The notes under the pieces are model-generated. The model saw only the letters and a program-made list of their open reading frames with translations. It was not told the origin of the DNA and made no database searches. This document shows positions 1 to 64,000 of a stretch of 64,000 nucleotides of DNA, in pieces (position 1 is the first letter of the stretch; each line of letters starts with the position of its first letter). The position numbers and the translations under genes are program-made. The DNA is from Rhodothermaceae bacterium (GTDB lineage Bacteria; Bacteroidota; Rhodothermia; Rhodothermales; Bin80). Where the stretch lies: the NCBI GenBank assembly GCA_009838195.1, contig VXSC01000011.1, positions 62,001 through 126,000 of the forward strand. Reading direction: 5' to 3'.

Positions 1-260
1 TATCGGGCTATAGCTTGGATAGTGCAAATGATAGCCTGGCGATAGAGTTTAATTTGTCCTATGCCGCGATTGCTTTTCCCATTTTTTATGAAGAAAGAGT
101 AAGGGATCACTTTGGCCCAAGTCTGGGACAGACTCCAGTTTTGTTTGTCGTTAATTCGCATACAAGCAAGATAATGGATGTTCACAGGCCAATTCCTACC
201 GACAGTCAAAATCTGAATGCATTCTTCACGCGATGGCACAGAATTCTAGAAATTCAATGA
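1..260 (+). CDS. C-terminal part of a thioredoxin-like protein (5' end outside window)
   Basis: The reading frame is open from the first bases of the window and ends at TGA 258-260, so the gene begins upstream; the TTG at 15 need not be the start. About 85 residues are visible. The stretch around GQTPVLFVVN followed by a basic tail resembles the cis-Pro strand (TPTxFVID) and last helix of redoxin/TlpA-like domains, which is a weak assignment from a short fragment. The stop overlaps the ATG of the next gene (ATGA at 257-260), so the two are probably translated together. Thioredoxin-fold proteins often sit beside 6-bladed beta-propeller proteins in Bacteroidota. An unrelated function is possible. 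Confidence 0.5.
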   Translation, partial: SGYSLDSANDSLAIEFNLSYAAIAFPIFYEERVRDHFGPSLGQTPVLFVVNSHTSKIMDVHRPIPTDSQNLNAFFTRWHRILEIQ

Positions 261-1396
261 AACAATGGCCGATTCACAAAACTTGTGTTGCAGTTATCCT
301 TTTTTTGGTTCTTGCAAGTTGTCGTGAGAATAATCCTCGAAATAAATCAGCTCGTGTCAATGGTGATTCAGACTCACAGGTCACATTTGAAGAACGAGAG
401 TTCTCAACGTATGAAAACTGCTCATTTGAGCTTACGTTTCGCGACAGTATTCTATTTGATACACCCTCGGAATTACCTATCGGATATCTGAGTATGGTCA
501 GTCAGGATGCTTCGAATAATTTCGTAGTTGGCGGCTTAGGACAGCATGTGTTGGTCTTTGATTCTCTTGGCTCCTTCCTGTGGTCTGCGGGTCAGTTTGG
601 AGGTGGACCAGGGGAGTATTCCTCAAACTATGTTTTTGATACAGATCCTAATGGAACACTCTACATCGTAGATAATGTCACCCGAAGAATCCACCAATAT
701 GCAGACAGTAAAGAATATGTTAGATCCGCTGCATTGCCCCACAAGTCATCAATAAGGAATATTTCTGCATTTGGTGAGAATCACATCTTCTTGTTGAATG
801 AGGATTATAGGTTACGAGACTTGCAGCCTTATTCGATACTTCGTTTTAGTTTAGCCGAAGAGAGATTCATTACCTGGGGGAAAATTGATGCAATTTCAAT
901 CCTTCAGACATTTTTGCAAGGAGGGGGTGTGTCTATTGATCCCAATCGAAAAAAAATTTACTATGGCTATATGGGGGATTATCTAATCCATTCGGCAACG
1001 TTTGATGGAACACATATAGGCGTACTCAACAGTAAACCGAAATATTTCGTCAAAGCCGAAAAGGATCTATTGTTAGAATATTTTGATCAGGATCCGTCCG
1101 AATTTCCTCAATCAGTTAATGGGTATTCAATTGGGGTTTCGTGGGTTATAGCACTTGAGGTTTCATCTACGGGGTTCATCTTTCAACAAATTCTCAAAAA
1201 ATTAGATGAAGATCCCGTAGAAATGTATTTAGAGGTGTGGGATGCTGATGGTCGTAAAGTAACTTCTCAAGTGGAAACACCCGACGAATTACTCCATGTA
1301 GATACAAATACTCTGTACTTTAGGATTGATCTAGAGGAGGAAAACGACAGATATGGGGTAGCAAAGTATACTTCCAGCTTAATTTGTGAATCATAG
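257..1396 (+). CDS. 6-bladed beta-propeller lipoprotein
   Basis: I start this gene at ATG 257 rather than the upstream in-frame codon at 233, because 257 overlaps the previous stop (ATGA) and gives a lipoprotein signal: a basic N-terminus, a hydrophobic stretch and the lipobox LASC around residue 20-23. The mature 379-residue-class protein is probably anchored to a membrane facing the periplasm or outside. Repeated strands such as HVLVFDSLGSF, GTLYIVDNVTRRIHQY and the GPGEY motif are typical of the NHL-like 6-bladed beta-propeller family common in Bacteroidota/Rhodothermota. No catalytic residues can be named. A binding or sensing role with the preceding thioredoxin-like gene is inferred from the overlap only. 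Confidence 0.7.
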   Translation: MKQWPIHKTCVAVILFLVLASCRENNPRNKSARVNGDSDSQVTFEEREFSTYENCSFELTFRDSILFDTPSELPIGYLSMVSQDASNNFVVGGLGQHVLVFDSLGSFLWSAGQFGGGPGEYSSNYVFDTDPNGTLYIVDNVTRRIHQYADSKEYVRSAALPHKSSIRNISAFGENHIFLLNEDYRLRDLQPYSILRFSLAEERFITWGKIDAISILQTFLQGGGVSIDPNRKKIYYGYMGDYLIHSATFDGTHIGVLNSKPKYFVKAEKDLLLEYFDQDPSEFPQSVNGYSIGVSWVIALEVSSTGFIFQQILKKLDEDPVEMYLEVWDADGRKVTSQVETPDELLHVDTNTLYFRIDLEEENDRYGVAKYTSSLICES

Positions 1397-1756
1397 GGAT
1401 TTACGACCGCCACAGAGCAGCACTTTCTGCATGGCACGCGTTCATCTGGGATTTCGGAAAGTCAATGTGTGTTGCAATGAAGATTGAATTATCGAAATCT
1501 GATCGCCAGAAGTTAGAGCCGTTGTCCAACTTCTGGAGCGTTGACCAAAGGGGTTCGTCAGCGTTCACGGATGACTGTAATGGCGGTTAAGGGAATGACG
1601 AAAAGGCACCTGCCGAGGTGTCAGGTCAAGGTTGGGTGCTGATGTCGTCGGTTAGCTCATCTTTAACATGCCGAGATACGGACGACATGTTAAAGATGGG
1701 TTAAGGGGCTCCTTCGGTGAGCATGAGATCCGCCCCGGACGCCTCTTACTGAATAA
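1397..1756. other. Gene-free stretch containing an inverted repeat
   Basis: No convincing coding sequence is seen. The only clear structure is the 13-bp perfect inverted repeat at 1658-1698. Downstream, from about 1757, the sequence begins to match the 3' end of a gamma-glutamyltransferase gene. The segment is therefore probably decayed DNA bordering a rearrangement. Confidence 0.5.
1658..1698. repeat. 13-bp perfect inverted repeat with 15-nt loop
   Basis: The arms are CATCTTTAACATG (1658-1670) and CATGTTAAAGATG (1686-1698), exact reverse complements separated by 15 bases. No T-run follows, so it does not look like an ordinary intrinsic terminator. It may be a protein-binding site or a leftover end of a mobile element next to the duplicated region. 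Confidence 0.6.
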
Positions 1757-1922
1757 TGAAGTCCCTAACTGGGTTCGACAGGAGCTCCGGGAAACGAATT
1801 ACAGCCTCACGTTTGGTGCACGCACCAGTGGGCCGATTACGGCAATTCAGTTTGACCGGAAGCGCGGTACGCTATGGGGTAGTGCAAGCGATCATGGAGA
1901 TGACTACGGGATTGCGTGGTGA
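1757..1922 (+). pseudogene. 3' remnant of a gamma-glutamyltransferase gene (copy 1)
   Basis: The last ~50 residues of this frame (from NEVPNWVRQEL through TSGPITAIQFDR to SDHGDDYGIAW, stop at 1920-1922) match my memory of the extreme C-terminus of gamma-glutamyltranspeptidases in Bacteroidota-like bacteria, where GPITAI and a (S/D)xxGDDYGIAW-type ending are conserved. Nothing of the rest of the ~550-residue enzyme (signal peptide, catalytic Thr region) is present upstream, so this is a fragment and not a gene. The same segment recurs in worse condition at 2369-2522. The family call is from recalled motifs; a protein search would settle it. Confidence 0.6.
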
Positions 1923-1953
1923 TCTCCCGGTTTTAGCGGGCCTGCATTGACAC

Positions 1954-2241
1954 TCAGGCGACTTCGTGATTTTCGAACAGTTCTGTTTTGGTACGATAAT
2001 ACAATATTGTCTTTCCAACTGACATAGCCGTCACGAAAAGAAGGAGTATCCATCCCGACGGGTTATTCAATTCTGTTGTAAGAACTAGGATGAACATCAA
2101 CATAACAGCGGCCTGATTTACGAGCAAACGTTGGAAGGACTTTGGCCTCGCTTTATTTCTGTAGCGTGGAATCCCAAACGTCGTAGCCACAACTAAGACA
2201 AACAAGGCGGCTTGAAGTACCCAGATATCCATATTGCCCAC
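1954..2241 (-). CDS. Small membrane protein, paralogue 1
   Basis: This encodes 95 residues with about three hydrophobic segments (residues ~6-23, ~44-58 and ~63-80) and no known motif. It is clearly related to the 91-residue protein at 2526-2801: both share a ...LMFILVLT... second helix, a GW-LLLFVTA third helix, KTILYYR and the terminal ENHEVA. The two genes differ at many bases while keeping the same frame and core residues, which argues that both were translated genes after duplication. It lies in the tandemly duplicated unit and is convergent with the gamma-glutamyltransferase remnant. The function is unknown; an inner-membrane location is inferred from hydrophobicity. Confidence 0.6.
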   Translation of the reverse strand: MGNMDIWVLQAALFVLVVATTFGIPRYRNKARPKSFQRLLVNQAAVMLMFILVLTTELNNPSGWILLLFVTAMSVGKTILYYRTKTELFENHEVA

Positions 2242-2284
2242 CGTCCGAAGTTATGTGAGTGTGTTCCTGTTACAAACTACCTGA

Positions 2285-2368
2285 CTCTCTCAGTTTCTTC
2301 TATGATTTGATCGGGAATGTTCCCGGCGCAAACTGTGTTCCAACTCCGTTTCGGGTACTTCAGGGTAT
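2285..2368 (-). pseudogene. Duplicated stub of the UPF0261 gene 3' end
   Basis: About 80 bases here match the 3' end and downstream flank of the intact UPF0261 gene (compare TTCCCGGCGCA and the following bases with 2895-2945), with many substitutions. Only the end of the gene was included in the duplicated unit, so this stub cannot make a protein. Confidence 0.65.
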
Positions 2369-2522
2369 GAATTACAGCCTCACATCCGGTACACGCACGG
2401 TGGGTGAATTTCTACAATTCAGCTTGACGAGAGGCACGGTAGGCTATAGGGTAATGCGGGCGATAATAGAGACGACTATGGGATTGTGTGGCGATCTCCC
2501 GGTTTTAGCAGACCTGCCTTGA
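2369..2522 (+). pseudogene. 3' remnant of gamma-glutamyltransferase (copy 2, decayed)
   Basis: This aligns at base level with 1796-1922 and its flank but has lost one base near 2400, shifting the frame. It has also lost the TGA stop: GTGGTGA in copy 1 corresponds to GTGGCGA here. Any open frame across it is therefore non-functional. Its greater decay than copy 1 suggests that neither fragment has been under selection for long. Confidence 0.6.
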
Positions 2523-2525
2523 CGC

Positions 2526-2801
2526 TCAGGCGACTTCGTGATTTTCGAGCGGCTCTGCTTTGGCACGATAATACAATATCGTTTTTCTCATGAATGCAGC
2601 CGTCACGAAAAGAAGGAGTGCCCATCCCGCGGGATGATCTATTCCCTCTGTAAGAACTAGGATGAACATTAAAATAGCGGCAGCAAGACTGACGAGTAAA
2701 CTTTTGAAGGAATTTGGGTCAATTTTCCCCAATAAATGTGATCCCCCAAACAAGACGGCGACCACCAGAACCACCAATGCGATTTCAAATGCAATATTCA
2801 T
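2526..2801 (-). CDS. Small membrane protein, paralogue 2
   Basis: This encodes 91 residues with three predicted membrane segments (residues ~5-22, ~38-54 and ~59-76) and the same C-terminal ENHEVA as the neighbour at 1954-2241. Conserved hydrophobic cores with freely changing third codon positions support real coding. It lies 87 bases downstream of the UPF0261 gene on the same strand and could be co-transcribed with it. No domain is recognised. Confidence 0.6.
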   Translation of the reverse strand: MNIAFEIALVVLVVAVLFGGSHLLGKIDPNSFKSLLVSLAAAILMFILVLTEGIDHPAGWALLLFVTAAFMRKTILYYRAKAEPLENHEVA

Positions 2802-2888
2802 ATCGTTTGGTGTCTGGTCACATTAACGTTCGTTAATATAGGCGTCCTTCTACAAACCACTCAACCTCTCAGTTTCTTACACGATTTA

Positions 2889-4109
2889 TCAGGGATGTTC
2901 CCGGCGCAGGTTGTGCATCAACTCCTTTGCGAGTGCTTCGGCGAAGCCTGGATCGTTGATGTGCAGGTCATATTCTTTGATTTTCACTGATGAACCACAG
3001 TAGGCGCGAAGCGAAGAAAACAGGGCTTGGTTAGCGCCGGAGTCAAAAAAAGGTTGACCAGGTGCATCCAGCATGCTCACTCCTCCCAGAGGAATCAACA
3101 AGGTCACCGGTGCACGCGCCTGACTAAGCCGGACGCCAATCTCTCTGCCTATCTGGGCGCATTCCTCGGCACTTGTCCGCATTAGCGTGACATTGGCGTT
3201 GTGGGGATGCAAGGTGCGCTCTCGGAATTCTGCCGGAACCGTTTCCAGAGCCCAATAATTCACCATGTCCAACGCGCCACAGGAGACCACTTGTGGAATT
3301 CTAGCTGTAATGGCCGCTTCTAATCGGCGCGGGCCGGCGCTCAAAACCCCTCCGACCACTTCATCACACCACTCTGTCGTCGTGATGTCGGCAGCACCCT
3401 TGAAAAATCCGTCAGCGATCAACTTCTCCATTGCACGCCCCCCACTGCCAGTTGCATGAAAAACCACCACCTCATACCCTGATGCCTCCAAGAGGTCACG
3501 CACCATTGTAACACAGGGAGTGGTCACTCCAAACATGGATGCGGCGATCAAAGGCCGTAGAGCAGAAGCATTTTCTGATGTCTCCTGTTTGACCATACCG
3601 CAGAGTGCCCCAACGGCATTGCTTATGGTCACCCTGCTGATCTGATTTAATCCGGCAATATCCACGACCGAGTACATCATTGCAATGTCACTCTCACCGA
3701 CATAAGGAGCGATATTGCCGGAAGCGAGTGTGGAGAGCATTACCTTGGGGAGTCCAATCGGCAAAGATCGCATGACTGCTGTCCCGACTGCCGTCCCGCC
3801 TGATCCGCCCAAAGCCAAAACCCCCGCCAACTGCGGCGCTGCATTTCCTGCAAGTTCTACGGCACCCTGTGTGAGCACATCAAGCGCATGACTGCGGCTC
3901 CCCGATTCTCTCAATGTTGAAAGGCTGCTCCCTACGACTCTGGCGACCTCGTCCGCGGATATATCCGGCTCACACTGGGGATCACCCATGACTCCTACGT
4001 CCATCAGGATACATGGAAGTCCCCAGGATTGGATGAGCTCACGCGCATAAGCGTACTCCATCCCCTTCGTATCCAGTGTACCAACCAACAGAATTTTTTT
4101 GGATATCAT
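2889..4109 (-). CDS. UPF0261 / Tm-1-like ATP-binding domain protein
   Basis: This 406-residue protein has the full architecture of the UPF0261 family, named in plants for the tomato Tm-1 resistance protein and in bacteria for YmdC-like or conserved hypothetical proteins. An N-terminal half begins LLVGTLDTKGMEYAYAREL and contains the glycine-rich GVLALGGSGGTAVGTAVMR. A C-terminal half resembles a phosphoenolpyruvate-hydrolase-like TIM barrel, with GATDI-like GAADITTTE and HATGSGGRAMEKL. I prefer ATG 4109 because it gives the usual short start (MISKKILLVGTLDTKG); an in-frame GTG at 4124 would add five residues. The bacterial function is not established. The upstream small gene ends 52 bases before this start, so the pair may form an operon. 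Its 3' end has been duplicated as a stub at 2285-2368. Confidence 0.85.
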   Translation of the reverse strand: MISKKILLVGTLDTKGMEYAYARELIQSWGLPCILMDVGVMGDPQCEPDISADEVARVVGSSLSTLRESGSRSHALDVLTQGAVELAGNAAPQLAGVLALGGSGGTAVGTAVMRSLPIGLPKVMLSTLASGNIAPYVGESDIAMMYSVVDIAGLNQISRVTISNAVGALCGMVKQETSENASALRPLIAASMFGVTTPCVTMVRDLLEASGYEVVVFHATGSGGRAMEKLIADGFFKGAADITTTEWCDEVVGGVLSAGPRRLEAAITARIPQVVSCGALDMVNYWALETVPAEFRERTLHPHNANVTLMRTSAEECAQIGREIGVRLSQARAPVTLLIPLGGVSMLDAPGQPFFDSGANQALFSSLRAYCGSSVKIKEYDLHINDPGFAEALAKELMHNLRREHP

Positions 4110-4161
4110 CGGTACATCGTTCACTTAGACATCGCCGTAAGGTGTTTTGGATCAACGAAAC

Positions 4162-4422
4162 CTAAAACATTTCAATACTGATTTGAAGCTCATCAGTATC
4201 CAATTCAATGGCTCTGTGATCATCGCGCAGACGAAAATCATTAATACTCTCCGGCAACAACTCTCTTGGCGTGTTCATTTGGAAAAGCGTGTCGGCGACC
4301 ACGTACCAGTCTTCGGTGGTTAGATGCACCACGGCTTCAGTACCAGTAGCGACCATCGGAGCATACTGTAAAACTTTTTCCAGGTGTGTGATGCCTTGCT
4401 TTTGGTGAAGATTTGGATCCAT
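4162..4422 (-). CDS. Uncharacterised 86-residue protein
   Basis: This small acidic protein has no signal peptide or membrane segment and no motif I recognise. It starts at a clear ATG (4420-4422) and lies just upstream of the UPF0261 gene on the same strand, so co-transcription is plausible. The composition (balanced hydrophobic strands VVHLTTEDWYVVADTLFQM, ending in DELQISIEMF) is compatible with a folded protein, but coding status rests only on the open frame and its position. Confidence 0.45.
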   Translation of the reverse strand: MDPNLHQKQGITHLEKVLQYAPMVATGTEAVVHLTTEDWYVVADTLFQMNTPRELLPESINDFRLRDDHRAIELDTDELQISIEMF

Positions 4423-4702
4423 TCTGTTTTTAGGTTAAAAGCTTCCGTTTCGGCTTGATCAGGATTATGCACCTCAAAGTGAATCAGGTTCCATCTTATA
4501 GTAAGGGCGAAAGTAATACGTTACAGTCGGATTGCTCAATTACGCAAACGGATCAATCCAATGTGTGACAGTCAGAGAAAATATCTGTACATTTCTTTGA
4601 CACAGGCAAGTGTCGCGGTTCCAGAAGACTGATTGTGCTGAACTTCTTGGAGCGGCCTTGTTTTTTTACCGTAAAAACCTAGTTCGTATCAAGGGTTTCT
4701 TT

Positions 4703-5596
4703 ATGCGTCTCTATGTGGATCTATTGCACCATGTCCTGAGCCACGGACATGAGCGTCGCGACCGCACAGGAACCGGGACAATTAGCGTTTTTGGTTACCA
4801 GATGCGGTTTCCCCTTCAGGAGGGATTTCCGATCTGTACGACCAAACGGGTATGGTTTCGGGGCCTTGCATGTGAACTTTTGTGGTTTTTGTCGGGCTCG
4901 ACGAACATTAAGCCGCTGGTGGATCAGGGAATTTCAATATGGACAGCGTGGCCCCTCAAAAACTACCTGCAACATCAGAACCTTGATATACCATCATCTG
5001 ACTCGGACGACTGGGCGGCATATCAGAATGAGTTTGAGGAGCTGATCCGCAGTCAGGACGGTTTTGCAAAAAAATGGGGGGATCTGGGGCCGGTATACGG
5101 TAAACAATGGCGCTCTTTTTCCGGTGTAGATCAGATTGTGTCTGTCATTGAATCTCTAAAACAGAAACCGTGGAGCCGTCGACATATTGTGAGCGCATGG
5201 AATCCTAAAGAACTCCATCAGATGGCGCTTCCACCCTGCCACATGTTCTTTCAGTTTTCCGTTGTCGGCAATCAACTGTCCTGTCAGCTTTATATCCGCT
5301 CGAACGACCTTTTCCTGGGAGCCCCCTTCAATATTGCTCAGTATGCCCTCCTGACGCACTTGGTTGCCCACCAGGCGGGCCTTATGCCGGGAGATCTGGT
5401 GTATACAATCGGAGATGCGCATATTTACCTGAACCATCTTGATCAGGTGAAAAAACAACTGGAACGCAAACCCTACCCACTCCCTACCCTAGAAATATCA
5501 AGGAAACCGCCGTCACTGTTTGATTATACGTATGATGACTTTACTCTAAGAGGGTATCGGCATCACTCGCCGATCAAAGCACCCGTCGCTGTCTGA
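4703..5596 (+). CDS. thyA: Thymidylate synthase (ThyA)
   Basis: This makes dTMP from dUMP with methylenetetrahydrofolate in the cytoplasm. The ATG at 4703 gives the family's normal N-terminus ([12 protein letters not shown]); the open frame extends upstream to 4610 but that extension is not ThyA-like. Visible family motifs are [13 protein letters not shown] (folate/dUMP loop Arg), [11 protein letters not shown], the catalytic Cys179 in [29 protein letters not shown] and GDAHIYLNH. At 297 residues it is a longer form with the usual insertion before YGKQWR. Dihydrofolate reductase, which recycles its by-product, lies 2 kb downstream on the same strand. Confidence 0.97.
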
Positions 5597-5621
5597 TGAT
5601 CGTTGAAGACATGCCTCAATC

Positions 5622-6623
5622 ATGACATCACGCAAACCTAACAGACGCCGGAAGACCGTACTGCAAGATGTCTATGAAGAAAATCAAAGGCTTCTAGGGC
5701 GAGAGGTCTCTGGGTCGAGAAAAACGGTAAAACACTCCGGCATGATCCTGTTAATGGCGCTCACGATCGGATTTTTCTTGGGCAGCCCGGAAGAAAACCC
5801 GACCTCCAATCCAGTCAGCTCCATTGACGTGCTACTTTCCCCTGAAGAACAGGTGCGTGCATCTCTGAGCGAGATTCCCCAGGAAGAGCCTTATCCCGAG
5901 AACCCGGCTCTCTCTCGCGTCTACGGTCTCGATGTGCGAACCATTGTGATCGATCCCGGCCATGGAGGACGTGATCCCGGTGCCGTAGGTCAAGCTGGTT
6001 TAACAGAAAAAACGCTTACACTTGACCTTGCTTTCCGGCTGGAAAGAAGATTGAAAGCTCATGGGTTTAACGTCATTCTCACACGACGAAAGGATATCAG
6101 TGTGAGTCTCCAACGTAGGAATGAAATCGCACAAGAGAACCAGGCAGACCTTTTTATTTCGCTCCATGTCAATGCGCTTCCCGTAGATACACTGGCCATG
6201 ATCGAAACGTTTTATTTCAGTCCACGCGGTGACGCGCGGATCGAGGCACTTGCTGAGCGGGAAAATTTCAATGCCGGTTATAGCATGGGAGAGTGGCAAA
6301 ACAGTCTGGAGACGGTAGGACAGGCGGTGAAGGTTGAAGGTAGCCGCCGACTGGCAGCACACATCCAACATGCAATGGTGTCGAAGATGAGAGAACTCAA
6401 CCCAAATCTTGTGGATTGGGGAACACGCTCTGGCCCCTTTATGGTGCTCATGAATTCAAGTGTGCCTGCAGTTATGGCGGAGGTCACTGCACTTTCCATG
6501 CCTGAAGAGGAGCAACATCTTATGGACATTGAGTATCGCAAGCAATTGGTTCTCGGTCTTGAGTCTGGAATTTTCTCGTATATTTCCGAACAGAAAGGTA
6601 ACTCAACCTCAAATATAGACTAG
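5622..6623 (+). CDS. N-acetylmuramoyl-L-alanine amidase (Amidase_3), membrane-anchored
   Basis: This zinc amidase cleaves the bond between MurNAc and the stem peptide of peptidoglycan. A basic cytoplasmic N-terminus is followed by one membrane helix (residues ~40-55), a linker of about 50 residues, and then the catalytic domain. The zinc ligands are His114 (DPGHGG), Glu129 (LTEK) and His182 (SLHVNA); the catalytic Glu is Glu287 (VMAEVTAL). It lacks the AMIN domain of AmiC-type enzymes. The gene begins 25 bases after thyA and ends 3 bases before the actin-like gene, so it is probably transcribed with both. The link to a filament-forming actin suggests a role in wall remodelling at a defined site, which is inference. 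Confidence 0.9.
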   Translation: MTSRKPNRRRKTVLQDVYEENQRLLGREVSGSRKTVKHSGMILLMALTIGFFLGSPEENPTSNPVSSIDVLLSPEEQVRASLSEIPQEEPYPENPALSRVYGLDVRTIVIDPGHGGRDPGAVGQAGLTEKTLTLDLAFRLERRLKAHGFNVILTRRKDISVSLQRRNEIAQENQADLFISLHVNALPVDTLAMIETFYFSPRGDARIEALAERENFNAGYSMGEWQNSLETVGQAVKVEGSRRLAAHIQHAMVSKMRELNPNLVDWGTRSGPFMVLMNSSVPAVMAEVTALSMPEEEQHLMDIEYRKQLVLGLESGIFSYISEQKGNSTSNID

Positions 6624-6626
6624 GGT

Positions 6627-7652
6627 ATGTCAAATTCATCTGATGCATCGAACGGAGTTCTACGTGTCGGAATCGATCTAGGAACATCACGAAGCGCCAT
6701 TGCAACCAGTAGCGGCAGGCGGAGATGGGTCCATAGCTATGTGGGCTGGCCCCGTGACTTCGTGGCCCGCAAGATGCTGAAGCGGGATGTCCTTGTCGGC
6801 ATGGATGCGATTGAACACCGAAACTCCGTTAACCTTGTTCGTCCCCTGGAATACGGAGTCATCCGGGATGGAACCAGTACCGATGAAAAAGCGGTCCGCG
6901 AATTGATCAGCCATTTGATCGAACTTGCTCAACCGGAGGAGGGACAGAAAATTTATGCCGCCGTTGGCGTTCCTGCGGAAGCCTTGCGTGTCAATAAACT
7001 CGCGATCCGTAATGCGGTAGGGGAATGGGCAGACACACTGATGCTGGTATCAGAACCCTTTGCAGTCGCATATAAACTGGGAGCCCTTAATAATACCTGT
7101 ATCATTGATATCGGCGCAGGTACGATTGATTTCTGTATCATGCATGGCACCATGCCCAGCGAAGAAGATCAGCGCTCACTGCGCACCGCAGGGGATCACG
7201 TAGATCAACAACTCTTTGCCCTTCTGTCAGAGCGCTTCCCAAATACACCTCTGAGTGAAACGTTTGTGCGAGAAATCAAAGAGAAATACGGGAGTGTGTC
7301 CGAGGCATCGAATCAGTTCGGAGTCAAAATACCCATTGCTGGAAAATTTGAAGTACACGACATTGCCGAGGAAGTCCACCGAGCCTGCGACTCGCTGGTG
7401 CCTGCGATTGCAGAGACACTCATTGATTTGTTAAGTGGCTATGAGCCAATGCTTCAGGAGCGGGTACGACATAATGTCTATTTAGCTGGCGGTGGAAGCC
7501 AAATCCATGGTCTGGCAAAAGCAATCTGTTCCGCCCTGGAAGAGTACGGGCAGTTTACCATCACCCCGATTCAGGACCCGCTGTTCAGTGGTGCCGAAGG
7601 TGCTCTGAGCTTAGCCGAAGACATGCCGCAGGAATATTGGGAAAGCATGTAA
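6627..7652 (+). CDS. MamK/MreB-like bacterial actin
   Basis: This 341-residue protein belongs to the actin/HSP70 ATPase superfamily. It has the phosphate-1 loop GIDLGTSRSAIA near residue 15, the phosphate-2 loop IIDIGAGTIDFCI near residue 158 and the adenosine motif YLAGGGSQIHGL near residue 288. The segment after phosphate-1 (WVHSYVGWPRDFVARKML) resembles MamK, the filament protein that aligns magnetosomes, more than canonical MreB. No magnetosome genes are present in the window. It sits between a peptidoglycan amidase and folA with 3-11 base gaps, so it is probably co-expressed with the amidase. A cytoskeletal role is likely, but what it positions is unknown. Confidence 0.85.
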   Translation: MSNSSDASNGVLRVGIDLGTSRSAIATSSGRRRWVHSYVGWPRDFVARKMLKRDVLVGMDAIEHRNSVNLVRPLEYGVIRDGTSTDEKAVRELISHLIELAQPEEGQKIYAAVGVPAEALRVNKLAIRNAVGEWADTLMLVSEPFAVAYKLGALNNTCIIDIGAGTIDFCIMHGTMPSEEDQRSLRTAGDHVDQQLFALLSERFPNTPLSETFVREIKEKYGSVSEASNQFGVKIPIAGKFEVHDIAEEVHRACDSLVPAIAETLIDLLSGYEPMLQERVRHNVYLAGGGSQIHGLAKAICSALEEYGQFTITPIQDPLFSGAEGALSLAEDMPQEYWESM

Positions 7653-7663
7653 GACGTCCTTTC

Positions 7664-8176
7664 GTGATCGTTATCGCTGCACTGGCCCGCGAGAACCGGT
7701 GTATCGGCCGTGAGACTCGTCTTCCTTGGCATATACCGGAAGACATGAAGCGTTTCAAGCGGCTGACGTATGGTTCCCCGATGATCATGGGACGTGTAAC
7801 GTGCGAGGGACTGATCCGTGACTTCGGCAAACCCCTGCCAGGCAGGCCGACACTCGCGCTGACCAGAAATCTGAATTCTGTAATTCACCCGGATATTGAA
7901 CTGTGTCCCTCACTCGAATCCGCGCTGGACCGTGTGAAGACAGTCGAAAAGGTTTTTATTGCTGGTGGTGCTGGAGTTTATGAGGAGGGATTGAATTGGG
8001 CGGACCGCCTTGAATTAACCCTCATTGATGGAGCGTACGAAGGGGATACCTTTTTCCCGGCTTATGAACATTTGATCGGGACAGAATTTTCCCTGAGTCA
8101 CGAAGATCCACGTGAGGGATTTTCCTTTGTCACCTATGACCGGGTTATTTCCCGCGGGCGCCGTGGATCTGCCTGA
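7664..8176 (+). CDS. folA: Dihydrofolate reductase
   Basis: This reduces dihydrofolate to tetrahydrofolate using NADPH. I place the start at GTG 7664, giving the usual M-I-V-I-A-A-L-A-R-E-N-R-x-I-G beginning; a TTG at 7637 would add nine residues and overlap the previous gene. Motifs include LPWHIPEDMKRFK (with the catalytic acidic residue of the L-P-W-x-x-x-x-D/E family), MIMGRVTCEGL, LPGRPTLALTR and VFIAGGAGVYEEGL. At 170 residues it has normal length. It completes the folate cycle with thyA in the same gene string. Confidence 0.93.
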   Translation: MIVIAALARENRCIGRETRLPWHIPEDMKRFKRLTYGSPMIMGRVTCEGLIRDFGKPLPGRPTLALTRNLNSVIHPDIELCPSLESALDRVKTVEKVFIAGGAGVYEEGLNWADRLELTLIDGAYEGDTFFPAYEHLIGTEFSLSHEDPREGFSFVTYDRVISRGRRGSA

Positions 8177-8224
8177 TTCAATCTGAGTGGATCCCAACTA
8201 CCGACGCAGCGTCTGTTGAGGATG

Positions 8225-9391
8225 CTACTCTGGCACAATGATCTTCGGATTTTGTGCAGCCGTTCTCGCGATAATTTCTTCATAATACTCTTCATACTGA
8301 GCAACGATCGAGTGCGTATCATAATGACGGACCGCATATTCTCTGGCGTGTTGAGCCATCTCTGCATGCAGTGAATCGTCAGTCAATACTTTGATACATG
8401 CTTTCGCAAACGCTTGAATATCCCCCAAGGGGCATAGGAATCCGGCCTCACTGCCCTCAACAAGTTCTGGCAACCCACCAACATCACTGCAAACAACCGG
8501 CACCCCACAAGCCATCGCCTCCAGCGGAGCAAGCCCAAATGACTCGGACCCGCTGGTGAGTAGAAACAAATCAGCAATGGATAAAATTTCCTGCACCGGA
8601 TCCTGCTTTCCAAGGAACCGTACTGCTCTCTGAATTCCAAGATCACGTGTGAGTTGCTCCACATTGGAGCGATCCGGCCCATCCCCGACCAGAAGAAGCT
8701 TTGCAGATATCCCTTCCTGAAGAATGCGGTGAAAGACCTCTACAACATGAGAGACATTCTTCACGCGCCGGAAATTAGACACGTGCACAACTACTTTCTG
8801 CCCAGGTGCACAAATTGCTGATCTGAAATGTTCTTTCTCCAGTCGCCGAAAATGCTCCGTATCAATAAAATTTGGGATAACCTTAATAGGCACCTCTATG
8901 TCAAACGCATCGTAGGTTTCCTGTCGTAGAAAGTTGGAGACCGCGGTCACGCCGTCCGAAGCATTAATCGAATAGTTGACTACGGGGCTGTAGGATGCAT
9001 CCTGTCCCACGATTGTGATATCCGTTCCATGCAGTGTCGTTACCACAGGAAGTGATCGTGATTCCTTTTCGAGGATATCACGTGCCAAGACAGCACTGGT
9101 TGCGTGCGGGATCGCATAGTGCACATGAAGCAGGTCTAGTGCTTCGTACTTCGCGACATCCACCATCTTACTTGTCAGAGAGAGTGCGTATGGTGGAAAA
9201 TCAAACAGGGGATAACGATTTACACTCACTTCGTGAAAATATATATTCTCCGTAACTTCGCTGAGCCGGAAGGGCAGCGAGTAGGCAATGAAGTGAATTT
9301 CGTGTCCACGAGTAGCAAGCGCTCTACCGAGCTCAGTGGCGACGACCCCACTTCCGCCGTAAACCGGGTAACAAGTAATTCCAATTCGCAT
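8225..9391 (-). CDS. bshA: N-acetyl-alpha-D-glucosaminyl L-malate synthase BshA
   Basis: This GT4-family, GT-B-fold glycosyltransferase joins UDP-GlcNAc and L-malate, the first step of bacillithiol synthesis. The start at 9391 gives MRIGITCYPVYGGSGVVATELG, the strongly conserved BshA N-terminus; the frame extends 15 residues further but without similarity. Further motifs are HVHYAIPHA, TTLHGTDIT, NFRRVKN, and the donor-site SESFGLAPLEAMACGVPVV with the EX7E pattern typical of GT4 enzymes. The 388-residue length fits. The gene is convergent with folA and divergent from the outer-membrane barrel gene at 9468. No bshB or bshC is seen in the window. Confidence 0.93.
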   Translation of the reverse strand: MRIGITCYPVYGGSGVVATELGRALATRGHEIHFIAYSLPFRLSEVTENIYFHEVSVNRYPLFDFPPYALSLTSKMVDVAKYEALDLLHVHYAIPHATSAVLARDILEKESRSLPVVTTLHGTDITIVGQDASYSPVVNYSINASDGVTAVSNFLRQETYDAFDIEVPIKVIPNFIDTEHFRRLEKEHFRSAICAPGQKVVVHVSNFRRVKNVSHVVEVFHRILQEGISAKLLLVGDGPDRSNVEQLTRDLGIQRAVRFLGKQDPVQEILSIADLFLLTSGSESFGLAPLEAMACGVPVVCSDVGGLPELVEGSEAGFLCPLGDIQAFAKACIKVLTDDSLHAEMAQHAREYAVRHYDTHSIVAQYEEYYEEIIARTAAQNPKIIVPE

Positions 9392-9467
9392 GATGAATTT
9401 TTGGTGATCCCTGCGGGAAACCACAATGGTGAGCACAAGGTTGCAGTCCTAATCTTAAGGAAAAATC

Positions 9468-10085
9468 ATGACTCGTCTCATAGCTCTTGTTTTTGCTGGA
9501 TCTTTACTGGCCTCCAACGCGCCTGCGCAGACCTTTGGCGTGACTGCCGGCGGAAATTTTCAGCGGTTGGAGGACATAAACCTCAACGAGTTGGAAACAA
9601 AATTCGAGAGCCAAACCGGATGGCACGTAGGGGCTTGGGTTGAATTCCCCCTCGGTCCGGTGGCAGCAATACGCGCAGGCGGACGATATATGGCCGCTGG
9701 AAAATTATTCGATGGCATCCAGGATAACTATCCTGCAATCACTGAAAACTTTGATGTCTCACTGACTGAGCTATACCTTCTTCTTCGCATGGGCTTGCCT
9801 TCACGGGTGGTGAGTCCTTATGTTTTTGCCGGTCCGGTATTTCGGATGCCAACCAACACGGACCAGGAGCTCAGTAATGACCTGAAAGTCCTCTCTTACG
9901 CTGGCGAGATCGGAGGCGGACTAAAGATCGACCTGGGATCGGTTAGCCTGTACCCTGAAATTGCATACGTGTTCGGCCTGACCCGGTTTGTTGAAGACGA
10001 GATTGTTCTACAACTGATTACACTGCAAGTCGGTGACCCTCAAAAACTCAATATGGCCATGATTCGCCTGTCCGTTGGCCTTTAG
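9468..10085 (+). CDS. Outer-membrane beta-barrel protein (PorT-like)
   Basis: The 205-residue product starts with a signal peptide (MTRLIALVFAGSLLAS, cleavage near NAPAQ) after a good ribosome site (AAGGA, 7 bases upstream). The remainder alternates short amphipathic strands ending in aromatic residues (for example GGNFQRLED, WVEFPLG, YVFAGPVFRM, YPEIAYVFGL) and a C-terminal strand MIRLSVGL, the usual layout of small 8-stranded outer-membrane barrels of the porin/PorT-like family. No ligand or partner can be inferred. It is transcribed alone, divergent from bshA. Confidence 0.75.
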   Translation: MTRLIALVFAGSLLASNAPAQTFGVTAGGNFQRLEDINLNELETKFESQTGWHVGAWVEFPLGPVAAIRAGGRYMAAGKLFDGIQDNYPAITENFDVSLTELYLLLRMGLPSRVVSPYVFAGPVFRMPTNTDQELSNDLKVLSYAGEIGGGLKIDLGSVSLYPEIAYVFGLTRFVEDEIVLQLITLQVGDPQKLNMAMIRLSVGL

Positions 10086-10355
10086 CCCACCGGCCAGGTT
10101 TTTGCCTACGACGTTTTTGCACATTTCTGCACGTACAGGTCTGTGTTAAACGGCTCCAGGGGAGTGCGTAACCTTATTAAGGAACGAGTCCTAATTGGTC
10201 AAAGCGCGTACCGACAAGGGCAGACAATTAACTATATGCCCTAGTCACTGCACCACCTTGCTACTCCATCTCACCACCCGTCCCTGCTTTCAAACGAATG
10301 GCCGTTGAGCCTTGGAGAGGGGGGGATGCGATTCTGTTTGGGATGGAACTCCTTC

Positions 10356-11006
10356 TTATTTCACTCCCGAATAAAAGCGGAATCTTTGCTCATCCAATTG
10401 AATTCTCCGCTGGGGAGTGATCGGGGTAAGATCTCCTACCCAGTCGGGAGGAAGGGCCGGATCGAGCATGGATTGCTCGCTATAAAAATGGAGAACACTG
10501 CGGCCAAACGGGCGGAGTTTCACATCAGCATAGCGAACATAGTAGGCCAGTGCTAACGTTCTTTGCCAACCGGCTACTTCCGAAGTCTCCAACAAGCTGG
10601 TATAATAACTCTGCTTCGGCTGCCCTGGTAAAAAGGCACTGAACTGAAACGGATCCAGTATACACTCCTGATAAGAAGTACATCCACGATGCTTCGACTC
10701 GACTCGGTTTCGGACTGTCCAACCAATTAACTCCTGCTCATCATGCCTCTTGCTCTCCGAAAACATTGCACGAGCCAGCCATAAGGTCTCACTATCGATG
10801 TTGCCTACATGTACAGGCTCAATCCCCCATGGATTCTGCAAAGCAGCATGTGTTTCCTCATAGGAGGGTATGGAAAGAGCAGGAGGCGATTGAACCGACA
10901 GATATTTGCTACCAAGCGGAGGTGCAAACACGATCATAGCGGGTATAAGCAATACCAAAAAGAGCCCCAAGAACCCGCTCCAGTAATATTTTTTCCTTAT
11001 ACACAT
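10356..11006 (-). CDS. Membrane-anchored SleB-like cell-wall hydrolase
   Basis: The N-terminal ~30 residues form a single membrane anchor (WSGFLGLFLVLLIPAMIVFA). From about residue 70 the sequence ETLWLARAMFSESKRHDEQELIGWTVRNRVES, followed by CILDPFQFSAF, matches the pattern of the SleB/CwlJ Hydrolase_2 domain (E in the first helix, a second NRV motif, and the D/QFS motif), which cleaves spore cortex or vegetative peptidoglycan. Total length is 216 residues. A periplasmic location and peptidoglycan cleavage follow from the family; the substrate bond is not deducible. It is divergent from pdxB with a 91-base shared upstream region. Confidence 0.65.
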   Translation of the reverse strand: MCIRKKYYWSGFLGLFLVLLIPAMIVFAPPLGSKYLSVQSPPALSIPSYEETHAALQNPWGIEPVHVGNIDSETLWLARAMFSESKRHDEQELIGWTVRNRVESKHRGCTSYQECILDPFQFSAFLPGQPKQSYYTSLLETSEVAGWQRTLALAYYVRYADVKLRPFGRSVLHFYSEQSMLDPALPPDWVGDLTPITPQRRIQLDEQRFRFYSGVK

Positions 11007-11097
11007 AATTTATTAATGTCAAGGCGGAAAAACTCTTCCGGGGAAGGGAATTACACATTCGGGCCGTCTAGTACGTAACTCTAGTTAAAAAGGATAC

Positions 11098-12225
11098 ATG
11101 CTTTCAATTGTGGCAGACGAAAATATTCCGCGTGTGGAGGAGGCGTTTTCCTCTATAGGAAATGTACATTTGCTGGATGCTGAATCAATCACTCCAGAGA
11201 TCTGTTTGCGGGCCGATGTGCTTCTTGTCAGGAGTGTAACCCGAGTTCATGAAGATCTTCTAAAACAGAGCCCGGTCGCCTTTGTAGGATCGGCGACCGC
11301 CGGGTTTGACCATGTGGATCGATCCTATCTAAGGGAGCGAGGAATTCCATTCGTACATGCACCTGGATCGAATGCAGATTCCGTCGTGGAGTATGTTCTG
11401 ACTGCACTCCTACTATTGCACACTCTCAGGATGCGTACGCTTGAAGGACTCACACTAGGGATTGTTGGGTATGGCAACATTGGTGGACGCCTTGGGGCAC
11501 GAGCTCCTTCTTTTGGCCTTCAGGTTTTGAAAAATGATCCGCCACTCGCAAAGGCAGGGCATCCCGGCTTTGTGGATCTGGAAACCGTCTTAACCAGATC
11601 CGATATTCTTACCCTGCATGTACCCAAATCCCCCGAAACCTATCACCTCATCGGGGATGCTGAGCTCCGGTCCATGAAGCCAGGGGCATGGGTACTGAAT
11701 ACCTCAAGAGGGAACGTGATTGACAACCAGGCACTCAAACGAGCTCTGAAGACAAGGAAGATTGATGCCGCGGTTCTTGACGTATGGGAAAATGAACCCG
11801 TTCCTGATCTGGAATTACTGGAAAAGGTTACGCTAGCTACTCCGCATATTGCCGGCCACTCTGTAGATGGAAAACTGCAGGGAACTATCATGCTCTATAA
11901 GGCAGTCACCCAGCATTTTCAGATTCCTGGAACCTGGAATTATGAACAATTGCTGCAGGACAAATTGCCGAGCCCTCTTTCACTCGACCCGGAGCCCGAG
12001 TCCAGCTGGCTGGCTGCGCTCGCGAAGCAGTTATATGACATTGGTGCAGACGATGCGCGCATGCGAAAAATCCTTCACGTACCCCAAAACCAAATTGCGG
12101 ACACGTTCCGTCAACTCCGCCGCAATTACCCCCCGCGGCGCGCCTTCGACCGATATACCATTACAGAAATCCCGCCGCCGCATGTGCAGGCGGTGCGCGA
12201 CGGCCTTCGTGTTGGCTACCTGTAG
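11098..12225 (+). CDS. pdxB: Erythronate-4-phosphate dehydrogenase
   Basis: This is a D-isomer-specific 2-hydroxyacid dehydrogenase that oxidises 4-phosphoerythronate with NAD+ in the DXP-dependent pathway to pyridoxal phosphate. Features in order are the N-terminal MLSIVADENIP and SVTRV, the NAD-binding LGIVGYGNIGGRLG (residues ~120-133), the catalytic Arg in NTSRGNVID, Glu in DVWENEPVPD and His in TPHIAGHS, and then the C-terminal dimerisation extension that separates PdxB from other family members. The length of 375 residues fits. A clear ribosome site (AAAAAGGA) precedes ATG 11098. Its 3' end overlaps that of era by 10 bases (convergent). pdxJ, which acts later in the pathway, lies 1 kb away on the other strand. 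Confidence 0.95.
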   Translation: MLSIVADENIPRVEEAFSSIGNVHLLDAESITPEICLRADVLLVRSVTRVHEDLLKQSPVAFVGSATAGFDHVDRSYLRERGIPFVHAPGSNADSVVEYVLTALLLLHTLRMRTLEGLTLGIVGYGNIGGRLGARAPSFGLQVLKNDPPLAKAGHPGFVDLETVLTRSDILTLHVPKSPETYHLIGDAELRSMKPGAWVLNTSRGNVIDNQALKRALKTRKIDAAVLDVWENEPVPDLELLEKVTLATPHIAGHSVDGKLQGTIMLYKAVTQHFQIPGTWNYEQLLQDKLPSPLSLDPEPESSWLAALAKQLYDIGADDARMRKILHVPQNQIADTFRQLRRNYPPRRAFDRYTITEIPPPHVQAVRDGLRVGYL

Positions 12226-13097
12226 CCGAAAGATCGCAATAATTGGCCTTGATTGCGCCAGTCCTTCCGGACACGGACAAAGAGCTTCAGGTATACCTCC
12301 CGCTCTAAAAACTGCTCAATATCCTGGCGTGCCTTGATCCCGATCGCCTTGAGTGCACGGGCTTTCGCGCCAATGAGAATCCCCTTTTGACTCGGGCGTT
12401 CCACGATAATGTCTGCTTCTATCAGGTCCTTCGCCTGATCACGCTCAACGAAGTTGGAAATGACTACGGTAGACGAATACGGGATCTCCTGGCGGAATTG
12501 TTCAAAAACCTTCTCCCGGATGATCTCCGCAACAAAGAACCGTTCGGGATGCTCACTGATCATTTCGGCCGGATAAAGAGCCGGACCTGACGGGAGGCAG
12601 TTGCGGATCTCCCCCATGAGAGCATCAAGGTTGGTTTCCTTCAGCGCACTGATCGGGACGATTGCCTTAAACGGGTGCAGATTGGTGTATGCGTCAACCA
12701 AGGGGAGCAGCTGATCCTGTTTCACCAGATCTGTTTTATTCAGTGCTAGGATGGCTGGTCGATCCAGGATCGTCTTCAATCCCTGCGAATCCGGCTCATC
12801 CGCACGGGCATCTACTATAAAGATGATCAAATCTGCATCCGCTACCGAATCACGCACTTTCCGCATCATGGCCTGATCAAGGCTGGTATTGGGACGCATG
12901 ATGCCTGGGGTATCCAAGAAAATGATTTGGGTGCTCTCTTCTGTCAGGATTCCCAGTACCCGATGGCGAGTCGTTTGGGCTTTGGGAGTAACAATGGAGA
13001 GTTTCTGCCCCATGAGGGCATTCAACAGCGTACTTTTGCCGACATTGGGCTTCCCAATCAGAGCAACGTAGCCATTCTTGAAATTTTCAGGATGCAT
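12216..13097 (-). CDS. era: GTPase Era
   Basis: This essential GTPase binds the 3' end of 16S rRNA and assists 30S subunit assembly. G1 GKPNVGKST, the switch region around TPKAQTTRHR, G3 DTPG, G4 NKTD and G5 ISAL are all present, followed by a C-terminal KH domain (residues ~205-293, ILIGAKARALKAIG). The 293-residue length is standard. The start codon lies inside the end of pdxJ (11-base overlap), so the two genes are translationally coupled, with pdxJ first. Confidence 0.96.
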   Translation of the reverse strand: MHPENFKNGYVALIGKPNVGKSTLLNALMGQKLSIVTPKAQTTRHRVLGILTEESTQIIFLDTPGIMRPNTSLDQAMMRKVRDSVADADLIIFIVDARADEPDSQGLKTILDRPAILALNKTDLVKQDQLLPLVDAYTNLHPFKAIVPISALKETNLDALMGEIRNCLPSGPALYPAEMISEHPERFFVAEIIREKVFEQFRQEIPYSSTVVISNFVERDQAKDLIEADIIVERPSQKGILIGAKARALKAIGIKARQDIEQFLEREVYLKLFVRVRKDWRNQGQLLRSFGYR

Positions 13098-13821
13098 CCT
13101 GTCCCTTGACCAGCCGAGCCATTTCCGTCACGGCGGCCCCAAGTCCTGTAAAAATTGACTGAGCAATGACGGAAAAGCCGATGGATACTTCACGGACATG
13201 CGGTACCGAGCGTGAAAACAGGCGGTAATTCTCATAGTCCAGGCCATGGCCCGCGTGGACGATGAGCCCACATTCATGCGCAAATTCTGCCGCCTTCGCA
13301 ATGCGGTTTGCTTCATGCAATTGATCCGCACCTGCCGGTGCGTTGGCGAAATCACCCGTATGCAGCTCAATCGTGGAGGCACCAGTGTCTCGCACAACCC
13401 GGATTTGGTCTACGTCAGGATCAACAAACAACGCAACCTCTCCAATCCCCGCTTTCTTCAAGCGATCCACTGTTACCGTCAGAGCGGCCTGACGACGGAT
13501 CACATCCAGTCCCCCCTCTGTGGTTATTTCTTCGCGACGCTCCGGCACAAGTGTGGCCAAATCTGGGCATGTCCTGCAGCAGATCTCAACGATTTCTTCG
13601 TTTGTTGAAAGCTCAAAATCCAGCTTCCCCCGTACAGCCTGCTTAAGCCGGGCCACATCCTGATCATTGATATGTCGGCGATCCTCCCTCAGATGAAAGA
13701 CAATCCCGTCCGCACCGGATGCTTCGCACAGACGCGCTGCCTCCACGGGATCCGGGAACGCTTCACGGCGAGCATTGCGCAGCGTTGCGACGTGATCAAT
13801 ATTGATGAGTAGATTTGGCAA
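13087..13821 (-). CDS. pdxJ: Pyridoxine 5'-phosphate synthase
   Basis: This TIM-barrel enzyme joins 1-deoxyxylulose 5-phosphate with 3-amino-2-oxopropyl phosphate to form pyridoxine 5'-phosphate. Diagnostic stretches are the N-terminal LINIDHVATLRNARRE, the phosphate/base-binding DGIVFHLREDRRHI, and the C-terminal HAGHGLDYEN and VSIGFSVIAQSIFTGL. The protein has 244 residues, as expected. Its 3' end overlaps era. PdxB on the opposite strand nearby supplies the other branch of the pathway. Confidence 0.96.
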   Translation of the reverse strand: MPNLLINIDHVATLRNARREAFPDPVEAARLCEASGADGIVFHLREDRRHINDQDVARLKQAVRGKLDFELSTNEEIVEICCRTCPDLATLVPERREEITTEGGLDVIRRQAALTVTVDRLKKAGIGEVALFVDPDVDQIRVVRDTGASTIELHTGDFANAPAGADQLHEANRIAKAAEFAHECGLIVHAGHGLDYENYRLFSRSVPHVREVSIGFSVIAQSIFTGLGAAVTEMARLVKGQDAS

Positions 13822-14023
13822 TGATCTGTCAGGCTATTAACTTATATTAAAACAAAGAGGGCGCATGACGGTTACCCTCCGTTTCCGGATTGCTGGTTGA
13901 TGTTACTTGCAAAGCACACAACTCAACTAAATACACAGCGGGGAGTTACACGCGGTTTGCTGTGGCTGCCTCGTTTCATGGCTTCGTATTAAATTAGTAT
14001 TATTAAACAGCTACCCTGTGATA

Positions 14024-14479
14024 ATGGTCAATCACAACGTTAAGATTGCTATACAGGCCTTAATGGCCGTTCTAATCGTGGTTCTAGGGATATGGCTATA
14101 TCGCTCAATTACAGAACCATGGGAGGCAATTGAGCGCGAACAGGCCCTGACCGAATTGACACGTCAGCAGATGATTCACATCCGAACGGGTTTGACACAC
14201 TATGAGCGCGGGGAAGATCGTTTCCCGTCATCCCTGGATTCGCTCGTTCTATGGCTCCATTCGGACTCCCTGACTTCCGCCGATATTCTAAATGTTTTCG
14301 ATTCGGAAATCGTGCTGGACTCTCTAATCTACTCACCCCGTACTGGAAGTACCTTTGAGTACGCCCTCAATGACACTGGAAGGGTTGCCATCTATCTACT
14401 CCAAGATCCAGATTCCGATGATTACATTGGATCGGATATCCCAGACATAACTCTGTTGAACGCTGCCAGCTGGGAATAG
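14024..14479 (+). CDS. Single-pass membrane protein with pilin-like soluble domain
   Basis: About 151 residues with one N-terminal membrane helix (IAIQALMAVLIVVLGIWLYRSI) followed by a helical segment (LTELTRQQMIHIRTGLTHYERG), then RFPSSLDSLVLWL and a short C-terminal region. This order (membrane helix, amphipathic helix, RFP-x2-LDSL) recalls the soluble half of type II secretion pseudopilins, but there is no prepilin peptidase site, so it is at most a structural resemblance. An in-frame GTG at 14018 is an alternative start. A strong hairpin follows the gene at 14517-14545. The function is unknown. Confidence 0.55.
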   Translation: MVNHNVKIAIQALMAVLIVVLGIWLYRSITEPWEAIEREQALTELTRQQMIHIRTGLTHYERGEDRFPSSLDSLVLWLHSDSLTSADILNVFDSEIVLDSLIYSPRTGSTFEYALNDTGRVAIYLLQDPDSDDYIGSDIPDITLLNAASWE

Positions 14480-14516
14480 GCCCCGCTGCAGAAGGTTCAT
14501 TTCCTTCTTATCTTAG

Positions 14517-14545
14517 ACGTCCCCGATAAAATAAATCGGGGACGT
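14517..14545 (+). terminator. Strong hairpin, likely transcription terminator
   Basis: An 11-bp perfect inverted repeat, ACGTCCCCGAT (14517-14527) and ATCGGGGACGT (14535-14545), encloses a 7-base A-rich loop. It lies 38 bases after the stop of the pilin-like gene and just before the LamG gene. The trailing T-run is short (TTT), so termination may be partial. The palindrome would also work on the opposite strand. Confidence 0.65.
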
Positions 14546-14568
14546 TTGAGTGCTTGCCGCTTGAAAGC

Positions 14569-16200
14569 ATGCTCCGATGTATGTGTGCCTTGCTGTCGCT
14601 CGTCTGGATGCTTCCCCAGGTAGACGGGTACTGTGTGCAGGAACGTGATACATGGTTTCCAGCCACCTATGAGCCTGGAACAACCATCAATCTGTTCACT
14701 CAGTGGAATGGAGTTCCTTTGAGTGAAGGATTTGTAGTCTCACTGCCTGCGGAGTGGGAATTGGCAACCGCAACTGCTGTTCGCCAAGCCTACCGCCATG
14801 TAGAGCTTGATGCAGTAGAGCTTTCGGGAGGACGAATCCGATTGTTCTCCACCGAACCGATGCGCGGGACCTATGACCTTGTACTGCAGGTACTCACGGA
14901 CCGAAGCAGCGTGTCCCAGAATTACAGAATCTCCGTAGCTTCCGCTGTAAAGATCGGCACACGCTATGTGGAAAACGAAGGCACGGTGCGTCGTGGTGAA
15001 CTGCGCCCCCTACTTGGCAGTGAATCTGGATCTACCCTGGCTCTGGAGAAAAACGTGACCCCTTTGCATATTCAGCCACAATGGTTGGAAATGCTGCATG
15101 ACAGTCATACCCTGGAGTTATGGCTCCGAACTGCCACATTAAATGCCGTCGTACTGTCCGCATGGGACGGCTCAGAGATGAATCTCTATCCCATAGAGCT
15201 TGTGATCGACTCCAGGGGGCGAATACGATACTATCGTAATACGGCCGGACATCACGTCACCTTGGCCACTGAATCTCCCGTGGCTGATGGCACCTGGCAT
15301 CATGTTGCATTGGTCCATGATGCCGAAACCCACTGGACAAAGCTTTTTCTGGACGGTCAGATCGCCGACTCGCTTTTTGATCCCACCGGCACTCACTTGG
15401 GCGGAACACAGCCGCTCGCTCTGGGTGGACATGTCCGTTCGGAAGAGAGCCGCTTTGTGGGTGAGATAGACGATCTGTCCGTATGGCCCCTGGCGCGCAC
15501 GGCAACCCAGATCCGTTCCACGATGCAACAAACACCCGCTGCGGAAGGAGCGCTCATGCTTGACTTTGAATCTGCCAGAAGCTTTCGCTACTTTGCCGAG
15601 CGGGATGCGATCACGTATCGCGCTCCGGGCGGTCCTATCTTTGACCCTCCTATTCGCGGGTTCAGCGGAATCGTCTTTGATCAAGGGGTCATGCTTACTT
15701 GGGAAAATGAAGATCCAAGTTCGGAAGCATTTCTGGTCGAGCGCTCCGAAGATGGCATCATGTTCGAAGAATTGGCTCGCATCAACCGCTCCTTTGAGGG
15801 AACGCATTGGTCTTACACCGATCTGAGGGCCCCGGACCGTGTCGTTTTCTACCGACTGGCTCAAGAGGTCCGGGGGCACACGCCTCGGGTTGTCGGAACC
15901 ATTAAACTTGGGCTAGGTGCAGAAGTCACCCCTTCCGCGATTGAGATTCTGGGAAACTATCCCAATCCATTCAACCCCCGAACCTCCATCACCTATGAAG
16001 TGCGAGAGTCACAGCATCTGCGACTCTCAATTATCAATCTTTCTGGGCATGTCGTTACGGTTCTGGTTGATCGACATCATGAGGTTGGTGAGTTTGAGGC
16101 GGTCTGGGATGGAATTGAGCTGCCGAGCGGAACCTATTTTGTGCGTCTCCAGGGGCTGGACGGAGCGGTACACACACGACAAATTTTATTAACTAAATAG
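14569..16200 (+). CDS. Secreted LamG-domain protein with type IX secretion sorting tail
   Basis: I choose ATG 14569 (MLRCMCALLSLVWMLPQVDG, a signal peptide) over the upstream in-frame TTG at 14554. Residues ~165-315 form a LamG/concanavalin-like fold (TLELWLRT, DGTWHHVALVHD, LFLDGQIAD, FVGEIDDLSVWPLART, where the jellyroll pattern of LamG ends). A fibronectin-like segment follows (residues ~350-450, SSEAFLVERSEDG). The last ~85 residues are a type A C-terminal sorting domain beginning ILGNYPNPFNPRTSITYEV and ending in GTYFVRLQ, which directs export by the PorSS/type IX system and attachment to the cell surface. Cargo of this type is often an adhesin or a carbohydrate-binding enzyme; no catalytic domain is seen here. 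Confidence 0.85.
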   Translation: MLRCMCALLSLVWMLPQVDGYCVQERDTWFPATYEPGTTINLFTQWNGVPLSEGFVVSLPAEWELATATAVRQAYRHVELDAVELSGGRIRLFSTEPMRGTYDLVLQVLTDRSSVSQNYRISVASAVKIGTRYVENEGTVRRGELRPLLGSESGSTLALEKNVTPLHIQPQWLEMLHDSHTLELWLRTATLNAVVLSAWDGSEMNLYPIELVIDSRGRIRYYRNTAGHHVTLATESPVADGTWHHVALVHDAETHWTKLFLDGQIADSLFDPTGTHLGGTQPLALGGHVRSEESRFVGEIDDLSVWPLARTATQIRSTMQQTPAAEGALMLDFESARSFRYFAERDAITYRAPGGPIFDPPIRGFSGIVFDQGVMLTWENEDPSSEAFLVERSEDGIMFEELARINRSFEGTHWSYTDLRAPDRVVFYRLAQEVRGHTPRVVGTIKLGLGAEVTPSAIEILGNYPNPFNPRTSITYEVRESQHLRLSIINLSGHVVTVLVDRHHEVGEFEAVWDGIELPSGTYFVRLQGLDGAVHTRQILLTK

Positions 16201-16205
16201 CGACG

Positions 16206-16889
16206 ATGCGACTCACCTACTTCGGGCACTCGGTAGTGCAGATAAAAACCGGCGGTGCGACCCTGCTCTTTGATCCATTCATTACCGGGAACCCCTTGGC
16301 AGAAGCGGTGACCACTGCCGATGCTCTATCGGCAGACGCTATTATTCTGACGCACGCACATGGGGATCACTGGGGAGACACCATGGAGATCGCAAAACGA
16401 TGTGATGCACTGGTTGTCGCGAACCACGAAATCACCGAGTACGTCAAAAAAAATGGACACGCGAAGATACAACCCTTGAATACCGGTGGGTCATTCAGGT
16501 TTGAATGGGGAGTCTTAACCCAGACGCATGCGCGACATTCCTCTTCCTTTCCAGATGGAACCTACGGCGGGAACCCAAACGGATACATTCTTCACGCAGA
16601 AGACCTTTATATCTACAATGCAGGGGATACATCTCCTTTCCAAGAAATGGCCTGGATTGGCAGTCAACAAACGATAGACCTTGCCCTGCTTCCCATCGGT
16701 GATGTATTTACTATGGGAATCACCGGTGCGACGCAAGCAGCCAGTTTAGTCGAACCCAAACTCACCATCCCCATCCATTTTGACACATTCCCGCCAATCA
16801 AAGCAGATACAGAGAAGTGGCAGGAACTCATGAACGAGATCGGACGCGACACCCGGGTATTAAAGCCGGGTGAATCGCTTGATCTTTGA
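16206..16889 (+). CDS. UPF0173 metal-dependent hydrolase (metallo-beta-lactamase fold)
   Basis: This 227-residue protein has the compact metallo-beta-lactamase fold of the UPF0173/YtkL family: MRLTYFGHSVVQIKTGGATLLFDPF, the metal motif THAHGDHWGD, IYNAGDTSPF and PIHFDTFPPI. The natural substrate of this family is unknown. Start ATG 16206 lies 5 bases after the stop of the LamG gene, and the SpoIIE phosphatase starts 11 bases after this gene, so all three may form a transcript. Confidence 0.88.
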   Translation: MRLTYFGHSVVQIKTGGATLLFDPFITGNPLAEAVTTADALSADAIILTHAHGDHWGDTMEIAKRCDALVVANHEITEYVKKNGHAKIQPLNTGGSFRFEWGVLTQTHARHSSSFPDGTYGGNPNGYILHAEDLYIYNAGDTSPFQEMAWIGSQQTIDLALLPIGDVFTMGITGATQAASLVEPKLTIPIHFDTFPPIKADTEKWQELMNEIGRDTRVLKPGESLDL

Positions 16890-16900
16890 TTCGGAAGTGA

Positions 16901-18616
16901 ATGCAGGAAGCAGTCCCAAGGGCGGAGCAGGTGCAGCGGCATGATTTGCAGGCACTATTCCAGACCAGCCAGGTACTGACCAGCTCGCTGGAACTCTATT
17001 CGGTGCTGAGCAACCTGCTTTTGACCGCCATGGGAAAACTCCTGGTTCCCCGAGGCATCGCGCTTCTGCACGATCCCGAGAAGCAGAACTGGCGTGTGAT
17101 TGTCGTCAAGGGAATCCCTGCCGTTGAAGAGGAATCCCGCCTTGAATTACCGCCATTGATCTCGGAAACCCTGATTGCAGGCGAGGAGCTGCCAACGCTG
17201 CTTCATTCTCTTGGAATTCGGCTGCTCCTGCCCGTGCGGGATGATCAATCCGATATCGGTGCCATTGCACTTGGCAGTAAGATTACGGGGGCATCCTTTC
17301 AGGAAGAGGAACTCCAGTTTGTGCAATCACTGGTCAATATGGCCTCAACGGCCGTTCGTAATTCGCTGATCCTGGAAGAATTGCGCAGGACCAATCTGGA
17401 TTTGGACAGCTCCGTGCAACAGCTCAATACTCTCTTCGAGTTGTCGAAAGAGTTCAATGCGACGGTTGATCGTTCGCACGTACTGAAAATTTTCTCGTTC
17501 GCTCTCATGGGGCATATGGTGGTACATGGCCACCTGTTTTACCTGAGACGACCGGACGGCACTTTCAAGCTTGTATCAGGAAAACAGATCACGACGAAGG
17601 ACCTTGCTACGGAGTTTCTGGACAGCATTCAGGATCTCGTCCGCGCAGAGCCGGGAGATCACCTAGACCAAAGCGGAATCGCCATTGCACTGCCCATCCG
17701 GCAACAGGGAGCGGTCCACGGCGTCCTTTGCCTTGGAGCGAAGATGAACGACTCCCCTTATGACCGCAAGGATGTCGAATTCCTCTATGCTCTCGGCAGT
17801 CTGGCAGTCACCTCAATCCAGAATGTTGAATTGATTGAGGAGCGGATCGCCAAACAGCAACTGGAGGAGGAGCTTCGAATGGCTCGCACGATCCAGCGCC
17901 GTCTTCTGCCTGACAAAATTCCTGAAGTACCTGGGATTGAAATTTCTACCCTTGCGCTGTCCAGCCGTGAAGTCGGGGGAGACTATTTTGATGTAGCCCC
18001 CCTGAACAAGAATCGGACCCTCTTCATGATTGCGGATGTGACCGGCAAAGGTGTACCCGCAGCGCTCTTGATGTCCAGTATTCATGCGTGTACCCATGTG
18101 ATGCTGCCGATGGACCTGACGCTTGAGGAAGCCATTGAGCACACCAATCGCATGCTGTACGAAAACACCGACCCGGATAAATTCATCACTGCTTTTGCAG
18201 CGATGTATTATCCAGACAGATCGCTTGCATTTGTGAATGCCGGGCATGAACCCCCCTTATTGATCCGAGCGAGTGGGCAGGTCGAACGCCTCTCGGATGG
18301 AGGTCCGCTTCTTGGCATCGTCCCGAATATACCCTACGAAGCGGGTTATATTACCCTCGCACCGGGAGACACGATCGTCATGTATACTGATGGAGTAACG
18401 GAAGCCATGGGAGAAGCCATGGATGAATATACTGAGAAGCGTCTACTGGACTTGGCTTTGGCCAACCGTAGCTGCTCTGCAGATGCCCTTACGAAGTTAA
18501 TTCAAAGTGACATCCAACAATTCACCGGCCCCGTTGAAATGCTCAGCGATGATCGTACCCTGATTGTTATCAAAGTGACCGATCAAACTCAGCAGCCAGG
18601 GGTATCACACGGATAA
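16901..18616 (+). CDS. GAF-SpoIIE (PP2C) serine phosphatase
   Basis: The 571-residue cytoplasmic protein has two GAF-type sensor domains (residues ~20-165 and ~180-315), a short coiled coil, and a C-terminal SpoIIE/RsbU PP2C domain (~345-560). The phosphatase motifs are intact: SREVGGDYFD, DVTGKGVPAAL, NAGHEPP, VMYTDGVTEA and SDDRTLIVI. Enzymes of this type remove phosphate from STAS anti-sigma-antagonists and so control partner-switching cascades. No anti-sigma kinase is adjacent. A STAS protein with its serine lies 5 kb away at 23460 and is a possible but unproven substrate. Confidence 0.92.
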   Translation: MQEAVPRAEQVQRHDLQALFQTSQVLTSSLELYSVLSNLLLTAMGKLLVPRGIALLHDPEKQNWRVIVVKGIPAVEEESRLELPPLISETLIAGEELPTLLHSLGIRLLLPVRDDQSDIGAIALGSKITGASFQEEELQFVQSLVNMASTAVRNSLILEELRRTNLDLDSSVQQLNTLFELSKEFNATVDRSHVLKIFSFALMGHMVVHGHLFYLRRPDGTFKLVSGKQITTKDLATEFLDSIQDLVRAEPGDHLDQSGIAIALPIRQQGAVHGVLCLGAKMNDSPYDRKDVEFLYALGSLAVTSIQNVELIEERIAKQQLEEELRMARTIQRRLLPDKIPEVPGIEISTLALSSREVGGDYFDVAPLNKNRTLFMIADVTGKGVPAALLMSSIHACTHVMLPMDLTLEEAIEHTNRMLYENTDPDKFITAFAAMYYPDRSLAFVNAGHEPPLLIRASGQVERLSDGGPLLGIVPNIPYEAGYITLAPGDTIVMYTDGVTEAMGEAMDEYTEKRLLDLALANRSCSADALTKLIQSDIQQFTGPVEMLSDDRTLIVIKVTDQTQQPGVSHG

Positions 18617-18630
18617 GAAATTTTGGTCCA

Positions 18631-19305
18631 ATGAAATTCTTTATTGACACTGCAGATCTAGCCGAAATTCAGGAGGCTGGAGAAATGGGAGTCCTGGATG
18701 GGGTGACCACGAACCCCTCCCTCATGAAAATAGCGGCGGAACGCGAGGGGAAGCCCCTGGATTTTCATGAGCACATTGCAAAAATTTGCGATATGGTCCC
18801 GGGAGATGTTTCCGCTGAGGTCACTGCTGTTGATTTTGACGGGATCATGGAACAGGGCCGGACGCTTGCGGCAATCCGTGACAATGTAGTTGTCAAGGTT
18901 CCCCTGATCCTGGATGGGATCAAAGCTATCAATGCACTTGCACAGGAGGGAATCCGGTCCAACTGCACTCTCTGCTTTTCTCCGACCCAGGCACTATTGG
19001 CCGCAAAAGCAGGTGCCGCATACATCAGTCCTTTCCTTGGGCGCCTGGATGACATTTCCTCCGACGGCATGACCCTCTTGCAGGAAATCATTGAGATCTA
19101 TGACAATTTCGGGTATACCACTGAAGTGCTTGCTGCTTCGATCCGCCATCCGATGCATGTCGTGCAATCTGCACTCCTGGGCGCCCATGTAGCGACCATG
19201 CCGCTTGGCGTGATCAAAAAACTCCTTGTGCACCCACTCACCGATATTGGCCTTGCCAAGTTCATGAATGACTGGGAGACTTTCAAGCAGCACCAGTCCG
19301 GCTGA
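18631..19305 (+). CDS. Transaldolase / fructose-6-phosphate aldolase family (TalC type)
   Basis: This 224-residue single-domain class I aldolase has FIDTADLAEI at the start, GVTTNPSLM, the Schiff-base Lys89 in NVVVKVPL, the C-T-L-x-F-S-P-T-Q-A segment and SPFLGRLDD. This short subfamily (transaldolase 3B) either transfers dihydroxyacetone units in the pentose phosphate pathway or cleaves fructose 6-phosphate. The two activities cannot be told apart with confidence here. It lies 14 bases after the SpoIIE gene and 9 bases before the beta-CASP nuclease gene. Confidence 0.92.
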   Translation: MKFFIDTADLAEIQEAGEMGVLDGVTTNPSLMKIAAEREGKPLDFHEHIAKICDMVPGDVSAEVTAVDFDGIMEQGRTLAAIRDNVVVKVPLILDGIKAINALAQEGIRSNCTLCFSPTQALLAAKAGAAYISPFLGRLDDISSDGMTLLQEIIEIYDNFGYTTEVLAASIRHPMHVVQSALLGAHVATMPLGVIKKLLVHPLTDIGLAKFMNDWETFKQHQSG

Positions 19306-19314
19306 GCCTCACGT

Positions 19315-20679
19315 ATGGATTTTATTTCGCTCGGCAGGGCCAACGACATTGGCGCAAGCTGCCACTACCTTGGAGTGAACGGCAGTGGAATTGTCTTGGA
19401 TGCTGGTGCTGATCCGAATGAAGAAGGTCCTGCCTCGCTGCCGGATTTTTCTCCTATAGAACATCACAACGTCGATCATGTGTTCATTACCCATGCACAC
19501 CATGATCATATTGGCAGCATCCCGAACTTGAATGCTAAGTGGCCGATGGCCTGGATGCACCTGACGCCTGCCACACGGACCTTGACAACCTTCATGCTGT
19601 ACGCATCTGCCAGGCTCCAGAGACGCAAGTTTGATGAGGGCTCGTCCCCGTTCCGTGCGTTGTTTGACGAAGAGGACCTGGATGATGTATTTGATGTGCT
19701 TTGTACCCACGATTATGATCAGTGGATTGATCTGGGATCGGAGCATCTGCGAGCCAAGCTCCACTATTCTGGACATTTGTTGGGATCTGCAGGTGTACTG
19801 CTCTCTACCCCCGATCATCGCCGGATATATTACACCAGCGACACCCGCTCAGAGGCACAGACAATGATTCCGGGAGCGGCGCATCCTTCTGCACCGATTG
19901 ATGTACTCATCATGGAGTCTACACTCGGTGCGGATCCGGTTGCGGAAACCGTGACCCGCCCCGAGGAAGAAGTCCGGTTTGCCCGGAGGCTTGCATCCGT
20001 TCTAGACCGGGGAGGAACGGTACTCCTACCGGTATTCATGTTAGGACGAGCCCAGGAGATCCTTGCCCTGCTTGGACGCTTCAAGATGCAAAACCTGATT
20101 GATCCAGAGACTCCTATCTACACGGCGGGAGGACTGCGCGAAGTCTCGCGAATCTATGATGATTACCGCTTATCTACACCTCGAATTGATCCCGATTTTG
20201 AGGTCTATTCCGTTGATCAAAAGCGATTTCCAAGAACGCGCAAGGCTCGAAACAGAGTTCTAAACCAACCCGGGATCCTTGTCCTGACCAGTGGCATGAT
20301 GATTGAGCGAACGCTGTCGCACCAGGTTGCCGTCGAGCTCCTCGAAAATGAGAAGCATGCCATCTTTTTTGTCGGGTTCAGCAAAGAAGATCTGCCTGCA
20401 GGGAAGCTACTTCATGCAGCACAGAGTGGAGCGGAGGGGATGCTGCTTAGCCCTGACCGGGGGATGCAACAGATCGAATGCGAGGTAGATCGTTTTCGTT
20501 TCAGCGGGCATGCCCACCGCAGAGAGCTCACGGCGCTTGCCAAAAAGCTTCAACCCGATACAATCATCCTGGTGCATGGAGAAGCTGAGGCCAAGCGCTG
20601 GCTGAAGCAAAACCTTCGTGAGCATTGCCCCGAAGCCCGTGTACTGACCCCTTCCCAGGGCGAACGTGTCACCTTATAG
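19315..20679 (+). CDS. Beta-CASP metallo-beta-lactamase RNA nuclease-like protein
   Basis: This 454-residue protein shows the metallo-beta-lactamase metal motif THAHHDHIGSIP (residues ~60-71), HYSGHLLGSAGVLL, YTSDTR and MESTLGAD. An inserted beta-CASP domain (VLLPVFMLGRAQEIL, LTSGMM) is followed by the closing FSGHAHRRELTALAKKL and ILVHGEAEAKRWL. This is the layout of the YSH1/CPSF-73-like bacterial family, mostly RNA endo/exonucleases. Cytoplasmic RNA processing is inferred from the family; the target is unknown. Confidence 0.88.
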   Translation: MDFISLGRANDIGASCHYLGVNGSGIVLDAGADPNEEGPASLPDFSPIEHHNVDHVFITHAHHDHIGSIPNLNAKWPMAWMHLTPATRTLTTFMLYASARLQRRKFDEGSSPFRALFDEEDLDDVFDVLCTHDYDQWIDLGSEHLRAKLHYSGHLLGSAGVLLSTPDHRRIYYTSDTRSEAQTMIPGAAHPSAPIDVLIMESTLGADPVAETVTRPEEEVRFARRLASVLDRGGTVLLPVFMLGRAQEILALLGRFKMQNLIDPETPIYTAGGLREVSRIYDDYRLSTPRIDPDFEVYSVDQKRFPRTRKARNRVLNQPGILVLTSGMMIERTLSHQVAVELLENEKHAIFFVGFSKEDLPAGKLLHAAQSGAEGMLLSPDRGMQQIECEVDRFRFSGHAHRRELTALAKKLQPDTIILVHGEAEAKRWLKQNLREHCPEARVLTPSQGERVTL

Positions 20680-20842
20680 GAGGCATAATTCTAATTGCAC
20701 AAATCCCGTTTTAATGCGCATGCACCGCCAAACGGGTATACTTTGTGAGGTCTGCACACTACCTGTGGCAATTCTATTAGTCAAGGGAAACACCGCTATG
20801 ATCGCGAAGACGATGGCGATGTCACCAGCTATCGTCTCGTAT

Positions 20843-23092
20843 TCAACCGCCGGGCTTCTGGATTGCGGAGACGGCCTGGACGAATCCCCGTGCCGTGAAG
20901 GAGCCAGCGTAGTAGCGACACCCGAGGAGAATTAAGGGCACTGTTGTCCTTCTCGCGACCTCAAGAGCGAACGGACCGATAGAAGGTTTGTGCCGACGAC
21001 GGCTTTCCATCCCCATCACGAGAAGGTCACTCTCTGATGCCCTGGATACAATACTAGCGACTGGATCGTCCACTAAATCGATTTCCACCTGATATGGCCC
21101 CGCAGCTTCGTCCCTGGCAAGACGTTGGATCGTTTGCAGGCGTCGCCGCTGGGTGTCCGCTCTTGTGTCGGAAGGCAACGCCTGTACAAACGTCAAATCA
21201 GGAGGAGTTGTGCGAGACAAGCTGGCCAACAAACGTGCACGCAAAAGACTATGTACGCGCTGACCCCGGACTGGCACGAGAATGCGCGTCGCTTCAGAGA
21301 TACGCCACCGCGGCGGAGCGCGCACAATGACCACATCCGCATCGATGGCTGAGATCAATCCTTCCAGTCGGGCTTCTACTCCGGGTTTCTCAATACGAGG
21401 CAGGCCGAGGAGCACAGTTTCACAGCCGTGCTCATTTGCTACGCGGGCGATTTCCTCCCATACGTCGGATGCTACCGTAAACAGCGTTTCCGGACTCGCA
21501 GTGACGTCAAGGCTCTGACCGAAAGACTCGGCCAAAATATCCTTTGCGTCGCGGATTATTGCGTCGCCGGGCATTTGATCCGGGCGCAGCACTGAAAGAA
21601 GAACCGCCTTCCCCGCATTCGGTGTGCACACCGTTGCAGCCACGTTGGACAGGCTCGCGGCACTTGCCGGATTTGCGATCGGTGCAAGAACAAGCGGGTT
21701 CCGCCCCCTTGAGCGAGCCAGCTCTGGGTCCTTGGCTTCAGCGCTCGCATCAGCCACTCTTGCTCCAGGTGCAAGAGCCATGAGATACAGGACCATGCCG
21801 ACACCCAGCCACAGGGCCGCGACACGGCCCGCTTCAGGTACAACGACGGCCTGAAATACTGCCAAACCCAGGCAGAAAATCACCCCTAGGACAGGTAGCA
21901 CTGGAAGGCGTGCCTCCCCGGAGCGCCGGAGAGTAAGAATCGCAGTACAATGTACCATGGCGAATGAAACGAGAAATATCAGGCTTGCGGCTGCTCCCGC
22001 TGCTGCCACGTTGTCCACTGCGAGTACAATTACGACCATCATCCCTCCGGTCGTGATCACTGCAATAGCTGGCGCTCCCGTCCGTCCGCGTATCTGTCCG
22101 ATTTGACGCGGAAGTGTGCGGTCTCGGGCCATAGAAAATGCCACGCGAGAGGCACCGTACAAGTTGGCATGCAGGGCCGACAGCATCGACAGAATGCCGG
22201 CGCCGATCACGAGCCAATAACCGGGCACTCCCAAGTACCGGTCCACGGCCTCTGCAACGAGCCCCTCTGGGTTAGCTTGCGCCGCTGCAAGGATTCCTTC
22301 GGGTGGAGCCCCCACCGTTGCAACTATGGCAAGAAGCGGTAGGTAGATCACAAGCGTAATGCCGAGGGCGGCGTACATCGCGAACGGTACGGTACGTTGC
22401 GGGTTCTTCACTTCGCCCCCAACGGCGGCGATCAGGTCGAATCCCTGGAGAGCGATGAAGGTATAGCCCATTGCCTGCACAATCCCCAATGCACCACCGG
22501 GCGCAAATGGGCGCAAGCGCCCGACTGCCTCGGCCGGACTCCCGCTTAGCCATACCCACACTCCTCCGGCTACGAGAAGCCCAAAGACGACCACCTTACC
22601 AACCGTGGCCGCATTGCCGCCTCCTGCCGAGCGTCCCACAAGAATCCACGAATAAACCCCGATCGCAGCGAGTGCTAGCAGGAGTTCTCCTCGCCCGTCT
22701 CCGATCCAGCTCCACTGTCCCATGAAAGCTGGAAATAGTCGGATTGCACCTTCAACGGCGAAGACAGCGAAGCCGAGCGCATAGAGCACGCCGGCTACGA
22801 TCGAGGCGAACCAAACTACCCAGCCCACGATGAATGCAACCTCGATCGAGACTACTCGCTTCGCATAGGCATACGTGCCGCCGGATTCAGGGTAGCGGGA
22901 GGCTAGTCGCACAAAGCTGGCTGCCGTAAGGAACGCAATGCCGCCGTTGAGTGCAAAGGCTACGATAGCAGCCGAACCGGCAGTGGCGAAGGCAACGCCG
23001 GCAAGCGCAAGAATGCCGCCCCCAACTATCGCGCCCACGCCAAGTGCGGTCGCGCCGAAACGACCTAAATGCCGTTCGTCACTGTCGCTCAT
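20843..23092 (-). CDS. APC-family amino-acid permease fused to universal stress protein domain
   Basis: The first ~450 of 749 residues form about 12 membrane helices with the APC signature near the N-terminus (ALGVGAIVGGGILALAGVA) and the YPESGGTYAYAKRV loop, so this is an amino-acid or polyamine transporter of the inner membrane. The C-terminal ~280 residues are cytoplasmic and contain USP-like repeats (VLLSVLRPD, VLLGLPRI, RILVPVRG, SDLLVMGMESRR), a fusion known in a subset of transporters and thought to be regulatory through nucleotide binding. The gene is transcribed alone on the minus strand, and its GC-rich codon choice gives an impression of possible transfer. The substrate cannot be named. 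Confidence 0.9.
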   Translation of the reverse strand: MSDSDERHLGRFGATALGVGAIVGGGILALAGVAFATAGSAAIVAFALNGGIAFLTAASFVRLASRYPESGGTYAYAKRVVSIEVAFIVGWVVWFASIVAGVLYALGFAVFAVEGAIRLFPAFMGQWSWIGDGRGELLLALAAIGVYSWILVGRSAGGGNAATVGKVVVFGLLVAGGVWVWLSGSPAEAVGRLRPFAPGGALGIVQAMGYTFIALQGFDLIAAVGGEVKNPQRTVPFAMYAALGITLVIYLPLLAIVATVGAPPEGILAAAQANPEGLVAEAVDRYLGVPGYWLVIGAGILSMLSALHANLYGASRVAFSMARDRTLPRQIGQIRGRTGAPAIAVITTGGMMVVIVLAVDNVAAAGAAASLIFLVSFAMVHCTAILTLRRSGEARLPVLPVLGVIFCLGLAVFQAVVVPEAGRVAALWLGVGMVLYLMALAPGARVADASAEAKDPELARSRGRNPLVLAPIANPASAASLSNVAATVCTPNAGKAVLLSVLRPDQMPGDAIIRDAKDILAESFGQSLDVTASPETLFTVASDVWEEIARVANEHGCETVLLGLPRIEKPGVEARLEGLISAIDADVVIVRAPPRWRISEATRILVPVRGQRVHSLLRARLLASLSRTTPPDLTFVQALPSDTRADTQRRRLQTIQRLARDEAAGPYQVEIDLVDDPVASIVSRASESDLLVMGMESRRRHKPSIGPFALEVARRTTVPLILLGCRYYAGSFTARGFVQAVSAIQKPGG

Positions 23093-23459
23093 TTACTCGT
23101 GTAAGGAATTTTCTCTGAGCTAGCAACCTGCGGATAAAGTCGGGGGTTCCAGAATTCTAGAATTGATGGGATATATTTCCAAGAAGCACCTATGTTCAGA
23201 TTCAACAGTGCAAATTCATGGCATTAGTAAACGAAGACTGCCACTCAAAAAGAGTCGCGATCTGGACTGATTTGGAGTACACAGGGGCACGAAAAATAGA
23301 AGTCTCTTCGTAACTTTGTGTGACGTAGAGATCTTTTGTATCTTACGCCACATGGAAGGCGCGGTATTGTGTGCACTTGCCTGATTGCCTATCCAGAGTC
23401 CCTTCCTGTACTTCAGAGAACTGAACAACCATGAGTACCCGATAAAGACGTAATCCAAT
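23093..23459. other. Intergenic region upstream of the STAS gene
   Basis: This 367-base gap lies between divergent genes. It contains a 12-bp palindrome AATTCTAGAATT (23153-23164) and a TAACTTTG box near 23312, which fits the Bacteroidota -7 consensus TAnnTTTG, without a convincing partner box. No small gene is supported. Confidence 0.35.
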
Positions 23460-23807
23460 ATGAGAATTGACATCAAATGGCAGCGCGAGGGAGACATCGC
23501 AATCGCGGCTCTGCTTGGCCGTATTGACAGCAGTAACAGCAACCACCTCTTGACCATGCTAGAGGAAGGTATTGAGCCTAGTGATCGTGCTCTGCTACTG
23601 GACTTCGAAAAAGTATCGTTTATTAGCAGTGCTGGCCTTCGCGTCTGCTTAATCCTCGCCAAAAAGCTCTCCGGCGAGGGAAAGGCGTTCGAAATATGCT
23701 CGCTTTCCGACCTCAACCGTGAGGTTGTTGCGGTGAGCGGCTTTGATGAATTGATCCCAGTGCGCGATGCGACTGAGGATGCACTGTCATCCTTGCAGAG
23801 TTCCTAA
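23460..23807 (+). CDS. STAS-domain protein (anti-sigma factor antagonist-like)
   Basis: This encodes 115 residues consisting of a single STAS domain: the N-terminal strand MRIDIKWQREGDIAIAALLGRIDSSNS, LLLDFEKVSFISSAGLRVCL and a C-terminal helix. The phosphorylatable serine position is Ser56 (ISSAGLR). Such proteins bind anti-sigma kinases when dephosphorylated. No kinase or sigma factor is next to it, and the GAF-SpoIIE phosphatase at 16901 is the only potential partner in the window. A short hairpin with T-run follows (23822-23840), so it is probably a separate transcript from the polyketide genes. Confidence 0.85.
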   Translation: MRIDIKWQREGDIAIAALLGRIDSSNSNHLLTMLEEGIEPSDRALLLDFEKVSFISSAGLRVCLILAKKLSGEGKAFEICSLSDLNREVVAVSGFDELIPVRDATEDALSSLQSS

Positions 23808-23821
23808 TTGCATTTTTTCAC

Positions 23822-23840
23822 CAGATGGGCATCTGTTTTT
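23822..23840 (+). terminator. Possible weak intrinsic terminator
   Basis: CAGAT (23822-23826) and ATCTG (23831-23835) form a 5-bp stem around GGGC, followed directly by TTTTT. It lies 14 bases after the STAS stop. The stem is short, so efficiency is doubtful. Confidence 0.35.
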
Positions 23841-23866
23841 AACCCATTCTCCAGATAAAAAACCCA

Positions 23867-24151
23867 ATGACTGACAACAACGACCGAATCATCACCGTCA
23901 AGAATTCACTTGACATGAACATCCTCGGGGACAATATTTCTGATATCACCGACTTCGCCGTGGAAAAGTACGAGTTTCGTCATGACGCAACCCTCTCCAG
24001 TGAGACCCGGGATGCAGCTGTTAAAGAGACTCGAGAAGCCCTTTGGGAAATGGTTGAGAAGCTCAAGTTGAAGCGCCAACAGATCCTGAAGACGTTCTTT
24101 GAAAAGGCCGATGAGACGGTGAATCGAGTCGTCAGCGACATGCAGGAATAG
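23867..24151 (+). CDS. Uncharacterised 94-residue helical protein upstream of the polyketide synthase
   Basis: The protein has no signal or membrane segment. From residue ~45 it is a continuous charged helix (TRDAAVKETREALWEMVEKLKLKRQQ and on to VNRVVSDMQE), probably coiled-coil. No family is recognised. It ends 99 bases before the polyketide synthase start on the same strand. A hairpin GCAACC/GGTTGC (24152-24169) follows the stop. A docking or chaperone-like partner for the synthase is conceivable from position alone, with no motif to support it. It may equally belong with the STAS gene. Confidence 0.55.
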   Translation: MTDNNDRIITVKNSLDMNILGDNISDITDFAVEKYEFRHDATLSSETRDAAVKETREALWEMVEKLKLKRQQILKTFFEKADETVNRVVSDMQE

Positions 24152-24250
24152 GCAACCCCTTACGGTTGCAGTAAAACGTGCTTCCAACACGACTTCCCCC
24201 CGGTGGCTTCTTGATACGGTTGGGGCTCTCCAACACTTGAGCAGAATGAG

Positions 24251-27200
24251 ATGTCACATATACCGCGAGATTCTCCAGTTGCGATTGTGGCGTACGGTTA
24301 CCGGATGCCCGGGGGGATCCGTACCGACTCGGACTTCTGGCAACTATTGTCCGAGCGCGAGATCGTCCGGGAACCCATCATTGACAGGTATGGCAGAGGG
24401 TATCGTCCAATCGGCCAATTTTCTGGCCCAGGACGGTTTGCCAGCCCGTATGAAGGCCTCATTCGCGAGGATGGCGAGAAGCTGATCGACCCCAAGCTCT
24501 TCGGCCTGTCACAGGACGAGATGCTTTTTATGGATCCCCAGATACGCATGCTGCTGGGTTGTTCCTGGGAAACTTTTGAGCGTGCTGGCTGGGATTTTCA
24601 TTCGCTGCGCAACAGCTCCACTGGTGTTTTCATTGGCGCACAGGTGCCGGCCGTGGCCAGCTGGCGACCAATGCACGGCGCGGGACCATTCGATGTCACT
24701 ACGATCAGTCTCGCGATGCTCGCCAATCGCATTTCCTACCATTTTAATCTGATGGGGCCGTCCGCTACATACTGCACGGCCTGCTCCGCAAGTATCACTG
24801 CGCTTCATGCAGCAATATCCGCGATCCGATCTGGCGACTGTAAACAAGCACTTGTGGGATCGGTGAATTACCTGGGCACCTCTCGTCTCAGTGCCTCCTT
24901 CAATGCCCTGGGGGTCATCAGCCCTGACGGCAAGTGCCACTCTTTTGATGCCGACGCGAACGGCTATATCCGTTCGGAGGGGGCGTTCATCTTCGCTCTC
25001 AAACCTCTACAGGAAGCCGAAAATGACGGCGACCACATCCACGCCGTCATTGAAGCAACTTCCGTTAACGCGGCGGGGGCAGCTGACGGGAGTAGTGGAC
25101 TGGCACAGGGACGCTATATCACCGCACCCACCCGTCATGCACAGGTAGACCTGATGCGCACCGCCTGTGCTCGTGCGGGGCGCACACCCGAAGAGTTCGA
25201 TTATGTCGAAGCGCATGCGACGGGAACTGTCGTCGGTGATCGTATAGAGGGCAATGCAATCATTGAGGCCTTCGGTGGGATTGACCGCGGCGTGCCACTG
25301 CGGATTTCGAGCGTGAAGAGCAACTTGGGGCATATGGAAGCGGCGGCGTTTCATTGCGCTCTACTAAAAATCATCCTGATGATGCAGAGGCGTACTTTTG
25401 CGCCTACGTCAAAGAACTATGTCGTTCCGAACCCCGAGATAAATTTTGAAAACGGTGCTGTGCAGGTGCAGACTGTCTGCGAGGCGTTCCCGGAGCGACC
25501 AGTCGTGGTCGGCATCAACTCGTTTGGGTTCGGCGGTGCCAACGGACATTGCGTGATTCGAGAATACCAACCATCACGCCCGCGCATCTGGTCATCCGAT
25601 CTGTCCCCGGATGGGGGGAAGATGATCCCACTCTCGGCGCGCACCAATGAAGCACTCACGCGAAGCGCACGACAGTTGCGGGAAATGCTCGCAGAAGATG
25701 ACACCGACCTCTATACAATCGCAGGCAACCTTTGTCGGCGCCGTACACATTTTGCAACGCGAACAGCTTTTGCAGTACATGATCGCAACGAGCTACTGGC
25801 ATCCCTAGACGAGTTCATTGAGAACGCATCAGGCGGAACAACCGTTAGGGAAGGGGAACAGCGAATCGCGATGATGTTTGCAGGACAGGGCACCCAATGG
25901 TCCGGTTGTGGCCGGGGACTGTATGACGCTGACCCCGTTTTCCGTAGAGTGATTGACGCAGTTGAGGGCCATTGGAAGGAATTTTCAGATGTCTCGCTAC
26001 GCGACATTTGCTTCAACGCTCCCCAAGAAGAACTCGACGAGGTTCGATTTGCCCAGCCGGCAATCTTTATGATCCAGTGCGCCCTCTTTGAGCTTTTTAA
26101 GACCTGGGGGGTACATCCAGAATGCGTCATCGGGCATAGTTCAGGCGAGGTCGCTGCTGCCTATGCCTCTGGCATGCTGTCGCTTGCAGAGGCAACGCAA
26201 TTGGTCTACCACCGCGCTACCCTTCAGCAGTGTGTGGCCGACTCGGGTCGAATGCTCGCCATCGGCTTGGATCTCTCAGGCGTGGAAGAACTGCTTGATT
26301 CGCTCGGTATCGCTTTTCGGCCTGACGAGAACCGGCCAACCCAAGTGGAGATCGCCTGCGAGAATGCACCAGCAAGTGTAGTCATTTGCGGCAAGGAAGC
26401 AAAGCTGAGACCGATCATGGCGGAACTGGATCGCCGGAATCTGCAAAACCAGTTGCTTGCAGGCAATATCGCGTTCCACTCCTCCGCCATGGACCCCATC
26501 CACGATGATGTGCAGCAAGCTCTGTCTTTTTTGGATAAGAGCACATTTGATGGCAGCATCCCTTTCATTTCTTCCGTGACCGGCAAGCAAACGGAGCGTC
26601 TAGATGGAGCGTACTGGTGGACAAATATTCGGAGACCCGTGCAGTTTGCCCAAGGGGTCAGCACAATTATGCGTGATTTCAAGCCCGATATATTTCTTGA
26701 GATCTCCCCGCACGGTGCACTTCAATCGGCAGTCAGTCAATGTCTCGAACAGGCATCGCCAATTCCGGTCCGCATTCCAAGCCTCTATCGAAATTCGGAT
26801 GATCGGCTCGGTTTCCAACAGGCGCTGGCTTCGCTCTTCAAATCCGGCGTGGCTCTGGATTTCGCAGCTCAGTACCCGCGGCCCAAGTCCATTTCCCATC
26901 TACTTCCTGGACATCCTCGGGACAGGCAGGCGGCGATCAACATCCTCAGCGATGACGAATTCTTCGTCCAACAAGGCCAATACTCTCATGGACCACTGAT
27001 TGGGCACAGAGTACCGAGCGACCACCTTCTCTTCGAATCCCGGCTCTCCGTGAAGGACTTCCCCTGGTTAGCAGACCACCGCGTGCACCATGCTGCGATC
27101 ATGCCTGCTGCCGGCTATATCGAACTGATCCTTCAGGCCTTCGAAGGCGTTTCTGTTCACTTCGAAGTGCTTGAATTCCTTCAGCCGTGCCCGATTCCCA

Positions 27201-30200
27201 GGACACCTGTTCGGCTCCAGACTGCCCTGCGACCGGTCTCCAATACCCGGGACGAGTTTGCGTTCACAATCTCGTCCCGATCATACGATGTCAACGCTAC
27301 CAGCGAGGTCCACTGCCGTGGACGAGTAAAGCTGAGTAATCCAGACCACCCCATTGGTGTTCCGGCCCGGCTTGAGGATATTGACCGATCCTCATGTGAG
27401 ACTGTATTCGCGAAGCAGAGTGATTTCTACGAACGGATTGAGGCAGTCCTCAGCGAGACCTTCCAGTATGGGCCACACTTCCAGACCATACAGCTATTTG
27501 AGTTACAACCCGAATCTAGAGCTTTGATCGTTGACATTGAAATGGACCAGGAGCTCTGGACGACGGGGCAGCAAGAGGGGTATGTAGGATGTCCACCACT
27601 GCTGGATGGAGGACTCCAGATCTTCCTGTCACACCTGTTGACGGCTTCACATTTATTTGCGATCCCGCAGAGAGCCGAGAGAACAACATTTCTGCGTCCG
27701 CCCACCGGCCCACAGATTACATGTTATGTGACCAGGCCCAGTGAAGACTGGATGGATGCGAACGAGCGAGGCCAGTACTCAGTGCAGCGCGGAGAACGGG
27801 CCGCCGGTGCAATCAGTTTCTATGACCGTACTACAGGAGACCTCATCCTCCACATTGATCAATACGTCTATTTCACCTCCAATCCGCGCTGGAATGATCT
27901 ATTGAACAGCAAGCATGAAATCGCCTGGCAACCGAAATTCATCCATGAAGACCTGTCTTACCTTGACAGACTCCCCACAGGGGAGATCGACCCCGCCGCG
28001 TTGATCGTTGCCCTAGAAAAGTCAGAGGGTACACAAGCATACAGCTGCCATGTGGCCGAGTTTGCCGGATCACGGGAACCCGATCAAACTATCCTATCCA
28101 AGTGTCTGGATTATCTAACGAGTTCTGATGCTCGGTCCGAGTTCTGGCTCCTCAGCGATAATGAGGAAACGACCCGAGCCCACTTTGATGCCTTCAGCCA
28201 ACGGGATGCCGCGCTTCGCTTTCAATGTCTTGATCCGGAGGCCGCACCCCCAATGGATAACGGTCTTCTTCGCCCCGGCGGCGCGGAAATCGTGTTTTTG
28301 CACGGACCGGACGACCTGCCCAGCCCCGACGGCTGGCGGTTCCTGCGTCAGTTGGTTGTCAACGGCGGGCTAGTGCTGATCTGCCACGATGAAGATGCCG
28401 TAGTCAAGCCGGATGAAGAGTGGTCAATTGTTAGATCCGGCCCAGCTTGCACCCTGCTGCAAGCACCATGCACCCACATAGGCGAAGAGGCAGGCGATCC
28501 AATTCCAGGCCCACATTGGGTACTGGGAGAGCCAAACAGTTGGGCATCGGAGTGGATTTCTCTTCTGGACGCACCCGATACGGTGCAGCCAATCCCGCAT
28601 GAGGCAGTCATCCGTGGGCAATTCGACTCCGTCCCGGCATGGTCAGAGGTGGCTGACGTCCTTGCAATTGACTTCTTCTGTGGTTCCGACCCGAGTGATC
28701 CGACCGGCCAGAGGGTAACTGCGCAGTTGATCGCATTCGTGCAGGCACTAGTATCCGCTCGGTTGGCAAATGCAAATTGTCTGTGTCAACTCACCGTGAT
28801 CACCCAACGCGCAGCCTTTGATGTGCAGCATCCACGGGGATCTGCCCTGTGGGGGGCAATACGCAGTATGGCCATGGAAGTCGGCGACGAAGCAAAGCTC
28901 GATTTCCGCCTAGTTGACCTCGGTGGATTGGATGATCTAAAGACCCTAAGCTGGCTAGCTCGCAACGACTTGCGTGAGCGGGAACTGGCGGTCCGAGAGA
29001 ACCGCTTATGGGTACCACGAATTGCCAGTATTAGAGAGCGATATTCCCATGTGACGGCGGATAGCGATGCAGTATACCGCCTCACACTAGATAATCCGGG
29101 CCAGATTGCCGGGCTCGAGATGAAAACGTACAGCCTCCCTGCCCTCGGACCAAACGATGTGGAAGTTGATGTCGAAGCAGCAGCTCTCAACTTCCGCGAC
29201 GTAATGGTCACCCTGGGCCTACTGCCCGCATTGGCTTATGAGCGCTCGGCGCTCGGGCACCAGGTTGGCATGGAAGGCAGTGGAACCATTCGGCGGATCG
29301 GGGCGCAGGTACGGCACTGCTCAGTTGGTGACCAAGTCGCGTTTATTGCAGGTGGTTGCATCGCCAACCGTGTGGTGATCCCCGAATACCTCGTCTTTGC
29401 CAAACCCAATGGGCTCAACATGGAGGAAGCTGCATCTAGCTTGTCGGTATATGTTACAGCCTACTATTCTCTCATCTACCTGGCCCGCCTTCGGAAGAAT
29501 CAACGCGTGCTCATCCACTCCGCCATGGGTGGGGTCGGCCACGCGGCGATGTCAATCGCCAAACATGTTGGTGCACAGATCTACACCTCAGCCGGTAGCG
29601 AAACCAAGCGCAAACAGCTATTGGCAATGGGGGCGCAGGAAGCCTTTGATTCTCATAGCTATGACTGGTATGAAGACCTTATGATGGCAACCGATGGGGA
29701 GGGAATAGATGTCGTGCTGAATTCGCTGGCAGGGCGCCATATTGAGCTATGCCTGCAAGCACTTCGCCCCGGCGGCTGGCATTGCGAGATTGGCAAAACC
29801 GATATTTATGCCGACAATCTCCTCCGAATGCGCATGTTCCGCAAGAACCTTCGCTTCGCGGCTATTGATGTGGACCGCCTGATGCTTGACGACCCCCGGC
29901 TAACGCGTGAGCTCTCTAAAACCTGCATGGACCTACTGGATCAGGGTACCCTTTCCCCGCTCCCGGTCACTACGTTCCCTTACAGGGACTACGGAAAGGC
30001 CTTGCGTTTGATGACAACCGGGCAACATCAGGGCAAGTTGGTCTTAAAGGCCCCGCAGAACTCCGCAGATCCCGGATACCCCATCTCGGACATCCGACCA
30101 CTCTTTGACGAGGATGCAACCTATCTTGTAACCGGTGGACTGGGCGGTTTTGGGCTCCGCTTGATCTCTTACCTTGTGGCATCCGGCGCGCGGCACTTGA

Positions 30201-31348
30201 CTTTACTTGACCGTGATCCTCAGCGTCGCCGTGATGCGGAATGGGTTCGTCGCTCAAGTGCACTTGTCTACATGGATACCGAGTGTGAGATTGAAATCAT
30301 CTCTGGAGACGTCGCGATTGAAGCCGAGGTGCAACGCTGTGTCCAACAGATCAAGCGACCGTTGAAGGGTGTGTTTCATCTGGCCGGTGCGTTGGATGAT
30401 CGTTTGCTTGACGACATGACAATAGAATCTCTGCAGAGTGTCTTTGCACCCAAAGCTTCCGGTGCACTGTACCTCCATAATGCCACAGCCGACCACTCCC
30501 TTGATTACTTCGTCCTTTTCTCGTCCACGGCTTCGATGCTAGGCAATCCGGGGCAGATCAACTACAGTGCAGCCAACGGTTTTCTGGATGGACTGGCCAT
30601 TGCCCGCCACCAACAGGGTCTGCCCTGTTTGACCTACAACATGCCTGCTGTCGCTGATGCCGGTATGGCTGCACGCAGTCTCCCGGTGCTCCGAATGATG
30701 CGGGCAATCGGTATACCACCGGTAAGTTCCGATCTTGCGATCGCAAATCTGGATTACGCGTTACGTGCAATGACGGACCGCCCCCATCTCGTTACATCGC
30801 TCTTTGAGCGACCGACATGGACCGTCAACTTCCCAGATTACATGCGGATCGGGCGTGTTATGCACAATCATGATGCATTTGAAGCCGCCTCCGACGATGA
30901 ACTTACTCTCGAGAGGGTTGTGGAGCAGATCGCTGCCAAAGTCGCGGAGTTGTGTGGTTATGAAGAAGGCGAGGTGGACGAGCCATTGTCAAGCTTTGGA
31001 CTGACGTCTATTTCGGTCGCCGAGCTCGGGACCTTCATCCAGTCTGAATTCAACTACCGTGTGAGCGCTCTCGAACTCATGACTACGGCCTCATCCCTAT
31101 CACTGGCACAGGGTATCATCGATGGCAAGAAAGATGCTACCCGGGATGAGAGTGAACTAGGTGATCCGACATCCCAAACTGTTTCCGAGGCTTCTTGGCC
31201 ACGGGCCCCGCGTGTTCCCTCCAGTTTTGCGAACACCCTAGAGGATCACTTGCCCACGAAGGCTTCTCAGGCCTCTGACAATGGCTCCAGTCCCATCCCT
31301 TCATTAAAGGACTCAGCCCATATAGACTCATTGGAAGAGGTCTCATAG
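24251..31348 (+). CDS. Single-module highly reducing type I polyketide synthase
   Basis: The 2365-residue multidomain enzyme reads KS-AT-DH-pseudoKR-ER-KR-ACP. KS (residues ~10-430) has Cys178 (TACSAS), His322 (EAHATGT) and His361 (KSNLGHMEA). AT (~538-860) has Ser630 (GHSSGE) and an IAFH motif closer to malonyl (HAFH) than methylmalonyl enzymes. DH (~890-1180) has His943 and Asp1119 (LLDGG), but the Gly of HxxxGxxxxP is His. Residues ~1180-1610 lack a methyltransferase glycine motif and end in the structural pseudo-KR pattern (GSALWGAIRSMAME). ER (~1614-1934) has an AMGGVG NADPH loop. KR (~1955-2190) has TGGLGGFG, Tyr2105 and a B-type LDD motif. ACP carries Ser2253 (FGLTSIS). A Ser/Pro-rich tail of ~75 residues follows. 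There is no thioesterase; the downstream reductase-sulfotransferase probably releases the product. No phosphopantetheinyl transferase is seen nearby. Confidence 0.96.
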   Translation: MSHIPRDSPVAIVAYGYRMPGGIRTDSDFWQLLSEREIVREPIIDRYGRGYRPIGQFSGPGRFASPYEGLIREDGEKLIDPKLFGLSQDEMLFMDPQIRMLLGCSWETFERAGWDFHSLRNSSTGVFIGAQVPAVASWRPMHGAGPFDVTTISLAMLANRISYHFNLMGPSATYCTACSASITALHAAISAIRSGDCKQALVGSVNYLGTSRLSASFNALGVISPDGKCHSFDADANGYIRSEGAFIFALKPLQEAENDGDHIHAVIEATSVNAAGAADGSSGLAQGRYITAPTRHAQVDLMRTACARAGRTPEEFDYVEAHATGTVVGDRIEGNAIIEAFGGIDRGVPLRISSVKSNLGHMEAAAFHCALLKIILMMQRRTFAPTSKNYVVPNPEINFENGAVQVQTVCEAFPERPVVVGINSFGFGGANGHCVIREYQPSRPRIWSSDLSPDGGKMIPLSARTNEALTRSARQLREMLAEDDTDLYTIAGNLCRRRTHFATRTAFAVHDRNELLASLDEFIENASGGTTVREGEQRIAMMFAGQGTQWSGCGRGLYDADPVFRRVIDAVEGHWKEFSDVSLRDICFNAPQEELDEVRFAQPAIFMIQCALFELFKTWGVHPECVIGHSSGEVAAAYASGMLSLAEATQLVYHRATLQQCVADSGRMLAIGLDLSGVEELLDSLGIAFRPDENRPTQVEIACENAPASVVICGKEAKLRPIMAELDRRNLQNQLLAGNIAFHSSAMDPIHDDVQQALSFLDKSTFDGSIPFISSVTGKQTERLDGAYWWTNIRRPVQFAQGVSTIMRDFKPDIFLEISPHGALQSAVSQCLEQASPIPVRIPSLYRNSDDRLGFQQALASLFKSGVALDFAAQYPRPKSISHLLPGHPRDRQAAINILSDDEFFVQQGQYSHGPLIGHRVPSDHLLFESRLSVKDFPWLADHRVHHAAIMPAAGYIELILQAFEGVSVHFEVLEFLQPCPIPRTPVRLQTALRPVSNTRDEFAFTISSRSYDVNATSEVHCRGRVKLSNPDHPIGVPARLEDIDRSSCETVFAKQSDFYERIEAVLSETFQYGPHFQTIQLFELQPESRALIVDIEMDQELWTTGQQEGYVGCPPLLDGGLQIFLSHLLTASHLFAIPQRAERTTFLRPPTGPQITCYVTRPSEDWMDANERGQYSVQRGERAAGAISFYDRTTGDLILHIDQYVYFTSNPRWNDLLNSKHEIAWQPKFIHEDLSYLDRLPTGEIDPAALIVALEKSEGTQAYSCHVAEFAGSREPDQTILSKCLDYLTSSDARSEFWLLSDNEETTRAHFDAFSQRDAALRFQCLDPEAAPPMDNGLLRPGGAEIVFLHGPDDLPSPDGWRFLRQLVVNGGLVLICHDEDAVVKPDEEWSIVRSGPACTLLQAPCTHIGEEAGDPIPGPHWVLGEPNSWASEWISLLDAPDTVQPIPHEAVIRGQFDSVPAWSEVADVLAIDFFCGSDPSDPTGQRVTAQLIAFVQALVSARLANANCLCQLTVITQRAAFDVQHPRGSALWGAIRSMAMEVGDEAKLDFRLVDLGGLDDLKTLSWLARNDLRERELAVRENRLWVPRIASIRERYSHVTADSDAVYRLTLDNPGQIAGLEMKTYSLPALGPNDVEVDVEAAALNFRDVMVTLGLLPALAYERSALGHQVGMEGSGTIRRIGAQVRHCSVGDQVAFIAGGCIANRVVIPEYLVFAKPNGLNMEEAASSLSVYVTAYYSLIYLARLRKNQRVLIHSAMGGVGHAAMSIAKHVGAQIYTSAGSETKRKQLLAMGAQEAFDSHSYDWYEDLMMATDGEGIDVVLNSLAGRHIELCLQALRPGGWHCEIGKTDIYADNLLRMRMFRKNLRFAAIDVDRLMLDDPRLTRELSKTCMDLLDQGTLSPLPVTTFPYRDYGKALRLMTTGQHQGKLVLKAPQNSADPGYPISDIRPLFDEDATYLVTGGLGGFGLRLISYLVASGARHLTLLDRDPQRRRDAEWVRRSSALVYMDTECEIEIISGDVAIEAEVQRCVQQIKRPLKGVFHLAGALDDRLLDDMTIESLQSVFAPKASGALYLHNATADHSLDYFVLFSSTASMLGNPGQINYSAANGFLDGLAIARHQQGLPCLTYNMPAVADAGMAARSLPVLRMMRAIGIPPVSSDLAIANLDYALRAMTDRPHLVTSLFERPTWTVNFPDYMRIGRVMHNHDAFEAASDDELTLERVVEQIAAKVAELCGYEEGEVDEPLSSFGLTSISVAELGTFIQSEFNYRVSALELMTTASSLSLAQGIIDGKKDATRDESELGDPTSQTVSEASWPRAPRVPSSFANTLEDHLPTKASQASDNGSSPIPSLKDSAHIDSLEEVS

Positions 31349-31350
31349 CC

Positions 31351-33105
31351 ATGCCGAATACGCTCCTCATTTATCCAAAGCATCCCCCCACATACTGGGG
31401 AAATGAATTTTCCTTGGATCTACTGGGCATCCGAGCGGCATTTCCTCCACTCGGCCTGCTTACAGTCGCCGCAATGTTTCCACCCCGGTACGACCTCCGT
31501 TTGGTGGATTTGAATGTCACTCCACTGAGAGACATGGATCTGGAATGGGCGGATCTGGCCTTCACATCGAGTATGATCACACAACGCCCATCACTTGACC
31601 AGATCATCGAGCGATGTAACCGTGCACAGGTTCCCGTCATCGCTGGTGGACCGCACCCCACCACTTTTCATGAAGAGATGGAGGGGGTTGCCCATTTTGT
31701 GCTTGATGAGGTTGAGGAGACCTTCCAGGATTTCCTTCACGACTTGGAAAAAGGAACCGCAAAGCGGATTTATCGGGAACCGAGAAAGCCGGATGTAACC
31801 CTGACTCCCCTTCCCCGCTTTGACCTGATCAACATGAACGACTACTATTCAATGAGTCTTCAGTTTTCGCGGGGATGTCCCTTTGATTGTGAGTTCTGCG
31901 ACATCACTAAGCTGTACGGCCGCGTGTCCCGAACCAAATCGCCTGAACAAATGGTTGCCGAGTTTGACCATCTGTTCGAACTTGGATGGCGCGGACCTCT
32001 GTTCCTAGTTGACGATAATTTCATTGGCAATAAGCGCGAAGTTACACGGCTTCTCCCCGTGATAGCCGAATGGCAACAGGAGCGTGGCCACCCCTACAGC
32101 CTGTCTACCGAGGCGAGTGTCAATCTCGTTCGGATGAGCGACTTGATGGATGTCATGATTGCGGCGGGCTTTGACACCGTCTTCTTGGGCATTGAAACGC
32201 CCAACCCGAAGGCTCTTGAGAAGATGAAGAAGCCTCAGAACATCAACATGCGCGACGACAACTACCTGTTCAAGTCTGTGCGAAAGATTCAACAGAAGGG
32301 GATGCAGGTACAGGGCGGCTTCATCCTAGGCCTCGACGAAGATGATGAGAGTGCCTTTGATGCTCAGATCGAATTTATACAGGAGACTGGAATCCCGATT
32401 GCACTCGTTGGGCTGTTGACCGCACTCAAGGGAACCAACCTCTGGGCACGTCTAGAGCGCGAGGACCGGCTGCTTGACACACCTATTGAAATTAATGCGA
32501 CCTCCCTGAACTTCAGGCCGGAAATGGATCCCAAAACACTGGTTGAGGGATATCTGCGTGTCATTGGGACCATATACGACTCGACGCTGGAAAACTATTT
32601 TGATCGATGCCTGACCTTGCTGGAAAACCTCAATCCGGTACCACATCTCCATAAACCTGTGAGCCAACATGCACTGTATGCGGGCATTATGGGAATCCGG
32701 CAGCGCCTGACACCCCAGCAGTTACCGGCCTTTTCGCGGTATATTGCCAAGGTTTCTAAAGATCACCCTCGCCTGTTGCCCCTTGCGATTCGGCTGGCAG
32801 CTACAGGCCACCACTGTGAGAAGTTCTCCCGTCAGCAGACCATCATCCGCGAGTTCAAGGAGTATCTAACCTCAGAGTTGACAAGAATGAACGAAGACAT
32901 GTCGCAGCGCAAGTCAGCACCGGAGGCAGCAGACAAGCTCAAGCGGGAAGCGTTGCACCGAATCAATGCGCGTAAGAAAGCTATCCCCGAGGAATTCCGC
33001 TACACGGGGGACGGTATTACTGAATCTGTTTCGGATTTTCAACTTGCATTAGACACCATATTCGACGGGACTCCCGTAAACGGCAATCTTCCGGTTCTTA
33101 ACTAA
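31351..33105 (+). CDS. B12-binding radical SAM enzyme (DUF4070-type)
   Basis: This 584-residue protein starts 2 bases after the polyketide synthase stop, so translation is coupled. Residues 1-~150 form a cobalamin-binding fold (PPLGLLTVAAMFPP, VIAGGPHPTTF). The radical SAM core follows with the iron-sulfur ligands Cys176, Cys180 and Cys183 (CPFDCEFC), LVDDNFIGNK, FLGIETPN and GFILGLDEDD, and the C-terminal third resembles DUF4070. Relatives of this layout include lipid and hopanoid methylases such as HpnR. Methylation or another radical modification of the polyketide chain is the natural inference, but the reaction cannot be read from the sequence. Confidence 0.9.
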   Translation: MPNTLLIYPKHPPTYWGNEFSLDLLGIRAAFPPLGLLTVAAMFPPRYDLRLVDLNVTPLRDMDLEWADLAFTSSMITQRPSLDQIIERCNRAQVPVIAGGPHPTTFHEEMEGVAHFVLDEVEETFQDFLHDLEKGTAKRIYREPRKPDVTLTPLPRFDLINMNDYYSMSLQFSRGCPFDCEFCDITKLYGRVSRTKSPEQMVAEFDHLFELGWRGPLFLVDDNFIGNKREVTRLLPVIAEWQQERGHPYSLSTEASVNLVRMSDLMDVMIAAGFDTVFLGIETPNPKALEKMKKPQNINMRDDNYLFKSVRKIQQKGMQVQGGFILGLDEDDESAFDAQIEFIQETGIPIALVGLLTALKGTNLWARLEREDRLLDTPIEINATSLNFRPEMDPKTLVEGYLRVIGTIYDSTLENYFDRCLTLLENLNPVPHLHKPVSQHALYAGIMGIRQRLTPQQLPAFSRYIAKVSKDHPRLLPLAIRLAATGHHCEKFSRQQTIIREFKEYLTSELTRMNEDMSQRKSAPEAADKLKREALHRINARKKAIPEEFRYTGDGITESVSDFQLALDTIFDGTPVNGNLPVLN

Positions 33106-33129
33106 ATGCTGACACCAGAATAGCCGTAT

Positions 33130-35634
33130 ATGCCTGAATTGAATACTTTGCACGCGGAGGTCCCGCCACTCACGGGAACCCTGCCGCCCCAATGTCGACA
33201 GGATCTTGATTCGCTACGGCGATTCATTAACCAAACGACCAGCTATTCATCCATAGACGCCCCTGTCAATCCCTCGGATTTTCGGGAAGTTCTGCTTACA
33301 GGGGCGACCGGATTCCTCGGCCGCTTTTTGCTGAGAGATCTTTTGCGTCGAAACCCCGACCTGACGGTTACCTGTATCGTTCGGGCGGATCATTCGCAAC
33401 ACGCTTTCTCTCGAATCCAAGCCGCTTTCGAAGAGGCGGAAATCTGGGAGGACGAATTTGCTCCGCGCATACGTGCAATGGCGGGAGACGTCCATCTCCC
33501 GAGTTTCGGCCTGGAGCCGTCCCAATTCGCGGATTTCTACCAGCGGATTGACGCCGTGTACCACCTTGCCGCGAGCCTGAGCGTAGCGACTCCCTACGTC
33601 GCTCTACGCAAGATCAATGTGTTCAGCATCCGCAGCGTACTCGAACTGTGCCTAACGACGCGCCTGAAACACGTCTTCTTCGCGTCGACCATGGGGGTTT
33701 TCCCCGAATACTTCTGTGGTTTCGCGAACGAGTACTCCGGCAGCCGTGTCACGCACCAGATGCAGCCGGACATCGCGAGCATGAAGCGTGCCTTTCCTCT
33801 CGGCCTGCTCGGGTATCCGTGGACCAAGGTGGTGGTCGAGCAGGCCCTGCTTCATGCGGCCCGGACTGGGGTGCCGGTAGCTCTATTCCGCCTGCCACAC
33901 ACGAATGTCGCGAGTACCGGTTTCGGCAATGCCGACGATGTCGCGGTGCGAACGGTAGCCGCGGTAGTGGACTCGGGACAGATGCCGGAGGGGTTCACGC
34001 TGCAATGGAGCCAGGCGGCAGTTGATGTCGTCGCTGACACCATGGCGGCTATCTCGATGAATCCCGATCGGCGCTTCACGATCTATCACTACTCCGAAGA
34101 TCCACCCCTAGGACACGAGATGCAGCTTGCCGACTTCGGACTGTACTATAAGACCGTGCCCTACGATGCTTGGAAGCGGGCCTGTCTGGCTCGGGGAGAG
34201 CGGTCACCCCTCCACGGATTCTGGAATCTGATCGATCACGGCGCGCCCTACTGGTTCAGCGGGGACGCGACCGCTCCGTCCCATCGCGTCTGCAGCCGTG
34301 CCTTGCAGGCCGATTGTCTGGACCCGATTCCGTGGCCGAGCGCGTACACCATGCTCCGGCGTTCCCTCGACTGGTTGCGGGCGCATCGTGAGAAATGGCC
34401 GTACCGCATACCCGAGAGCCGTCTCGACTACGACCAACTCGTGCGTCGAGCCGAATCGTTCGCGCGCGAATACGATGTCCCCTTCGGCGTGGCATTCCCC
34501 GCCTGGAAACTCGAGGGACTCAGGCAGCTCGTGCAGGCGGTGAACGCCCCGGAGGCCGGTGTTCGGACCGAAAGACACGACTATATCGCCTTCGATCTCA
34601 CCCGCCGCTTGCGCAACAATGCGTCCTTGGAAGCCGAGCGCCGCCGCTGCCCAGAGATTGCGGAACAGGACATCAGGCGGCCGGTCTTCATCGTTGGAAT
34701 CAACCGGACCGGCACAACCCTTCTGCACCGCCTGATGTCTCGTGACCCGAGGTTTTGGACGCTGCGCGGTTACGAGTATGTCGAGCCTGTCCCGGCGGGC
34801 GGCAACTACGCCATTCCGGCCGACTCGGCCGAAGATCCGCGGCGAGCCTTTGCGGAAGAACTCCTGAACGCGTCGGGAATCGTTGACATGTTCAAGGGAG
34901 TGCATCATTTCGACGTGGATGAACCAGAAGAGGACCTTGGGCTACTCAGAATGGGGTTTGCCGCTTGGGGCGCGACCGTTTGGTTCGACATCCCGGACTT
35001 CGCTCGCTGGCTTGCCTGCAGGGACATGTCGGAGACCTACGCCTTTCACCACCGCGCATTGCAGAACTACACGCATCAGCGGAGAAGCGACGGGGAGGGA
35101 CAGTGGGTACTGAAGGCGCCCTTTCACCTTTTCGAACTGGAAGCGCTAATTGCGACGTACCCCGATGCCCTGTTCATTCAGACTCATCGTGAGCCCGCTC
35201 AGTTCATGGGATCCTGGTGCAGCCTCGTCGACCGGGTCCGCAATCTCTCCTGCCAGCCCCGCCAGTCTGAAGATCTCGGGAAGGAACAACTCGAATTCAT
35301 GCGCCGCATGCTTGACAGCATGGTCAAGTTCCGCACGAACCACCCCGAACTGGAAGATCGCTGGTTGGACATCAGTTTCTACGACCTGGTCCAGGCTCCT
35401 ATGGACATGGTTGCCCATATTTACAACCGTTTCGGGTGGTCGCTGGAGGAGGAGGCCGTGGCCGCCATGGACGCCTGGCTCGAAGCACAGGCCGCTCAGC
35501 GGCGAAGCGAAAAACGGCACAAATACGAGCTTGCCGACTTTGGCCTGACGCGTGACAAGGTCGATGCGGCCTTCTCGCACTATCGTGATTTCCTCTCAAG
35601 CAGTGGGATCCGATCTTCCATGCTTTTGAAATAG
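33130..35634 (+). CDS. Thioester reductase-sulfotransferase fusion protein
   Basis: Residues ~50-390 are a thioester-reductase type extended short-chain dehydrogenase: NADPH loop TGATGFLG (57-64), YHLAAS, and the catalytic pair Tyr229/Lys233 (YPWTK). Such domains release carrier-protein thioesters as aldehydes or alcohols. Residues ~430-834 are a Sulfotransfer_3-type PAPS-dependent sulfotransferase: 5'-phosphosulfate loop RTGTTLLHRL (Arg526-), 3'-phosphate site THREPAQFMGSW (Arg687, Ser695), and the C-terminal KYELADFGL shared with the separate sulfotransferase at 45844. No carrier or adenylation domain is present. Base composition is visibly GC-richer than the synthase (39 of 60 bases in the line from 34441). 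The predicted role is to release the synthase product and sulfate the resulting hydroxyl. Confidence 0.9.
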   Translation: MPELNTLHAEVPPLTGTLPPQCRQDLDSLRRFINQTTSYSSIDAPVNPSDFREVLLTGATGFLGRFLLRDLLRRNPDLTVTCIVRADHSQHAFSRIQAAFEEAEIWEDEFAPRIRAMAGDVHLPSFGLEPSQFADFYQRIDAVYHLAASLSVATPYVALRKINVFSIRSVLELCLTTRLKHVFFASTMGVFPEYFCGFANEYSGSRVTHQMQPDIASMKRAFPLGLLGYPWTKVVVEQALLHAARTGVPVALFRLPHTNVASTGFGNADDVAVRTVAAVVDSGQMPEGFTLQWSQAAVDVVADTMAAISMNPDRRFTIYHYSEDPPLGHEMQLADFGLYYKTVPYDAWKRACLARGERSPLHGFWNLIDHGAPYWFSGDATAPSHRVCSRALQADCLDPIPWPSAYTMLRRSLDWLRAHREKWPYRIPESRLDYDQLVRRAESFAREYDVPFGVAFPAWKLEGLRQLVQAVNAPEAGVRTERHDYIAFDLTRRLRNNASLEAERRRCPEIAEQDIRRPVFIVGINRTGTTLLHRLMSRDPRFWTLRGYEYVEPVPAGGNYAIPADSAEDPRRAFAEELLNASGIVDMFKGVHHFDVDEPEEDLGLLRMGFAAWGATVWFDIPDFARWLACRDMSETYAFHHRALQNYTHQRRSDGEGQWVLKAPFHLFELEALIATYPDALFIQTHREPAQFMGSWCSLVDRVRNLSCQPRQSEDLGKEQLEFMRRMLDSMVKFRTNHPELEDRWLDISFYDLVQAPMDMVAHIYNRFGWSLEEEAVAAMDAWLEAQAAQRRSEKRHKYELADFGLTRDKVDAAFSHYRDFLSSSGIRSSMLLK

Positions 35635-35746
35635 ACCGGATCAAGCGGGTCACGTGGACTCCTGACTGTGACGATTTTGCATTTCAGGACTCGTCGCTAT
35701 CTTGCAACTATCTTTAAATCGTGACTATCACTGAACGAACCATGCG

Positions 35747-36664
35747 ATGGCTGACAAACTAAGCTGGAGCCGTGAACCTATGTCATTTTCCAAACGCCAC
35801 GGCTATGAGCCACTTCCTGAATGTATGCGCCTAGAGTACCTGTCCGAGCAGGCAAAAACCGCGGTATACAACATCATTGCTGATATCGTGTTAGTCTCAG
35901 GTAACTGGGCAGGTATGGAAAGCTTCCCTGCACCTAGAATGTGTCGTCGCGCCATAGCATCGTGCCTCAACAAAAATATACTTGAAGTCCAAGTCTCAAG
36001 GGATGAAATTTTAGACGAGCTGCGATCCATTGTGTACGAGTTGTCATTCAATAAGGCGCTGGATCTACTGGAGTACATGGCCAACTATCAGGATGATCAA
36101 ATCAGATTTGGGGGATCTCAGGAATTAAATGTTCGACTTTCACGATTCTCCCAAGACATCAACAACGCCTTTGACGAACACGGAGTAGCATACGTGTTTG
36201 ATACCTCTAATAGGCCTTACCATATCTGGCCAAGAACTTCAATGGAACAGGGCGTGACCATTCAAAATGCTGTGGCTACATTGAAACATCATGAACTATC
36301 TTCACCTGTTACACACCTGCGAGATGCGGCATCTCATCTGGATTCACGGCAATACTCCGATGCAATTACAGACAGTATACACGCAGTTGAGTCTGTCGTG
36401 CGTATTTTCGATCCAGACAATTGTCGGAAGCTCAGCGATGCCGTAAACTCTCTTAGGAGACGGGGCGTGCTCAAGCACCAAGCCCTTGCCGAAGCAATCA
36501 AATCACTTTACGGCTATACTAGCGACGAAAAAGGCATTCGAAAAGCGTTGGTCTTTGATCCGAAAGCCAATGTTGACATTAATGACGCTATGTTTATGTT
36601 TGGGGCATGTGCATCTTTGGCAGCTTACTTGGCGAATATCTGTCACCCGGAGGGGGAAAGCTAA
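35747..36664 (+). CDS. AbiJ-like protein (AbiJ-NTD4 plus HEPN-like C-terminus)
   Basis: The N-terminal region starting MSFSKRHGYEP matches the AbiJ-NTD4 pattern (FSxRxGY near the start), found in single-gene abortive-infection defence proteins. The C-terminal half (residues ~195-300, VTHLRDAASHLDSRQYSDAITDSIHAVESV ending in CASLAAYLANI) resembles the HEPN-like Abi C-terminal domain. The family's conserved GIRH element reads GIRK here, so the usual catalytic His of a HEPN RNase is missing. ATG 35780 would start directly at the conserved motif and is an alternative to 35747. It is AT-richer than the polyketide genes upstream and followed by AT-rich inverted repeats. A phage-defence role is inferred from the family. 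Confidence 0.7.
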   Translation: MADKLSWSREPMSFSKRHGYEPLPECMRLEYLSEQAKTAVYNIIADIVLVSGNWAGMESFPAPRMCRRAIASCLNKNILEVQVSRDEILDELRSIVYELSFNKALDLLEYMANYQDDQIRFGGSQELNVRLSRFSQDINNAFDEHGVAYVFDTSNRPYHIWPRTSMEQGVTIQNAVATLKHHELSSPVTHLRDAASHLDSRQYSDAITDSIHAVESVVRIFDPDNCRKLSDAVNSLRRRGVLKHQALAEAIKSLYGYTSDEKGIRKALVFDPKANVDINDAMFMFGACASLAAYLANICHPEGES

Positions 36665-37056
36665 GGTGTTACAAATTATTTGGTCTAAATGTGATTCGAG
36701 TGGCGGATCCTGCACTGAATCCAAGGTATGGTCATATTCACGATAATTATTTCTGGTGATTCCCGCCATACTTGGTTACAAATATTGTACAGGTGAGGCT
36801 ACAATATTTGATATTGTGAGAGCAGAACAAATCGGGCATTTATGGCCCAAACAAGGCTTAAACAAAAACGCCGATCGTGCTCCGATCATCGCTAAATCCC
36901 AGGTAATAGCTACTCTCAGTTCCCAAATCCTCAAACCTTCATCCAACGAAGCGTCCTACCATACCAGTGTATAATTCCCATCCCTTTTGTTTGATAGACT
37001 CGTTTTTCCCTATCTAGCTGCTGAGACCATGGACAACAATCGCAAAAATTCTACCG
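36665..37056. other. Intergenic region between the AbiJ-like and MoxR genes
   Basis: This 392-base AT-rich stretch lies between convergent genes. It contains the nested inverted repeats at 36779-36817. The short open frames across it show no recognisable protein. No tRNA or CRISPR repeat is seen. Confidence 0.4.
36779..36817. repeat. Nested AT-rich inverted repeats
   Basis: CAAATATTGTA (36779-36789) and TACAATATTTG (36800-36810) are perfect 11-bp arms around 10 bases. The right arm also pairs with the following bases: ACAATAT-TTG-ATATTGT (36801-36817). Three copies of one half-site in alternating orientation suggest a protein-binding site or a structured RNA end downstream of the AbiJ-like gene. 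No T-run follows. Confidence 0.5.
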
Positions 37057-38076
37057 CTAGGAAAGGCCGCTCACGGGCTCGGGCACCTCAGACAGAAGTC
37101 GATCGATCACCGACTCTACGGTCACCCCTTCACTCTCTGCATAGAAATTCGTTAACACTCGGTGGCGAAGAACCGGATGGGCCAAGGCGTGAATATCTTC
37201 AATGGCCACATTGTAGCGCCCTCGTAATGCAGCACGGACCTTACCTCCAAGCAGCAGGTACTGCGTTGCCCGCAGACCTGCACCCCAACTCACCCAATTC
37301 GAAACAAACTCCAGAGCTTCCGCCTCCTTTGGACGTGTACTGCGGACCAGATCCACCGCAAACTGCGCTACGTTCTGGGGAACAAATACACTACGAACTT
37401 CGTGCTGAAAAGATAGAATATCCACCCCGGACAAGACCTTCTCAACCGGCTCCCGGTCACGGCTGGTCGTCTCCAGAGCAACGGTCAACTCATCCTCCGC
37501 AGATAAATAATCGAGCACGATGTTGAACATAAACCGATCCAATTGTGCTTCCGGCAAAGGATAAGTCCCCTCAAGCTCAATCGGGTTTTGAGTTGCAAGT
37601 ACGAAGAAGGGCTTGTCCAGTGAATAGCGCTCCCCGGCAGCAGTGACTTGGTATTCCTGCATCGCTTCCAGTAAGGCTGCCTGTGTTTTGGGCGGGGTAC
37701 GATTGATCTCGTCCGCGAGGATGATGTTGGCAAAAATGGGGCCCTTGACAAACTCAATGGTTCTGCGACCAGTCGTGCGATCCTCGTCCAGCATGTCCAT
37801 TCCCGTGATGTCCGCCGGCATCAGATCCGGGGTGAACTGAATCCGCTTATAGGACAGATCCAACATCTCACCAAGAGACCGGATCAATAGCGTCTTTGCA
37901 AGGCCGGGAACTCCTGTCAATAGACAGTGACCGCCTGCAAAAAGTGCGATCAGGACCTGCTCAATCACATCATCCTGACCAACGATACGGCGGCGGATCT
38001 GTGACATAATTTGTGACTTGCCTTCGCGAAGACGCTCAAGTGCTTGATTTTCCGTCTCTAGAGTTGCCAAAATCAA
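37057..38076 (-). CDS. MoxR-family AAA+ ATPase
   Basis: The 339-residue protein has Walker A (GVPGLAKT), the MoxR-specific QFTPDLMPADITG, Walker B (ILADEINRTPPKTQAALLEAMQE), sensor 1 (LATQNPIE) and the arginine-containing lid (LPEAQLDRF). MoxR proteins act as chaperones that activate or assemble partner complexes, often with VWA/DUF58 proteins encoded beside them. Here the usual DUF58 gene is absent and the partner candidates are the upstream DUF4159 and TPR genes. The first codon is TTG (38074-38076). It is the last gene of a minus-strand operon. Confidence 0.93.
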   Translation of the reverse strand: MILATLETENQALERLREGKSQIMSQIRRRIVGQDDVIEQVLIALFAGGHCLLTGVPGLAKTLLIRSLGEMLDLSYKRIQFTPDLMPADITGMDMLDEDRTTGRRTIEFVKGPIFANIILADEINRTPPKTQAALLEAMQEYQVTAAGERYSLDKPFFVLATQNPIELEGTYPLPEAQLDRFMFNIVLDYLSAEDELTVALETTSRDREPVEKVLSGVDILSFQHEVRSVFVPQNVAQFAVDLVRSTRPKEAEALEFVSNWVSWGAGLRATQYLLLGGKVRAALRGRYNVAIEDIHALAHPVLRHRVLTNFYAESEGVTVESVIDRLLSEVPEPVSGLS

Positions 38077-38160
38077 TGGGGTTTAAAGTGCAGGCGTGAT
38101 ACTGAGTACCGGCGAAAATGTGGCTAATCCATCCTGATCATGACACAATCAAGTCACTCT

Positions 38161-38886
38161 TCAGTGGGTAAGTGCATACATCACAAAATTGATTCCCATC
38201 TGAAAACTGACCGTAGAGGCATTCTCAAAATCCCGATCAGGATATTCCCAACCATCACCGATATCCTGGTTGTGATTTGCAAGTGCAACCAAGCGACCAC
38301 TATCGTCGAAGTAGGCCATATACCGGTCATATTCAAACGTCCCGAAGTACCCGCTGACCAAAGAAGGGGCGGCAACCGGGTCAATATCAAAATAAATACT
38401 CCATATCGGATGGTTTGGGGGAAGCTCCACCGGTTCCCGGTTCGGAAATACGCGCTGCATTTGCTCGTAAAAGTTGTACCATTCGTAATCCCCCCGAAAA
38501 TCATCTAAAAGGAGGAATCCGCCCCGGTTGAGATACTCGCGCAACTGTTCCACCTCTTCGTCTGTCATATGCCAATATCCCGGCTCACACAGATAAAGGA
38601 TCGGATGTTCAAAGATCGCTGGATCCATCAGATCCAACACCAGATAAGGTTCTTCAACGTGAATCGTGGTCGTCCGCTTGAGGGCAATATAAAAATTCTG
38701 CTCTGCGACCGGATAATCGTGCGCCCACATGGGGCCTCCACCACGACCCCATCCCCGCTGCTGCATCCCAGGTGTCTCAAACCGCACCCGCACAAAACGA
38801 AACCCGTAGTCCGCCTGGGCCCAAGCTTCTTGTACGATTCCAAGCGATAATAAAGCAGCTGCAACGAGCCAAACCCGTTTAGTCAT
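38161..38886 (-). CDS. DUF4159 periplasmic protein
   Basis: The 241-residue product has a signal peptide (MTKRVWLVAAALLSLGIVQEAWAQ). The mature part shows the DUF4159 pattern: F-R-F-V-R-V-R-F near the start, DPAIFEHPILYLCEPG, LREYLNRGGFLLLDDFRGD, a P-NHPIWSIYFD segment and a glycine-aspartate ending DIGDGWEYPD. The GGFLLLDDF element resembles glutamine-amidotransferase-like folds but lacks an obvious nucleophile. DUF4159 genes are repeatedly found with MoxR/DUF58 systems, as here. The start codon overlaps the end of the TPR gene by 8 bases. Confidence 0.85.
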   Translation of the reverse strand: MTKRVWLVAAALLSLGIVQEAWAQADYGFRFVRVRFETPGMQQRGWGRGGGPMWAHDYPVAEQNFYIALKRTTTIHVEEPYLVLDLMDPAIFEHPILYLCEPGYWHMTDEEVEQLREYLNRGGFLLLDDFRGDYEWYNFYEQMQRVFPNREPVELPPNHPIWSIYFDIDPVAAPSLVSGYFGTFEYDRYMAYFDDSGRLVALANHNQDIGDGWEYPDRDFENASTVSFQMGINFVMYALTH

Positions 38887-41458
38887 TCGGATGATCTACA
38901 ATCTTCAGCAGCAGCCTTTGTGCCTCGCGGTACCCGGGTGCAATTTCCAGGGACTGCAGCACAGCACGTTTCGCTTCGGCCATCTGCCGGTTATGGTATA
39001 GACTCATCGCAAGCGCGTATTGTGCCTCTGCACGATTGACCGGCTCAAGCGCCAGGATGGCCCGCCGCTTTTCTACCTCATGTACGTGTTGACCCGCATC
39101 TGCGTACAGTTCTGCCAACCGCCCGAGGACCTCCATGTTGTAGGGTGCCGTGTAGCGCGAACGGGTTAGATATTGCACTGCCGAGGTGGTGTCCGCCTGC
39201 TGGAGCAGTATTTCTGCCAACTCAATCGCGTACTGCTCTCCATAGGGCTGGATTTCAAGATAGTCCTGTAAGACCTGGGCAAGCTCCGCCGTCTGATTTC
39301 GCTGGCGATAAATATTGACCAAGCCTTCATATGGATTGCCGGGACCAGTATAGTCTGAATAGAAATCTAATGCTTTGCGATAGGCGGATTCGGCAACCTC
39401 CAGATCTCCCTGCTCCAAGGCTTTTTCGGCACTCGTAAGGAGTCCATAAAACGAATCCTGGCCTGCCTGAGCCAAATAGCTGGCTAGATTCCCCCCGTGC
39501 TGTTCCTCGGTCAACATGTCCGGCCACCCTTGTAGCACCGGGTCAAGACGTGTACGCTCGCGGTCCAGATGCCCCCGGAATTCTTTGTCCAGTTCACTGC
39601 GTGATTTCCCGAATACACTTTGCATGGCCGCCTCTTCTGTCTGTCCCTGGCTCAAGGCACTCAGAAGGCGTGTCAGCGCATCAAATCCGTACTCTGATGA
39701 AAGAAAATCCACAACGCGGTACGCGTGGTAGTAGCTCAAGAGAACCTGCCCCTGAAATGTCGGGCGTGTAAACCCACGATCAATGTTTTCAAGGTCATAG
39801 AGCCGGTCCTGGTCATAGGCGGTGAAGAACTGAATCTCCATATCACGCCTCCACGCCGGATTTGCCCGCACTTCTTCATAAACCGATAGTCCCTCGGTCA
39901 ACCATCTAGATATGCGGTAATCACTCAGGCCGACCGTCATCGTGTGCGCCAACTCATGCCAAAGCGTACGTGCCCAGTTGTACGAAATATCCGGTTGCGC
40001 CGCCGGTGTGTTCATTGCCACAACATCCCCAAAGCAAACTCCCAACAGCCCGACATGAGGAATCCCCGCTACGCGGACCGCGAAGTCGTCGGCATCATTG
40101 TATGCTTCCAGCAAGATCCGATCTGGGGGCTGATACCCGTAATGAGCTTGCAACGCTTCATAGGCCCGTTCCGCTTCGCGCAACATGATCGGCCCCAGCA
40201 CTTTCTCCTCGCTCGAATGAATTCGGAGTGTAAAATGAGCACTGGTTAGGGTAGAAAATTGATCCAGCTCATCCAACAGGCTCAAGCTGTTGGCGGCGTA
40301 AAGATTGAAGCCGTCGCTGGCATAGCTGCGCTCCAGATAGGTACGTGCAGACTGGACTTCTCCCAGACGCATAAGTGCGGTTGCATACGTTGCATTTGCC
40401 GCCGCATTTTCTGGATTTGATTCCACTGCTTTTTGTGCGTACGTGGCCGCATCAGGATACCTGAACCGCAGAGCCAGATCTTCGCTCAGAACCCGGTAGA
40501 AATCAGCCAACTGGCTGGTTCGCTGACTCACAGTGACCTCGACCTGGCTCACTGCCTCGTAGTTGCCCTGCACATGCTGTGCGGCGACATAGTGTGCCCA
40601 CGCCTCCAGATGTCCTGGATCCTGATCCAAAGCCGCGCGAGCTACAGATTCCGCCTCCGTGTAGTTGCCATCCAGCAGATGCAACCTGGCCATCAGTGCC
40701 AACGCCGGTGCATACTGCTCTGCGATCTGAAGTGCCTGTTTTGCCAGCTCTTCTTTTCTGGCATAGGATCCCGTGACGGAAGCCAGCTTTACGTACGTTT
40801 CCGGGCGATTTGGGTTAATGGAGAGAGCTTTGTTGTACCGCTCATTTGCAAACGCTTCATCATGAGTTCTCTGATATAGATCTCCGTGCCATAACAAAAT
40901 CTGAACATTATCCGGTTCCAGCCTCAGCGCGGTTGAGAACGCCTCGTTTGCCTCGTGATATGCGCCGAGTTGCTTTGCTGCCTGGGCTCCGATCGCAAGG
41001 CCTCTGGCCGTAGTGAATCCACCTTGCCTTAAGCGACTGTTAATGATGGAGTACAGGCGGTTTGCCTGACGGGAATTTCCGCGAAGGCGATGCAGATCGG
41101 CCAGTTCCAGCCCCGCACGCCAATAGTCATTTCTGGATTGAATGGCCGTGATGTACGCGTCCTCTGCCCCATCCCAGTTCCCCAGCGCCATGTGAATACG
41201 GCCGATTGCATAGTTCACATACTCCGGCTGAGAGGAATTGCGCAGTAGCTGCTGCGCTCTGCGAAGCCCTGACTCATGATTGCCGGTCTGCAGATAGGTT
41301 TCGAAGTACCCTTCAATGTTCACACCATACAGGCTGTCCGCAAAGGCTTCGCGCGCCTCGCTGTATTGTCCTACATTTAAAAGGTCCTCTCCATTCTGCG
41401 CCTGGGACACTACGGAGGTACCTCCCAGAAGAATCACAAGGAGAGTGAAAGTCCGCAT
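38879..41458 (-). CDS. Secreted TPR protein with peptidase-MA-like metallopeptidase domain
   Basis: The 859-residue protein has a signal peptide (MRTFTLLVILLGGTSVVSQAQ), an N-terminal run of TPR repeats (residues ~25-380), a gluzincin-type domain (~400-640), and further TPRs to the C-terminus. The peptidase motif is LWHELAHTMT followed by WLTEGLSVYEE, the HExxH...E arrangement of the Peptidase_MA/M-like family, so zinc binding looks intact. It probably acts in the periplasm or at the outer membrane on unknown proteins. The first base of its ATG is the last base of the amidohydrolase stop (TAATG), and its end overlaps the DUF4159 gene, so the four genes are one operon. Confidence 0.85.
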   Translation of the reverse strand: MRTFTLLVILLGGTSVVSQAQNGEDLLNVGQYSEAREAFADSLYGVNIEGYFETYLQTGNHESGLRRAQQLLRNSSQPEYVNYAIGRIHMALGNWDGAEDAYITAIQSRNDYWRAGLELADLHRLRGNSRQANRLYSIINSRLRQGGFTTARGLAIGAQAAKQLGAYHEANEAFSTALRLEPDNVQILLWHGDLYQRTHDEAFANERYNKALSINPNRPETYVKLASVTGSYARKEELAKQALQIAEQYAPALALMARLHLLDGNYTEAESVARAALDQDPGHLEAWAHYVAAQHVQGNYEAVSQVEVTVSQRTSQLADFYRVLSEDLALRFRYPDAATYAQKAVESNPENAAANATYATALMRLGEVQSARTYLERSYASDGFNLYAANSLSLLDELDQFSTLTSAHFTLRIHSSEEKVLGPIMLREAERAYEALQAHYGYQPPDRILLEAYNDADDFAVRVAGIPHVGLLGVCFGDVVAMNTPAAQPDISYNWARTLWHELAHTMTVGLSDYRISRWLTEGLSVYEEVRANPAWRRDMEIQFFTAYDQDRLYDLENIDRGFTRPTFQGQVLLSYYHAYRVVDFLSSEYGFDALTRLLSALSQGQTEEAAMQSVFGKSRSELDKEFRGHLDRERTRLDPVLQGWPDMLTEEQHGGNLASYLAQAGQDSFYGLLTSAEKALEQGDLEVAESAYRKALDFYSDYTGPGNPYEGLVNIYRQRNQTAELAQVLQDYLEIQPYGEQYAIELAEILLQQADTTSAVQYLTRSRYTAPYNMEVLGRLAELYADAGQHVHEVEKRRAILALEPVNRAEAQYALAMSLYHNRQMAEAKRAVLQSLEIAPGYREAQRLLLKIVDHPND

Positions 41459-42777
41459 TAGCGCCGGTTCGGTACGCTGTGGGATTCTTCAATGCTTTCC
41501 AGACGCACTTGGATGTCGGCGCGAGACAGCCAGTTCCCCCGAACCATCACCCCAGACAACTCCTTCAATTTAGCCAGATCGTCTAGGGGATTTCCGTCCA
41601 CCAGAATCAGATCGGCCCGGGACCCTTCACTGATTGTACCGAAGGTATCCTTATGGGCAAGGTATTCACCTACTGCGCGTGTGCCTGAATCAAGAATCGC
41701 ATAGTTCGACATGCCGGCATCCACCATACGCTTAAGCTCACGATGCAGAGAGAACCCCGGTACGCTGAAAAGCTGGGGAGAATCCGTCCCCATGAGAATT
41801 CGGACTTCCGACTCATTGAGTGCACGCAATACCCGCATCCGGGTACGAATCAACTCGAGGGCGGCAGCTCTGTCATACCCCGGATTACGCTGTCGCTCTT
41901 CAACCGCCCGAAACCAGTAATCAACCACCGTGCGCGGCATATACTTGAGTTCGTCGTATGCACGGAGATCCTCCAGATCAATCGTCCCGTACAGAACTTC
42001 CCAAAACGCCATGGTAGGCACGATCCAGGCACCTTTTTCCTTGGTGAGTGCAATGGCTTCCTCAAGCATCTCGTCTTCTGGACGATTCTGTGAACGAAGA
42101 TATTCAACATATCCATCGACATGATCAAACGTCTCCTGGTCCATATTTAATGCGTGGATCAGGCCTACATCCGCAGGCACATGCCCGCCAAAACGAATCC
42201 CCTCTTCCGCTGCTGTGCGCGCCATCGCATCAAATTCATCTTTCGTCAGGCCTGGATGCACCTTCAACAGATCCCATCCTTCCGCCACCTGCGACCGAGC
42301 CATTGCAACGGCCTGCTCCGGTGAGTTCACCGAACTGCCATTAAAGCTAGGCCCCGCAAGATACAGGTTTGGCGCAATCAGTTCACTGTTGTTGGCACGC
42401 TGCCGAAGCTCCAATTGTCCCTCCGCCCCAAGCATTCCTCGGACCGTGGTGATACCATTGGCCACGTACAGGAACAGCACATCTTCGGTGTATTGTTCCG
42501 GCTCATCTGGTCGTGGTATATGGCCATGCATTTCTGCGAGCCCAGGCATCAGGAACTTCCCCGTCCCATCAATAACATTGGCACCACTGGGAACCTCAAC
42601 CTCCGCTCCAATCGATCGAATCCGATCCCCTTCAACCACCACCGTATGCGCAGCTAAGACCTGATCGCGATCCATGGGAAGGACCATCACGTTGGTAAAT
42701 GCGGTAATATCCTGTGCTTGAGCCAAGCTGCAGATAAAAAGACCGAGAAAGAAATAGATGCCTGTTTGCGTTTTCAT
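41458..42777 (-). CDS. Secreted amidohydrolase family protein
   Basis: The 439-residue enzyme has a signal peptide (MKTQTGIYFFLGLFICSLAQAQ) and a complete amidohydrolase fold: ITAFTNVMVLPMD, LMPGLAEMHGHI (metal-binding HxH), KVHPG, FGGHVPAD, HVDGYVEY, the metal Asp in ILMGTDSPQ and the closing GSRADLILVDGNPLDD. It resembles imidazolonepropionase-like and prolidase-like secreted hydrolases of Bacteroidota; the substrate is unknown. It is the first gene of the operon with the TPR protease, DUF4159 and MoxR genes. About 60 bases covering its start and upstream region recur near nadE at 48529-48588. Confidence 0.88.
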   Translation of the reverse strand: MKTQTGIYFFLGLFICSLAQAQDITAFTNVMVLPMDRDQVLAAHTVVVEGDRIRSIGAEVEVPSGANVIDGTGKFLMPGLAEMHGHIPRPDEPEQYTEDVLFLYVANGITTVRGMLGAEGQLELRQRANNSELIAPNLYLAGPSFNGSSVNSPEQAVAMARSQVAEGWDLLKVHPGLTKDEFDAMARTAAEEGIRFGGHVPADVGLIHALNMDQETFDHVDGYVEYLRSQNRPEDEMLEEAIALTKEKGAWIVPTMAFWEVLYGTIDLEDLRAYDELKYMPRTVVDYWFRAVEERQRNPGYDRAAALELIRTRMRVLRALNESEVRILMGTDSPQLFSVPGFSLHRELKRMVDAGMSNYAILDSGTRAVGEYLAHKDTFGTISEGSRADLILVDGNPLDDLAKLKELSGVMVRGNWLSRADIQVRLESIEESHSVPNRR

Positions 42778-42818
42778 GGTGCTACAATGGAGAATGCGTT
42801 GCGGTTAATCGGTTTACT
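42759..42818. repeat. 60-bp direct repeat, copy A (island left edge)
   Basis: About 51 of 60 bases match 48529-48588 in the same orientation, including the exact block ACAATGGAGAATGC and TTGCGGTTAATCG. Copy A covers the first codons of the amidohydrolase gene and its upstream region; copy B lies just before nadE. Together they bracket the DUF1214/sulfotransferase operon. Confidence 0.75.
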
Positions 42819-43339
42819 TCCAAGCACTACATAGTGTCTCGTAGTGATGTGGGGGACGTTCCCCACAGCGCGACTACTTATTGTCTCATTCACTAAACCA
42901 ATCGAATAATGCCTAGATGAATTTTTTGTCATCGTAATGCTTGTACCAGCCCTACTTTGTCACACAGATTCGATACTTAACATAGCAGTTTTTGTCTAAA
43001 ACTTCCATTGTTGGTACCTTCTTGATATAGTCCTGTCGGCGAGCACAATACCTGAGAATAGATCAGTTGCCAAGAAGATCGCAACCTTCCTGCAAATCAG
43101 CACCTCCAAACTCGTCCTCTATGCACACCCGAAACTCACGGAGGGAGGCGAGTTCTCTGGCGACCAAAGATGGAACACGCTCCTTGTGTTTCAGATCCGG
43201 TGCGACACACATAGCACCGATTCCTGAAAGTCGGTCCCTAAGCCACGTGATCTCTATGCCCGGCGGAAGACACTTCCTGCGCCGCTGATACTTACCCAGA
43301 AGTGCAAGCACGAGGGCAGGGCCTCCCGTTCGGCAACGG
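42778..43339. other. Gene-poor region left of the sulfotransferase operon
   Basis: This 562-base region contains the right part of the direct repeat (to 42818) and the long hairpin at 42841-42877. An open frame on the minus strand at 43063-43311 (82 residues, GTG start) shows no recognisable domain and may be a relic; I do not call it a gene. The rest shows nothing identifiable. Confidence 0.4.
42841..42877. repeat. Two-part hairpin near the island boundary
   Basis: The inner stem is TGTGGGG (42848-42854) with CCCCACA (42861-42867). The outer stem is GTAGT (42841-42845) with ACTAC (42873-42877). The inner loop is GACGTT. No T-run follows. It lies 64 bases upstream of the amidohydrolase start and 20 bases beyond the direct repeat. 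Confidence 0.5.
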
Positions 43340-43786
43340 CTATATTGCTTCCGCTTGGATTTTCAATCCCTTGGCCACATCATTGAAACCGCGCCGCATA
43401 TAGCCGGCAAAACAGCAGTACACGATTGGCGCGAGTAATCCCGTCAATTTGTCAATGTTGTAATAGCGACAACTTGTATTGTCAACATGTTCGAGGTGCT
43501 GCTCTCGTTTTGCGAACAGTAGCCAGTGAGCTCCGAATTTCTTTTCCCAAGCAATAAGACGGGGTTTTTCGAAAGCGCAGAGACGTTCGGTGATTCCAAA
43601 CTTGATGGGCCCCATCCTTACCAGAAGATTTATGGGAGATCCAATCGCAAAATCTGTCTGGATCTTTGACGTAAACGGATTCCATTCGCCATATTTTCGA
43701 GTATCAGTCAGAACAGTCCAAACTACCTCGTTGGAGGCGTTGATGTCAACTGGATTGGTACGAATTATAAATTCCCGAGAGATCAT
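43340..43786 (-). CDS. SRPBCC (polyketide cyclase/lipid-binding fold) protein
   Basis: The start at ATG 43786 gives MISREFIIRTNPVDINASNEVVWTVLTD, the typical START-like/SRPBCC beginning with I-x-A-x-x-x-V-W-x-x-L-x-D. The frame remains open further upstream, but that part overlaps the preceding gene and has no family similarity. Later elements (YGEWNPFTSKIQ, ERLCAFEKPRLIAWEKK, a C-terminal long helix) fit the 148-residue fold, which binds hydrophobic ligands in a deep pocket. It begins 10 bases after the preceding short-chain dehydrogenase and is the last gene of the sulfotransferase operon. The ligand may be the lipid acted on by the neighbours, which is inference. Confidence 0.75.
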   Translation of the reverse strand: MISREFIIRTNPVDINASNEVVWTVLTDTRKYGEWNPFTSKIQTDFAIGSPINLLVRMGPIKFGITERLCAFEKPRLIAWEKKFGAHWLLFAKREQHLEHVDNTSCRYYNIDKLTGLLAPIVYCCFAGYMRRGFNDVAKGLKIQAEAI

Positions 43787-43796
43787 GAGTTTGCAG

Positions 43797-44774
43797 TCAG
43801 GTGACAGTCTTGAGCCAGGCTTCCGACTGGTTCCACAGCATTTTCGCGGCGGACATCTGTCTGGCCTGTTCGCTTGGTCTGGCAATCTTGCAGCGCTCGT
43901 AGTAACATCCGCCATGTAGCGCAGGAGTGCTAGAGCACATTACCACGGTTTGTGCCCCATATTTCCGGTGCAACAATACCAATGATGTCATGGCAGAACT
44001 CATGCGGTTCAAGGTGCTGCCGATTCGTCCAGTCATCGGCTTCATTTGTGTAAGGTTCGTGTGAACGGACCCAGGATGTAGTGCTACGGATCGCAGATTG
44101 AATTCCTTCGAAAACTGTCGGTTGATCTCGACTGAAAGATGGATGAGTGCCAGTTTCGACGTCCCGTACGCATTCCAGGAATGGTAGCGTTTCGTACTAT
44201 CGAATAAGTCCTCATTACTCACGCTGTCATGTAGATGAGAGGATACGTTTATCACCCGAGCATCGCCGTCTTCCAAGCCACTCTGTTTTAGACATGGGAG
44301 CAGCAGATTCGTCAGATGGAAGGGTCCTAAATAGTTGGTTCTCCAGTGAATTTCGAAGCCATCCTTGGTCAGGGGCGGCTTTCGTCGTGGACGGAAGATA
44401 TTCTTGTGGATACCCGCGTTGTTAACCAAAACATGAAGCTTTCCGTCATACTCGCGAAGAAACCAGGTTGCAAAACTGGAAGTGCTCTTCACATCACACA
44501 GGTCAAGCGTTCTGGCCATGATGTTGCCATCGGCACCTGTGCGTTGTAAATCATTCTTAAGGCACGTTTCGGTCGTTTCTGCGTCATGCAGACTGGTAAC
44601 GATAACGTGTGCACCCCAACTCGCAAGGATCTTGGCAGTCTCATACCCAATGGAATTGGGAGATGCGCCCGTCACAATGACCGTCCGACCGGACATATCA
44701 ACACGTTCTGCCATCGGCTTGCGCATGCATAGCAACCAAAGGTGACGAACCGACTTGGCAAATGTATGGGGCAT
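43797..44774 (-). CDS. Short-chain dehydrogenase/reductase (operon copy 1)
   Basis: The 325-residue protein has a Rossmann start VIVTGASPNSIGYETAKIL (an altered TGxxxGIG loop with extra residues), VLVNNAGI, VINVSSH and the catalytic YGTSK. The N-terminal 25 residues precede the fold, and the C-terminal extension is Cys/Arg-rich. It is closest in pattern to retinol-dehydrogenase/WW-oxidoreductase-like SDRs that act on lipid alcohols or ketones. It lies 22 bases downstream of the second SDR gene on the same strand. The substrate is unknown. Confidence 0.88.
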   Translation of the reverse strand: MPHTFAKSVRHLWLLCMRKPMAERVDMSGRTVIVTGASPNSIGYETAKILASWGAHVIVTSLHDAETTETCLKNDLQRTGADGNIMARTLDLCDVKSTSSFATWFLREYDGKLHVLVNNAGIHKNIFRPRRKPPLTKDGFEIHWRTNYLGPFHLTNLLLPCLKQSGLEDGDARVINVSSHLHDSVSNEDLFDSTKRYHSWNAYGTSKLALIHLSVEINRQFSKEFNLRSVALHPGSVHTNLTQMKPMTGRIGSTLNRMSSAMTSLVLLHRKYGAQTVVMCSSTPALHGGCYYERCKIARPSEQARQMSAAKMLWNQSEAWLKTVT

Positions 44775-44796
44775 TTTCTGCAGTGATAATATGGCG

Positions 44797-45792
44797 CTAG
44801 AGCTTTGCCATCAGTTCCGCACTGGCTTCCCATAGCCTGGAGCCATTCTCTGGATCGGAGGCACTTGGCGAAACAGATTTCCGTTGCATCAGGTGCAAAT
44901 ACATCCCCGTGCTATAGCCCGCTTCTTCGGAACAGCACAGATAAATTGCCGGCTTTACAGCCTGTTCTGGAGATTGCAAGAGATACCGCAGAAGAGGCTT
45001 GACTACGGGCTTGAGCGGTGTCGGGGTATCCCTTGCAATGTTCGAAGCAATACCTCCGGGACACATTGAATGTACCGCGACTTCGATACTGTCGCCTTGA
45101 TTCAGGCGTCGGGAGAGCTCGGTGGCGTACGTACACTGAAGTAGTTTACTGATGCCGTAATGTCTGAGACTATCCTTCGTTTTGTAATCTTTGAACGTAC
45201 CCAAATGATCAAACTCAATGACATGGGAGGATCGGTGTGCCTCGGATGCGACAAATATAATTCGCGGTGTCTTTCCAGGGTGTCTGGATGGACGAATCAC
45301 CCCATCCTTCAACCACCGATCAATCAGTATACGTGAAGAGAGGAAGTGTACAGTAAACATCATCTCAAATCCTTGTGGGGATTTTCTGGCTCTGGGAGGC
45401 ATCAGTCCAGCATTCATCAGTGCAATATCAATGCGGATTCGGCGAGATGCCATCAAGTCACAAAGGTGATGGACGGATTTGACGTCTGCCAGGTCAACTT
45501 CCATCAATTCTATGTTCGAAGATCCAGACAGCCTCTGTATTTCCTGACAAATTCCTCCATGCCCGGGCCGACAGGCTAAAATCATATTTCCTCCGCGCCG
45601 CGCAAGTTCAACCGCAGCAGCTTTCCCAAGGCCGCTATTGGCTCCGGTCACCAGACAGGTCCTGCCGTCAATTCGGATATCTTCGGGAACCATGGTAACT
45701 TCAGCGTGCTTCGGCTGCCTGAGATCTCGGACAGCAGCAACCATCGCACTGAAGGGCGTGCCATCTCCAACTAATTTGGATTTTTTCTTCAC
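44797..45792 (-). CDS. Short-chain dehydrogenase/reductase (operon copy 2)
   Basis: This 331-residue SDR has CLVTGANSGLGKAAAVELARRG (residues ~46-67), the NAG motif (LMNAGLMPP), IIFVASE and the catalytic YGISK. Like its neighbour it belongs to the retinol-dehydrogenase-like branch but is clearly a different subfamily, since similarity between the two is limited to the core motifs. It lies 51 bases after the sulfotransferase gene on the same strand. Two SDRs in one operon could oxidise and reduce the same lipid at different positions, or interconvert a hydroxyl needed for sulfation; this is inference. Confidence 0.88.
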   Translation of the reverse strand: MKKKSKLVGDGTPFSAMVAAVRDLRQPKHAEVTMVPEDIRIDGRTCLVTGANSGLGKAAAVELARRGGNMILACRPGHGGICQEIQRLSGSSNIELMEVDLADVKSVHHLCDLMASRRIRIDIALMNAGLMPPRARKSPQGFEMMFTVHFLSSRILIDRWLKDGVIRPSRHPGKTPRIIFVASEAHRSSHVIEFDHLGTFKDYKTKDSLRHYGISKLLQCTYATELSRRLNQGDSIEVAVHSMCPGGIASNIARDTPTPLKPVVKPLLRYLLQSPEQAVKPAIYLCCSEEAGYSTGMYLHLMQRKSVSPSASDPENGSRLWEASAELMAKL

Positions 45793-45843
45793 GGAGTCCT
45801 CAATTTTGACCTGAACTGCTCGTACAAGATCAAGTCAGATGAT

Positions 45844-47106
45844 TCATTCAAACGGGATCGTGTATTTCTCACGGTAGCCAGAAAAATGTTCTTCGATGAC
45901 CTCCTCGCTCAACCCAAAATCATTCAAGCTATAGGAATGTCGCCCAAAACGATTTTGCGGATTGGCCTTGATATACTGTCCTGCCTGCCGCACTGCTTCG
46001 TCATCAAAATTAATTCCGATCCACTCATAGATCTCCCGAAGCTGGGTTACGGGATCCGCAATCAAGTCGTAATAGGACACATCCATGAACCGGTCGGTCT
46101 CTTCACCGGATCGAACCATTTCGGTGACTTCAATCATTCTGCGTATTTTCCGGCACCAGTGTCGCGCAATTTCTTCGGGATCCACCTGATCACTAAAAAT
46201 ACCTCGACCATGTGCAACCATACTACAAAATGACGGCAAAGCCTTTCGTGGATCGCGGTGGGTCAGTACAATTTTCGCATCTGGGAAAGTATTCAGAAAT
46301 ATATCCAAATACTCCATGTGATTTGGAGTCTTCAGCACCCATTGACTACCCGGACGCTGCCAACACAGAACTTTCAGTACCCCGCGAAGAAATTCGTAGG
46401 CCTGGGTATGGTCCTGATCCTCCAGCCAACGCGAATACGATGGAACGTGCATCGTCGCCTCCGGTGATTGACTCATAAAACTCAGGTCCAACAACATAAC
46501 ATCTTCCTCCGGCTCACGACGGCTGATCGGGTGTATCGACTTGAATTGTGGTGACAAATAGGAGATTGCCTGATGCGCCATGAATGAGTAAAACTTGCGG
46601 CTGAAAGTCCCACGCCTGTTCATGTTACCCGCCGGGACTGGTTCAAGCAGTTCTCCCCCAGAAATGCCACGGATGGCAGGATTGGTATTCAATAAGCGTT
46701 GGAGTAGTGTCGTGCCAGTACGCTGCAGCCCAGTAACAAGAATGATTTTGCCAAGATCAACCTCATTTATTTCAGGGTGCTTTCTGAGTAGATCCCTGAT
46801 CCGAAAACGATGAACCAACGCGCGGGTGAGTCGAGATTTTTGTACTAGCCTGCCGGTGGCAGTCAGACGAGCTTCGTCGTTCATTGATTTGACCAGCACT
46901 TCCAGGGCCTCGAAAAATTTACTATCGCCCAAATCTTCCAGTCCCGTTATTCGTTTCGCCTGCTCTACAAGTACCTCGGCCTCCAAATATCCTGGCGGGC
47001 CAAATCTCCCACTCAGACCGTTATAAACTTTGATAAAGAACGGGCGATAGGGACGCTCATAGTCCGTTGTTGTTACGAAGTCGCTCTTGCCCATCTCTTG
47101 CCACAC
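45844..47106 (-). CDS. PAPS-dependent sulfotransferase (Sulfotransfer_3 type)
   Basis: The 420-residue enzyme has a helical N-terminal region (residues 1-110), the 5'-phosphosulfate loop RTGTTLLQRL (Arg129-), LLEPVPAGN, the 3'-phosphate-binding THRDPRKALPSF, and a C-terminal SYSLNDFGLSEE. It is homologous to the sulfotransferase half of the fusion protein at 33130 (shared RTGTTLL, EPVPAG, and the C-terminal DFGL element). Sulfo group transfer from PAPS to a hydroxyl, probably on a lipid or isoprenoid, follows from the family. The first codon is GTG, 2 bases after the DUF1214 stop; an ATG four codons in (47094) is an alternative. Confidence 0.9.
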   Translation of the reverse strand: MWQEMGKSDFVTTTDYERPYRPFFIKVYNGLSGRFGPPGYLEAEVLVEQAKRITGLEDLGDSKFFEALEVLVKSMNDEARLTATGRLVQKSRLTRALVHRFRIRDLLRKHPEINEVDLGKIILVTGLQRTGTTLLQRLLNTNPAIRGISGGELLEPVPAGNMNRRGTFSRKFYSFMAHQAISYLSPQFKSIHPISRREPEEDVMLLDLSFMSQSPEATMHVPSYSRWLEDQDHTQAYEFLRGVLKVLCWQRPGSQWVLKTPNHMEYLDIFLNTFPDAKIVLTHRDPRKALPSFCSMVAHGRGIFSDQVDPEEIARHWCRKIRRMIEVTEMVRSGEETDRFMDVSYYDLIADPVTQLREIYEWIGINFDDEAVRQAGQYIKANPQNRFGRHSYSLNDFGLSEEVIEEHFSGYREKYTIPFE

Positions 47107-47108
47107 GA

Positions 47109-48293
47109 CTAACTCTTACGGCTACTCAACTTGACCAATTGGGTATGGGGTTGAGGAGATTCCTGCGCTCGTACCCACCGAAAGCACATAGTCCCAGAAG
47201 AGTGACCAGCGGTATCTAGCCAGTTGGGCAGGCCCGGATCTTCATGTGCGACAACCAGCCTTACGAAGTTGTCATCTTCATAGTGTGCCAGATGCTTATT
47301 TGTGTGAATCCTATGATATCGGTAATCCAGAGATTCCATCCAGTAATTGTTCAACTGAAAATTCCAGTATTCACATTCTGGGGGCGTAACCTCAATCAGA
47401 AGAGCCTCGTCCTCTGCAATCGCCCAGTGACTATGATAATAGGTGATGTTTGGATCGCCTCCAGCGGCCCGTGAAACTTTTGGATCAAACATCGGCAACA
47501 TGTTGCTGTGTTTCTGGAAATCCCGCGCCCACTTGGAAAATAATAACGGTGCCCCTGCTACCAATGCTCCTGCCTTTTTCAATCCTTCATCAAGCTTCAC
47601 AGGTGTTAATGGGGCGGGGAGTTGCTCATGTTCTGGACAGTTAATGCGCTCAATCCGCAATTCTGCGGGAGTCTCTACTGTCCGATCAAGGAAAGTTTGA
47701 CGCACAACCAAAGTGCCCGTCTCGGTGGTCATGGGTAGCCAATTCCCCGATTGAGGCTTGGAACTGAGGATAAGTTCGAATCTCCCGCTTGCATCCATTT
47801 CGATCTCATCCGATTCAATATATCCTGTAGGTGGCAAGCCGCGACCCTGACCATAATGGCCGGATTGAGTACCAAAGCTCAAATATGCAATCGTATTTCG
47901 CTGCCCATAGATCTTGTACTCATAGTTTCCGTTCAGCGCAGCTGTTTGATAGAAATTGTCTGGATTGTCGGCACCCAGTTTAGTCACCTCATCAACTACT
48001 CGATGCAAGACAGGTGCGTTGGTATCCGCATGTTCGACGAACGCCATAAGGCCTGCACGGGCGATACGACTGAGGTACCGATACCCTTCCGCCTGATTGA
48101 ATGGATCCTGTGGAGCACCGGGGAATTGTAGTCCAGCACCCGCCGCCTTAAGAGAATCACAGAATTCGTCCCAGGTTTTTCCACTGACGATCCGGTGAGC
48201 AGCTACGTCCTCTACCGTCCGACCACGAAATCGCCGGATCAGGAGGGACATTCGTCGAAAGAGGCTTAGGAGACCAATGCCGAGCTTGCGCAT
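47109..48293 (-). CDS. DUF1214-domain protein
   Basis: This 394-residue protein ends in the DUF1214 pattern (AEDEALLIEVTPPECEYWNFQLNNYWMESLDY, followed by DPGLPNWLDTAGHSSGTMCFRW), a beta-rich domain of unknown function that is common beside DUF1254 or sulfotransferase genes in marine bacteria and mycobacteria. No signal peptide is convincing; the basic N-terminus may be a weak membrane association. It is the first gene of the five-gene minus-strand operon (DUF1214, sulfotransferase, SDR, SDR, SRPBCC). A role in handling a hydrophobic substrate is plausible but unproven. Confidence 0.85.
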   Translation of the reverse strand: MRKLGIGLLSLFRRMSLLIRRFRGRTVEDVAAHRIVSGKTWDEFCDSLKAAGAGLQFPGAPQDPFNQAEGYRYLSRIARAGLMAFVEHADTNAPVLHRVVDEVTKLGADNPDNFYQTAALNGNYEYKIYGQRNTIAYLSFGTQSGHYGQGRGLPPTGYIESDEIEMDASGRFELILSSKPQSGNWLPMTTETGTLVVRQTFLDRTVETPAELRIERINCPEHEQLPAPLTPVKLDEGLKKAGALVAGAPLLFSKWARDFQKHSNMLPMFDPKVSRAAGGDPNITYYHSHWAIAEDEALLIEVTPPECEYWNFQLNNYWMESLDYRYHRIHTNKHLAHYEDDNFVRLVVAHEDPGLPNWLDTAGHSSGTMCFRWVRAQESPQPHTQLVKLSSRKS

Positions 48294-48610
48294 GATTTAC
48301 CACTTCAAATGTATGCTGGCCCAATCGCCCATTAACTGTGCGACGCCATAATCTAAGATTCGCCCGTTAAATCCCGGAGTGGGAAAGGGGATAGAGTGAG
48401 CTCAGAGTCCGATTTAGTTTCGGGTGAATCCGAGGGATCAGACACATTATTTTCTAGATTTTCCCGCTGCTGTTTGTACCTATCGCATATTTCAGGGTTC
48501 AAATCTTCATTCTGGGAGAAAATATCAAATGCCTGTTCGTGTTTTCACCGTGTTACAATGGAGAATGCATTGCGGTTAATCGTATTACCTAAGGATACTA
48601 GGGATTCCAT
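48294..48610. other. Divergent region between the DUF1214 operon and nadE
   Basis: This 317-base region holds copy B of the direct repeat (48529-48588) just before nadE, and an AT-rich middle. On the minus strand a ~60-codon open frame (48552 down to 48367) without a start codon reads as an acidic, Ser/Pro-rich tail; it may be the relic of a gene end brought in by the rearrangement. The promoters for nadE and the DUF1214 operon must lie here. Confidence 0.45.
48529..48588. repeat. 60-bp direct repeat, copy B (island right edge)
   Basis: This is the partner of 42759-42818 in the same orientation. Read on the minus strand it corresponds to the amidohydrolase start region, but the coding continuation is lost, so it behaves as a duplicated fragment of the original amidohydrolase/nadE intergenic DNA. 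The nadE start lies 22 bases beyond it. Confidence 0.75.
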
Positions 48611-50239
48611 ATGAAACTGGCATTGGCACAAATAAATACGGTTGTCGGAGATCTGAGGGGAAACTCAGACAAGATTCTGCACTACTCCGAGAAAGCACAT
48701 GCTCGCGGTGCCGATCTGGTAGTATTCCCTGAATTGACCTTCACAGGGTACCCTCCGATAGACTTGTTGGAGTCCAGAGATTTTGTGACCCGCGAACGTC
48801 AGCACCGCCAGAAACTGGTAAAATTGCTCCCTAGAGGACTGGGGGTGCTCGTCGGAGGGTTGGCACTCCACAAAGGACATGGAAAGCCTCTGCACAACGC
48901 AGCATATCTGTACGAAGATGGCCATTGTGTCGGGGTCTATCATAAACAGCTTCTGCCCACCTACGATGTATTTGATGAGCTGCGATACTTCGCGCCAGGA
49001 TCGTCTCCCACCATCCTTCGCTGGCGTGGCCTGAATCTGGGCGTTCATGTTTGTGAGGACCTTTGGAATGTGCACGATCTGGATCGAAAGCCTTATTCAC
49101 ACGATCCAGTTTCTATCCTGGCCACGCAGTCCCCGGACATTTTTATCAACCTCTGTGCCTCCCCCTTTGCGATTGACAAGCATCTTGAGCGTTATGCACT
49201 CATGGAGACCGTTCGTCAAAAGTACGGACGGCCCTATGTCTTCACGAATCTGGTTGGAGCAAATACGGACTTGATTTTTGATGGACGAAGCTGTGTCATG
49301 CACGGGGGTAACGTGCTTGAAGCCCCGGCATTTGAGGAAGCACTGCTGGAGTGGGATACAGAGAAAACGCCAAAATCAAAAACTGTCTTCATCCCTGCGA
49401 GGAAGCAGGTGCGGGAAGCCTTGACCTTGGGAATTCGGGATTACATGAATAAAACCGGGATTCAAAGGGAGGTAATTATTGGTCTGAGTGGAGGCATTGA
49501 CTCCGCCGTGACCGCTACGCTTGCAGTGCGTGCATTGGGACCAGAGCGGGTCATTGGCGTATCCATGCCCTCAAATTTCTCTTCCACAGGGTCGAAAGAC
49601 GATGCCAAGCACCTTGCATCGAACCTTGGAATAAACCTGATTACGATTCCGATTCAACCCCTGATGGATGCTTTTAACGATGCTCTTCGCAAACCCTTCG
49701 AGAATTACGATCAGGATGTGACGGAAGAGAATATTCAGGCGCGTATACGGGGAACGTTGGTCATGGCTTTTGCCAACAAGTATGGGGGAATGGTACTTGC
49801 CACTGGGAATAAAAGTGAGCTTGCGATGGGATACGCGACGCTGTATGGCGACATGAGTGGTGGACTTGCGGTTCTGGGAGACCTCTACAAAACAGAGGTC
49901 TATGAGTTGGCAAAATTGTTGAACAGGCCAAAAAGAATCATTCCTGAATCCACAATGCGCAAGCCCCCCTCGGCCGAGCTGAGTCCGGGTCAAAAAGATT
50001 TGGACTCCCTGCCACCGTACGATATCCTGGACAGAATCCTTAAGCAGTACATCGAACAGCTGATGAGTGTCGAGGAGACGGCTGAGTTTCTGGATTACGA
50101 CGAAGACCTTGTCCAGGAAATCGTCCGCCAAGTGAACTGGACTGAATTCAAGCGGCGACAGGCCGCACCGGTCCTGCGACTGCGCCCGAAAGCATTCGGG
50201 AGTGGGCGGAGAGAGCCTATCGTTGCCCGGCGCCCCTAA
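48611..50239 (+). CDS. nadE: Glutamine-dependent NAD+ synthetase
   Basis: This 542-residue enzyme makes NAD+ from nicotinic acid adenine dinucleotide using ammonia released from glutamine. The N-terminal nitrilase-type glutaminase (residues ~1-260) has the triad Glu in FPELTFTGYPP, Lys in YHKQLLPTYDVFDE and Cys in HVCEDLW. The C-terminal synthetase (~285-540) has the ATP loop GLSGGIDSAVTATLAV and ATGNKSELAMGYATLYGDMSGG. Length and order are those of the two-domain form. It ends overlapping aroQ by 4 bases in convergent orientation. Confidence 0.96.
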   Translation: MKLALAQINTVVGDLRGNSDKILHYSEKAHARGADLVVFPELTFTGYPPIDLLESRDFVTRERQHRQKLVKLLPRGLGVLVGGLALHKGHGKPLHNAAYLYEDGHCVGVYHKQLLPTYDVFDELRYFAPGSSPTILRWRGLNLGVHVCEDLWNVHDLDRKPYSHDPVSILATQSPDIFINLCASPFAIDKHLERYALMETVRQKYGRPYVFTNLVGANTDLIFDGRSCVMHGGNVLEAPAFEEALLEWDTEKTPKSKTVFIPARKQVREALTLGIRDYMNKTGIQREVIIGLSGGIDSAVTATLAVRALGPERVIGVSMPSNFSSTGSKDDAKHLASNLGINLITIPIQPLMDAFNDALRKPFENYDQDVTEENIQARIRGTLVMAFANKYGGMVLATGNKSELAMGYATLYGDMSGGLAVLGDLYKTEVYELAKLLNRPKRIIPESTMRKPPSAELSPGQKDLDSLPPYDILDRILKQYIEQLMSVEETAEFLDYDEDLVQEIVRQVNWTEFKRRQAAPVLRLRPKAFGSGRREPIVARRP

Positions 50240-50667
50240 GCGTTCGCCCTGAGCCAACGGACAGCCAGACTGTATCCGACGGTGCCTAAACCTGAGATTT
50301 GTCCCACACAGACCGGTGCCAGGTGAGAAAAATGTCGAAAGGCCTCCCGAGAGTAAATATTGCTGAGGTGAACCTCAATCACCGGGGTTTCGATTGCCCT
50401 CACTGCATCCCGCAATGCCACCGATGTATGGGTATAGGCTCCCGGATTGAACACGATCCCGCTCAGGCCTGAGCGGTGCCCTTCGTGGAGGCGATCAACC
50501 AGATCCCCTTCATGGTTGCTCTGATAAAACGACAGATCCGTATCTGGAAACTCACTCCGCAAGTCAGCTTCAAGCTGCTCCAGAGATACTTCCCCATATT
50601 GATCGGGCTCCCGATCTCCCAAAAGGTTGAGGTTTGGACCGTTCAGGACAAGAATTTTGTGTTCCAT
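50236..50667 (-). CDS. aroQ: 3-dehydroquinate dehydratase, type II
   Basis: This dehydrates 3-dehydroquinate in the shikimate pathway. The 143-residue protein shows LVLNGPNLNLLGDREPDQYG (the catalytic Tyr lid), QSNHEGDLVDRLHE, FNPGAYTHTSVALRDA, and the catalytic His in VEVHLSNIYSRE-type VIEVHLSNIYSRE. Length is standard for the dodecameric type II enzyme. It follows the PhnP-like gene by 3 bases on the minus strand. Confidence 0.96.
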   Translation of the reverse strand: MEHKILVLNGPNLNLLGDREPDQYGEVSLEQLEADLRSEFPDTDLSFYQSNHEGDLVDRLHEGHRSGLSGIVFNPGAYTHTSVALRDAVRAIETPVIEVHLSNIYSREAFRHFSHLAPVCVGQISGLGTVGYSLAVRWLRANA

Positions 50668-50670
50668 AGG

Positions 50671-51447
50671 TTAACTTGCGTTCAGCGTCATTCCGTCATA
50701 CCCAAACAGCATCGTCTCCGGCAGTTGTGCACTCTCACGTGCGTGGAGGACCTGATGGGACATGTGAATAAATACAGTTTGTTTTGCATTGATTGTATGG
50801 GCAATGTCTACAGCTTCCGTAATTGAATAGTGGCGGGGATGTTTCTGTGGTCGGAGTGCATCCAGTACAAGCAACTCAAGATCCTGAAGTTTATGATACT
50901 CGGTTTCAGGGATATGGCTCACATCTGTCAGGTACGCAAAATTTCCGAGCCGATATCCATTCAAGTGCATCCTGCCATGCATGACCTCAATCGGAGTGAC
51001 CTTGACGAAATCGGAACTGCCGTACCGACTCCCGATCTTGAATGGGGCCTGTGCGATTTTCAGATCCAATGTACCCGGATATATACCGTTTTTATCCCAT
51101 ACATAGGGGAAGATACGCTGCAGAGTATCTATGCTCTGCCGGTGCGCAAAACAGGGGATGGGAGCTTTGCAGTCAAAAAAGTACGGTCGTAAATCATCCA
51201 GCCCCATCACATGATCAAAGTGATGATGCGTCCAGAGCACGGCATCCACCTGGCGCACTCGGGCACGTAGCATCTGTACCCGAAAATCCGGCCCCGTATC
51301 AATGACAATACTAAGATCTCCAGCCTGAACATGACATGCCGTACGCAGACGTCTATCTCGTGGATCTCTGGACTGACATGTCTCGCAATCGCAGCCAATC
51401 ATGGGGATCCCTACGGATGTGCCAGTACCCAATAGCGTAATGCGCAT
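50671..51447 (-). CDS. PhnP-like metallo-beta-lactamase hydrolase
   Basis: The 258-residue protein has MRITLLGTGTSVGIPMIGCDCETC (the Cys-rich loop of the PhnP/YycJ-related group), IDTGPDFR, the metal motif THHHFDHVMGLDDLRP, YLTDVSHIPE and HMSHQVLHA. PhnP itself hydrolyses cyclic phosphate esters, and related proteins act as phosphodiesterases. A phosphodiesterase role is likely but the substrate is unclear, since no phosphonate genes are nearby. It sits between the 89-residue gene and aroQ in a tightly packed minus-strand group. Confidence 0.87.
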   Translation of the reverse strand: MRITLLGTGTSVGIPMIGCDCETCQSRDPRDRRLRTACHVQAGDLSIVIDTGPDFRVQMLRARVRQVDAVLWTHHHFDHVMGLDDLRPYFFDCKAPIPCFAHRQSIDTLQRIFPYVWDKNGIYPGTLDLKIAQAPFKIGSRYGSSDFVKVTPIEVMHGRMHLNGYRLGNFAYLTDVSHIPETEYHKLQDLELLVLDALRPQKHPRHYSITEAVDIAHTINAKQTVFIHMSHQVLHARESAQLPETMLFGYDGMTLNAS

Positions 51448-51453
51448 ACATCT

Positions 51454-51723
51454 TCACTCAAATGAGTACCTTTGGATAGTCGATTCTACGTGCTTGCGCA
51501 TCCCTTTGCGTATGGAAACACCCTGAAGCGGAACACCCTTCAGCGCACGTGCCAGAACCCCGAGGTGCACCTCCGTTGGATGATGCCGATTCAAAACGAT
51601 CAGTTTGCTTCCATCGAGCGTGCAGGATCCACCCCGAAATTGACCCTTATCCCATCGAATCTTATACCCAGATTTTCTCGCTGCGTCCTCCATAGCTCGT
51701 AGAATGGCTTTATCCTTGGTCAT
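51454..51723 (-). CDS. Uncharacterised conserved-looking 89-residue protein
   Basis: This small basic cytoplasmic protein contains ARKSGYKIRWDKGQFRGGSC, LIVLNRHHPTEVHLGVLARAL and a C-terminal helix. A GC-rich, evenly used reading frame and tight packing (6 bases before the PhnP-like gene, 3 bases after the barrel gene) support coding. I do not recognise a family. A single Cys and the RGGSC element are the only notable features. Confidence 0.6.
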   Translation of the reverse strand: MTKDKAILRAMEDAARKSGYKIRWDKGQFRGGSCTLDGSKLIVLNRHHPTEVHLGVLARALKGVPLQGVSIRKGMRKHVESTIQRYSFE

Positions 51724-51726
51724 CGC

Positions 51727-52449
51727 TCAAAACCAGATACCTGCGGACAAAATATGCACTTGACTAGCGTAGTCATACACCTCATCGACACTATCTGAAA
51801 ACGATCGCGATCCATTGATATTCCAGAGCTGATAACGGAATGTATACCCGATCGAGAGACCTAAGTGTGAAAATACTTCAGCAACAAAGAAGCGCGCCTC
51901 CGCATCTACGGCCCAGGACAAACCGACCGCATCCACGATCTGACTCCCCGTAATTCCGACAAGTGGGATTGCCCGCAACCGCGCCCGTGCACGTTCATTG
52001 AAAGAGTGCACCAATTCACCACCCGCACCGAACAGGATCGCTGTCGCTCCGAGGGGCTCAACGTTTTTTTCTGCCGTCGTCCTACGCCACGCCGTCAAGA
52101 ACCCCATCGGCATGGAGAGTGTCGTATTCTCTCTTCTGACCCTGGCAAACGAGGGAGCGAGCCAGCCCACTGCAGAGATATCAAGAAAGGTGCGTGGCTC
52201 ACCGGAGCGGCCAAAGAGCAGGGAAGCACGTACCTGATTGCCGATATAAGAAAGCCCCACGCCGACCCCCTGGTAATCATAATTGCCGCCGGTGATCTCC
52301 GAGCCCACATAAGCATGATCAATCATTCCAATGCTGAACTCTCCACCATGCATTCCGCGCTCAAGAGCCCGATTCTGTGCGGCGATCTCCATAGGGATCA
52401 GCATCAGGAGCAGGGCCACCAATGAACCCCTGCGGACTTTCTCATGCAT
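51727..52449 (-). CDS. Putative outer-membrane beta-barrel protein
   Basis: The 240-residue protein has a signal peptide (GSLVALLLMLIPMEIAAQ) followed by alternating strands such as GGEFSIGMIDHAYVG, VGVGLSYIGNQVRASLLFG, LGLSIGYTFRYQLW and a terminal VHILSAGIWF ending in Phe, as in outer-membrane barrels. There is no recognisable subfamily. Its start codon overlaps the end of the RNase gene by 8 bases, so it is co-transcribed with it. Confidence 0.6.
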   Translation of the reverse strand: MHEKVRRGSLVALLLMLIPMEIAAQNRALERGMHGGEFSIGMIDHAYVGSEITGGNYDYQGVGVGLSYIGNQVRASLLFGRSGEPRTFLDISAVGWLAPSFARVRRENTTLSMPMGFLTAWRRTTAEKNVEPLGATAILFGAGGELVHSFNERARARLRAIPLVGITGSQIVDAVGLSWAVDAEARFFVAEVFSHLGLSIGYTFRYQLWNINGSRSFSDSVDEVYDYASQVHILSAGIWF

Positions 52450-54175
52450 TGTTTGTCGCTTTTTGTCGTCGGGGTGATTGACGCTTCCGGGAAGTCTGGC
52501 CGTTATTGTTCCTGCGCGACTTTCGTCGATCCACGGTTTTGTTTGCCTGTTTGGGCTTTTTGGGTGAGGGTTGTTTTGATTGTGCTTTGATGCGGACCAT
52601 CCGGGGGCTTAAATCCGTGATGTCATGCTCACTTGTGGCATCCAAAAACCTGAACTCGTCCGGGCGTAGCTGCTCGGCTTCAACCACCGTGATCCGGTGC
52701 TTATACTGGCGCTGCCATTGTGCCTTTTTGCTACGACGCCATGTGCCACGATTCACCCAGGCAGCTGTGAACGGATGCAGCTGCAAATGCAGGCTACCAC
52801 CATCATGTTTTTTCAGCCACTTTTCGATTCTTTTTTCGATGGCCTCTGGATCCGGTGGGGGTGTCCTATTGATCCGTGATTTTTGTGCTAGCCGGTGTGT
52901 TGACGTCACGCTGACACGCTGACGCTCACGAGCAATTTGCACGATCCCCAGTTCGCTCATTGGAAGATTCTCCGCCTGTGACCGATCGGTACTCAATTCC
53001 TGCGTAAGCGCTTGATCTACTTTTGCTCGATTCTTCTCGTTCCGCAGATCAATAAAATCAATCACAATCAGGCCACTCAAGTCTCGTAGGCGTATTTGGC
53101 GCGCAATTACCTCCACGGCCTCAAGATTGACCTGCAATGCGAATTCTTCTGGATCATTTTTTGAACGGGTTCGCCCTGAATTCACATCAATCACATGCAT
53201 CGCTTCTGTTGCCTCGATGATGAGTGATCCACCGGAGGGTAGACTGACTTGCGTATCGAAGACCTCATTGATCTGATCCTCAACCCCGGCCGCTGCGAAG
53301 ACCGACTTGCGACCTTTATGTTGCTTGACCGCCTTGATCATGTGGGGGGCAACCGCCAGAATATACCCGCGAATGGCCCGATACATTCGATGATTATCCA
53401 CCAGAATGCGAGAAAAGTCATCAGAGAATAAATCCCGGATAATGGAAGAGGCTAGATTCACATCTTCGTACAGTTTTATGGGCGGATTCGGGGATCCCTG
53501 TAATTTTTTTTCGACCTTTCCCCACCGATCCATGAGCAACTGAAGATCCAATTCCAGTGCTTCTTCATCCTTTCCTTCGGCAACGGTCCGGGCAATCAGA
53601 CCAAACCCGGATGGACGGATTTTTTTCATGATAGAGCGCAAACGCTGACGCTCTTTTCGGTTGTCAATCCGCCGCGAGACAGCACTGTAATCTGCAAGTG
53701 GAATCAGCACAAGAAAACGTCCAGCCAGTGAGATGTCCGTGGAAAGCCGGGGGCTCTTACTGTGGTAGGGCTCCTTGGTAATCGTGACGAGAATCTTCTG
53801 TTTGGACTTCAGCAAGTTAGAGTCCCCCCAACGGCGTCGGGGTGGACCACTCTGAGGCGGCGTTTTTGCCTTTTTTGATGCCCAGACCTCCATGATTTTG
53901 GAGACTTGGGGTTTCGGATCTTCCACCAGAGCGAGTTGCTGCTCAAGGTTATCCGTGAGACCGGAGAAGTGCAAAAACCCATGCTGATCCTCTCCGATAT
54001 CCACAAATGCCGCTCGAAGTCCCGAGCGGAATGCATCAATGCGACCCAGGAAAATGTCTCCTACGGTTCGCTCGTTATCTGGATTTTCTATGTAAAACTC
54101 CACCAACTTCCCTTTGTCCACGATCGCAACTCTCGTTTCCCTGGGCGTGGTGTCAATAATGATTTCTTTTGACAT
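52442..54175 (-). CDS. rng: Ribonuclease E/G family protein
   Basis: The 577-residue protein has an S1-like domain (GDIFLGRIDAFRSGLRAAFVDIGEDQHGFLHF, residues ~40-75), the RNase-H-like core and the metal-binding acidic residues in VIDVNSGRT and VIDFIDLRN. It processes or degrades RNA in the cytoplasm. It is of RNase G length rather than RNase E (no long scaffold), but ends in a Lys/Arg/Gln-rich tail of about 40 residues likely to bind RNA. The Zn-link pair CxxC expected after the catalytic region is missing: the segment QRVSVTSTHRLAQKSRINRTPPPDPEAI has no Cys. The gene heads the minus-strand group running to aroQ. Confidence 0.9.
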   Translation of the reverse strand: MSKEIIIDTTPRETRVAIVDKGKLVEFYIENPDNERTVGDIFLGRIDAFRSGLRAAFVDIGEDQHGFLHFSGLTDNLEQQLALVEDPKPQVSKIMEVWASKKAKTPPQSGPPRRRWGDSNLLKSKQKILVTITKEPYHSKSPRLSTDISLAGRFLVLIPLADYSAVSRRIDNRKERQRLRSIMKKIRPSGFGLIARTVAEGKDEEALELDLQLLMDRWGKVEKKLQGSPNPPIKLYEDVNLASSIIRDLFSDDFSRILVDNHRMYRAIRGYILAVAPHMIKAVKQHKGRKSVFAAAGVEDQINEVFDTQVSLPSGGSLIIEATEAMHVIDVNSGRTRSKNDPEEFALQVNLEAVEVIARQIRLRDLSGLIVIDFIDLRNEKNRAKVDQALTQELSTDRSQAENLPMSELGIVQIARERQRVSVTSTHRLAQKSRINRTPPPDPEAIEKRIEKWLKKHDGGSLHLQLHPFTAAWVNRGTWRRSKKAQWQRQYKHRITVVEAEQLRPDEFRFLDATSEHDITDLSPRMVRIKAQSKQPSPKKPKQANKTVDRRKSRRNNNGQTSRKRQSPRRQKATNNA

Positions 54176-54448
54176 ATAGGCTAATTTTGGACGCGCTTAG
54201 CATGACCCTCGGAGGTACGAATCTTGTCGTTCCTGCCAGCGAGGGAGACCACGGTCGGACTGCGGAAGGTATCGTAGCGCGCTGGCATTGATCGCGTGCC
54301 ATAACGGCCCGTGATCAAGTTTCGGTATAATTAATTTGCTACGTTACGAAAATGCCCGCTAATTGATCCAATTTAGGCACATCATCAGAGTTGGAACGTT
54401 AAACTGTGAAATTTACTGGCCTGCTCTGCTTTCTATAATTTACCTCAA

Positions 54449-55615
54449 ATGAATCCACCGATAATTCCTCCATCTGGCCAGGATCATCATGTAAAAGGGC
54501 TTGAGGGTGTCATCGCACTCAACTCGTCCATCTGTCACATTGATGGACGCAAAGGGACTTTGGTTTATCGAGGGTATGCAATTGAAGACCTCGCTGAGAA
54601 CAGTACCTTTGAAGACGTGGCCTACCTCCTCTGGCACGGCCAACTTCCTGGAGAGACGGAACGAAACACGCTGAATGAACAGTTGGTTAGCCTTCGTCAT
54701 GTACCGGAAGCGGTGCTGGACCTGCTTGGCCGGTTGCCCGCGGACTTTGATGCAATGGCTGCACTGCGGACCGGCATTTCCCTGCTCTCACATTACGATC
54801 CTGAGGCAAATGATGGCTCGAAAGAAGCCAACTATCGTAAAGCACTCCGTTTGACAGCACAAATCCCGGTTTTGATTGCTGCTCTGGTGCGCCATCGTCA
54901 TGGGCAGCCTCCGATCCCCCCACGAACAACCGGCAGTACCGCTGAAAACTTCTTGTACATGCTTACTGGCGAGCAGCCAGGGGTTCGTGCCATCGAAGCC
55001 TTGGACGCCGCTCTGGTTCTGCACGCAGAACATGGACTGAATGCCTCAACCTTCGCTGCGCGCGTCATCGGAGCTACGCTCAGTGACATGTATTCTGCCG
55101 TCACCGGCGGCGTTGCAGCACTCAAGGGGGCGCTACATGGGGGTGCAAACACACGGGTCATGCTCATGCTGCTCGATCTCCATGAGAGTGGCGAAGATCC
55201 TGCTGAGTTCGTTCGCAGAAAACTTGCTGCCAAAGAGCGCATCATGGGATTTGGACATCGTGTTTACAAGACACTCGATCCGCGTGCAAATGTTTTGCGC
55301 CAAATGGTCACTGAACTGGGGCGTGAACGAGACTCCATGTACTGGGTGGATCTTTGTTCTGTCCTCACCCGGGTAATGGAAGAAGAAAAAGGGATCAACG
55401 CAAACGTAGATTTCTACAGTGGCCTCGTTTACCACCTCTTGGGGATTGAGCCAGAGTTTTACACGACCCTCTTTGTGATGGGGCGCATTACTGGTTGGAC
55501 AGCACACCTCATGGAGCAATGGGAGGATAATCGATTGATTCGGCCGCGAGCAGCGTATACGGGTCCCATGGGACTCCGCCTCGGTGACGCGGCGGCAACC
55601 AATGCTACACCGTAA
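54449..55615 (+). CDS. gltA: Citrate synthase (citrate/2-methylcitrate synthase family)
   Basis: This condenses acetyl-CoA and oxaloacetate. The 388-residue type is the short bacterial form, with LVYRGYAIEDLAENSTFEDVAYLLWHG, the active-site His in ALHGGAN, His in FGHRVYK and Asp in NVDFYSG. A methylcitrate synthase cannot be fully excluded, but the operon with succinate dehydrogenase (sdhC starts 53 bases later) fits the TCA cycle. A 273-base promoter region precedes it. Confidence 0.92.
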   Translation: MNPPIIPPSGQDHHVKGLEGVIALNSSICHIDGRKGTLVYRGYAIEDLAENSTFEDVAYLLWHGQLPGETERNTLNEQLVSLRHVPEAVLDLLGRLPADFDAMAALRTGISLLSHYDPEANDGSKEANYRKALRLTAQIPVLIAALVRHRHGQPPIPPRTTGSTAENFLYMLTGEQPGVRAIEALDAALVLHAEHGLNASTFAARVIGATLSDMYSAVTGGVAALKGALHGGANTRVMLMLLDLHESGEDPAEFVRRKLAAKERIMGFGHRVYKTLDPRANVLRQMVTELGRERDSMYWVDLCSVLTRVMEEEKGINANVDFYSGLVYHLLGIEPEFYTTLFVMGRITGWTAHLMEQWEDNRLIRPRAAYTGPMGLRLGDAAATNATP

Positions 55616-55668
55616 GAGTACAGGGCGCTTGTTCCGATCAGTCCTTCCAAAGCGATAACTTGTTCGCC

Positions 55669-56358
55669 ATGAAATTGATGACTGCCCTCATGTCCCCGAT
55701 TGGCCGCAAGGTCCTGACCGGAGCGACGGGGATTGGTCTGGTTGCGTTTGTGATTGCACACATGATCGGGAATCTTACCTATCTATCTCCCGATCCCAAC
55801 GCATATAACGCCTATGCTTACAAGTTATTGAGCCTCGGGTGGATCTTCTACACAATTGAGATTTTATTGGCACTCTGTTTTCTTCTGCATGCTGTGGTTG
55901 GGATTGCCATTCAGGTGCGCCGCCGCAAAGCCCGTCCAGTCGGATACAAGCTCTATAAAAGTGCCGGCTCCCCTAGCCGCTCAGGATACAGTGCGCGCTC
56001 CATGATCTTCACGGGAATCATCCTGCTCGGATTCCTGATCCTGCACCTGAACTCATTCAAGTACGGGCCGGGCGAGGCTCAAGGCTATATTGCAACGCTG
56101 GAAGGGGGTGAGGTGGTACGTGATCTGCGCCGTTTGATGACGGAGAAGTTTCAGGAGCCACTCTATGCCTTTGGGTATCCGCTTGTGATGATTCTTCTCG
56201 GAATGCATATGCGACATGGTGTATGGAGTGCGCTTCAATCTCTGGGGATGATGAGTCGCCGACTGTCCCCATATCTGTATACGTTCGCTGCTGTGTTGGG
56301 AGTCCTCGTGGCCGTTGGATTCTTGTTTGTTCCGCTTTACATCTATTTCCTGGAGTAG
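55669..56358 (+). CDS. sdhC: Succinate dehydrogenase cytochrome b subunit
   Basis: The 229-residue membrane subunit anchors SdhAB and binds haem b in the inner membrane. I use ATG 55669 (MKLMTALMSPIGRKVLTGATG); the frame also contains a TTG at 55660. Five membrane helices are apparent, with His residues in AFVIAHMIGN, LLHAVVGIAI, ILHLNSFKYG and GMHMRHGVWS, as in the B. subtilis/Bacteroidota single-subunit, five-helix b558 type. sdhA follows after 9 bases. Confidence 0.93.
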   Translation: MKLMTALMSPIGRKVLTGATGIGLVAFVIAHMIGNLTYLSPDPNAYNAYAYKLLSLGWIFYTIEILLALCFLLHAVVGIAIQVRRRKARPVGYKLYKSAGSPSRSGYSARSMIFTGIILLGFLILHLNSFKYGPGEAQGYIATLEGGEVVRDLRRLMTEKFQEPLYAFGYPLVMILLGMHMRHGVWSALQSLGMMSRRLSPYLYTFAAVLGVLVAVGFLFVPLYIYFLE

Positions 56359-56367
56359 ATCAACGAA

Positions 56368-58311
56368 ATGGTCATGCCTGAGTCAGAGCTATCACACAGT
56401 CCGCGTCTAAACGCAAAGGTGCCATCGGGGCGCCTTCAGGAAAAGTGGGATGCCTACAAAAATTCAGTCTCTCTGGTCAGCCCTGCCAACAAGCGTTCGC
56501 ATCACATTCTCGTTGTGGGTTCTGGCTTGGCTGGGGCTTCCGCAGCAGCCACGCTCGCTGGACTGGGTTATCATGTGACCTGCTTCTGTATTCAGGACTC
56601 TGCACGTAGAGCCCACTCTATCGCAGCACAGGGTGGAATCAACGCTGCAAAGAACTATCCGAATGACGGGGATACCGTCTGGCGACTGTTTTATGATACT
56701 ATCAAGGGTGGGGATTACCGCGCACGCGAAGCAAATGTATACCGGCTTGCCCAGGTTTCGAACAATATCATTGATCAAGCGGTCGCACAGGGAGTCCCAT
56801 TTGCACGCGAATACGGTGGTGTACTCTCAAACCGCTCGTTCGGTGGTGCCCAGGTTTCGCGCACTTTTTATGCAAGAGGTCAGACCGGACAACAACTCCT
56901 GCTCGGCGCTTACCAGGCGCTGAGTCATCAGATTGCGGCAGGACGTGTCACAATGCTGCCACGCAGGGAGATGGTAGATCTGGTTGTGGCCAATGACCGT
57001 GCCCATGGAATTATCGCGCGCAACCTGATTACAGGTGAACTGGAGCGGTACGCAGGCGATGCAGTTCTACTTTGTACGGGTGGATATGGGAATGCCTACT
57101 ATCTGTCCACGAATGCCAAGAACTCCAACGTCACTGCCGCCTGGCGCTGCTATAAGCGGGGGGCGTTTTTTGCGAATCCGTGCTATACCCAGATTCACCC
57201 TACTTGTATTCCGGTGTCAGGAGATTATCAGTCCAAGCTCACTCTGATGAGCGAGAGCCTTCGCAATGATGGTCGTGTATGGGTCCCGAAGGACCCGAAA
57301 GACACGCGTGCTCCGGAAATGATTCCCGAGGATGCCAGAGATTATTATCTGGAACGCCGTTATCCCAGTTTCGGTAATTTAGTCCCCCGCGATGTTGCCT
57401 CCCGTGCAGCAAAGAAGGAATGTGATGCCGGACGGGGAGTCGGTGACACCCGGCTCGCAGTCTACCTTGATTTTGCTGATTCCATTCGTCGCCGTGGAGA
57501 AGAGACCATCCGTGAACGTTACGGGAATCTGTTTGAGATGTATGAGCGCATCACAGGAGATGATCCGTACGAAACTCCAATGCGGATCTATCCCGCGGTC
57601 CATTACACGATGGGGGGGCTTTGGGTTGACTATGAGCTTCAGAGCACCGTTCCAGGGCTCTTTGTTCTTGGGGAGGCAAATTTCAGTGATCACGGTGCCA
57701 ATCGCCTCGGGGCTAGTGCATTGATGCAAGGCTTGGCAGATGGATATTTTGTGGTCCCTTACACCCTTGGAGCCTACTTGGCAGGAACCCAACAGTCGGA
57801 TCAGCTTCCTGTAACGAACGATGCCTTTGCTACTGTTGAGCAGGAGGCTGGTGTGCGCATTGACCGGATCCTCAAGAACAATGGAGATAAATCTCCGACC
57901 CAGTTCCACCGGGAGCTTGGTCGTCTGCTTTGGGATCATGTGGGAATGGCACGGGACCGTAGCGGACTGGAATCATCCGTCAATGCGATCGAAAACTTGG
58001 GGGAGGAATTTTGGGAACGTATCCAGGTTCCGGGTACTGCTGATCGGTACAATAAGAATCTGGAGTTTGCTGGGCGTGTGGCTGATTTTATTGAACTGGG
58101 ATCGCTCATGGCACGAGATGCCCTTCGCCGCGAGGAATCTTGTGGAGGGCATTTTCGTGAAGAGTTCCAGACTCCTGAAGGAGAAGCTGAACGTAACGAT
58201 GAAGATTTTGCTGACGTAGCAGCTTGGGAGCACACTGACGGTGATCCTGTATTGCATCTCGAGCAACTTTCCTTCGAGAACGTGCATCTATCTAAACGCA
58301 GCTATAAATAG
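56368..58311 (+). CDS. sdhA: Succinate dehydrogenase/fumarate reductase flavoprotein subunit
   Basis: The 647-residue catalytic subunit oxidises succinate at a covalently bound FAD. The FAD loop [22 protein letters not shown] is preceded by a ~45-residue N-terminus. The FAD-linking His is in [15 protein letters not shown], and later motifs [15 protein letters not shown]-type [14 protein letters not shown] and [13 protein letters not shown] are intact. It belongs to the SdhCAB group with a longer flavoprotein than E. coli SdhA. sdhB starts 5 bases after the stop. Confidence 0.95.
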
Positions 58312-58315
58312 TACC

Positions 58316-59056
58316 ATGATTATCCACCTGCGTGTCTGGAGACAGGAAGGCCCCGAATCTCCAGGAAAGCTTGTAGACTACACGGTTCAAGAGGCCAGTG
58401 AGCATATGTCATTTCTGGAGCTCCTGGATGTCCTCAACGAACAGCTTCTTGCAAGCGGAGACGATCCTGTGGAGTTTGACAGTGACTGTCGGGAAGGGAT
58501 CTGTGGATCATGTGGCCTGATGGTCGCTGGAATTGCACATGGACCACAAAAGCGAACTGCCATATGTCAATTGCACATGCGTAGCTTCAAGGACGGAGAC
58601 ACCATCACCGTAGAGCCCTTCCGTGCACATGCGTTCCCGGTAATTCGGGATCTCGTTGTTGATCGGAGTGCCTTTGATCGAATTATTGCAGCACACGGGT
58701 ATGTTTCTGTCACGACGGGTTCCGCTCCCGATGCAAATGCAATCCCTGTTCCCAAGGATGCGGCGGAAGAGGCAATGGATTATGCAGCATGTATTGGCTG
58801 TGGTGCATGCGTTGCTGCATGCCCGAATGGGAGTGCTTCTCTGTTTACCGCAGCCAAGATCGCACATTTAGCTCAGCTTCCCCAGGGCCAGGTAGAGGCG
58901 TCCCAGCGCGTGATAGCAATGGTTGATCAAATGGATGCGGAGGGATTCGGGGACTGCTCGAATTATGCTGAATGCGAGGCAGTATGTCCAAAGGGCATTT
59001 CCATAGACGGGATCGCTAGTATGAGGCGGGCTTATATGAAAGGGGTCCTTTCGTAA
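58316..59056 (+). CDS. sdhB: Succinate dehydrogenase iron-sulfur subunit
   Basis: The start at ATG 58316 gives [17 protein letters not shown]; the frame is open upstream inside sdhA, but that part is not SdhB-like. The 246-residue protein carries the [2Fe-2S] motif [10 protein letters not shown] with a further Cys in AICQLH, the ferredoxin-type [12 protein letters not shown], and the third cluster Cys in [16 protein letters not shown]. It passes electrons from SdhA to quinone. Confidence 0.95.
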
Positions 59057-59098
59057 TAATTCTCCCCTTAACATTCATTCTTTAGCTCTGGAGCCAGG

Positions 59099-60349
59099 TT
59101 GTTAGTCGCACACCTTTGCATACTTCTGCTCTCGATTTATGCCATCGTAAAATCGAGTGATTCCCTCGTGGACATTGCCAGCGGGCTCGGAGGCAAGGCC
59201 CGTCTGAATGATTACTTCATCGGTAGTTTTCTCGTTGGAATTGGAACCTCCCTGCCAGAGCTTTTTACGTCCATCGCAGCAACTAATTCGGGTTCTCCAC
59301 AACTGGTGGCTCCGACCGTCTTCGGTACGGTCATCGCCAACATAGGTGCGGGGTTTGGTCTGGGTGTTTTGGCACTCTTCTTTTTCGTACGAGGTGATGG
59401 TCGATTCCGCCTGTTCACTAAATCTCATGCACTATCTGACGGGTATCTGAATTTCGATAGCATCAATGCCAGCCCCGTCATTTTTGCAACCGGGTCTGTA
59501 GTGCTGACCTTCCTACTGTGCCTGGACGGTGTTTTTGACCGTTTTGATGCGGGCCTCTTTCTCCTTCTTTATGCTGGCTTCATCTTTACTGAGTTCTATC
59601 GAAGCCGCTTTCAGAAACCTGCTGCCGATCCCCATCCCACTCGAACGGAAATAATTCTATCCCGAGTTGAGAAGGATCGGCACCAAAGAGCTGCTATTTG
59701 GCGGATTTCCCCGTCTCTAGCCGCAATCGTTGTTGTCTTCGCAGTTCCTGGGGTCTGGCAAGAATTGGGCACGATCGCATCAGGAAACTTTGTCTTCTAC
59801 TTTTTTGTCGTGGGGCTATTTTTGATTCTGGGGTTTCAATTCTGGAATTATCGTCCAGAATTAACGCGTACGGGAGGGCCTGAAAAAACGAATGTGGAAA
59901 ACTTGCCGGCTTGGGCTGGGATTCTTCTCTTGGGCTCAGTCATACTTTTGCTATACTTCAGCGGCGTAATTGTTGTGGGTTCTCTCGTCAAAATTGCCGA
60001 TGACTTACAGATCAACTCGGGTGCGTTGGCTGCGAGTGCATTGGCTATTGGCACTTCTCTTCCTGACATTGTAGTCGCGCTCAATGTTGTCCGCCGCAGC
60101 CGGCATAAACTCCTAGTCGGTCATATCTTCCAATCAAACATCTTCGACGCATTTCTGATTATGGGAGTTTGTGGTCTGATTGTACCACTTCCAGAGGTTG
60201 CAACGGGTTCGTCAAATATCTCAATTATTGCCGCAACTCTGCTCACCTTTCCTCTCTTGTGGACGTTGCGGTCGAAAAAACTTACCCTGTTGGGCGGGCT
60301 AGGACTATTTCTTGGCTTTCTATTTTTCGTTTGGCGACTCTACTGGTAA
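59099..60349 (+). CDS. Na+/Ca2+ exchanger-like membrane transporter
   Basis: This 416-residue integral membrane protein has about ten membrane helices and the two alpha-repeat signatures of the Ca2+/cation antiporter family: GIGTSLPELFTSIAA near residue 47 and AIGTSLPDIVVALNVV near residue 320. The central loop is basic and short. It exports Ca2+ (or another cation) in exchange for Na+ or H+. The start codon is TTG (59099), 42 bases after sdhB, so it may be read through from the sdh operon. Its last ~450 bases recur as a broken copy at 63330-63804. Confidence 0.88.
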   Translation: MLVAHLCILLLSIYAIVKSSDSLVDIASGLGGKARLNDYFIGSFLVGIGTSLPELFTSIAATNSGSPQLVAPTVFGTVIANIGAGFGLGVLALFFFVRGDGRFRLFTKSHALSDGYLNFDSINASPVIFATGSVVLTFLLCLDGVFDRFDAGLFLLLYAGFIFTEFYRSRFQKPAADPHPTRTEIILSRVEKDRHQRAAIWRISPSLAAIVVVFAVPGVWQELGTIASGNFVFYFFVVGLFLILGFQFWNYRPELTRTGGPEKTNVENLPAWAGILLLGSVILLLYFSGVIVVGSLVKIADDLQINSGALAASALAIGTSLPDIVVALNVVRRSRHKLLVGHIFQSNIFDAFLIMGVCGLIVPLPEVATGSSNISIIAATLLTFPLLWTLRSKKLTLLGGLGLFLGFLFFVWRLYW

Positions 60350-60702
60350 CCAAACTGGTATCGGTGATTTTACGTAAGAATCAGGGCTCCGCTTCTTATT
60401 GATGCCGATCCACAAGACTAGACATGTCCAGTGGAGCATAGAATATCCCCAGGAAATCTCTTCGATTCAGCTGTCTAAATCCTACAGGGCAGAGATTTAT
60501 CCAGAACATCCATGAAATATCGAACTAGCGGCGACTCTAAGCACTGGCAAAAAATATCCACTGACACACTACAAATCATTTCTTCCCCGTTGTACATCAG
60601 TAACATACGCTTGAGATAATGGTGGACTGAGTATTTCCGGAAGCAACCACGGTGGCGGCAGGTTCATTGCCATACATTCCCCCCTACAGCGCGCAGGCAT
60701 CA
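60350..60702. other. Intergenic region, nothing identified
   Basis: This 353-base gap lies between convergent genes. I see no gene, tRNA or clear terminator hairpin in it. Confidence 0.4.
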
Positions 60703-61776
60703 TCATTCCAAATACTCAAGTTTGTACTTTCTCAAAAAGTCCGTTGAATCTGTCGTCGTTACGGCATATGCAAACCCCTTTCTATCCATGTAGACCAAGC
60801 GTGTATAAGGCGGCATTTTGAACACTCCCTTCTCTTCTCCCGCGAGGGTCATCACGTACACTGATCTTCTAACAGGCATCTCTTCTATCTCTCCTCCATG
60901 TTCTAGAAGCAGATTCCCTGCGTGATCCAACACTGCACCTGTAAATATCATTCCTCCGGGCACGTAGCTAATGGACTCGATCATGTGATCCGGCAAGGGA
61001 ATTTGTCCCTCTAGATCTATAAAGCCCCCCTCGTATCGCAGAGGTAGATCAGCAACTGATAGTCGGTTCAAAACATTCCCAGACAGGTCGTAGACATCAA
61101 TTCGATTTACCGCTTGAAAAACAACAACAATCCTTCCCAGAGGCCCCACAAGCAAAATGAACTGGTTCTCCGTATTGTACTTATGCATGTCTCTGAGTTC
61201 AAACATGCTTGATATCTCACCATTAAGTGCGTACGCACCTATATAACTTTTGAGCGTTGTTACGTCGGCTAAATCAACAGTTCCATAGTATAGTAGCTGG
61301 TTTGGGGCAGGATCTATGTTACTTGCCAAAGTGATTTGGGCCGATCCAGTGTAGTTGAGGTCAAGGTCAAAGAATCGTACGGCTCCAGTTCCTACTTGGT
61401 CTGTGGCAACTAGAGTACTATCTAACAACGCGATGGAGTGCGGGCCACTGACAAATTCTCCAGGAGCCACCCCCTGGTGTCCAACTCGACTGATCAACTG
61501 CCCGTGTGAATCGTATTTACTGATCGAAAAATCTCGGTGGTCTGCAACATAGATATTCCCGTCTTGCCCCACGGCGATATCCGCAATATCGAAAAATCCC
61601 CCTATGGACAAAACTTCCTGGAGTTCAATAGGCTGAGCACTACTTACTGAGCTTAGCCCACATGACATTGCAATCCATGATAGAATTACTATCAGGTACC
61701 GGTTACGGGCACACGCATTATCGCATGGCTCAAGCAAACCAACCCGTGAGGAAGTCAGCATGAATCGTAGTGGCAT
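60703..61776 (-). CDS. 6-bladed beta-propeller secreted protein
   Basis: A hydrophobic segment (RYLIVILSWIAMSCGLSSVSSAQ, residues ~26-48) preceding the fold looks like an export signal with cleavage after SSA; the ~25 residues before it suggest that the true start may be internal and not an ATG. The mature protein has propeller strands DGNIYVADHRDFSISKYDSHG, GPHSIALLDSTLVATD, YVPGGMIFTGAV and KGFAYAVTTTDS, the same family type as the lipoprotein at 257. No enzymatic motif is seen. It is transcribed alone. Confidence 0.65.
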   Translation of the reverse strand: MPLRFMLTSSRVGLLEPCDNACARNRYLIVILSWIAMSCGLSSVSSAQPIELQEVLSIGGFFDIADIAVGQDGNIYVADHRDFSISKYDSHGQLISRVGHQGVAPGEFVSGPHSIALLDSTLVATDQVGTGAVRFFDLDLNYTGSAQITLASNIDPAPNQLLYYGTVDLADVTTLKSYIGAYALNGEISSMFELRDMHKYNTENQFILLVGPLGRIVVVFQAVNRIDVYDLSGNVLNRLSVADLPLRYEGGFIDLEGQIPLPDHMIESISYVPGGMIFTGAVLDHAGNLLLEHGGEIEEMPVRRSVYVMTLAGEEKGVFKMPPYTRLVYMDRKGFAYAVTTTDSTDFLRKYKLEYLE

Positions 61777-61923
61777 TCTCCTTGTCTAGGTCCGCATGCC
61801 TAAGCTGAAGCCCGTTTAACCACACCTTTTCTGATTAATCCAAACTGTGGAAACACGAGCAGAAAAGCATTGACCGAAACCTTTCAGTAAAGGTAGACTC
61901 GAAGAACTAGCATAGTGAAGCCA

Positions 61924-62298
61924 CTATTCTAACCCATACAAGTCTTCCACACAGTCTATGAATCCTTGTGGACATATCTTGAGAAGAAACAAGACAGTCA
62001 TTTCTGCGGAGGAACGGCCACTTTCATAAGCATCTATGGCAGTCTCCATACAATTCATCATAAGATCAAAACACTGGTCCGTTTTAAGGCATTCGCAATT
62101 GCCGGAATTTTTGGACGGGACTGTGCTTGCTTCGGGGATTTCTGCTTTGGCCACTACTGTCAGGAAGGTATTCTCGATAGGGATTATGCTTGGATCGGGG
62201 ATTTCTGCTTTGGATGCTACCGTCAGGAAGGAGAGTAGCATTGCAACAGATAGCATTTTTGCTGTGTGCTTTGTGGTCTGAAGGATTCGGTTGGTCAT
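61924..62298 (-). CDS. Small secreted Cys-rich protein with internal 21-residue repeat
   Basis: The start at ATG 62298 gives a 124-residue protein with a signal peptide (MLSVAMLLSFLTVASKAE). The frame is open far upstream, but the upstream part runs through the left inverted end of a decayed insertion element. The region just after the signal is a tandem repeat: (V)ASKAEIPDPS... and (V)VAKAEIPEAS..., from a 63-base duplicated segment (copies near 62121-62170 and 62184-62233). The C-terminal ~75 residues contain six Cys (CECLKTDQC, NCMETA, KICPQGFIDC), suggesting disulfides. No family is recognised. Confidence 0.55.
   Translation of the reverse strand: MTNRILQTTKHTAKMLSVAMLLSFLTVASKAEIPDPSIIPIENTFLTVVAKAEIPEASTVPSKNSGNCECLKTDQCFDLMMNCMETAIDAYESGRSSAEMTVLFLLKICPQGFIDCVEDLYGLE
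62121..62233. repeat. 63-bp tandem repeat inside the small secreted-protein gene
   Basis: The block TCGGGGATTTCTGCTTTGG occurs at 62132-62150 and again at 62195-62213, exactly 63 bases apart, with similar flanking bases. This is 21 codons, so the frame is kept. Confidence 0.75.
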
Positions 62299-63329
62299 TG
62301 TACTACAAATGGATGTTGGTTGATATTGTTCAGTTCCTGCTTCCAAAATCAAATGCTGGTAACTAGAGCCTCTTGCAAAACTCCAAAATCTGAAATCAGG
62401 GGGAGGCTCTTTACCATTTATGCGCATAAAAAGGTGGCATAACTTGATTTGAATCATTTCAATTATTATAGATCCGCCCTGTGTGCGACGAATTGGGACC
62501 CCATGAGGTCGATTGATTTGACCTTCCATACGAGTTGATAGCAGCACGGCACTCGCCTTGTGAACGTTCTCCCGCCAGCAGGTCATAATGGACAGATTTT
62601 TAAGTCTTGTGAAATATAGTAATATTTCGAATACTTTTCCGTCAATTACATTCTTTCACTGTTAAATCACGGATAATATTGGTTGCATTTCTGTTAATTT
62701 GCGATGAATTTATTTCTTAGGGCCAGAGCATTGAACCATCACAATCGCTTTATCAGCCAGCGCACGACGTGAGATTCAGATCCTTATTTAAAACAAATCG
62801 AGATATGGGCGAATGAATAAATCCAAGGGAACTGCGGCAAGGCGGGCGATTGAACCTCCCTCTTCATCTTATTCAAGATGTCTCGACCGGGTACTCTATT
62901 GTGCTGATCAAGAAGTTAAAGATCTGCTGAGGTCGAACATGGATCCATGAGCCTCACTCGAAATTCTGTGTTCTGGTGCTAGGTGATCCGGTTTACTGGG
63001 TCATCCGTAGGAGTTGATCCACGGCAAGTACCGCCACACCGAACATTAGATGCACATGACCTTCTGATAACTACGTACCCTGATTCACCAATCAGAACCA
63101 GAGTCCTCAAAAGACCAAATGTGTAAAAAGTCCTAGATCTAGGATTTTTGCAAGAGGCTCACTGGCCTGAGACTCTCGAGTCAATTCACCGATCATCGCT
63201 ACCTACCTGCAAGCGATCTTGATGTAGCGCAAGTATACAAAATGCTCTGATATTGAAACCGACTCATAGAGGGACGTTCTGCGGGGTTTGATGAATTTTC
63301 TGCTGGGAATTCAGGATCGCTCCCGCGGT
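62299..63329. other. Gene-free region with insertion-element remains
   Basis: This stretch of about 1 kb has no intact gene. Most of it lies between 19-bp inverted ends (62366-63160). The last 170 bases before the exchanger fragment show nothing recognisable. Confidence 0.5.
62366..63160. mobile_element. Decayed insertion-sequence-like element with inverted ends
   Basis: The left end GAGCCTCTTGCAAAACTCC (62366-62384) is the reverse complement of the right end (63142-63160) apart from one base. GAGxCTxTTGCAAAA-type ends are familiar from IS5/IS1182-like elements. Inside, a minus-strand stretch near 63061-62996 reads like the hydrophobic C-terminal segment of a transposase (VHLMFGVAVLAVDQLLRM), but no full transposase remains. 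No target-site duplication is evident. Confidence 0.5.
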
Positions 63330-63804
63330 TCAAAGAAAGCATAGACATTCCCAATCATTCCGGCCAAGATCGGATTTCTTCCGTCGGACCGTATTATCGT
63401 TGTCTCGTACTTCAGTGGTATAATTGCTGTGGTCTCATCCGTCATGATTTCCGAAGATCTACAGATCAACTCGGGGAGCGTTGGCTGCGAGTGCACTGGC
63501 AATCGGCACCTCTCTTCCTGATATTGTGGTCGCACTCAATGTTGTCCGTCGCGGCCGGCATAAACTCCTAGTCGGTCATATCTTCCAATCAAACATCTTC
63601 GACGCATTTCTGATTATGGGAGTTTGTGGTCTGATTGTACCACTTCCAGAGGTTGCAACGGGTTCGTCAAATATCTCAATTATTGCCGCAACTCTGCTCA
63701 CCTTTCCTCTCTTGTGGACGTTGCGGTCGAAAAAACTTACCCTGTTGGGCGGGCTAGGACTATTTCTCGGCTTTCTCTTTTTCGTTTGGCGGCTCTACTG
63801 GTAA
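63330..63804 (+). pseudogene. Broken 3' copy of the Na+/Ca2+ exchanger gene
   Basis: This matches 59890-60349, the last third of the intact exchanger gene. The left part (63330-63480) is diverged and frameshifted near 63470 (TCGGGGAGCG versus TCGGGTGCG). From 63554 to 63767 it is identical to 60099-60312 over 214 bases. It keeps the second alpha-repeat AIGTSLPDIVVA and the original stop, but has no start, signal or first half. Confidence 0.85.
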
Positions 63805-64000
63805 CCGGGCCGATCGAAGCAACCGTATTGAGTAGATATGTTGGCTGGCCGAGGAGTCGTGATACAGCAATTTTAACTTATGTCGTCTCCCGAATCCCAA
63901 CTCGGCTAAACCGCACTCTTAATTTTGTAGTTTCGCGCCGCGATTCACCACTCAACTCCCCACACAACAATGGTGGAATCTGTTGCCTGATAGATCCTTC

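Follow-up and report, generated by a model that had tools for sequence, protein, structure and literature searches.

The three adjacent genes at positions 24251-35634 of the window (the whole stretch of 64,000 nucleotides that was analysed) raise the question whether a bacterium of the Rhodothermaceae carries an undescribed route to a sulfated polyketide lipid, and which product can be expected from it. All three reading frames lie on the forward strand, are open and have intact core motifs. The first gene (swfA, 24251-31348) encodes a one-module type I polyketide synthase/fatty acid synthase (PKS/FAS) of 2365 aa, presumably iterative and recognized by Pfam domains and signature motifs. After a gap of 2 bases it is followed by swfC (31351-33105), encoding 584 aa with B12-binding, Radical_SAM and DUF4070 domains, and after 24 further bases by swfB (33130-35634), a thioester reductase-sulfotransferase fusion of 834 aa assigned by Pfam and structure model. 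An earlier note on this DNA had described a PKS without thioesterase (TE), a B12 radical SAM enzyme and a reductase-sulfotransferase. This composition was confirmed by Pfam and the reading frames, and the catalytic motifs it claimed are intact and kept across 20-26 homologues. Its list lacked the atypical dehydratase (DH) motif of SwfA, and two small forward-strand genes directly upstream of swfA were overlooked. The statement that no described pathway has exactly this set was wrong; the swf cluster was published by Della Sala et al. in 2013 (PMC3908369), although at the level of a description and without assignment of a product. Because gene content, motifs and order of swf are already published, the three genes add one more member to a known family and do not represent an undescribed pathway.

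The family was defined by swfA with the domains KS-AT-DH-ER-KR-ACP, swfB with reductase and sulfotransferase and swfC with a radical SAM domain, from metagenome fosmids of Plakortis simplex and from a single-cell genome assigned to Poribacteria (PMC3908369). By motifs, sizes, domains and gene order the locus 24251-35634 is assigned as a copy of this cluster. For SwfA the motifs DPQI/DPQV, HATGT, FSGQGTQW, QCALVEL, GHSSGE and IAFH were reported (PMC3908369), and all of these signatures were found, as DPQIR (residues 95-99), HATGT (within EAHATGT, residues 320-326), FAGQGTQW, QCALFEL, GHSSGE and IAFH. FAGQGTQW and QCALFEL each differ from the published motif by one substitution, both known in other members. 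Thus, in the ketosynthase DPQI replaces DPQQ, and HATGT replaces HGTGT. SwfA is a single module without TE, with 2365 aa found and about 2350 aa expected; a reductase-sulfotransferase chain of about 835 aa and a SwfC of about 585 aa with CxxxCxxC are likewise present. The published proteins of PS11G3, PSA11D7 and POR_0547-0550 have 2349-2361, 832-839 and 585 aa, so that the lengths here (2365, 834 and 584 aa) lie within 1-2%. The gene order A-C-B equals that of POR_0547-0550. PS11G3 also carries genes for a STAS protein and a protein of about 92 aa upstream, like the window, whereas PSA11D7 is without the SwfC that is present here. In contrast to the published hosts, the copy described here belongs to the Rhodothermaceae and has a mosaic swfB with a segment probably derived from Gemmatimonadota. 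New are therefore this host, the conservation of the upstream gene pair and the swfB mosaic; swf itself was already known.

Two other systems share features with swf. The symbiont ubiquitous PKS (sup, SupA) is also a one-module PKS/FAS widespread in high-microbial-abundance sponges; published trees place its KS/AT in a clade apart, whereas the motifs checked here are those of SwfA. The coccidian type I FAS resembles swf in its reductive release and contiguous reductase (R) and sulfotransferase (ST) domains (according to PMC3908369), and the R domain of Cryptosporidium CpFAS1 uses acyl thioesters with very long chains as substrates (PMC2995488). It differs in being multimodular and eukaryotic and in having no separate SwfC.

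According to Pfam the domain order of SwfA is KS-AT-DH-(structural region)-ER-KR-ACP. The KS domain (24272-25570) contains DPQIR, TACSAS and HATGT, the AT domain (25874-26851) GHSSGE, IAFH and QCALFEL. These are followed by DH (26993-27775), ER (29084-30049), KR (30116-30655) and ACP (30923-31099), the latter with the phosphopantetheine site GLTSISV. Across 20-26 homologues TACSAS, EAHATGT and KSN[LV]GH, GHSSGE, HSAMGGVG, TGGLGG and GLTSISV are kept. Among the PDB relatives are mycocerosic acid synthase and animal FAS; the plasmid search with the swfA DNA gave no match. The AT was described as malonyl-type, and phosphopantetheinylation of the SwfA ACP was shown (PMC3908369). In the host genome, which has 3.0 Mb and is 99% complete, an Sfp-type phosphopantetheinyl transferase (PPTase) of 272 aa is encoded, which would activate this ACP. 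SwfA would then build a saturated or partly reduced acyl-ACP by iterative condensation of malonyl units and reduction. The DH motif counts against this pathway: His or Arg mostly takes the place of the Gly in HxxxGxxxxP, in this SwfA as well, with the His and Asp retained. Neither a TE nor a methyltransferase domain was detected in SwfA by Pfam; hence, SwfB and SwfC have to supply the release step and any methylation.

SwfB consists of NAD_binding_4 (thioester reductase; R domain 33289-34200) and Sulfotransfer_3 (ST domain 34681-35448, with PAPS motifs). YPW[ST]K, RTGTT and THREPxxxxGSWCS are conserved in 20-26 homologues, and the PAPS-site motifs are thus kept. A model with a pLDDT of 85 matched the terminal R domain of myxalamid synthase with one half, which is the nearest relative both by sequence and by fold, and mycobacterial STF1/STF9 with the other. 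The R domain of myxalamid synthase performs a four-electron reduction to the primary alcohol. R domains may also stop at the aldehyde, and the ST would then act elsewhere. In the full-length SwfB homologues sampled, R and ST stay in one chain in two phyla, which suggests that the product of R is the substrate of ST. The R domain would accordingly release the chain with NADPH, probably as primary alcohol, and the ST domain would transfer sulfate from PAPS to this alcohol, so that an anionic amphiphile, a long-chain and possibly branched alkyl sulfate, would result. That the carboxyl end is turned into a primary sulfate was already proposed by the authors of 2013 (PMC3908369).

Alternatively, the ST could sulfate a beta-hydroxyacyl-ACP as activation, as in curacin CurM and olefin synthases, so that an alkene or another sulfate-free lipid would result. 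In curacin biosynthesis sulfation is known to create a leaving group, and such a step was mentioned for swf (PMC3908369), but this chemistry requires a TE and decarboxylation, while none of the three proteins contains a TE by Pfam, the ST is not followed by one and release falls to the reductase. The closest structures of the ST were STF1/STF9, and no olefin-synthase ST was among the matches. We consider this route very unlikely, and an ST-TE olefination of the CurM/OLS type was rejected. In favour of the alkyl sulfate are the conserved PAPS motifs together with the PAPS synthase (ATP sulfurylase-APS kinase fusion, 570 aa) and the Sfp-type PPTase of the host genome. An swf copy with intact core motifs in a nearly complete genome that also encodes these two enzymes narrows the product hypothesis to this class.

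For SwfC the radical modification of the chain, most likely a C-methylation at an unactivated carbon, is predicted where the gene is present. The CxxxCxxC motif lies at residues 176-183, and CPFDCEFC is found in 20 of the 20 aligned rows. HpnP, MgmA and AprD4 share the B12-binding fold and the radical SAM core with SwfC, but in Foldseek AprD4 and MgmA matched a low-confidence model with a low identity of 16-18%. The dehydratase AprD4 is the top fold match and the second-best PDB sequence match, and the methylase MgmA the other match among solved structures. A non-methylase reaction (dehydration, desaturation, cyclisation or C-C bond formation), by which the lipid would be modified but not methyl-branched, is therefore a possibility to which we give less weight than an even chance, yet clearly more than a marginal one. 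It gains from AprD4 and from the observation that closely similar SwfA proteins go with SwfC of different types (62% and 77-84% identity). On the other hand, MgmA is a methylase, the AprD4 fold match rests on a poor model (pLDDT 59), and in the tree of 2013 SwfC groups with methyltransferases, nearest to HpnP (PMC3908369). The fold comparison was dropped as a means to separate methylase from dehydratase because of this model. Hence, the earlier reading of an iteratively reduced chain, radical methylation, reductive release and sulfation is reasonable and near to the proposal of 2013 (PMC3908369), with methylation kept as a prediction, since a methylase and a dehydratase are both among the closest relatives of solved structure. 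The absence of SwfC from the examined stretches of two loci (L030, L032) indicates that its step is optional or different.

In sum, a sulfated fatty alcohol is the most likely product of this cluster, predicted to be a saturated, perhaps C-methylated primary alkyl sulfate. For the pathway as a whole, from the observed parts through the predicted steps to a long-chain (branched) primary alkyl sulfate, the chance of being correct appears slightly better than even. The product could instead be an envelope lipid, either a membrane sulfolipid or a lipid anchor of a capsule as with WcbR/RkpA, and not a free, secreted alkyl sulfate. This fits with the first annotation of POR_0547/0548 as WcbR-type and with a comparison of the other loci, in which no window gene from outside the swf locus, for example an exporter, was found to recur next to swf. 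However, the wcb assignment was withdrawn (PMC3908369), and no capsule gene block stands next to swf in the window, so that an envelope lipid seems rather improbable. A WcbR/RkpA capsule PKS as the identity of the genes was rejected, since such systems have the motifs HGTGT and DPQQR, which differ from those found here, and adjacent genes for capsule/LPS synthesis and export, of which the window shows no block beside swf.

The literature leaves the alkyl sulfate as a prediction. Expression of the whole cluster in E. coli gave no cluster-specific compound (PMC3908369), which could reflect poor cobalamin supply or oxygen. In the accessible parts of PMC3908369, PMC4245539, PMC9864124, PMC9426513 and of reviews no later product assignment for swf was found. 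The synthesis of methyl-branched fatty acids is ascribed to SwfA in PMC9864124 with reference to the paper of 2013, in the accessible text of which (PMC3908369) no demonstration of this was found. A search for sulfated alcohols in the sponge literature gave nothing usable.

The distribution of the cluster was examined in Rhodothermia and Gemmatimonadota. swfB was detected in 6 of 245 Rhodothermia genomes and in 34 of 395 genomes of the Gemmatimonadota sample. In the extended loci examined swfA adjoins swfB, in the same three layouts as published: A-C-B in the window, L022-L026, L081 and L082, A-B-C in most other Gemmatimonadota loci, and A-B without C within the examined stretch of L030 and L032. 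Loss of synteny in relatives had been named as an argument against the cluster. The swf genes travel together, though patchily, across two phyla, so this argument does not apply. The family is said to be one of two PKS families widespread in sponge microbiomes, and PMC9426513 reported swf-like clusters for MAGs of Nitrospirota, Latescibacterota and Acidobacteriota from sponges. These clusters are scattered over unrelated sponge symbionts; other phyla are named there, whereas Rhodothermia and Gemmatimonadota with evidence for transfer at the gene level are added here. In one further genome of the same genus (G007, L028:8520-15880) the layout is rearranged: swfA is truncated (602 aa), swfB is divergent (38%) and swfC is intact (84%).

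Between the window and the Gemmatimonadota locus L023 the identity amounts to 80% for SwfA, 82% for SwfC and 85% for SwfB. The housekeeping proteins NadE and RNase G of the window share 33-42% with their best long matches in those Gemmatimonadota genomes, but 68% and 71%, respectively, with a genome of the same genus; therefore, the contig belongs to the Rhodothermaceae. With dN of 0.08-0.13 against dS of 0.5-2.1 between the phyla, the genes are under strong purifying selection, a point in favour of the predicted pathway. The dS values towards L023 are 1.9 for swfA, 2.1 for swfC and 0.50 for swfB, and for swfB the value towards the genus-mate L022 (0.60) exceeds that towards L023. Over swfA, swfC and the first approximately 100 codons of swfB, the synonymous third-position identity to the Gemmatimonadota copies tested is about 0.5. 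From about 33,400-33,450 to the end of swfB it is about 0.7-0.8 with all of them, so that an approximate recombination breakpoint was placed at 33400-33450 on the forward strand (change from about 0.5 to about 0.78). Furthermore, the GC3 of swfB is 0.71, compared with 0.53-0.60 in swfA, swfC and other window genes and 0.84 in L023. The SwfB tree places both Rhodothermaceae sequences within Gemmatimonadota (95/95), the SwfA tree outside them. From about 33.4 kb on, swfB thus appears to be of Gemmatimonadota origin and much more recent than swfA and swfC. As the simplest reading, the cluster would have arrived earlier, and a copy from Gemmatimonadota would later have replaced most of swfB. swfC has apparently been exchanged between lineages likewise: L069, L072 and L080 carry a distinct type (62% to the window), and their SwfA nest among carriers of the common type (77-83%).

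The same-genus relative G004 was matched to the record Rhodothermaceae bacterium SB0661_bin_24 by identical swfB coordinates and identity, and the same-genus genome and the Gemmatimonadota copies come from the MAG sets SB0661 and RHO1, which we take to be sponge metagenomes. L022-L024 all stem from bins of a single assembly series (SB0661); the lineages of donor and recipient may thus live in the same sponge.

Upstream of swfA two small genes precede the cluster on the forward strand. The first (23460-23807) encodes a STAS anti-sigma factor antagonist of 115 aa (Pfam STAS 7.5e-12; TIGR00377 with 54.2 bits, above the cut-off). A reading frame on the reverse strand (23216-23716) was rejected as its antisense shadow. 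The second (23867-24151) encodes a protein of 94 aa that is single-copy in the host genome and for which no relative was found in profile searches of Pfam, NCBIfam and PDB. Homologues of the 94-aa protein (21-76% identity) adjoin swf in nearly all loci, STAS homologues in seven (window, L022, L030, L069, L072, L074 and L080). In L030 the STAS domain is fused to the 94-aa protein upstream of swfA (L030:4351-5058), and swfB is followed downstream by a second STAS reading frame whose tail is similar (L030:19550 onwards), which points to a working pair. Table 1 for PS11G3 (PMC3908369) lists ORF18 with 115 aa and ORF19 with 92 aa, the latter matching POR_0546. The STAS gene equals ORF18 in position and length, and the 94-aa protein is the apparent counterpart of ORF19 and POR_0546 by position and size, while according to the text of that paper nothing beyond swfA-C is shared. 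The pair probably regulates the locus or an enzyme of it, possibly by partner switching.

The recent exchange of the release gene across phyla and the conserved small partner gene narrow the hypothesis further and provide concrete targets, namely SwfB, SwfC and the upstream genes. More tentatively, swf could be a mobile, modular lipid unit, with SwfB and SwfC traded individually between phyla inside sponges and the unit switched on by the STAS/94-aa pair. If true, unrelated sponge symbionts would share a new class of branched alkyl sulfates; we regard this extended view as possible and somewhat doubtful.

Some neighbouring and related genes were recorded in addition. Directly 3' of swfB lies a gene for an AbiJ_NTD4-like protein (35747-36664, forward strand), a domain named for a phage-abortive-infection family; in the other loci that were compared it did not turn up next to swf. 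On the reverse strand, 43340-48293 encodes a protein of 394 aa without family, a stand-alone sulfotransferase (33% to the ST half of SwfB), two SDR oxidoreductases and a polyketide-cyclase-like (SRPBCC) protein, possibly for another sulfated metabolite. This block is kept in G004 and also in G008 and G054, which lack swfB, and its sulfotransferase (45844-47106) was therefore rejected as a partner of swf. In L038 (G020) a PKS with 32-34% identity to SwfA adjoins a stand-alone sulfotransferase that shares 30% with the ST of SwfB, a different pairing in the same order. Finally, the genome of the window contains a second type I PKS with long open frames and two acyltransferase domains within about 8 kb (G000:C47:111268-119379; L086, L088).

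Follow-up and report, generated by a model that had tools for sequence, protein, structure and literature searches.

What can a bacterium make with a single protein that joins a thioester reductase (R) to a sulfotransferase (ST), and how did the gene for it come to lie in this genome? The question is raised by a reading frame in a 64,000-nucleotide stretch of DNA (the window) belonging to a 3.0 Mb MAG, the host of which is a Rhodothermota sponge symbiont according to the submitters' label of a MAG of the same genus. The original prediction held that the frame encodes a reductase followed by a Sulfotransfer_3 domain within one protein, and it pointed to TGATGFLG, a Tyr229/Lys233 pair and RTGTTLL; the coordinates, the domain order and the motif positions were all exact. 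The frame runs over 834 codons from an ATG start to a TAG stop without internal stops and comes last in an operon of three genes, arranged as A-C-B on one strand with intergenic gaps of 2 and 24 bases, in which all three genes are intact (Table 1).

Table 1. Features of the window, with positions counted from its first nucleotide.
Feature	Position	Strand	Description	Basis
swfA	24251..31348	+	KS-AT-DH-ER-KR-ACP mono-modular PKS, 2365 aa	Pfam, SwfA signatures
swfC	31351..33105	+	B12-binding radical SAM protein with DUF4070, 584 aa	Pfam (B12-binding, Radical_SAM, DUF4070)
swfB	33130..35634	+	Thioester reductase-sulfotransferase fusion, 834 aa	ORF call, Pfam, NCBIfam, motifs
swfB, R domain	33286..34200	+	Reductase, residues ~53-357	PF07993, TIGR01746, 4u7w alignment
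swfB, ST domain	34630..35589	+	Sulfotransferase, residues ~501-820	PF13469, alignment with 2zq5 and 2z6v
AbiJ-type gene	35747-36664	+	AbiJ N-terminal-domain 4 protein, possibly for abortive infection; immediately follows swfB	Pfam
Four-gene cassette	43797-48293	-	394-aa protein without Pfam match, 420-aa Sulfotransfer_3 protein, two SDRs	

Pfam places NAD_binding_4 (PF07993) at residues 56-304 (E 6e-48) and Sulfotransfer_3 (PF13469) at residues 518-773 (E 5e-34), both far over the cut-off. The NCBIfam thioester-reductase model TIGR01746 aligns with residues 54-357 (E 3.5e-56) over model positions 2-301 of 371, at 191 bits and thus below its curated cut-off of 213. When recomputed from the window, the motifs of the R domain are TGATGFLG at 57-64, Thr187 (in STMG), Tyr229 and Lys233, which together make up the Rossmann TGxTGFxG element and the Thr/Ser-Tyr-Lys set of an extended SDR, and those of the ST domain are RTGTTLL at 526-532, His592, Glu600, Lys662, His686-Arg687 and Ser695. 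On the strength of family knowledge and alignment with 4u7w, 2zq5 and 2z6v, these residues are predicted to serve as the NADPH loop, the catalytic triad and the 5' and 3' sites for PAPS. An incomplete catalytic site had been named as a possible flaw in the prediction, and the motifs of both domains are intact. In the PDB, the R half is matched best by the MxaA terminal reductase (4u7w; residues 49-350, E 2e-38), while the ST half aligns with 2zq5 and 2z6v, which we take to be mycobacterial structures. AlphaFold prediction for seven SwfB sequences, a set without the distant L035 and L036, gave a mean pLDDT of 34.5. Both domains are under purifying selection: dN/dS (Nei-Gojobori) against five relatives (L009-L013) was 0.09-0.17 in the R domain, 0.07-0.17 in the ST domain and 0.09-0.27 in the linker, with L035 and L036 excluded because their synonymous change is saturated.

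The neighboring genes indicate what the fusion is. The swf ("sponge widespread fatty acid synthase") cluster was described by Della Sala et al. 2013 (PMC3908369) as a mono-modular PKS (swfA), an R + ST protein (swfB) and a radical SAM protein (swfC), with Plakortis simplex and one Aplysina contig as sources and PCR hits in six more sponges. In the published SwfA KS signatures, DPQ[I/V]R and HATGT replace DPQQR and HGTGT. The window's SwfA carries DPQIR (95), HATGT (322), GHSSGE (628) and IAFH (740) exactly, and FAGQGTQW (543) and QCALFEL (609) are each one substitution off the published FSGQGTQW and QCALVEL. Both of these are exact at a related locus (L043), and the variation of QCALVEL given in PMC3908369 concerns its first and last residue only. 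SwfC has CPFDCEFC at 176, in agreement with the CX3CX2C pattern of the swf radical SAM protein, the gene for which is described as missing from one published cluster (PMC3908369). Because the SwfA signatures occur together with the published operon content, we file the fusion gene as the swfB of a swf operon. The source organism of swf was called unresolved in a 2014 update (PMC4245539), and swf-like clusters are described from Nitrospirota, Latescibacterota and Acidobacteriota MAGs, apparently independently of taxonomy (PMC9426513), as well as from 'Thalassonella' (PMC10227082). The Palauibacterales paper (PMC10469786) contains no occurrence of swf, and our search of the open-access literature turned up no paper assigning swf to either Rhodothermota or Gemmatimonadota, and none reporting its product.

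The fusion was found again in six named contigs at 81-89% identity, one of which holds residues 193 onward only. In the window's phylum, SwfB matches (E <= 1e-60) occur in 4 of 394 genomes, the window's own included; among 59 relatives, a single match over both halves was seen in four (G000, G004, G007 and G014) and a match in pieces in G012. The phylum of G418, the genome of locus L011, was represented by 395 genomes (the Gemmatimonadota sample), 35 of which match SwfB, 30 of them over both halves. This recurrence in six contigs and in 30 of 35 matching genomes argues that the fusion is the product of neither chance nor mis-assembly. We therefore rejected a chance domain match, and the assembly artefact against which the original prediction had been hedged is refuted by a both-half match in 30 of the 395 genomes of another phylum. 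None of the 92 stretches of viral contigs that fit the pattern encodes a relative, and in none of the 140 matching plasmid records does a single place align with 80% of the query.

In all relatives long enough to tell, swfA adjoins swfB or has swfC between the two. The A-C-B arrangement is found in the window and in L009-L013, A-B-C is found for example in L080 and L085, and L035 has A-B without an adjacent swfC, like the published PSA11D7. Gene order was counted in 20 loci, drawn from the 35 matches in the Gemmatimonadota sample; in the distant type (L077-L090), swfA lies beside swfB in 14 of 14 and at least part of swfC follows downstream within 1.5 kb in 8 of 14. Next to the complete swfA of L013 (G420), and apart from it, lies a further swfA-like gene that is partial and 58-70% identical. 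The window's genome contains just two Sulfotransfer_3 genes, swfB and that of the four-gene cassette, the product of which is 31-33% identical to the ST domain of SwfB; the cassette recurs in G004 (L106) at 65-84% identity, on a different contig from the swf genes of that genome.

We consider it probable that the operon as a whole makes a primary alkyl sulfate, with an acyl-ACP from SwfA being reduced by the R domain of SwfB and sulfated by its ST domain. As a single fully reducing PKS/FAS module, SwfA would build an acyl chain tethered to its ACP, presumably in repeated cycles, and SwfC may C-methylate that chain. SwfB would act in trans on the ACP-bound chain, its R domain using NADPH to take the chain off as an aldehyde and then probably as a primary alcohol, and its ST domain would transfer a sulfo group from PAPS to the new hydroxyl. 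Every chemical step, the order of the steps and the product are deduced here from sequence. Pfam finds no thioesterase in SwfA or SwfB, and since SwfA is without one, no domain for chain release other than R is seen in the operon. The window's genome has one APS kinase match and one ACPS-family phosphopantetheinyl-transferase (PPTase). The conversion of an acyl chain to a primary alkyl sulfate is also what PMC3908369 proposes for swf, and LC-MS showed no new compound when a whole cluster was expressed in E. coli BAP1 (PMC3908369); aliphatic sulfates have been reported from sponges (PMC6780655). The earlier reading of the pair, reduction to an alcohol followed by sulfation, was thus sensible and is partly supported, being the same as the published proposal, but the novelty that it implied does not stand, since the R-ST fusion, its partners and the alkyl-sulfate idea had been published before. 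What is new here is another bacterial host and signs of transfer between phyla.

It is possible, although we consider it unlikely, that the R domain performs a two-electron reduction and releases an aldehyde, and that the ST domain sulfates some other hydroxyl, such as one that remains in an incompletely processed chain, or an altogether different acceptor. R domains carry out two- or four-electron reduction and can stop at the aldehyde (PMC12783407), the product of the assayed R domain of CpFAS1 is not settled (PMC2995488), and SwfA-type modules could leave hydroxyls when reductive domains are skipped (PMC3908369). However, Pfam finds no separate aldehyde-processing gene in the operon, and the covalent linkage of R and ST is kept in 30/35 of the matching Gemmatimonadota-sample genomes, which favors a shared intermediate. 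Two considerations, and only these two, favor four-electron reduction: the similarity to the MxaA terminal reductase, the study of which reportedly speaks of primary alcohols in its title, and a fused sulfotransferase in need of an acceptor. Chemistry of the CurM/Ols kind, in which a beta-hydroxyl is sulfated as a leaving group for decarboxylative alkene release, is at odds with the PDB search, where the ST half matched no sulfotransferase other than 2zq5 and 2z6v at E <= 1, the CurM and Ols ST entries presumably being part of the searched set. CurM, too, has its sulfotransferase next to the domain that releases the chain (PMC3908369), and it had been put forward at the outset as the known relative in logic, but SwfB itself, known since 2013, is closer. 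With no thioesterase in the operon, and with a reductase acting at C1 and so removing the carboxylate that must be lost, we rejected alkene release as very improbable.

Some copies of swf have decayed in congeners of the window's genome. The copy in G004 (L009/L038) has frame breaks in swfA and swfC, and in G007 (L036) swfA is just 602 aa long within a 134 kb contig. Such damage could suggest that swfB in the window is likewise a non-functional relic, or else an artefact of assembly, and we find either scarcely credible. All three window genes are intact, dN/dS lies between 0.07 and 0.27 in every SwfB region against the five relatives, and from 48.6 kb rightwards the window shares synteny with G003 and G005; an artefact is rejected outright by the recurrence of the fusion in many independent assemblies.

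Loci L010-L014 are of Gemmatimonadota type by the submitters' titles, one being Ca. Palauibacter denitrificans, and L009 is the swf locus of the congener G004. Between the window and L010-L013, identity is 79-80% for SwfA, 81-82% for SwfC and 81-85% for SwfB, whereas the longest aligned pieces of RpoB reach 48.5% in G419 (1194 aa), 51.7% in G420 (929 aa) and 55.2% in G418 (837 aa), with short C-terminal pieces at 65-71% and N-terminal pieces at 45-47%. Between the window and G004, identity is 83.7% for RpoB, 71% for RNase G and 89% for SwfB. None of sixteen genes that flank swf in the window has a counterpart in ten swf stretches of eight genomes, matches between sulfotransferases excepted, although for G004 the comparison is narrow, as its contig leaves little flank. 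No further conserved neighbors were found beyond swf, which is weak evidence because the ORF picker takes wrong-strand ORFs in GC-rich loci. The GC3 of swfB is 0.709 (R 0.695, ST 0.716) compared with 0.46-0.61 in the 16 flanking genes and 0.84 in two Gemmatimonadota copies (L010 and L012); swfA (0.589) and swfC (0.595) fall inside the range of the flanks, and a compositional signal in swfB alone speaks less clearly for the whole operon. In a SwfB tree of 24 rows, the window and L009 (100/100) are joined by L010, L011 and L073 (97/95), and that group lies inside a clade of eight (100/100), every other member of which comes from the other phylum. Taken together, operon identity above that of RpoB, unshared flanks, the GC3 of swfB and the tree favor a recent transfer of swf between phyla, into the window's genus. 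It may also be that the window's genus and Gemmatimonadota both received swf from a common third donor.

By RNase G, the closest relatives are G003 and G005 (82-83%), which showed no SwfB match when the relatives' genomes were searched; their contigs stop some 1.9 kb beyond the NAD synthase gene, so that the site of swf would lie outside them. Their synteny with the window right of 48.6 kb places the window's contig in this genus. SwfC is 82-84% identical between loci where SwfB is just 38-53% identical to that of the window (L036, L080, L082, L085 and L090), and the tree of SwfC departs from that of SwfB; on both counts, swfC looks to have been exchanged independently of its neighbors. We hypothesize, tentatively and short of thinking it probable, that a complete alkyl-sulfate pathway has been passed between bacterial phyla that inhabit sponges, that this host recently received swf from a donor of high GC content, for instance a Gemmatimonadota symbiont, and that the methyltransferase-like swfC has been exchanged independently of swfA and swfB. 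If this is true, sponge microbiomes would have primary alkyl sulfates, perhaps with methyl branches, as a lipid in common, one that goes unnoticed in standard lipid work-up. Transfer across phyla would fit the apparent independence of swf-like clusters from taxonomy that PMC9426513 describes, and quantifies it for two further lineages. What swf makes has been a question since 2013, and the complete swf operons of MAGs, which show two of the gene orders already published and SwfB variants of about 38 to 89% identity, widen the choices for expression beyond the single failed attempt in E. coli.

Compared with published swf, the window operon has the same domain orders, including a protein of ~830-840 aa with N-terminal R and C-terminal ST, and the same A-C-B order as the Aplysina contig POR_0547-0550; the lengths given in PMC3908369 are 2349/2361 aa for SwfA (2365 here), 839/832 aa for SwfB (834) and 585 aa for SwfC (584). 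The host lineage differs, and the likeness is drawn from lengths, domains and signatures. Coccidian type I FAS also end in R-ST and are the only other contiguous R + ST proteins that PMC3908369 names; these are multimodular protist megasynthases with R-ST inside the synthase, whereas SwfB is a separate protein, and the two are likened by description. The MxaA terminal reductase (4u7w) resembles the R half of SwfB but has no sulfotransferase half. On Planktothrix agardhii plasmid p1 (L060 5566-13098), a PKS ends in ACP-TE-ST, the reverse of ST-TE in HlaB/CurM; as an example of SwfB-like architecture this match was rejected, being a PKS with TE and then ST in which Pfam finds no R domain. In CurM and the olefin synthases, as in SwfB, a PAPS-type sulfotransferase adjoins the release domain, but there it is a thioesterase that leads to decarboxylative alkene release, and in SwfB a reductase takes that place.
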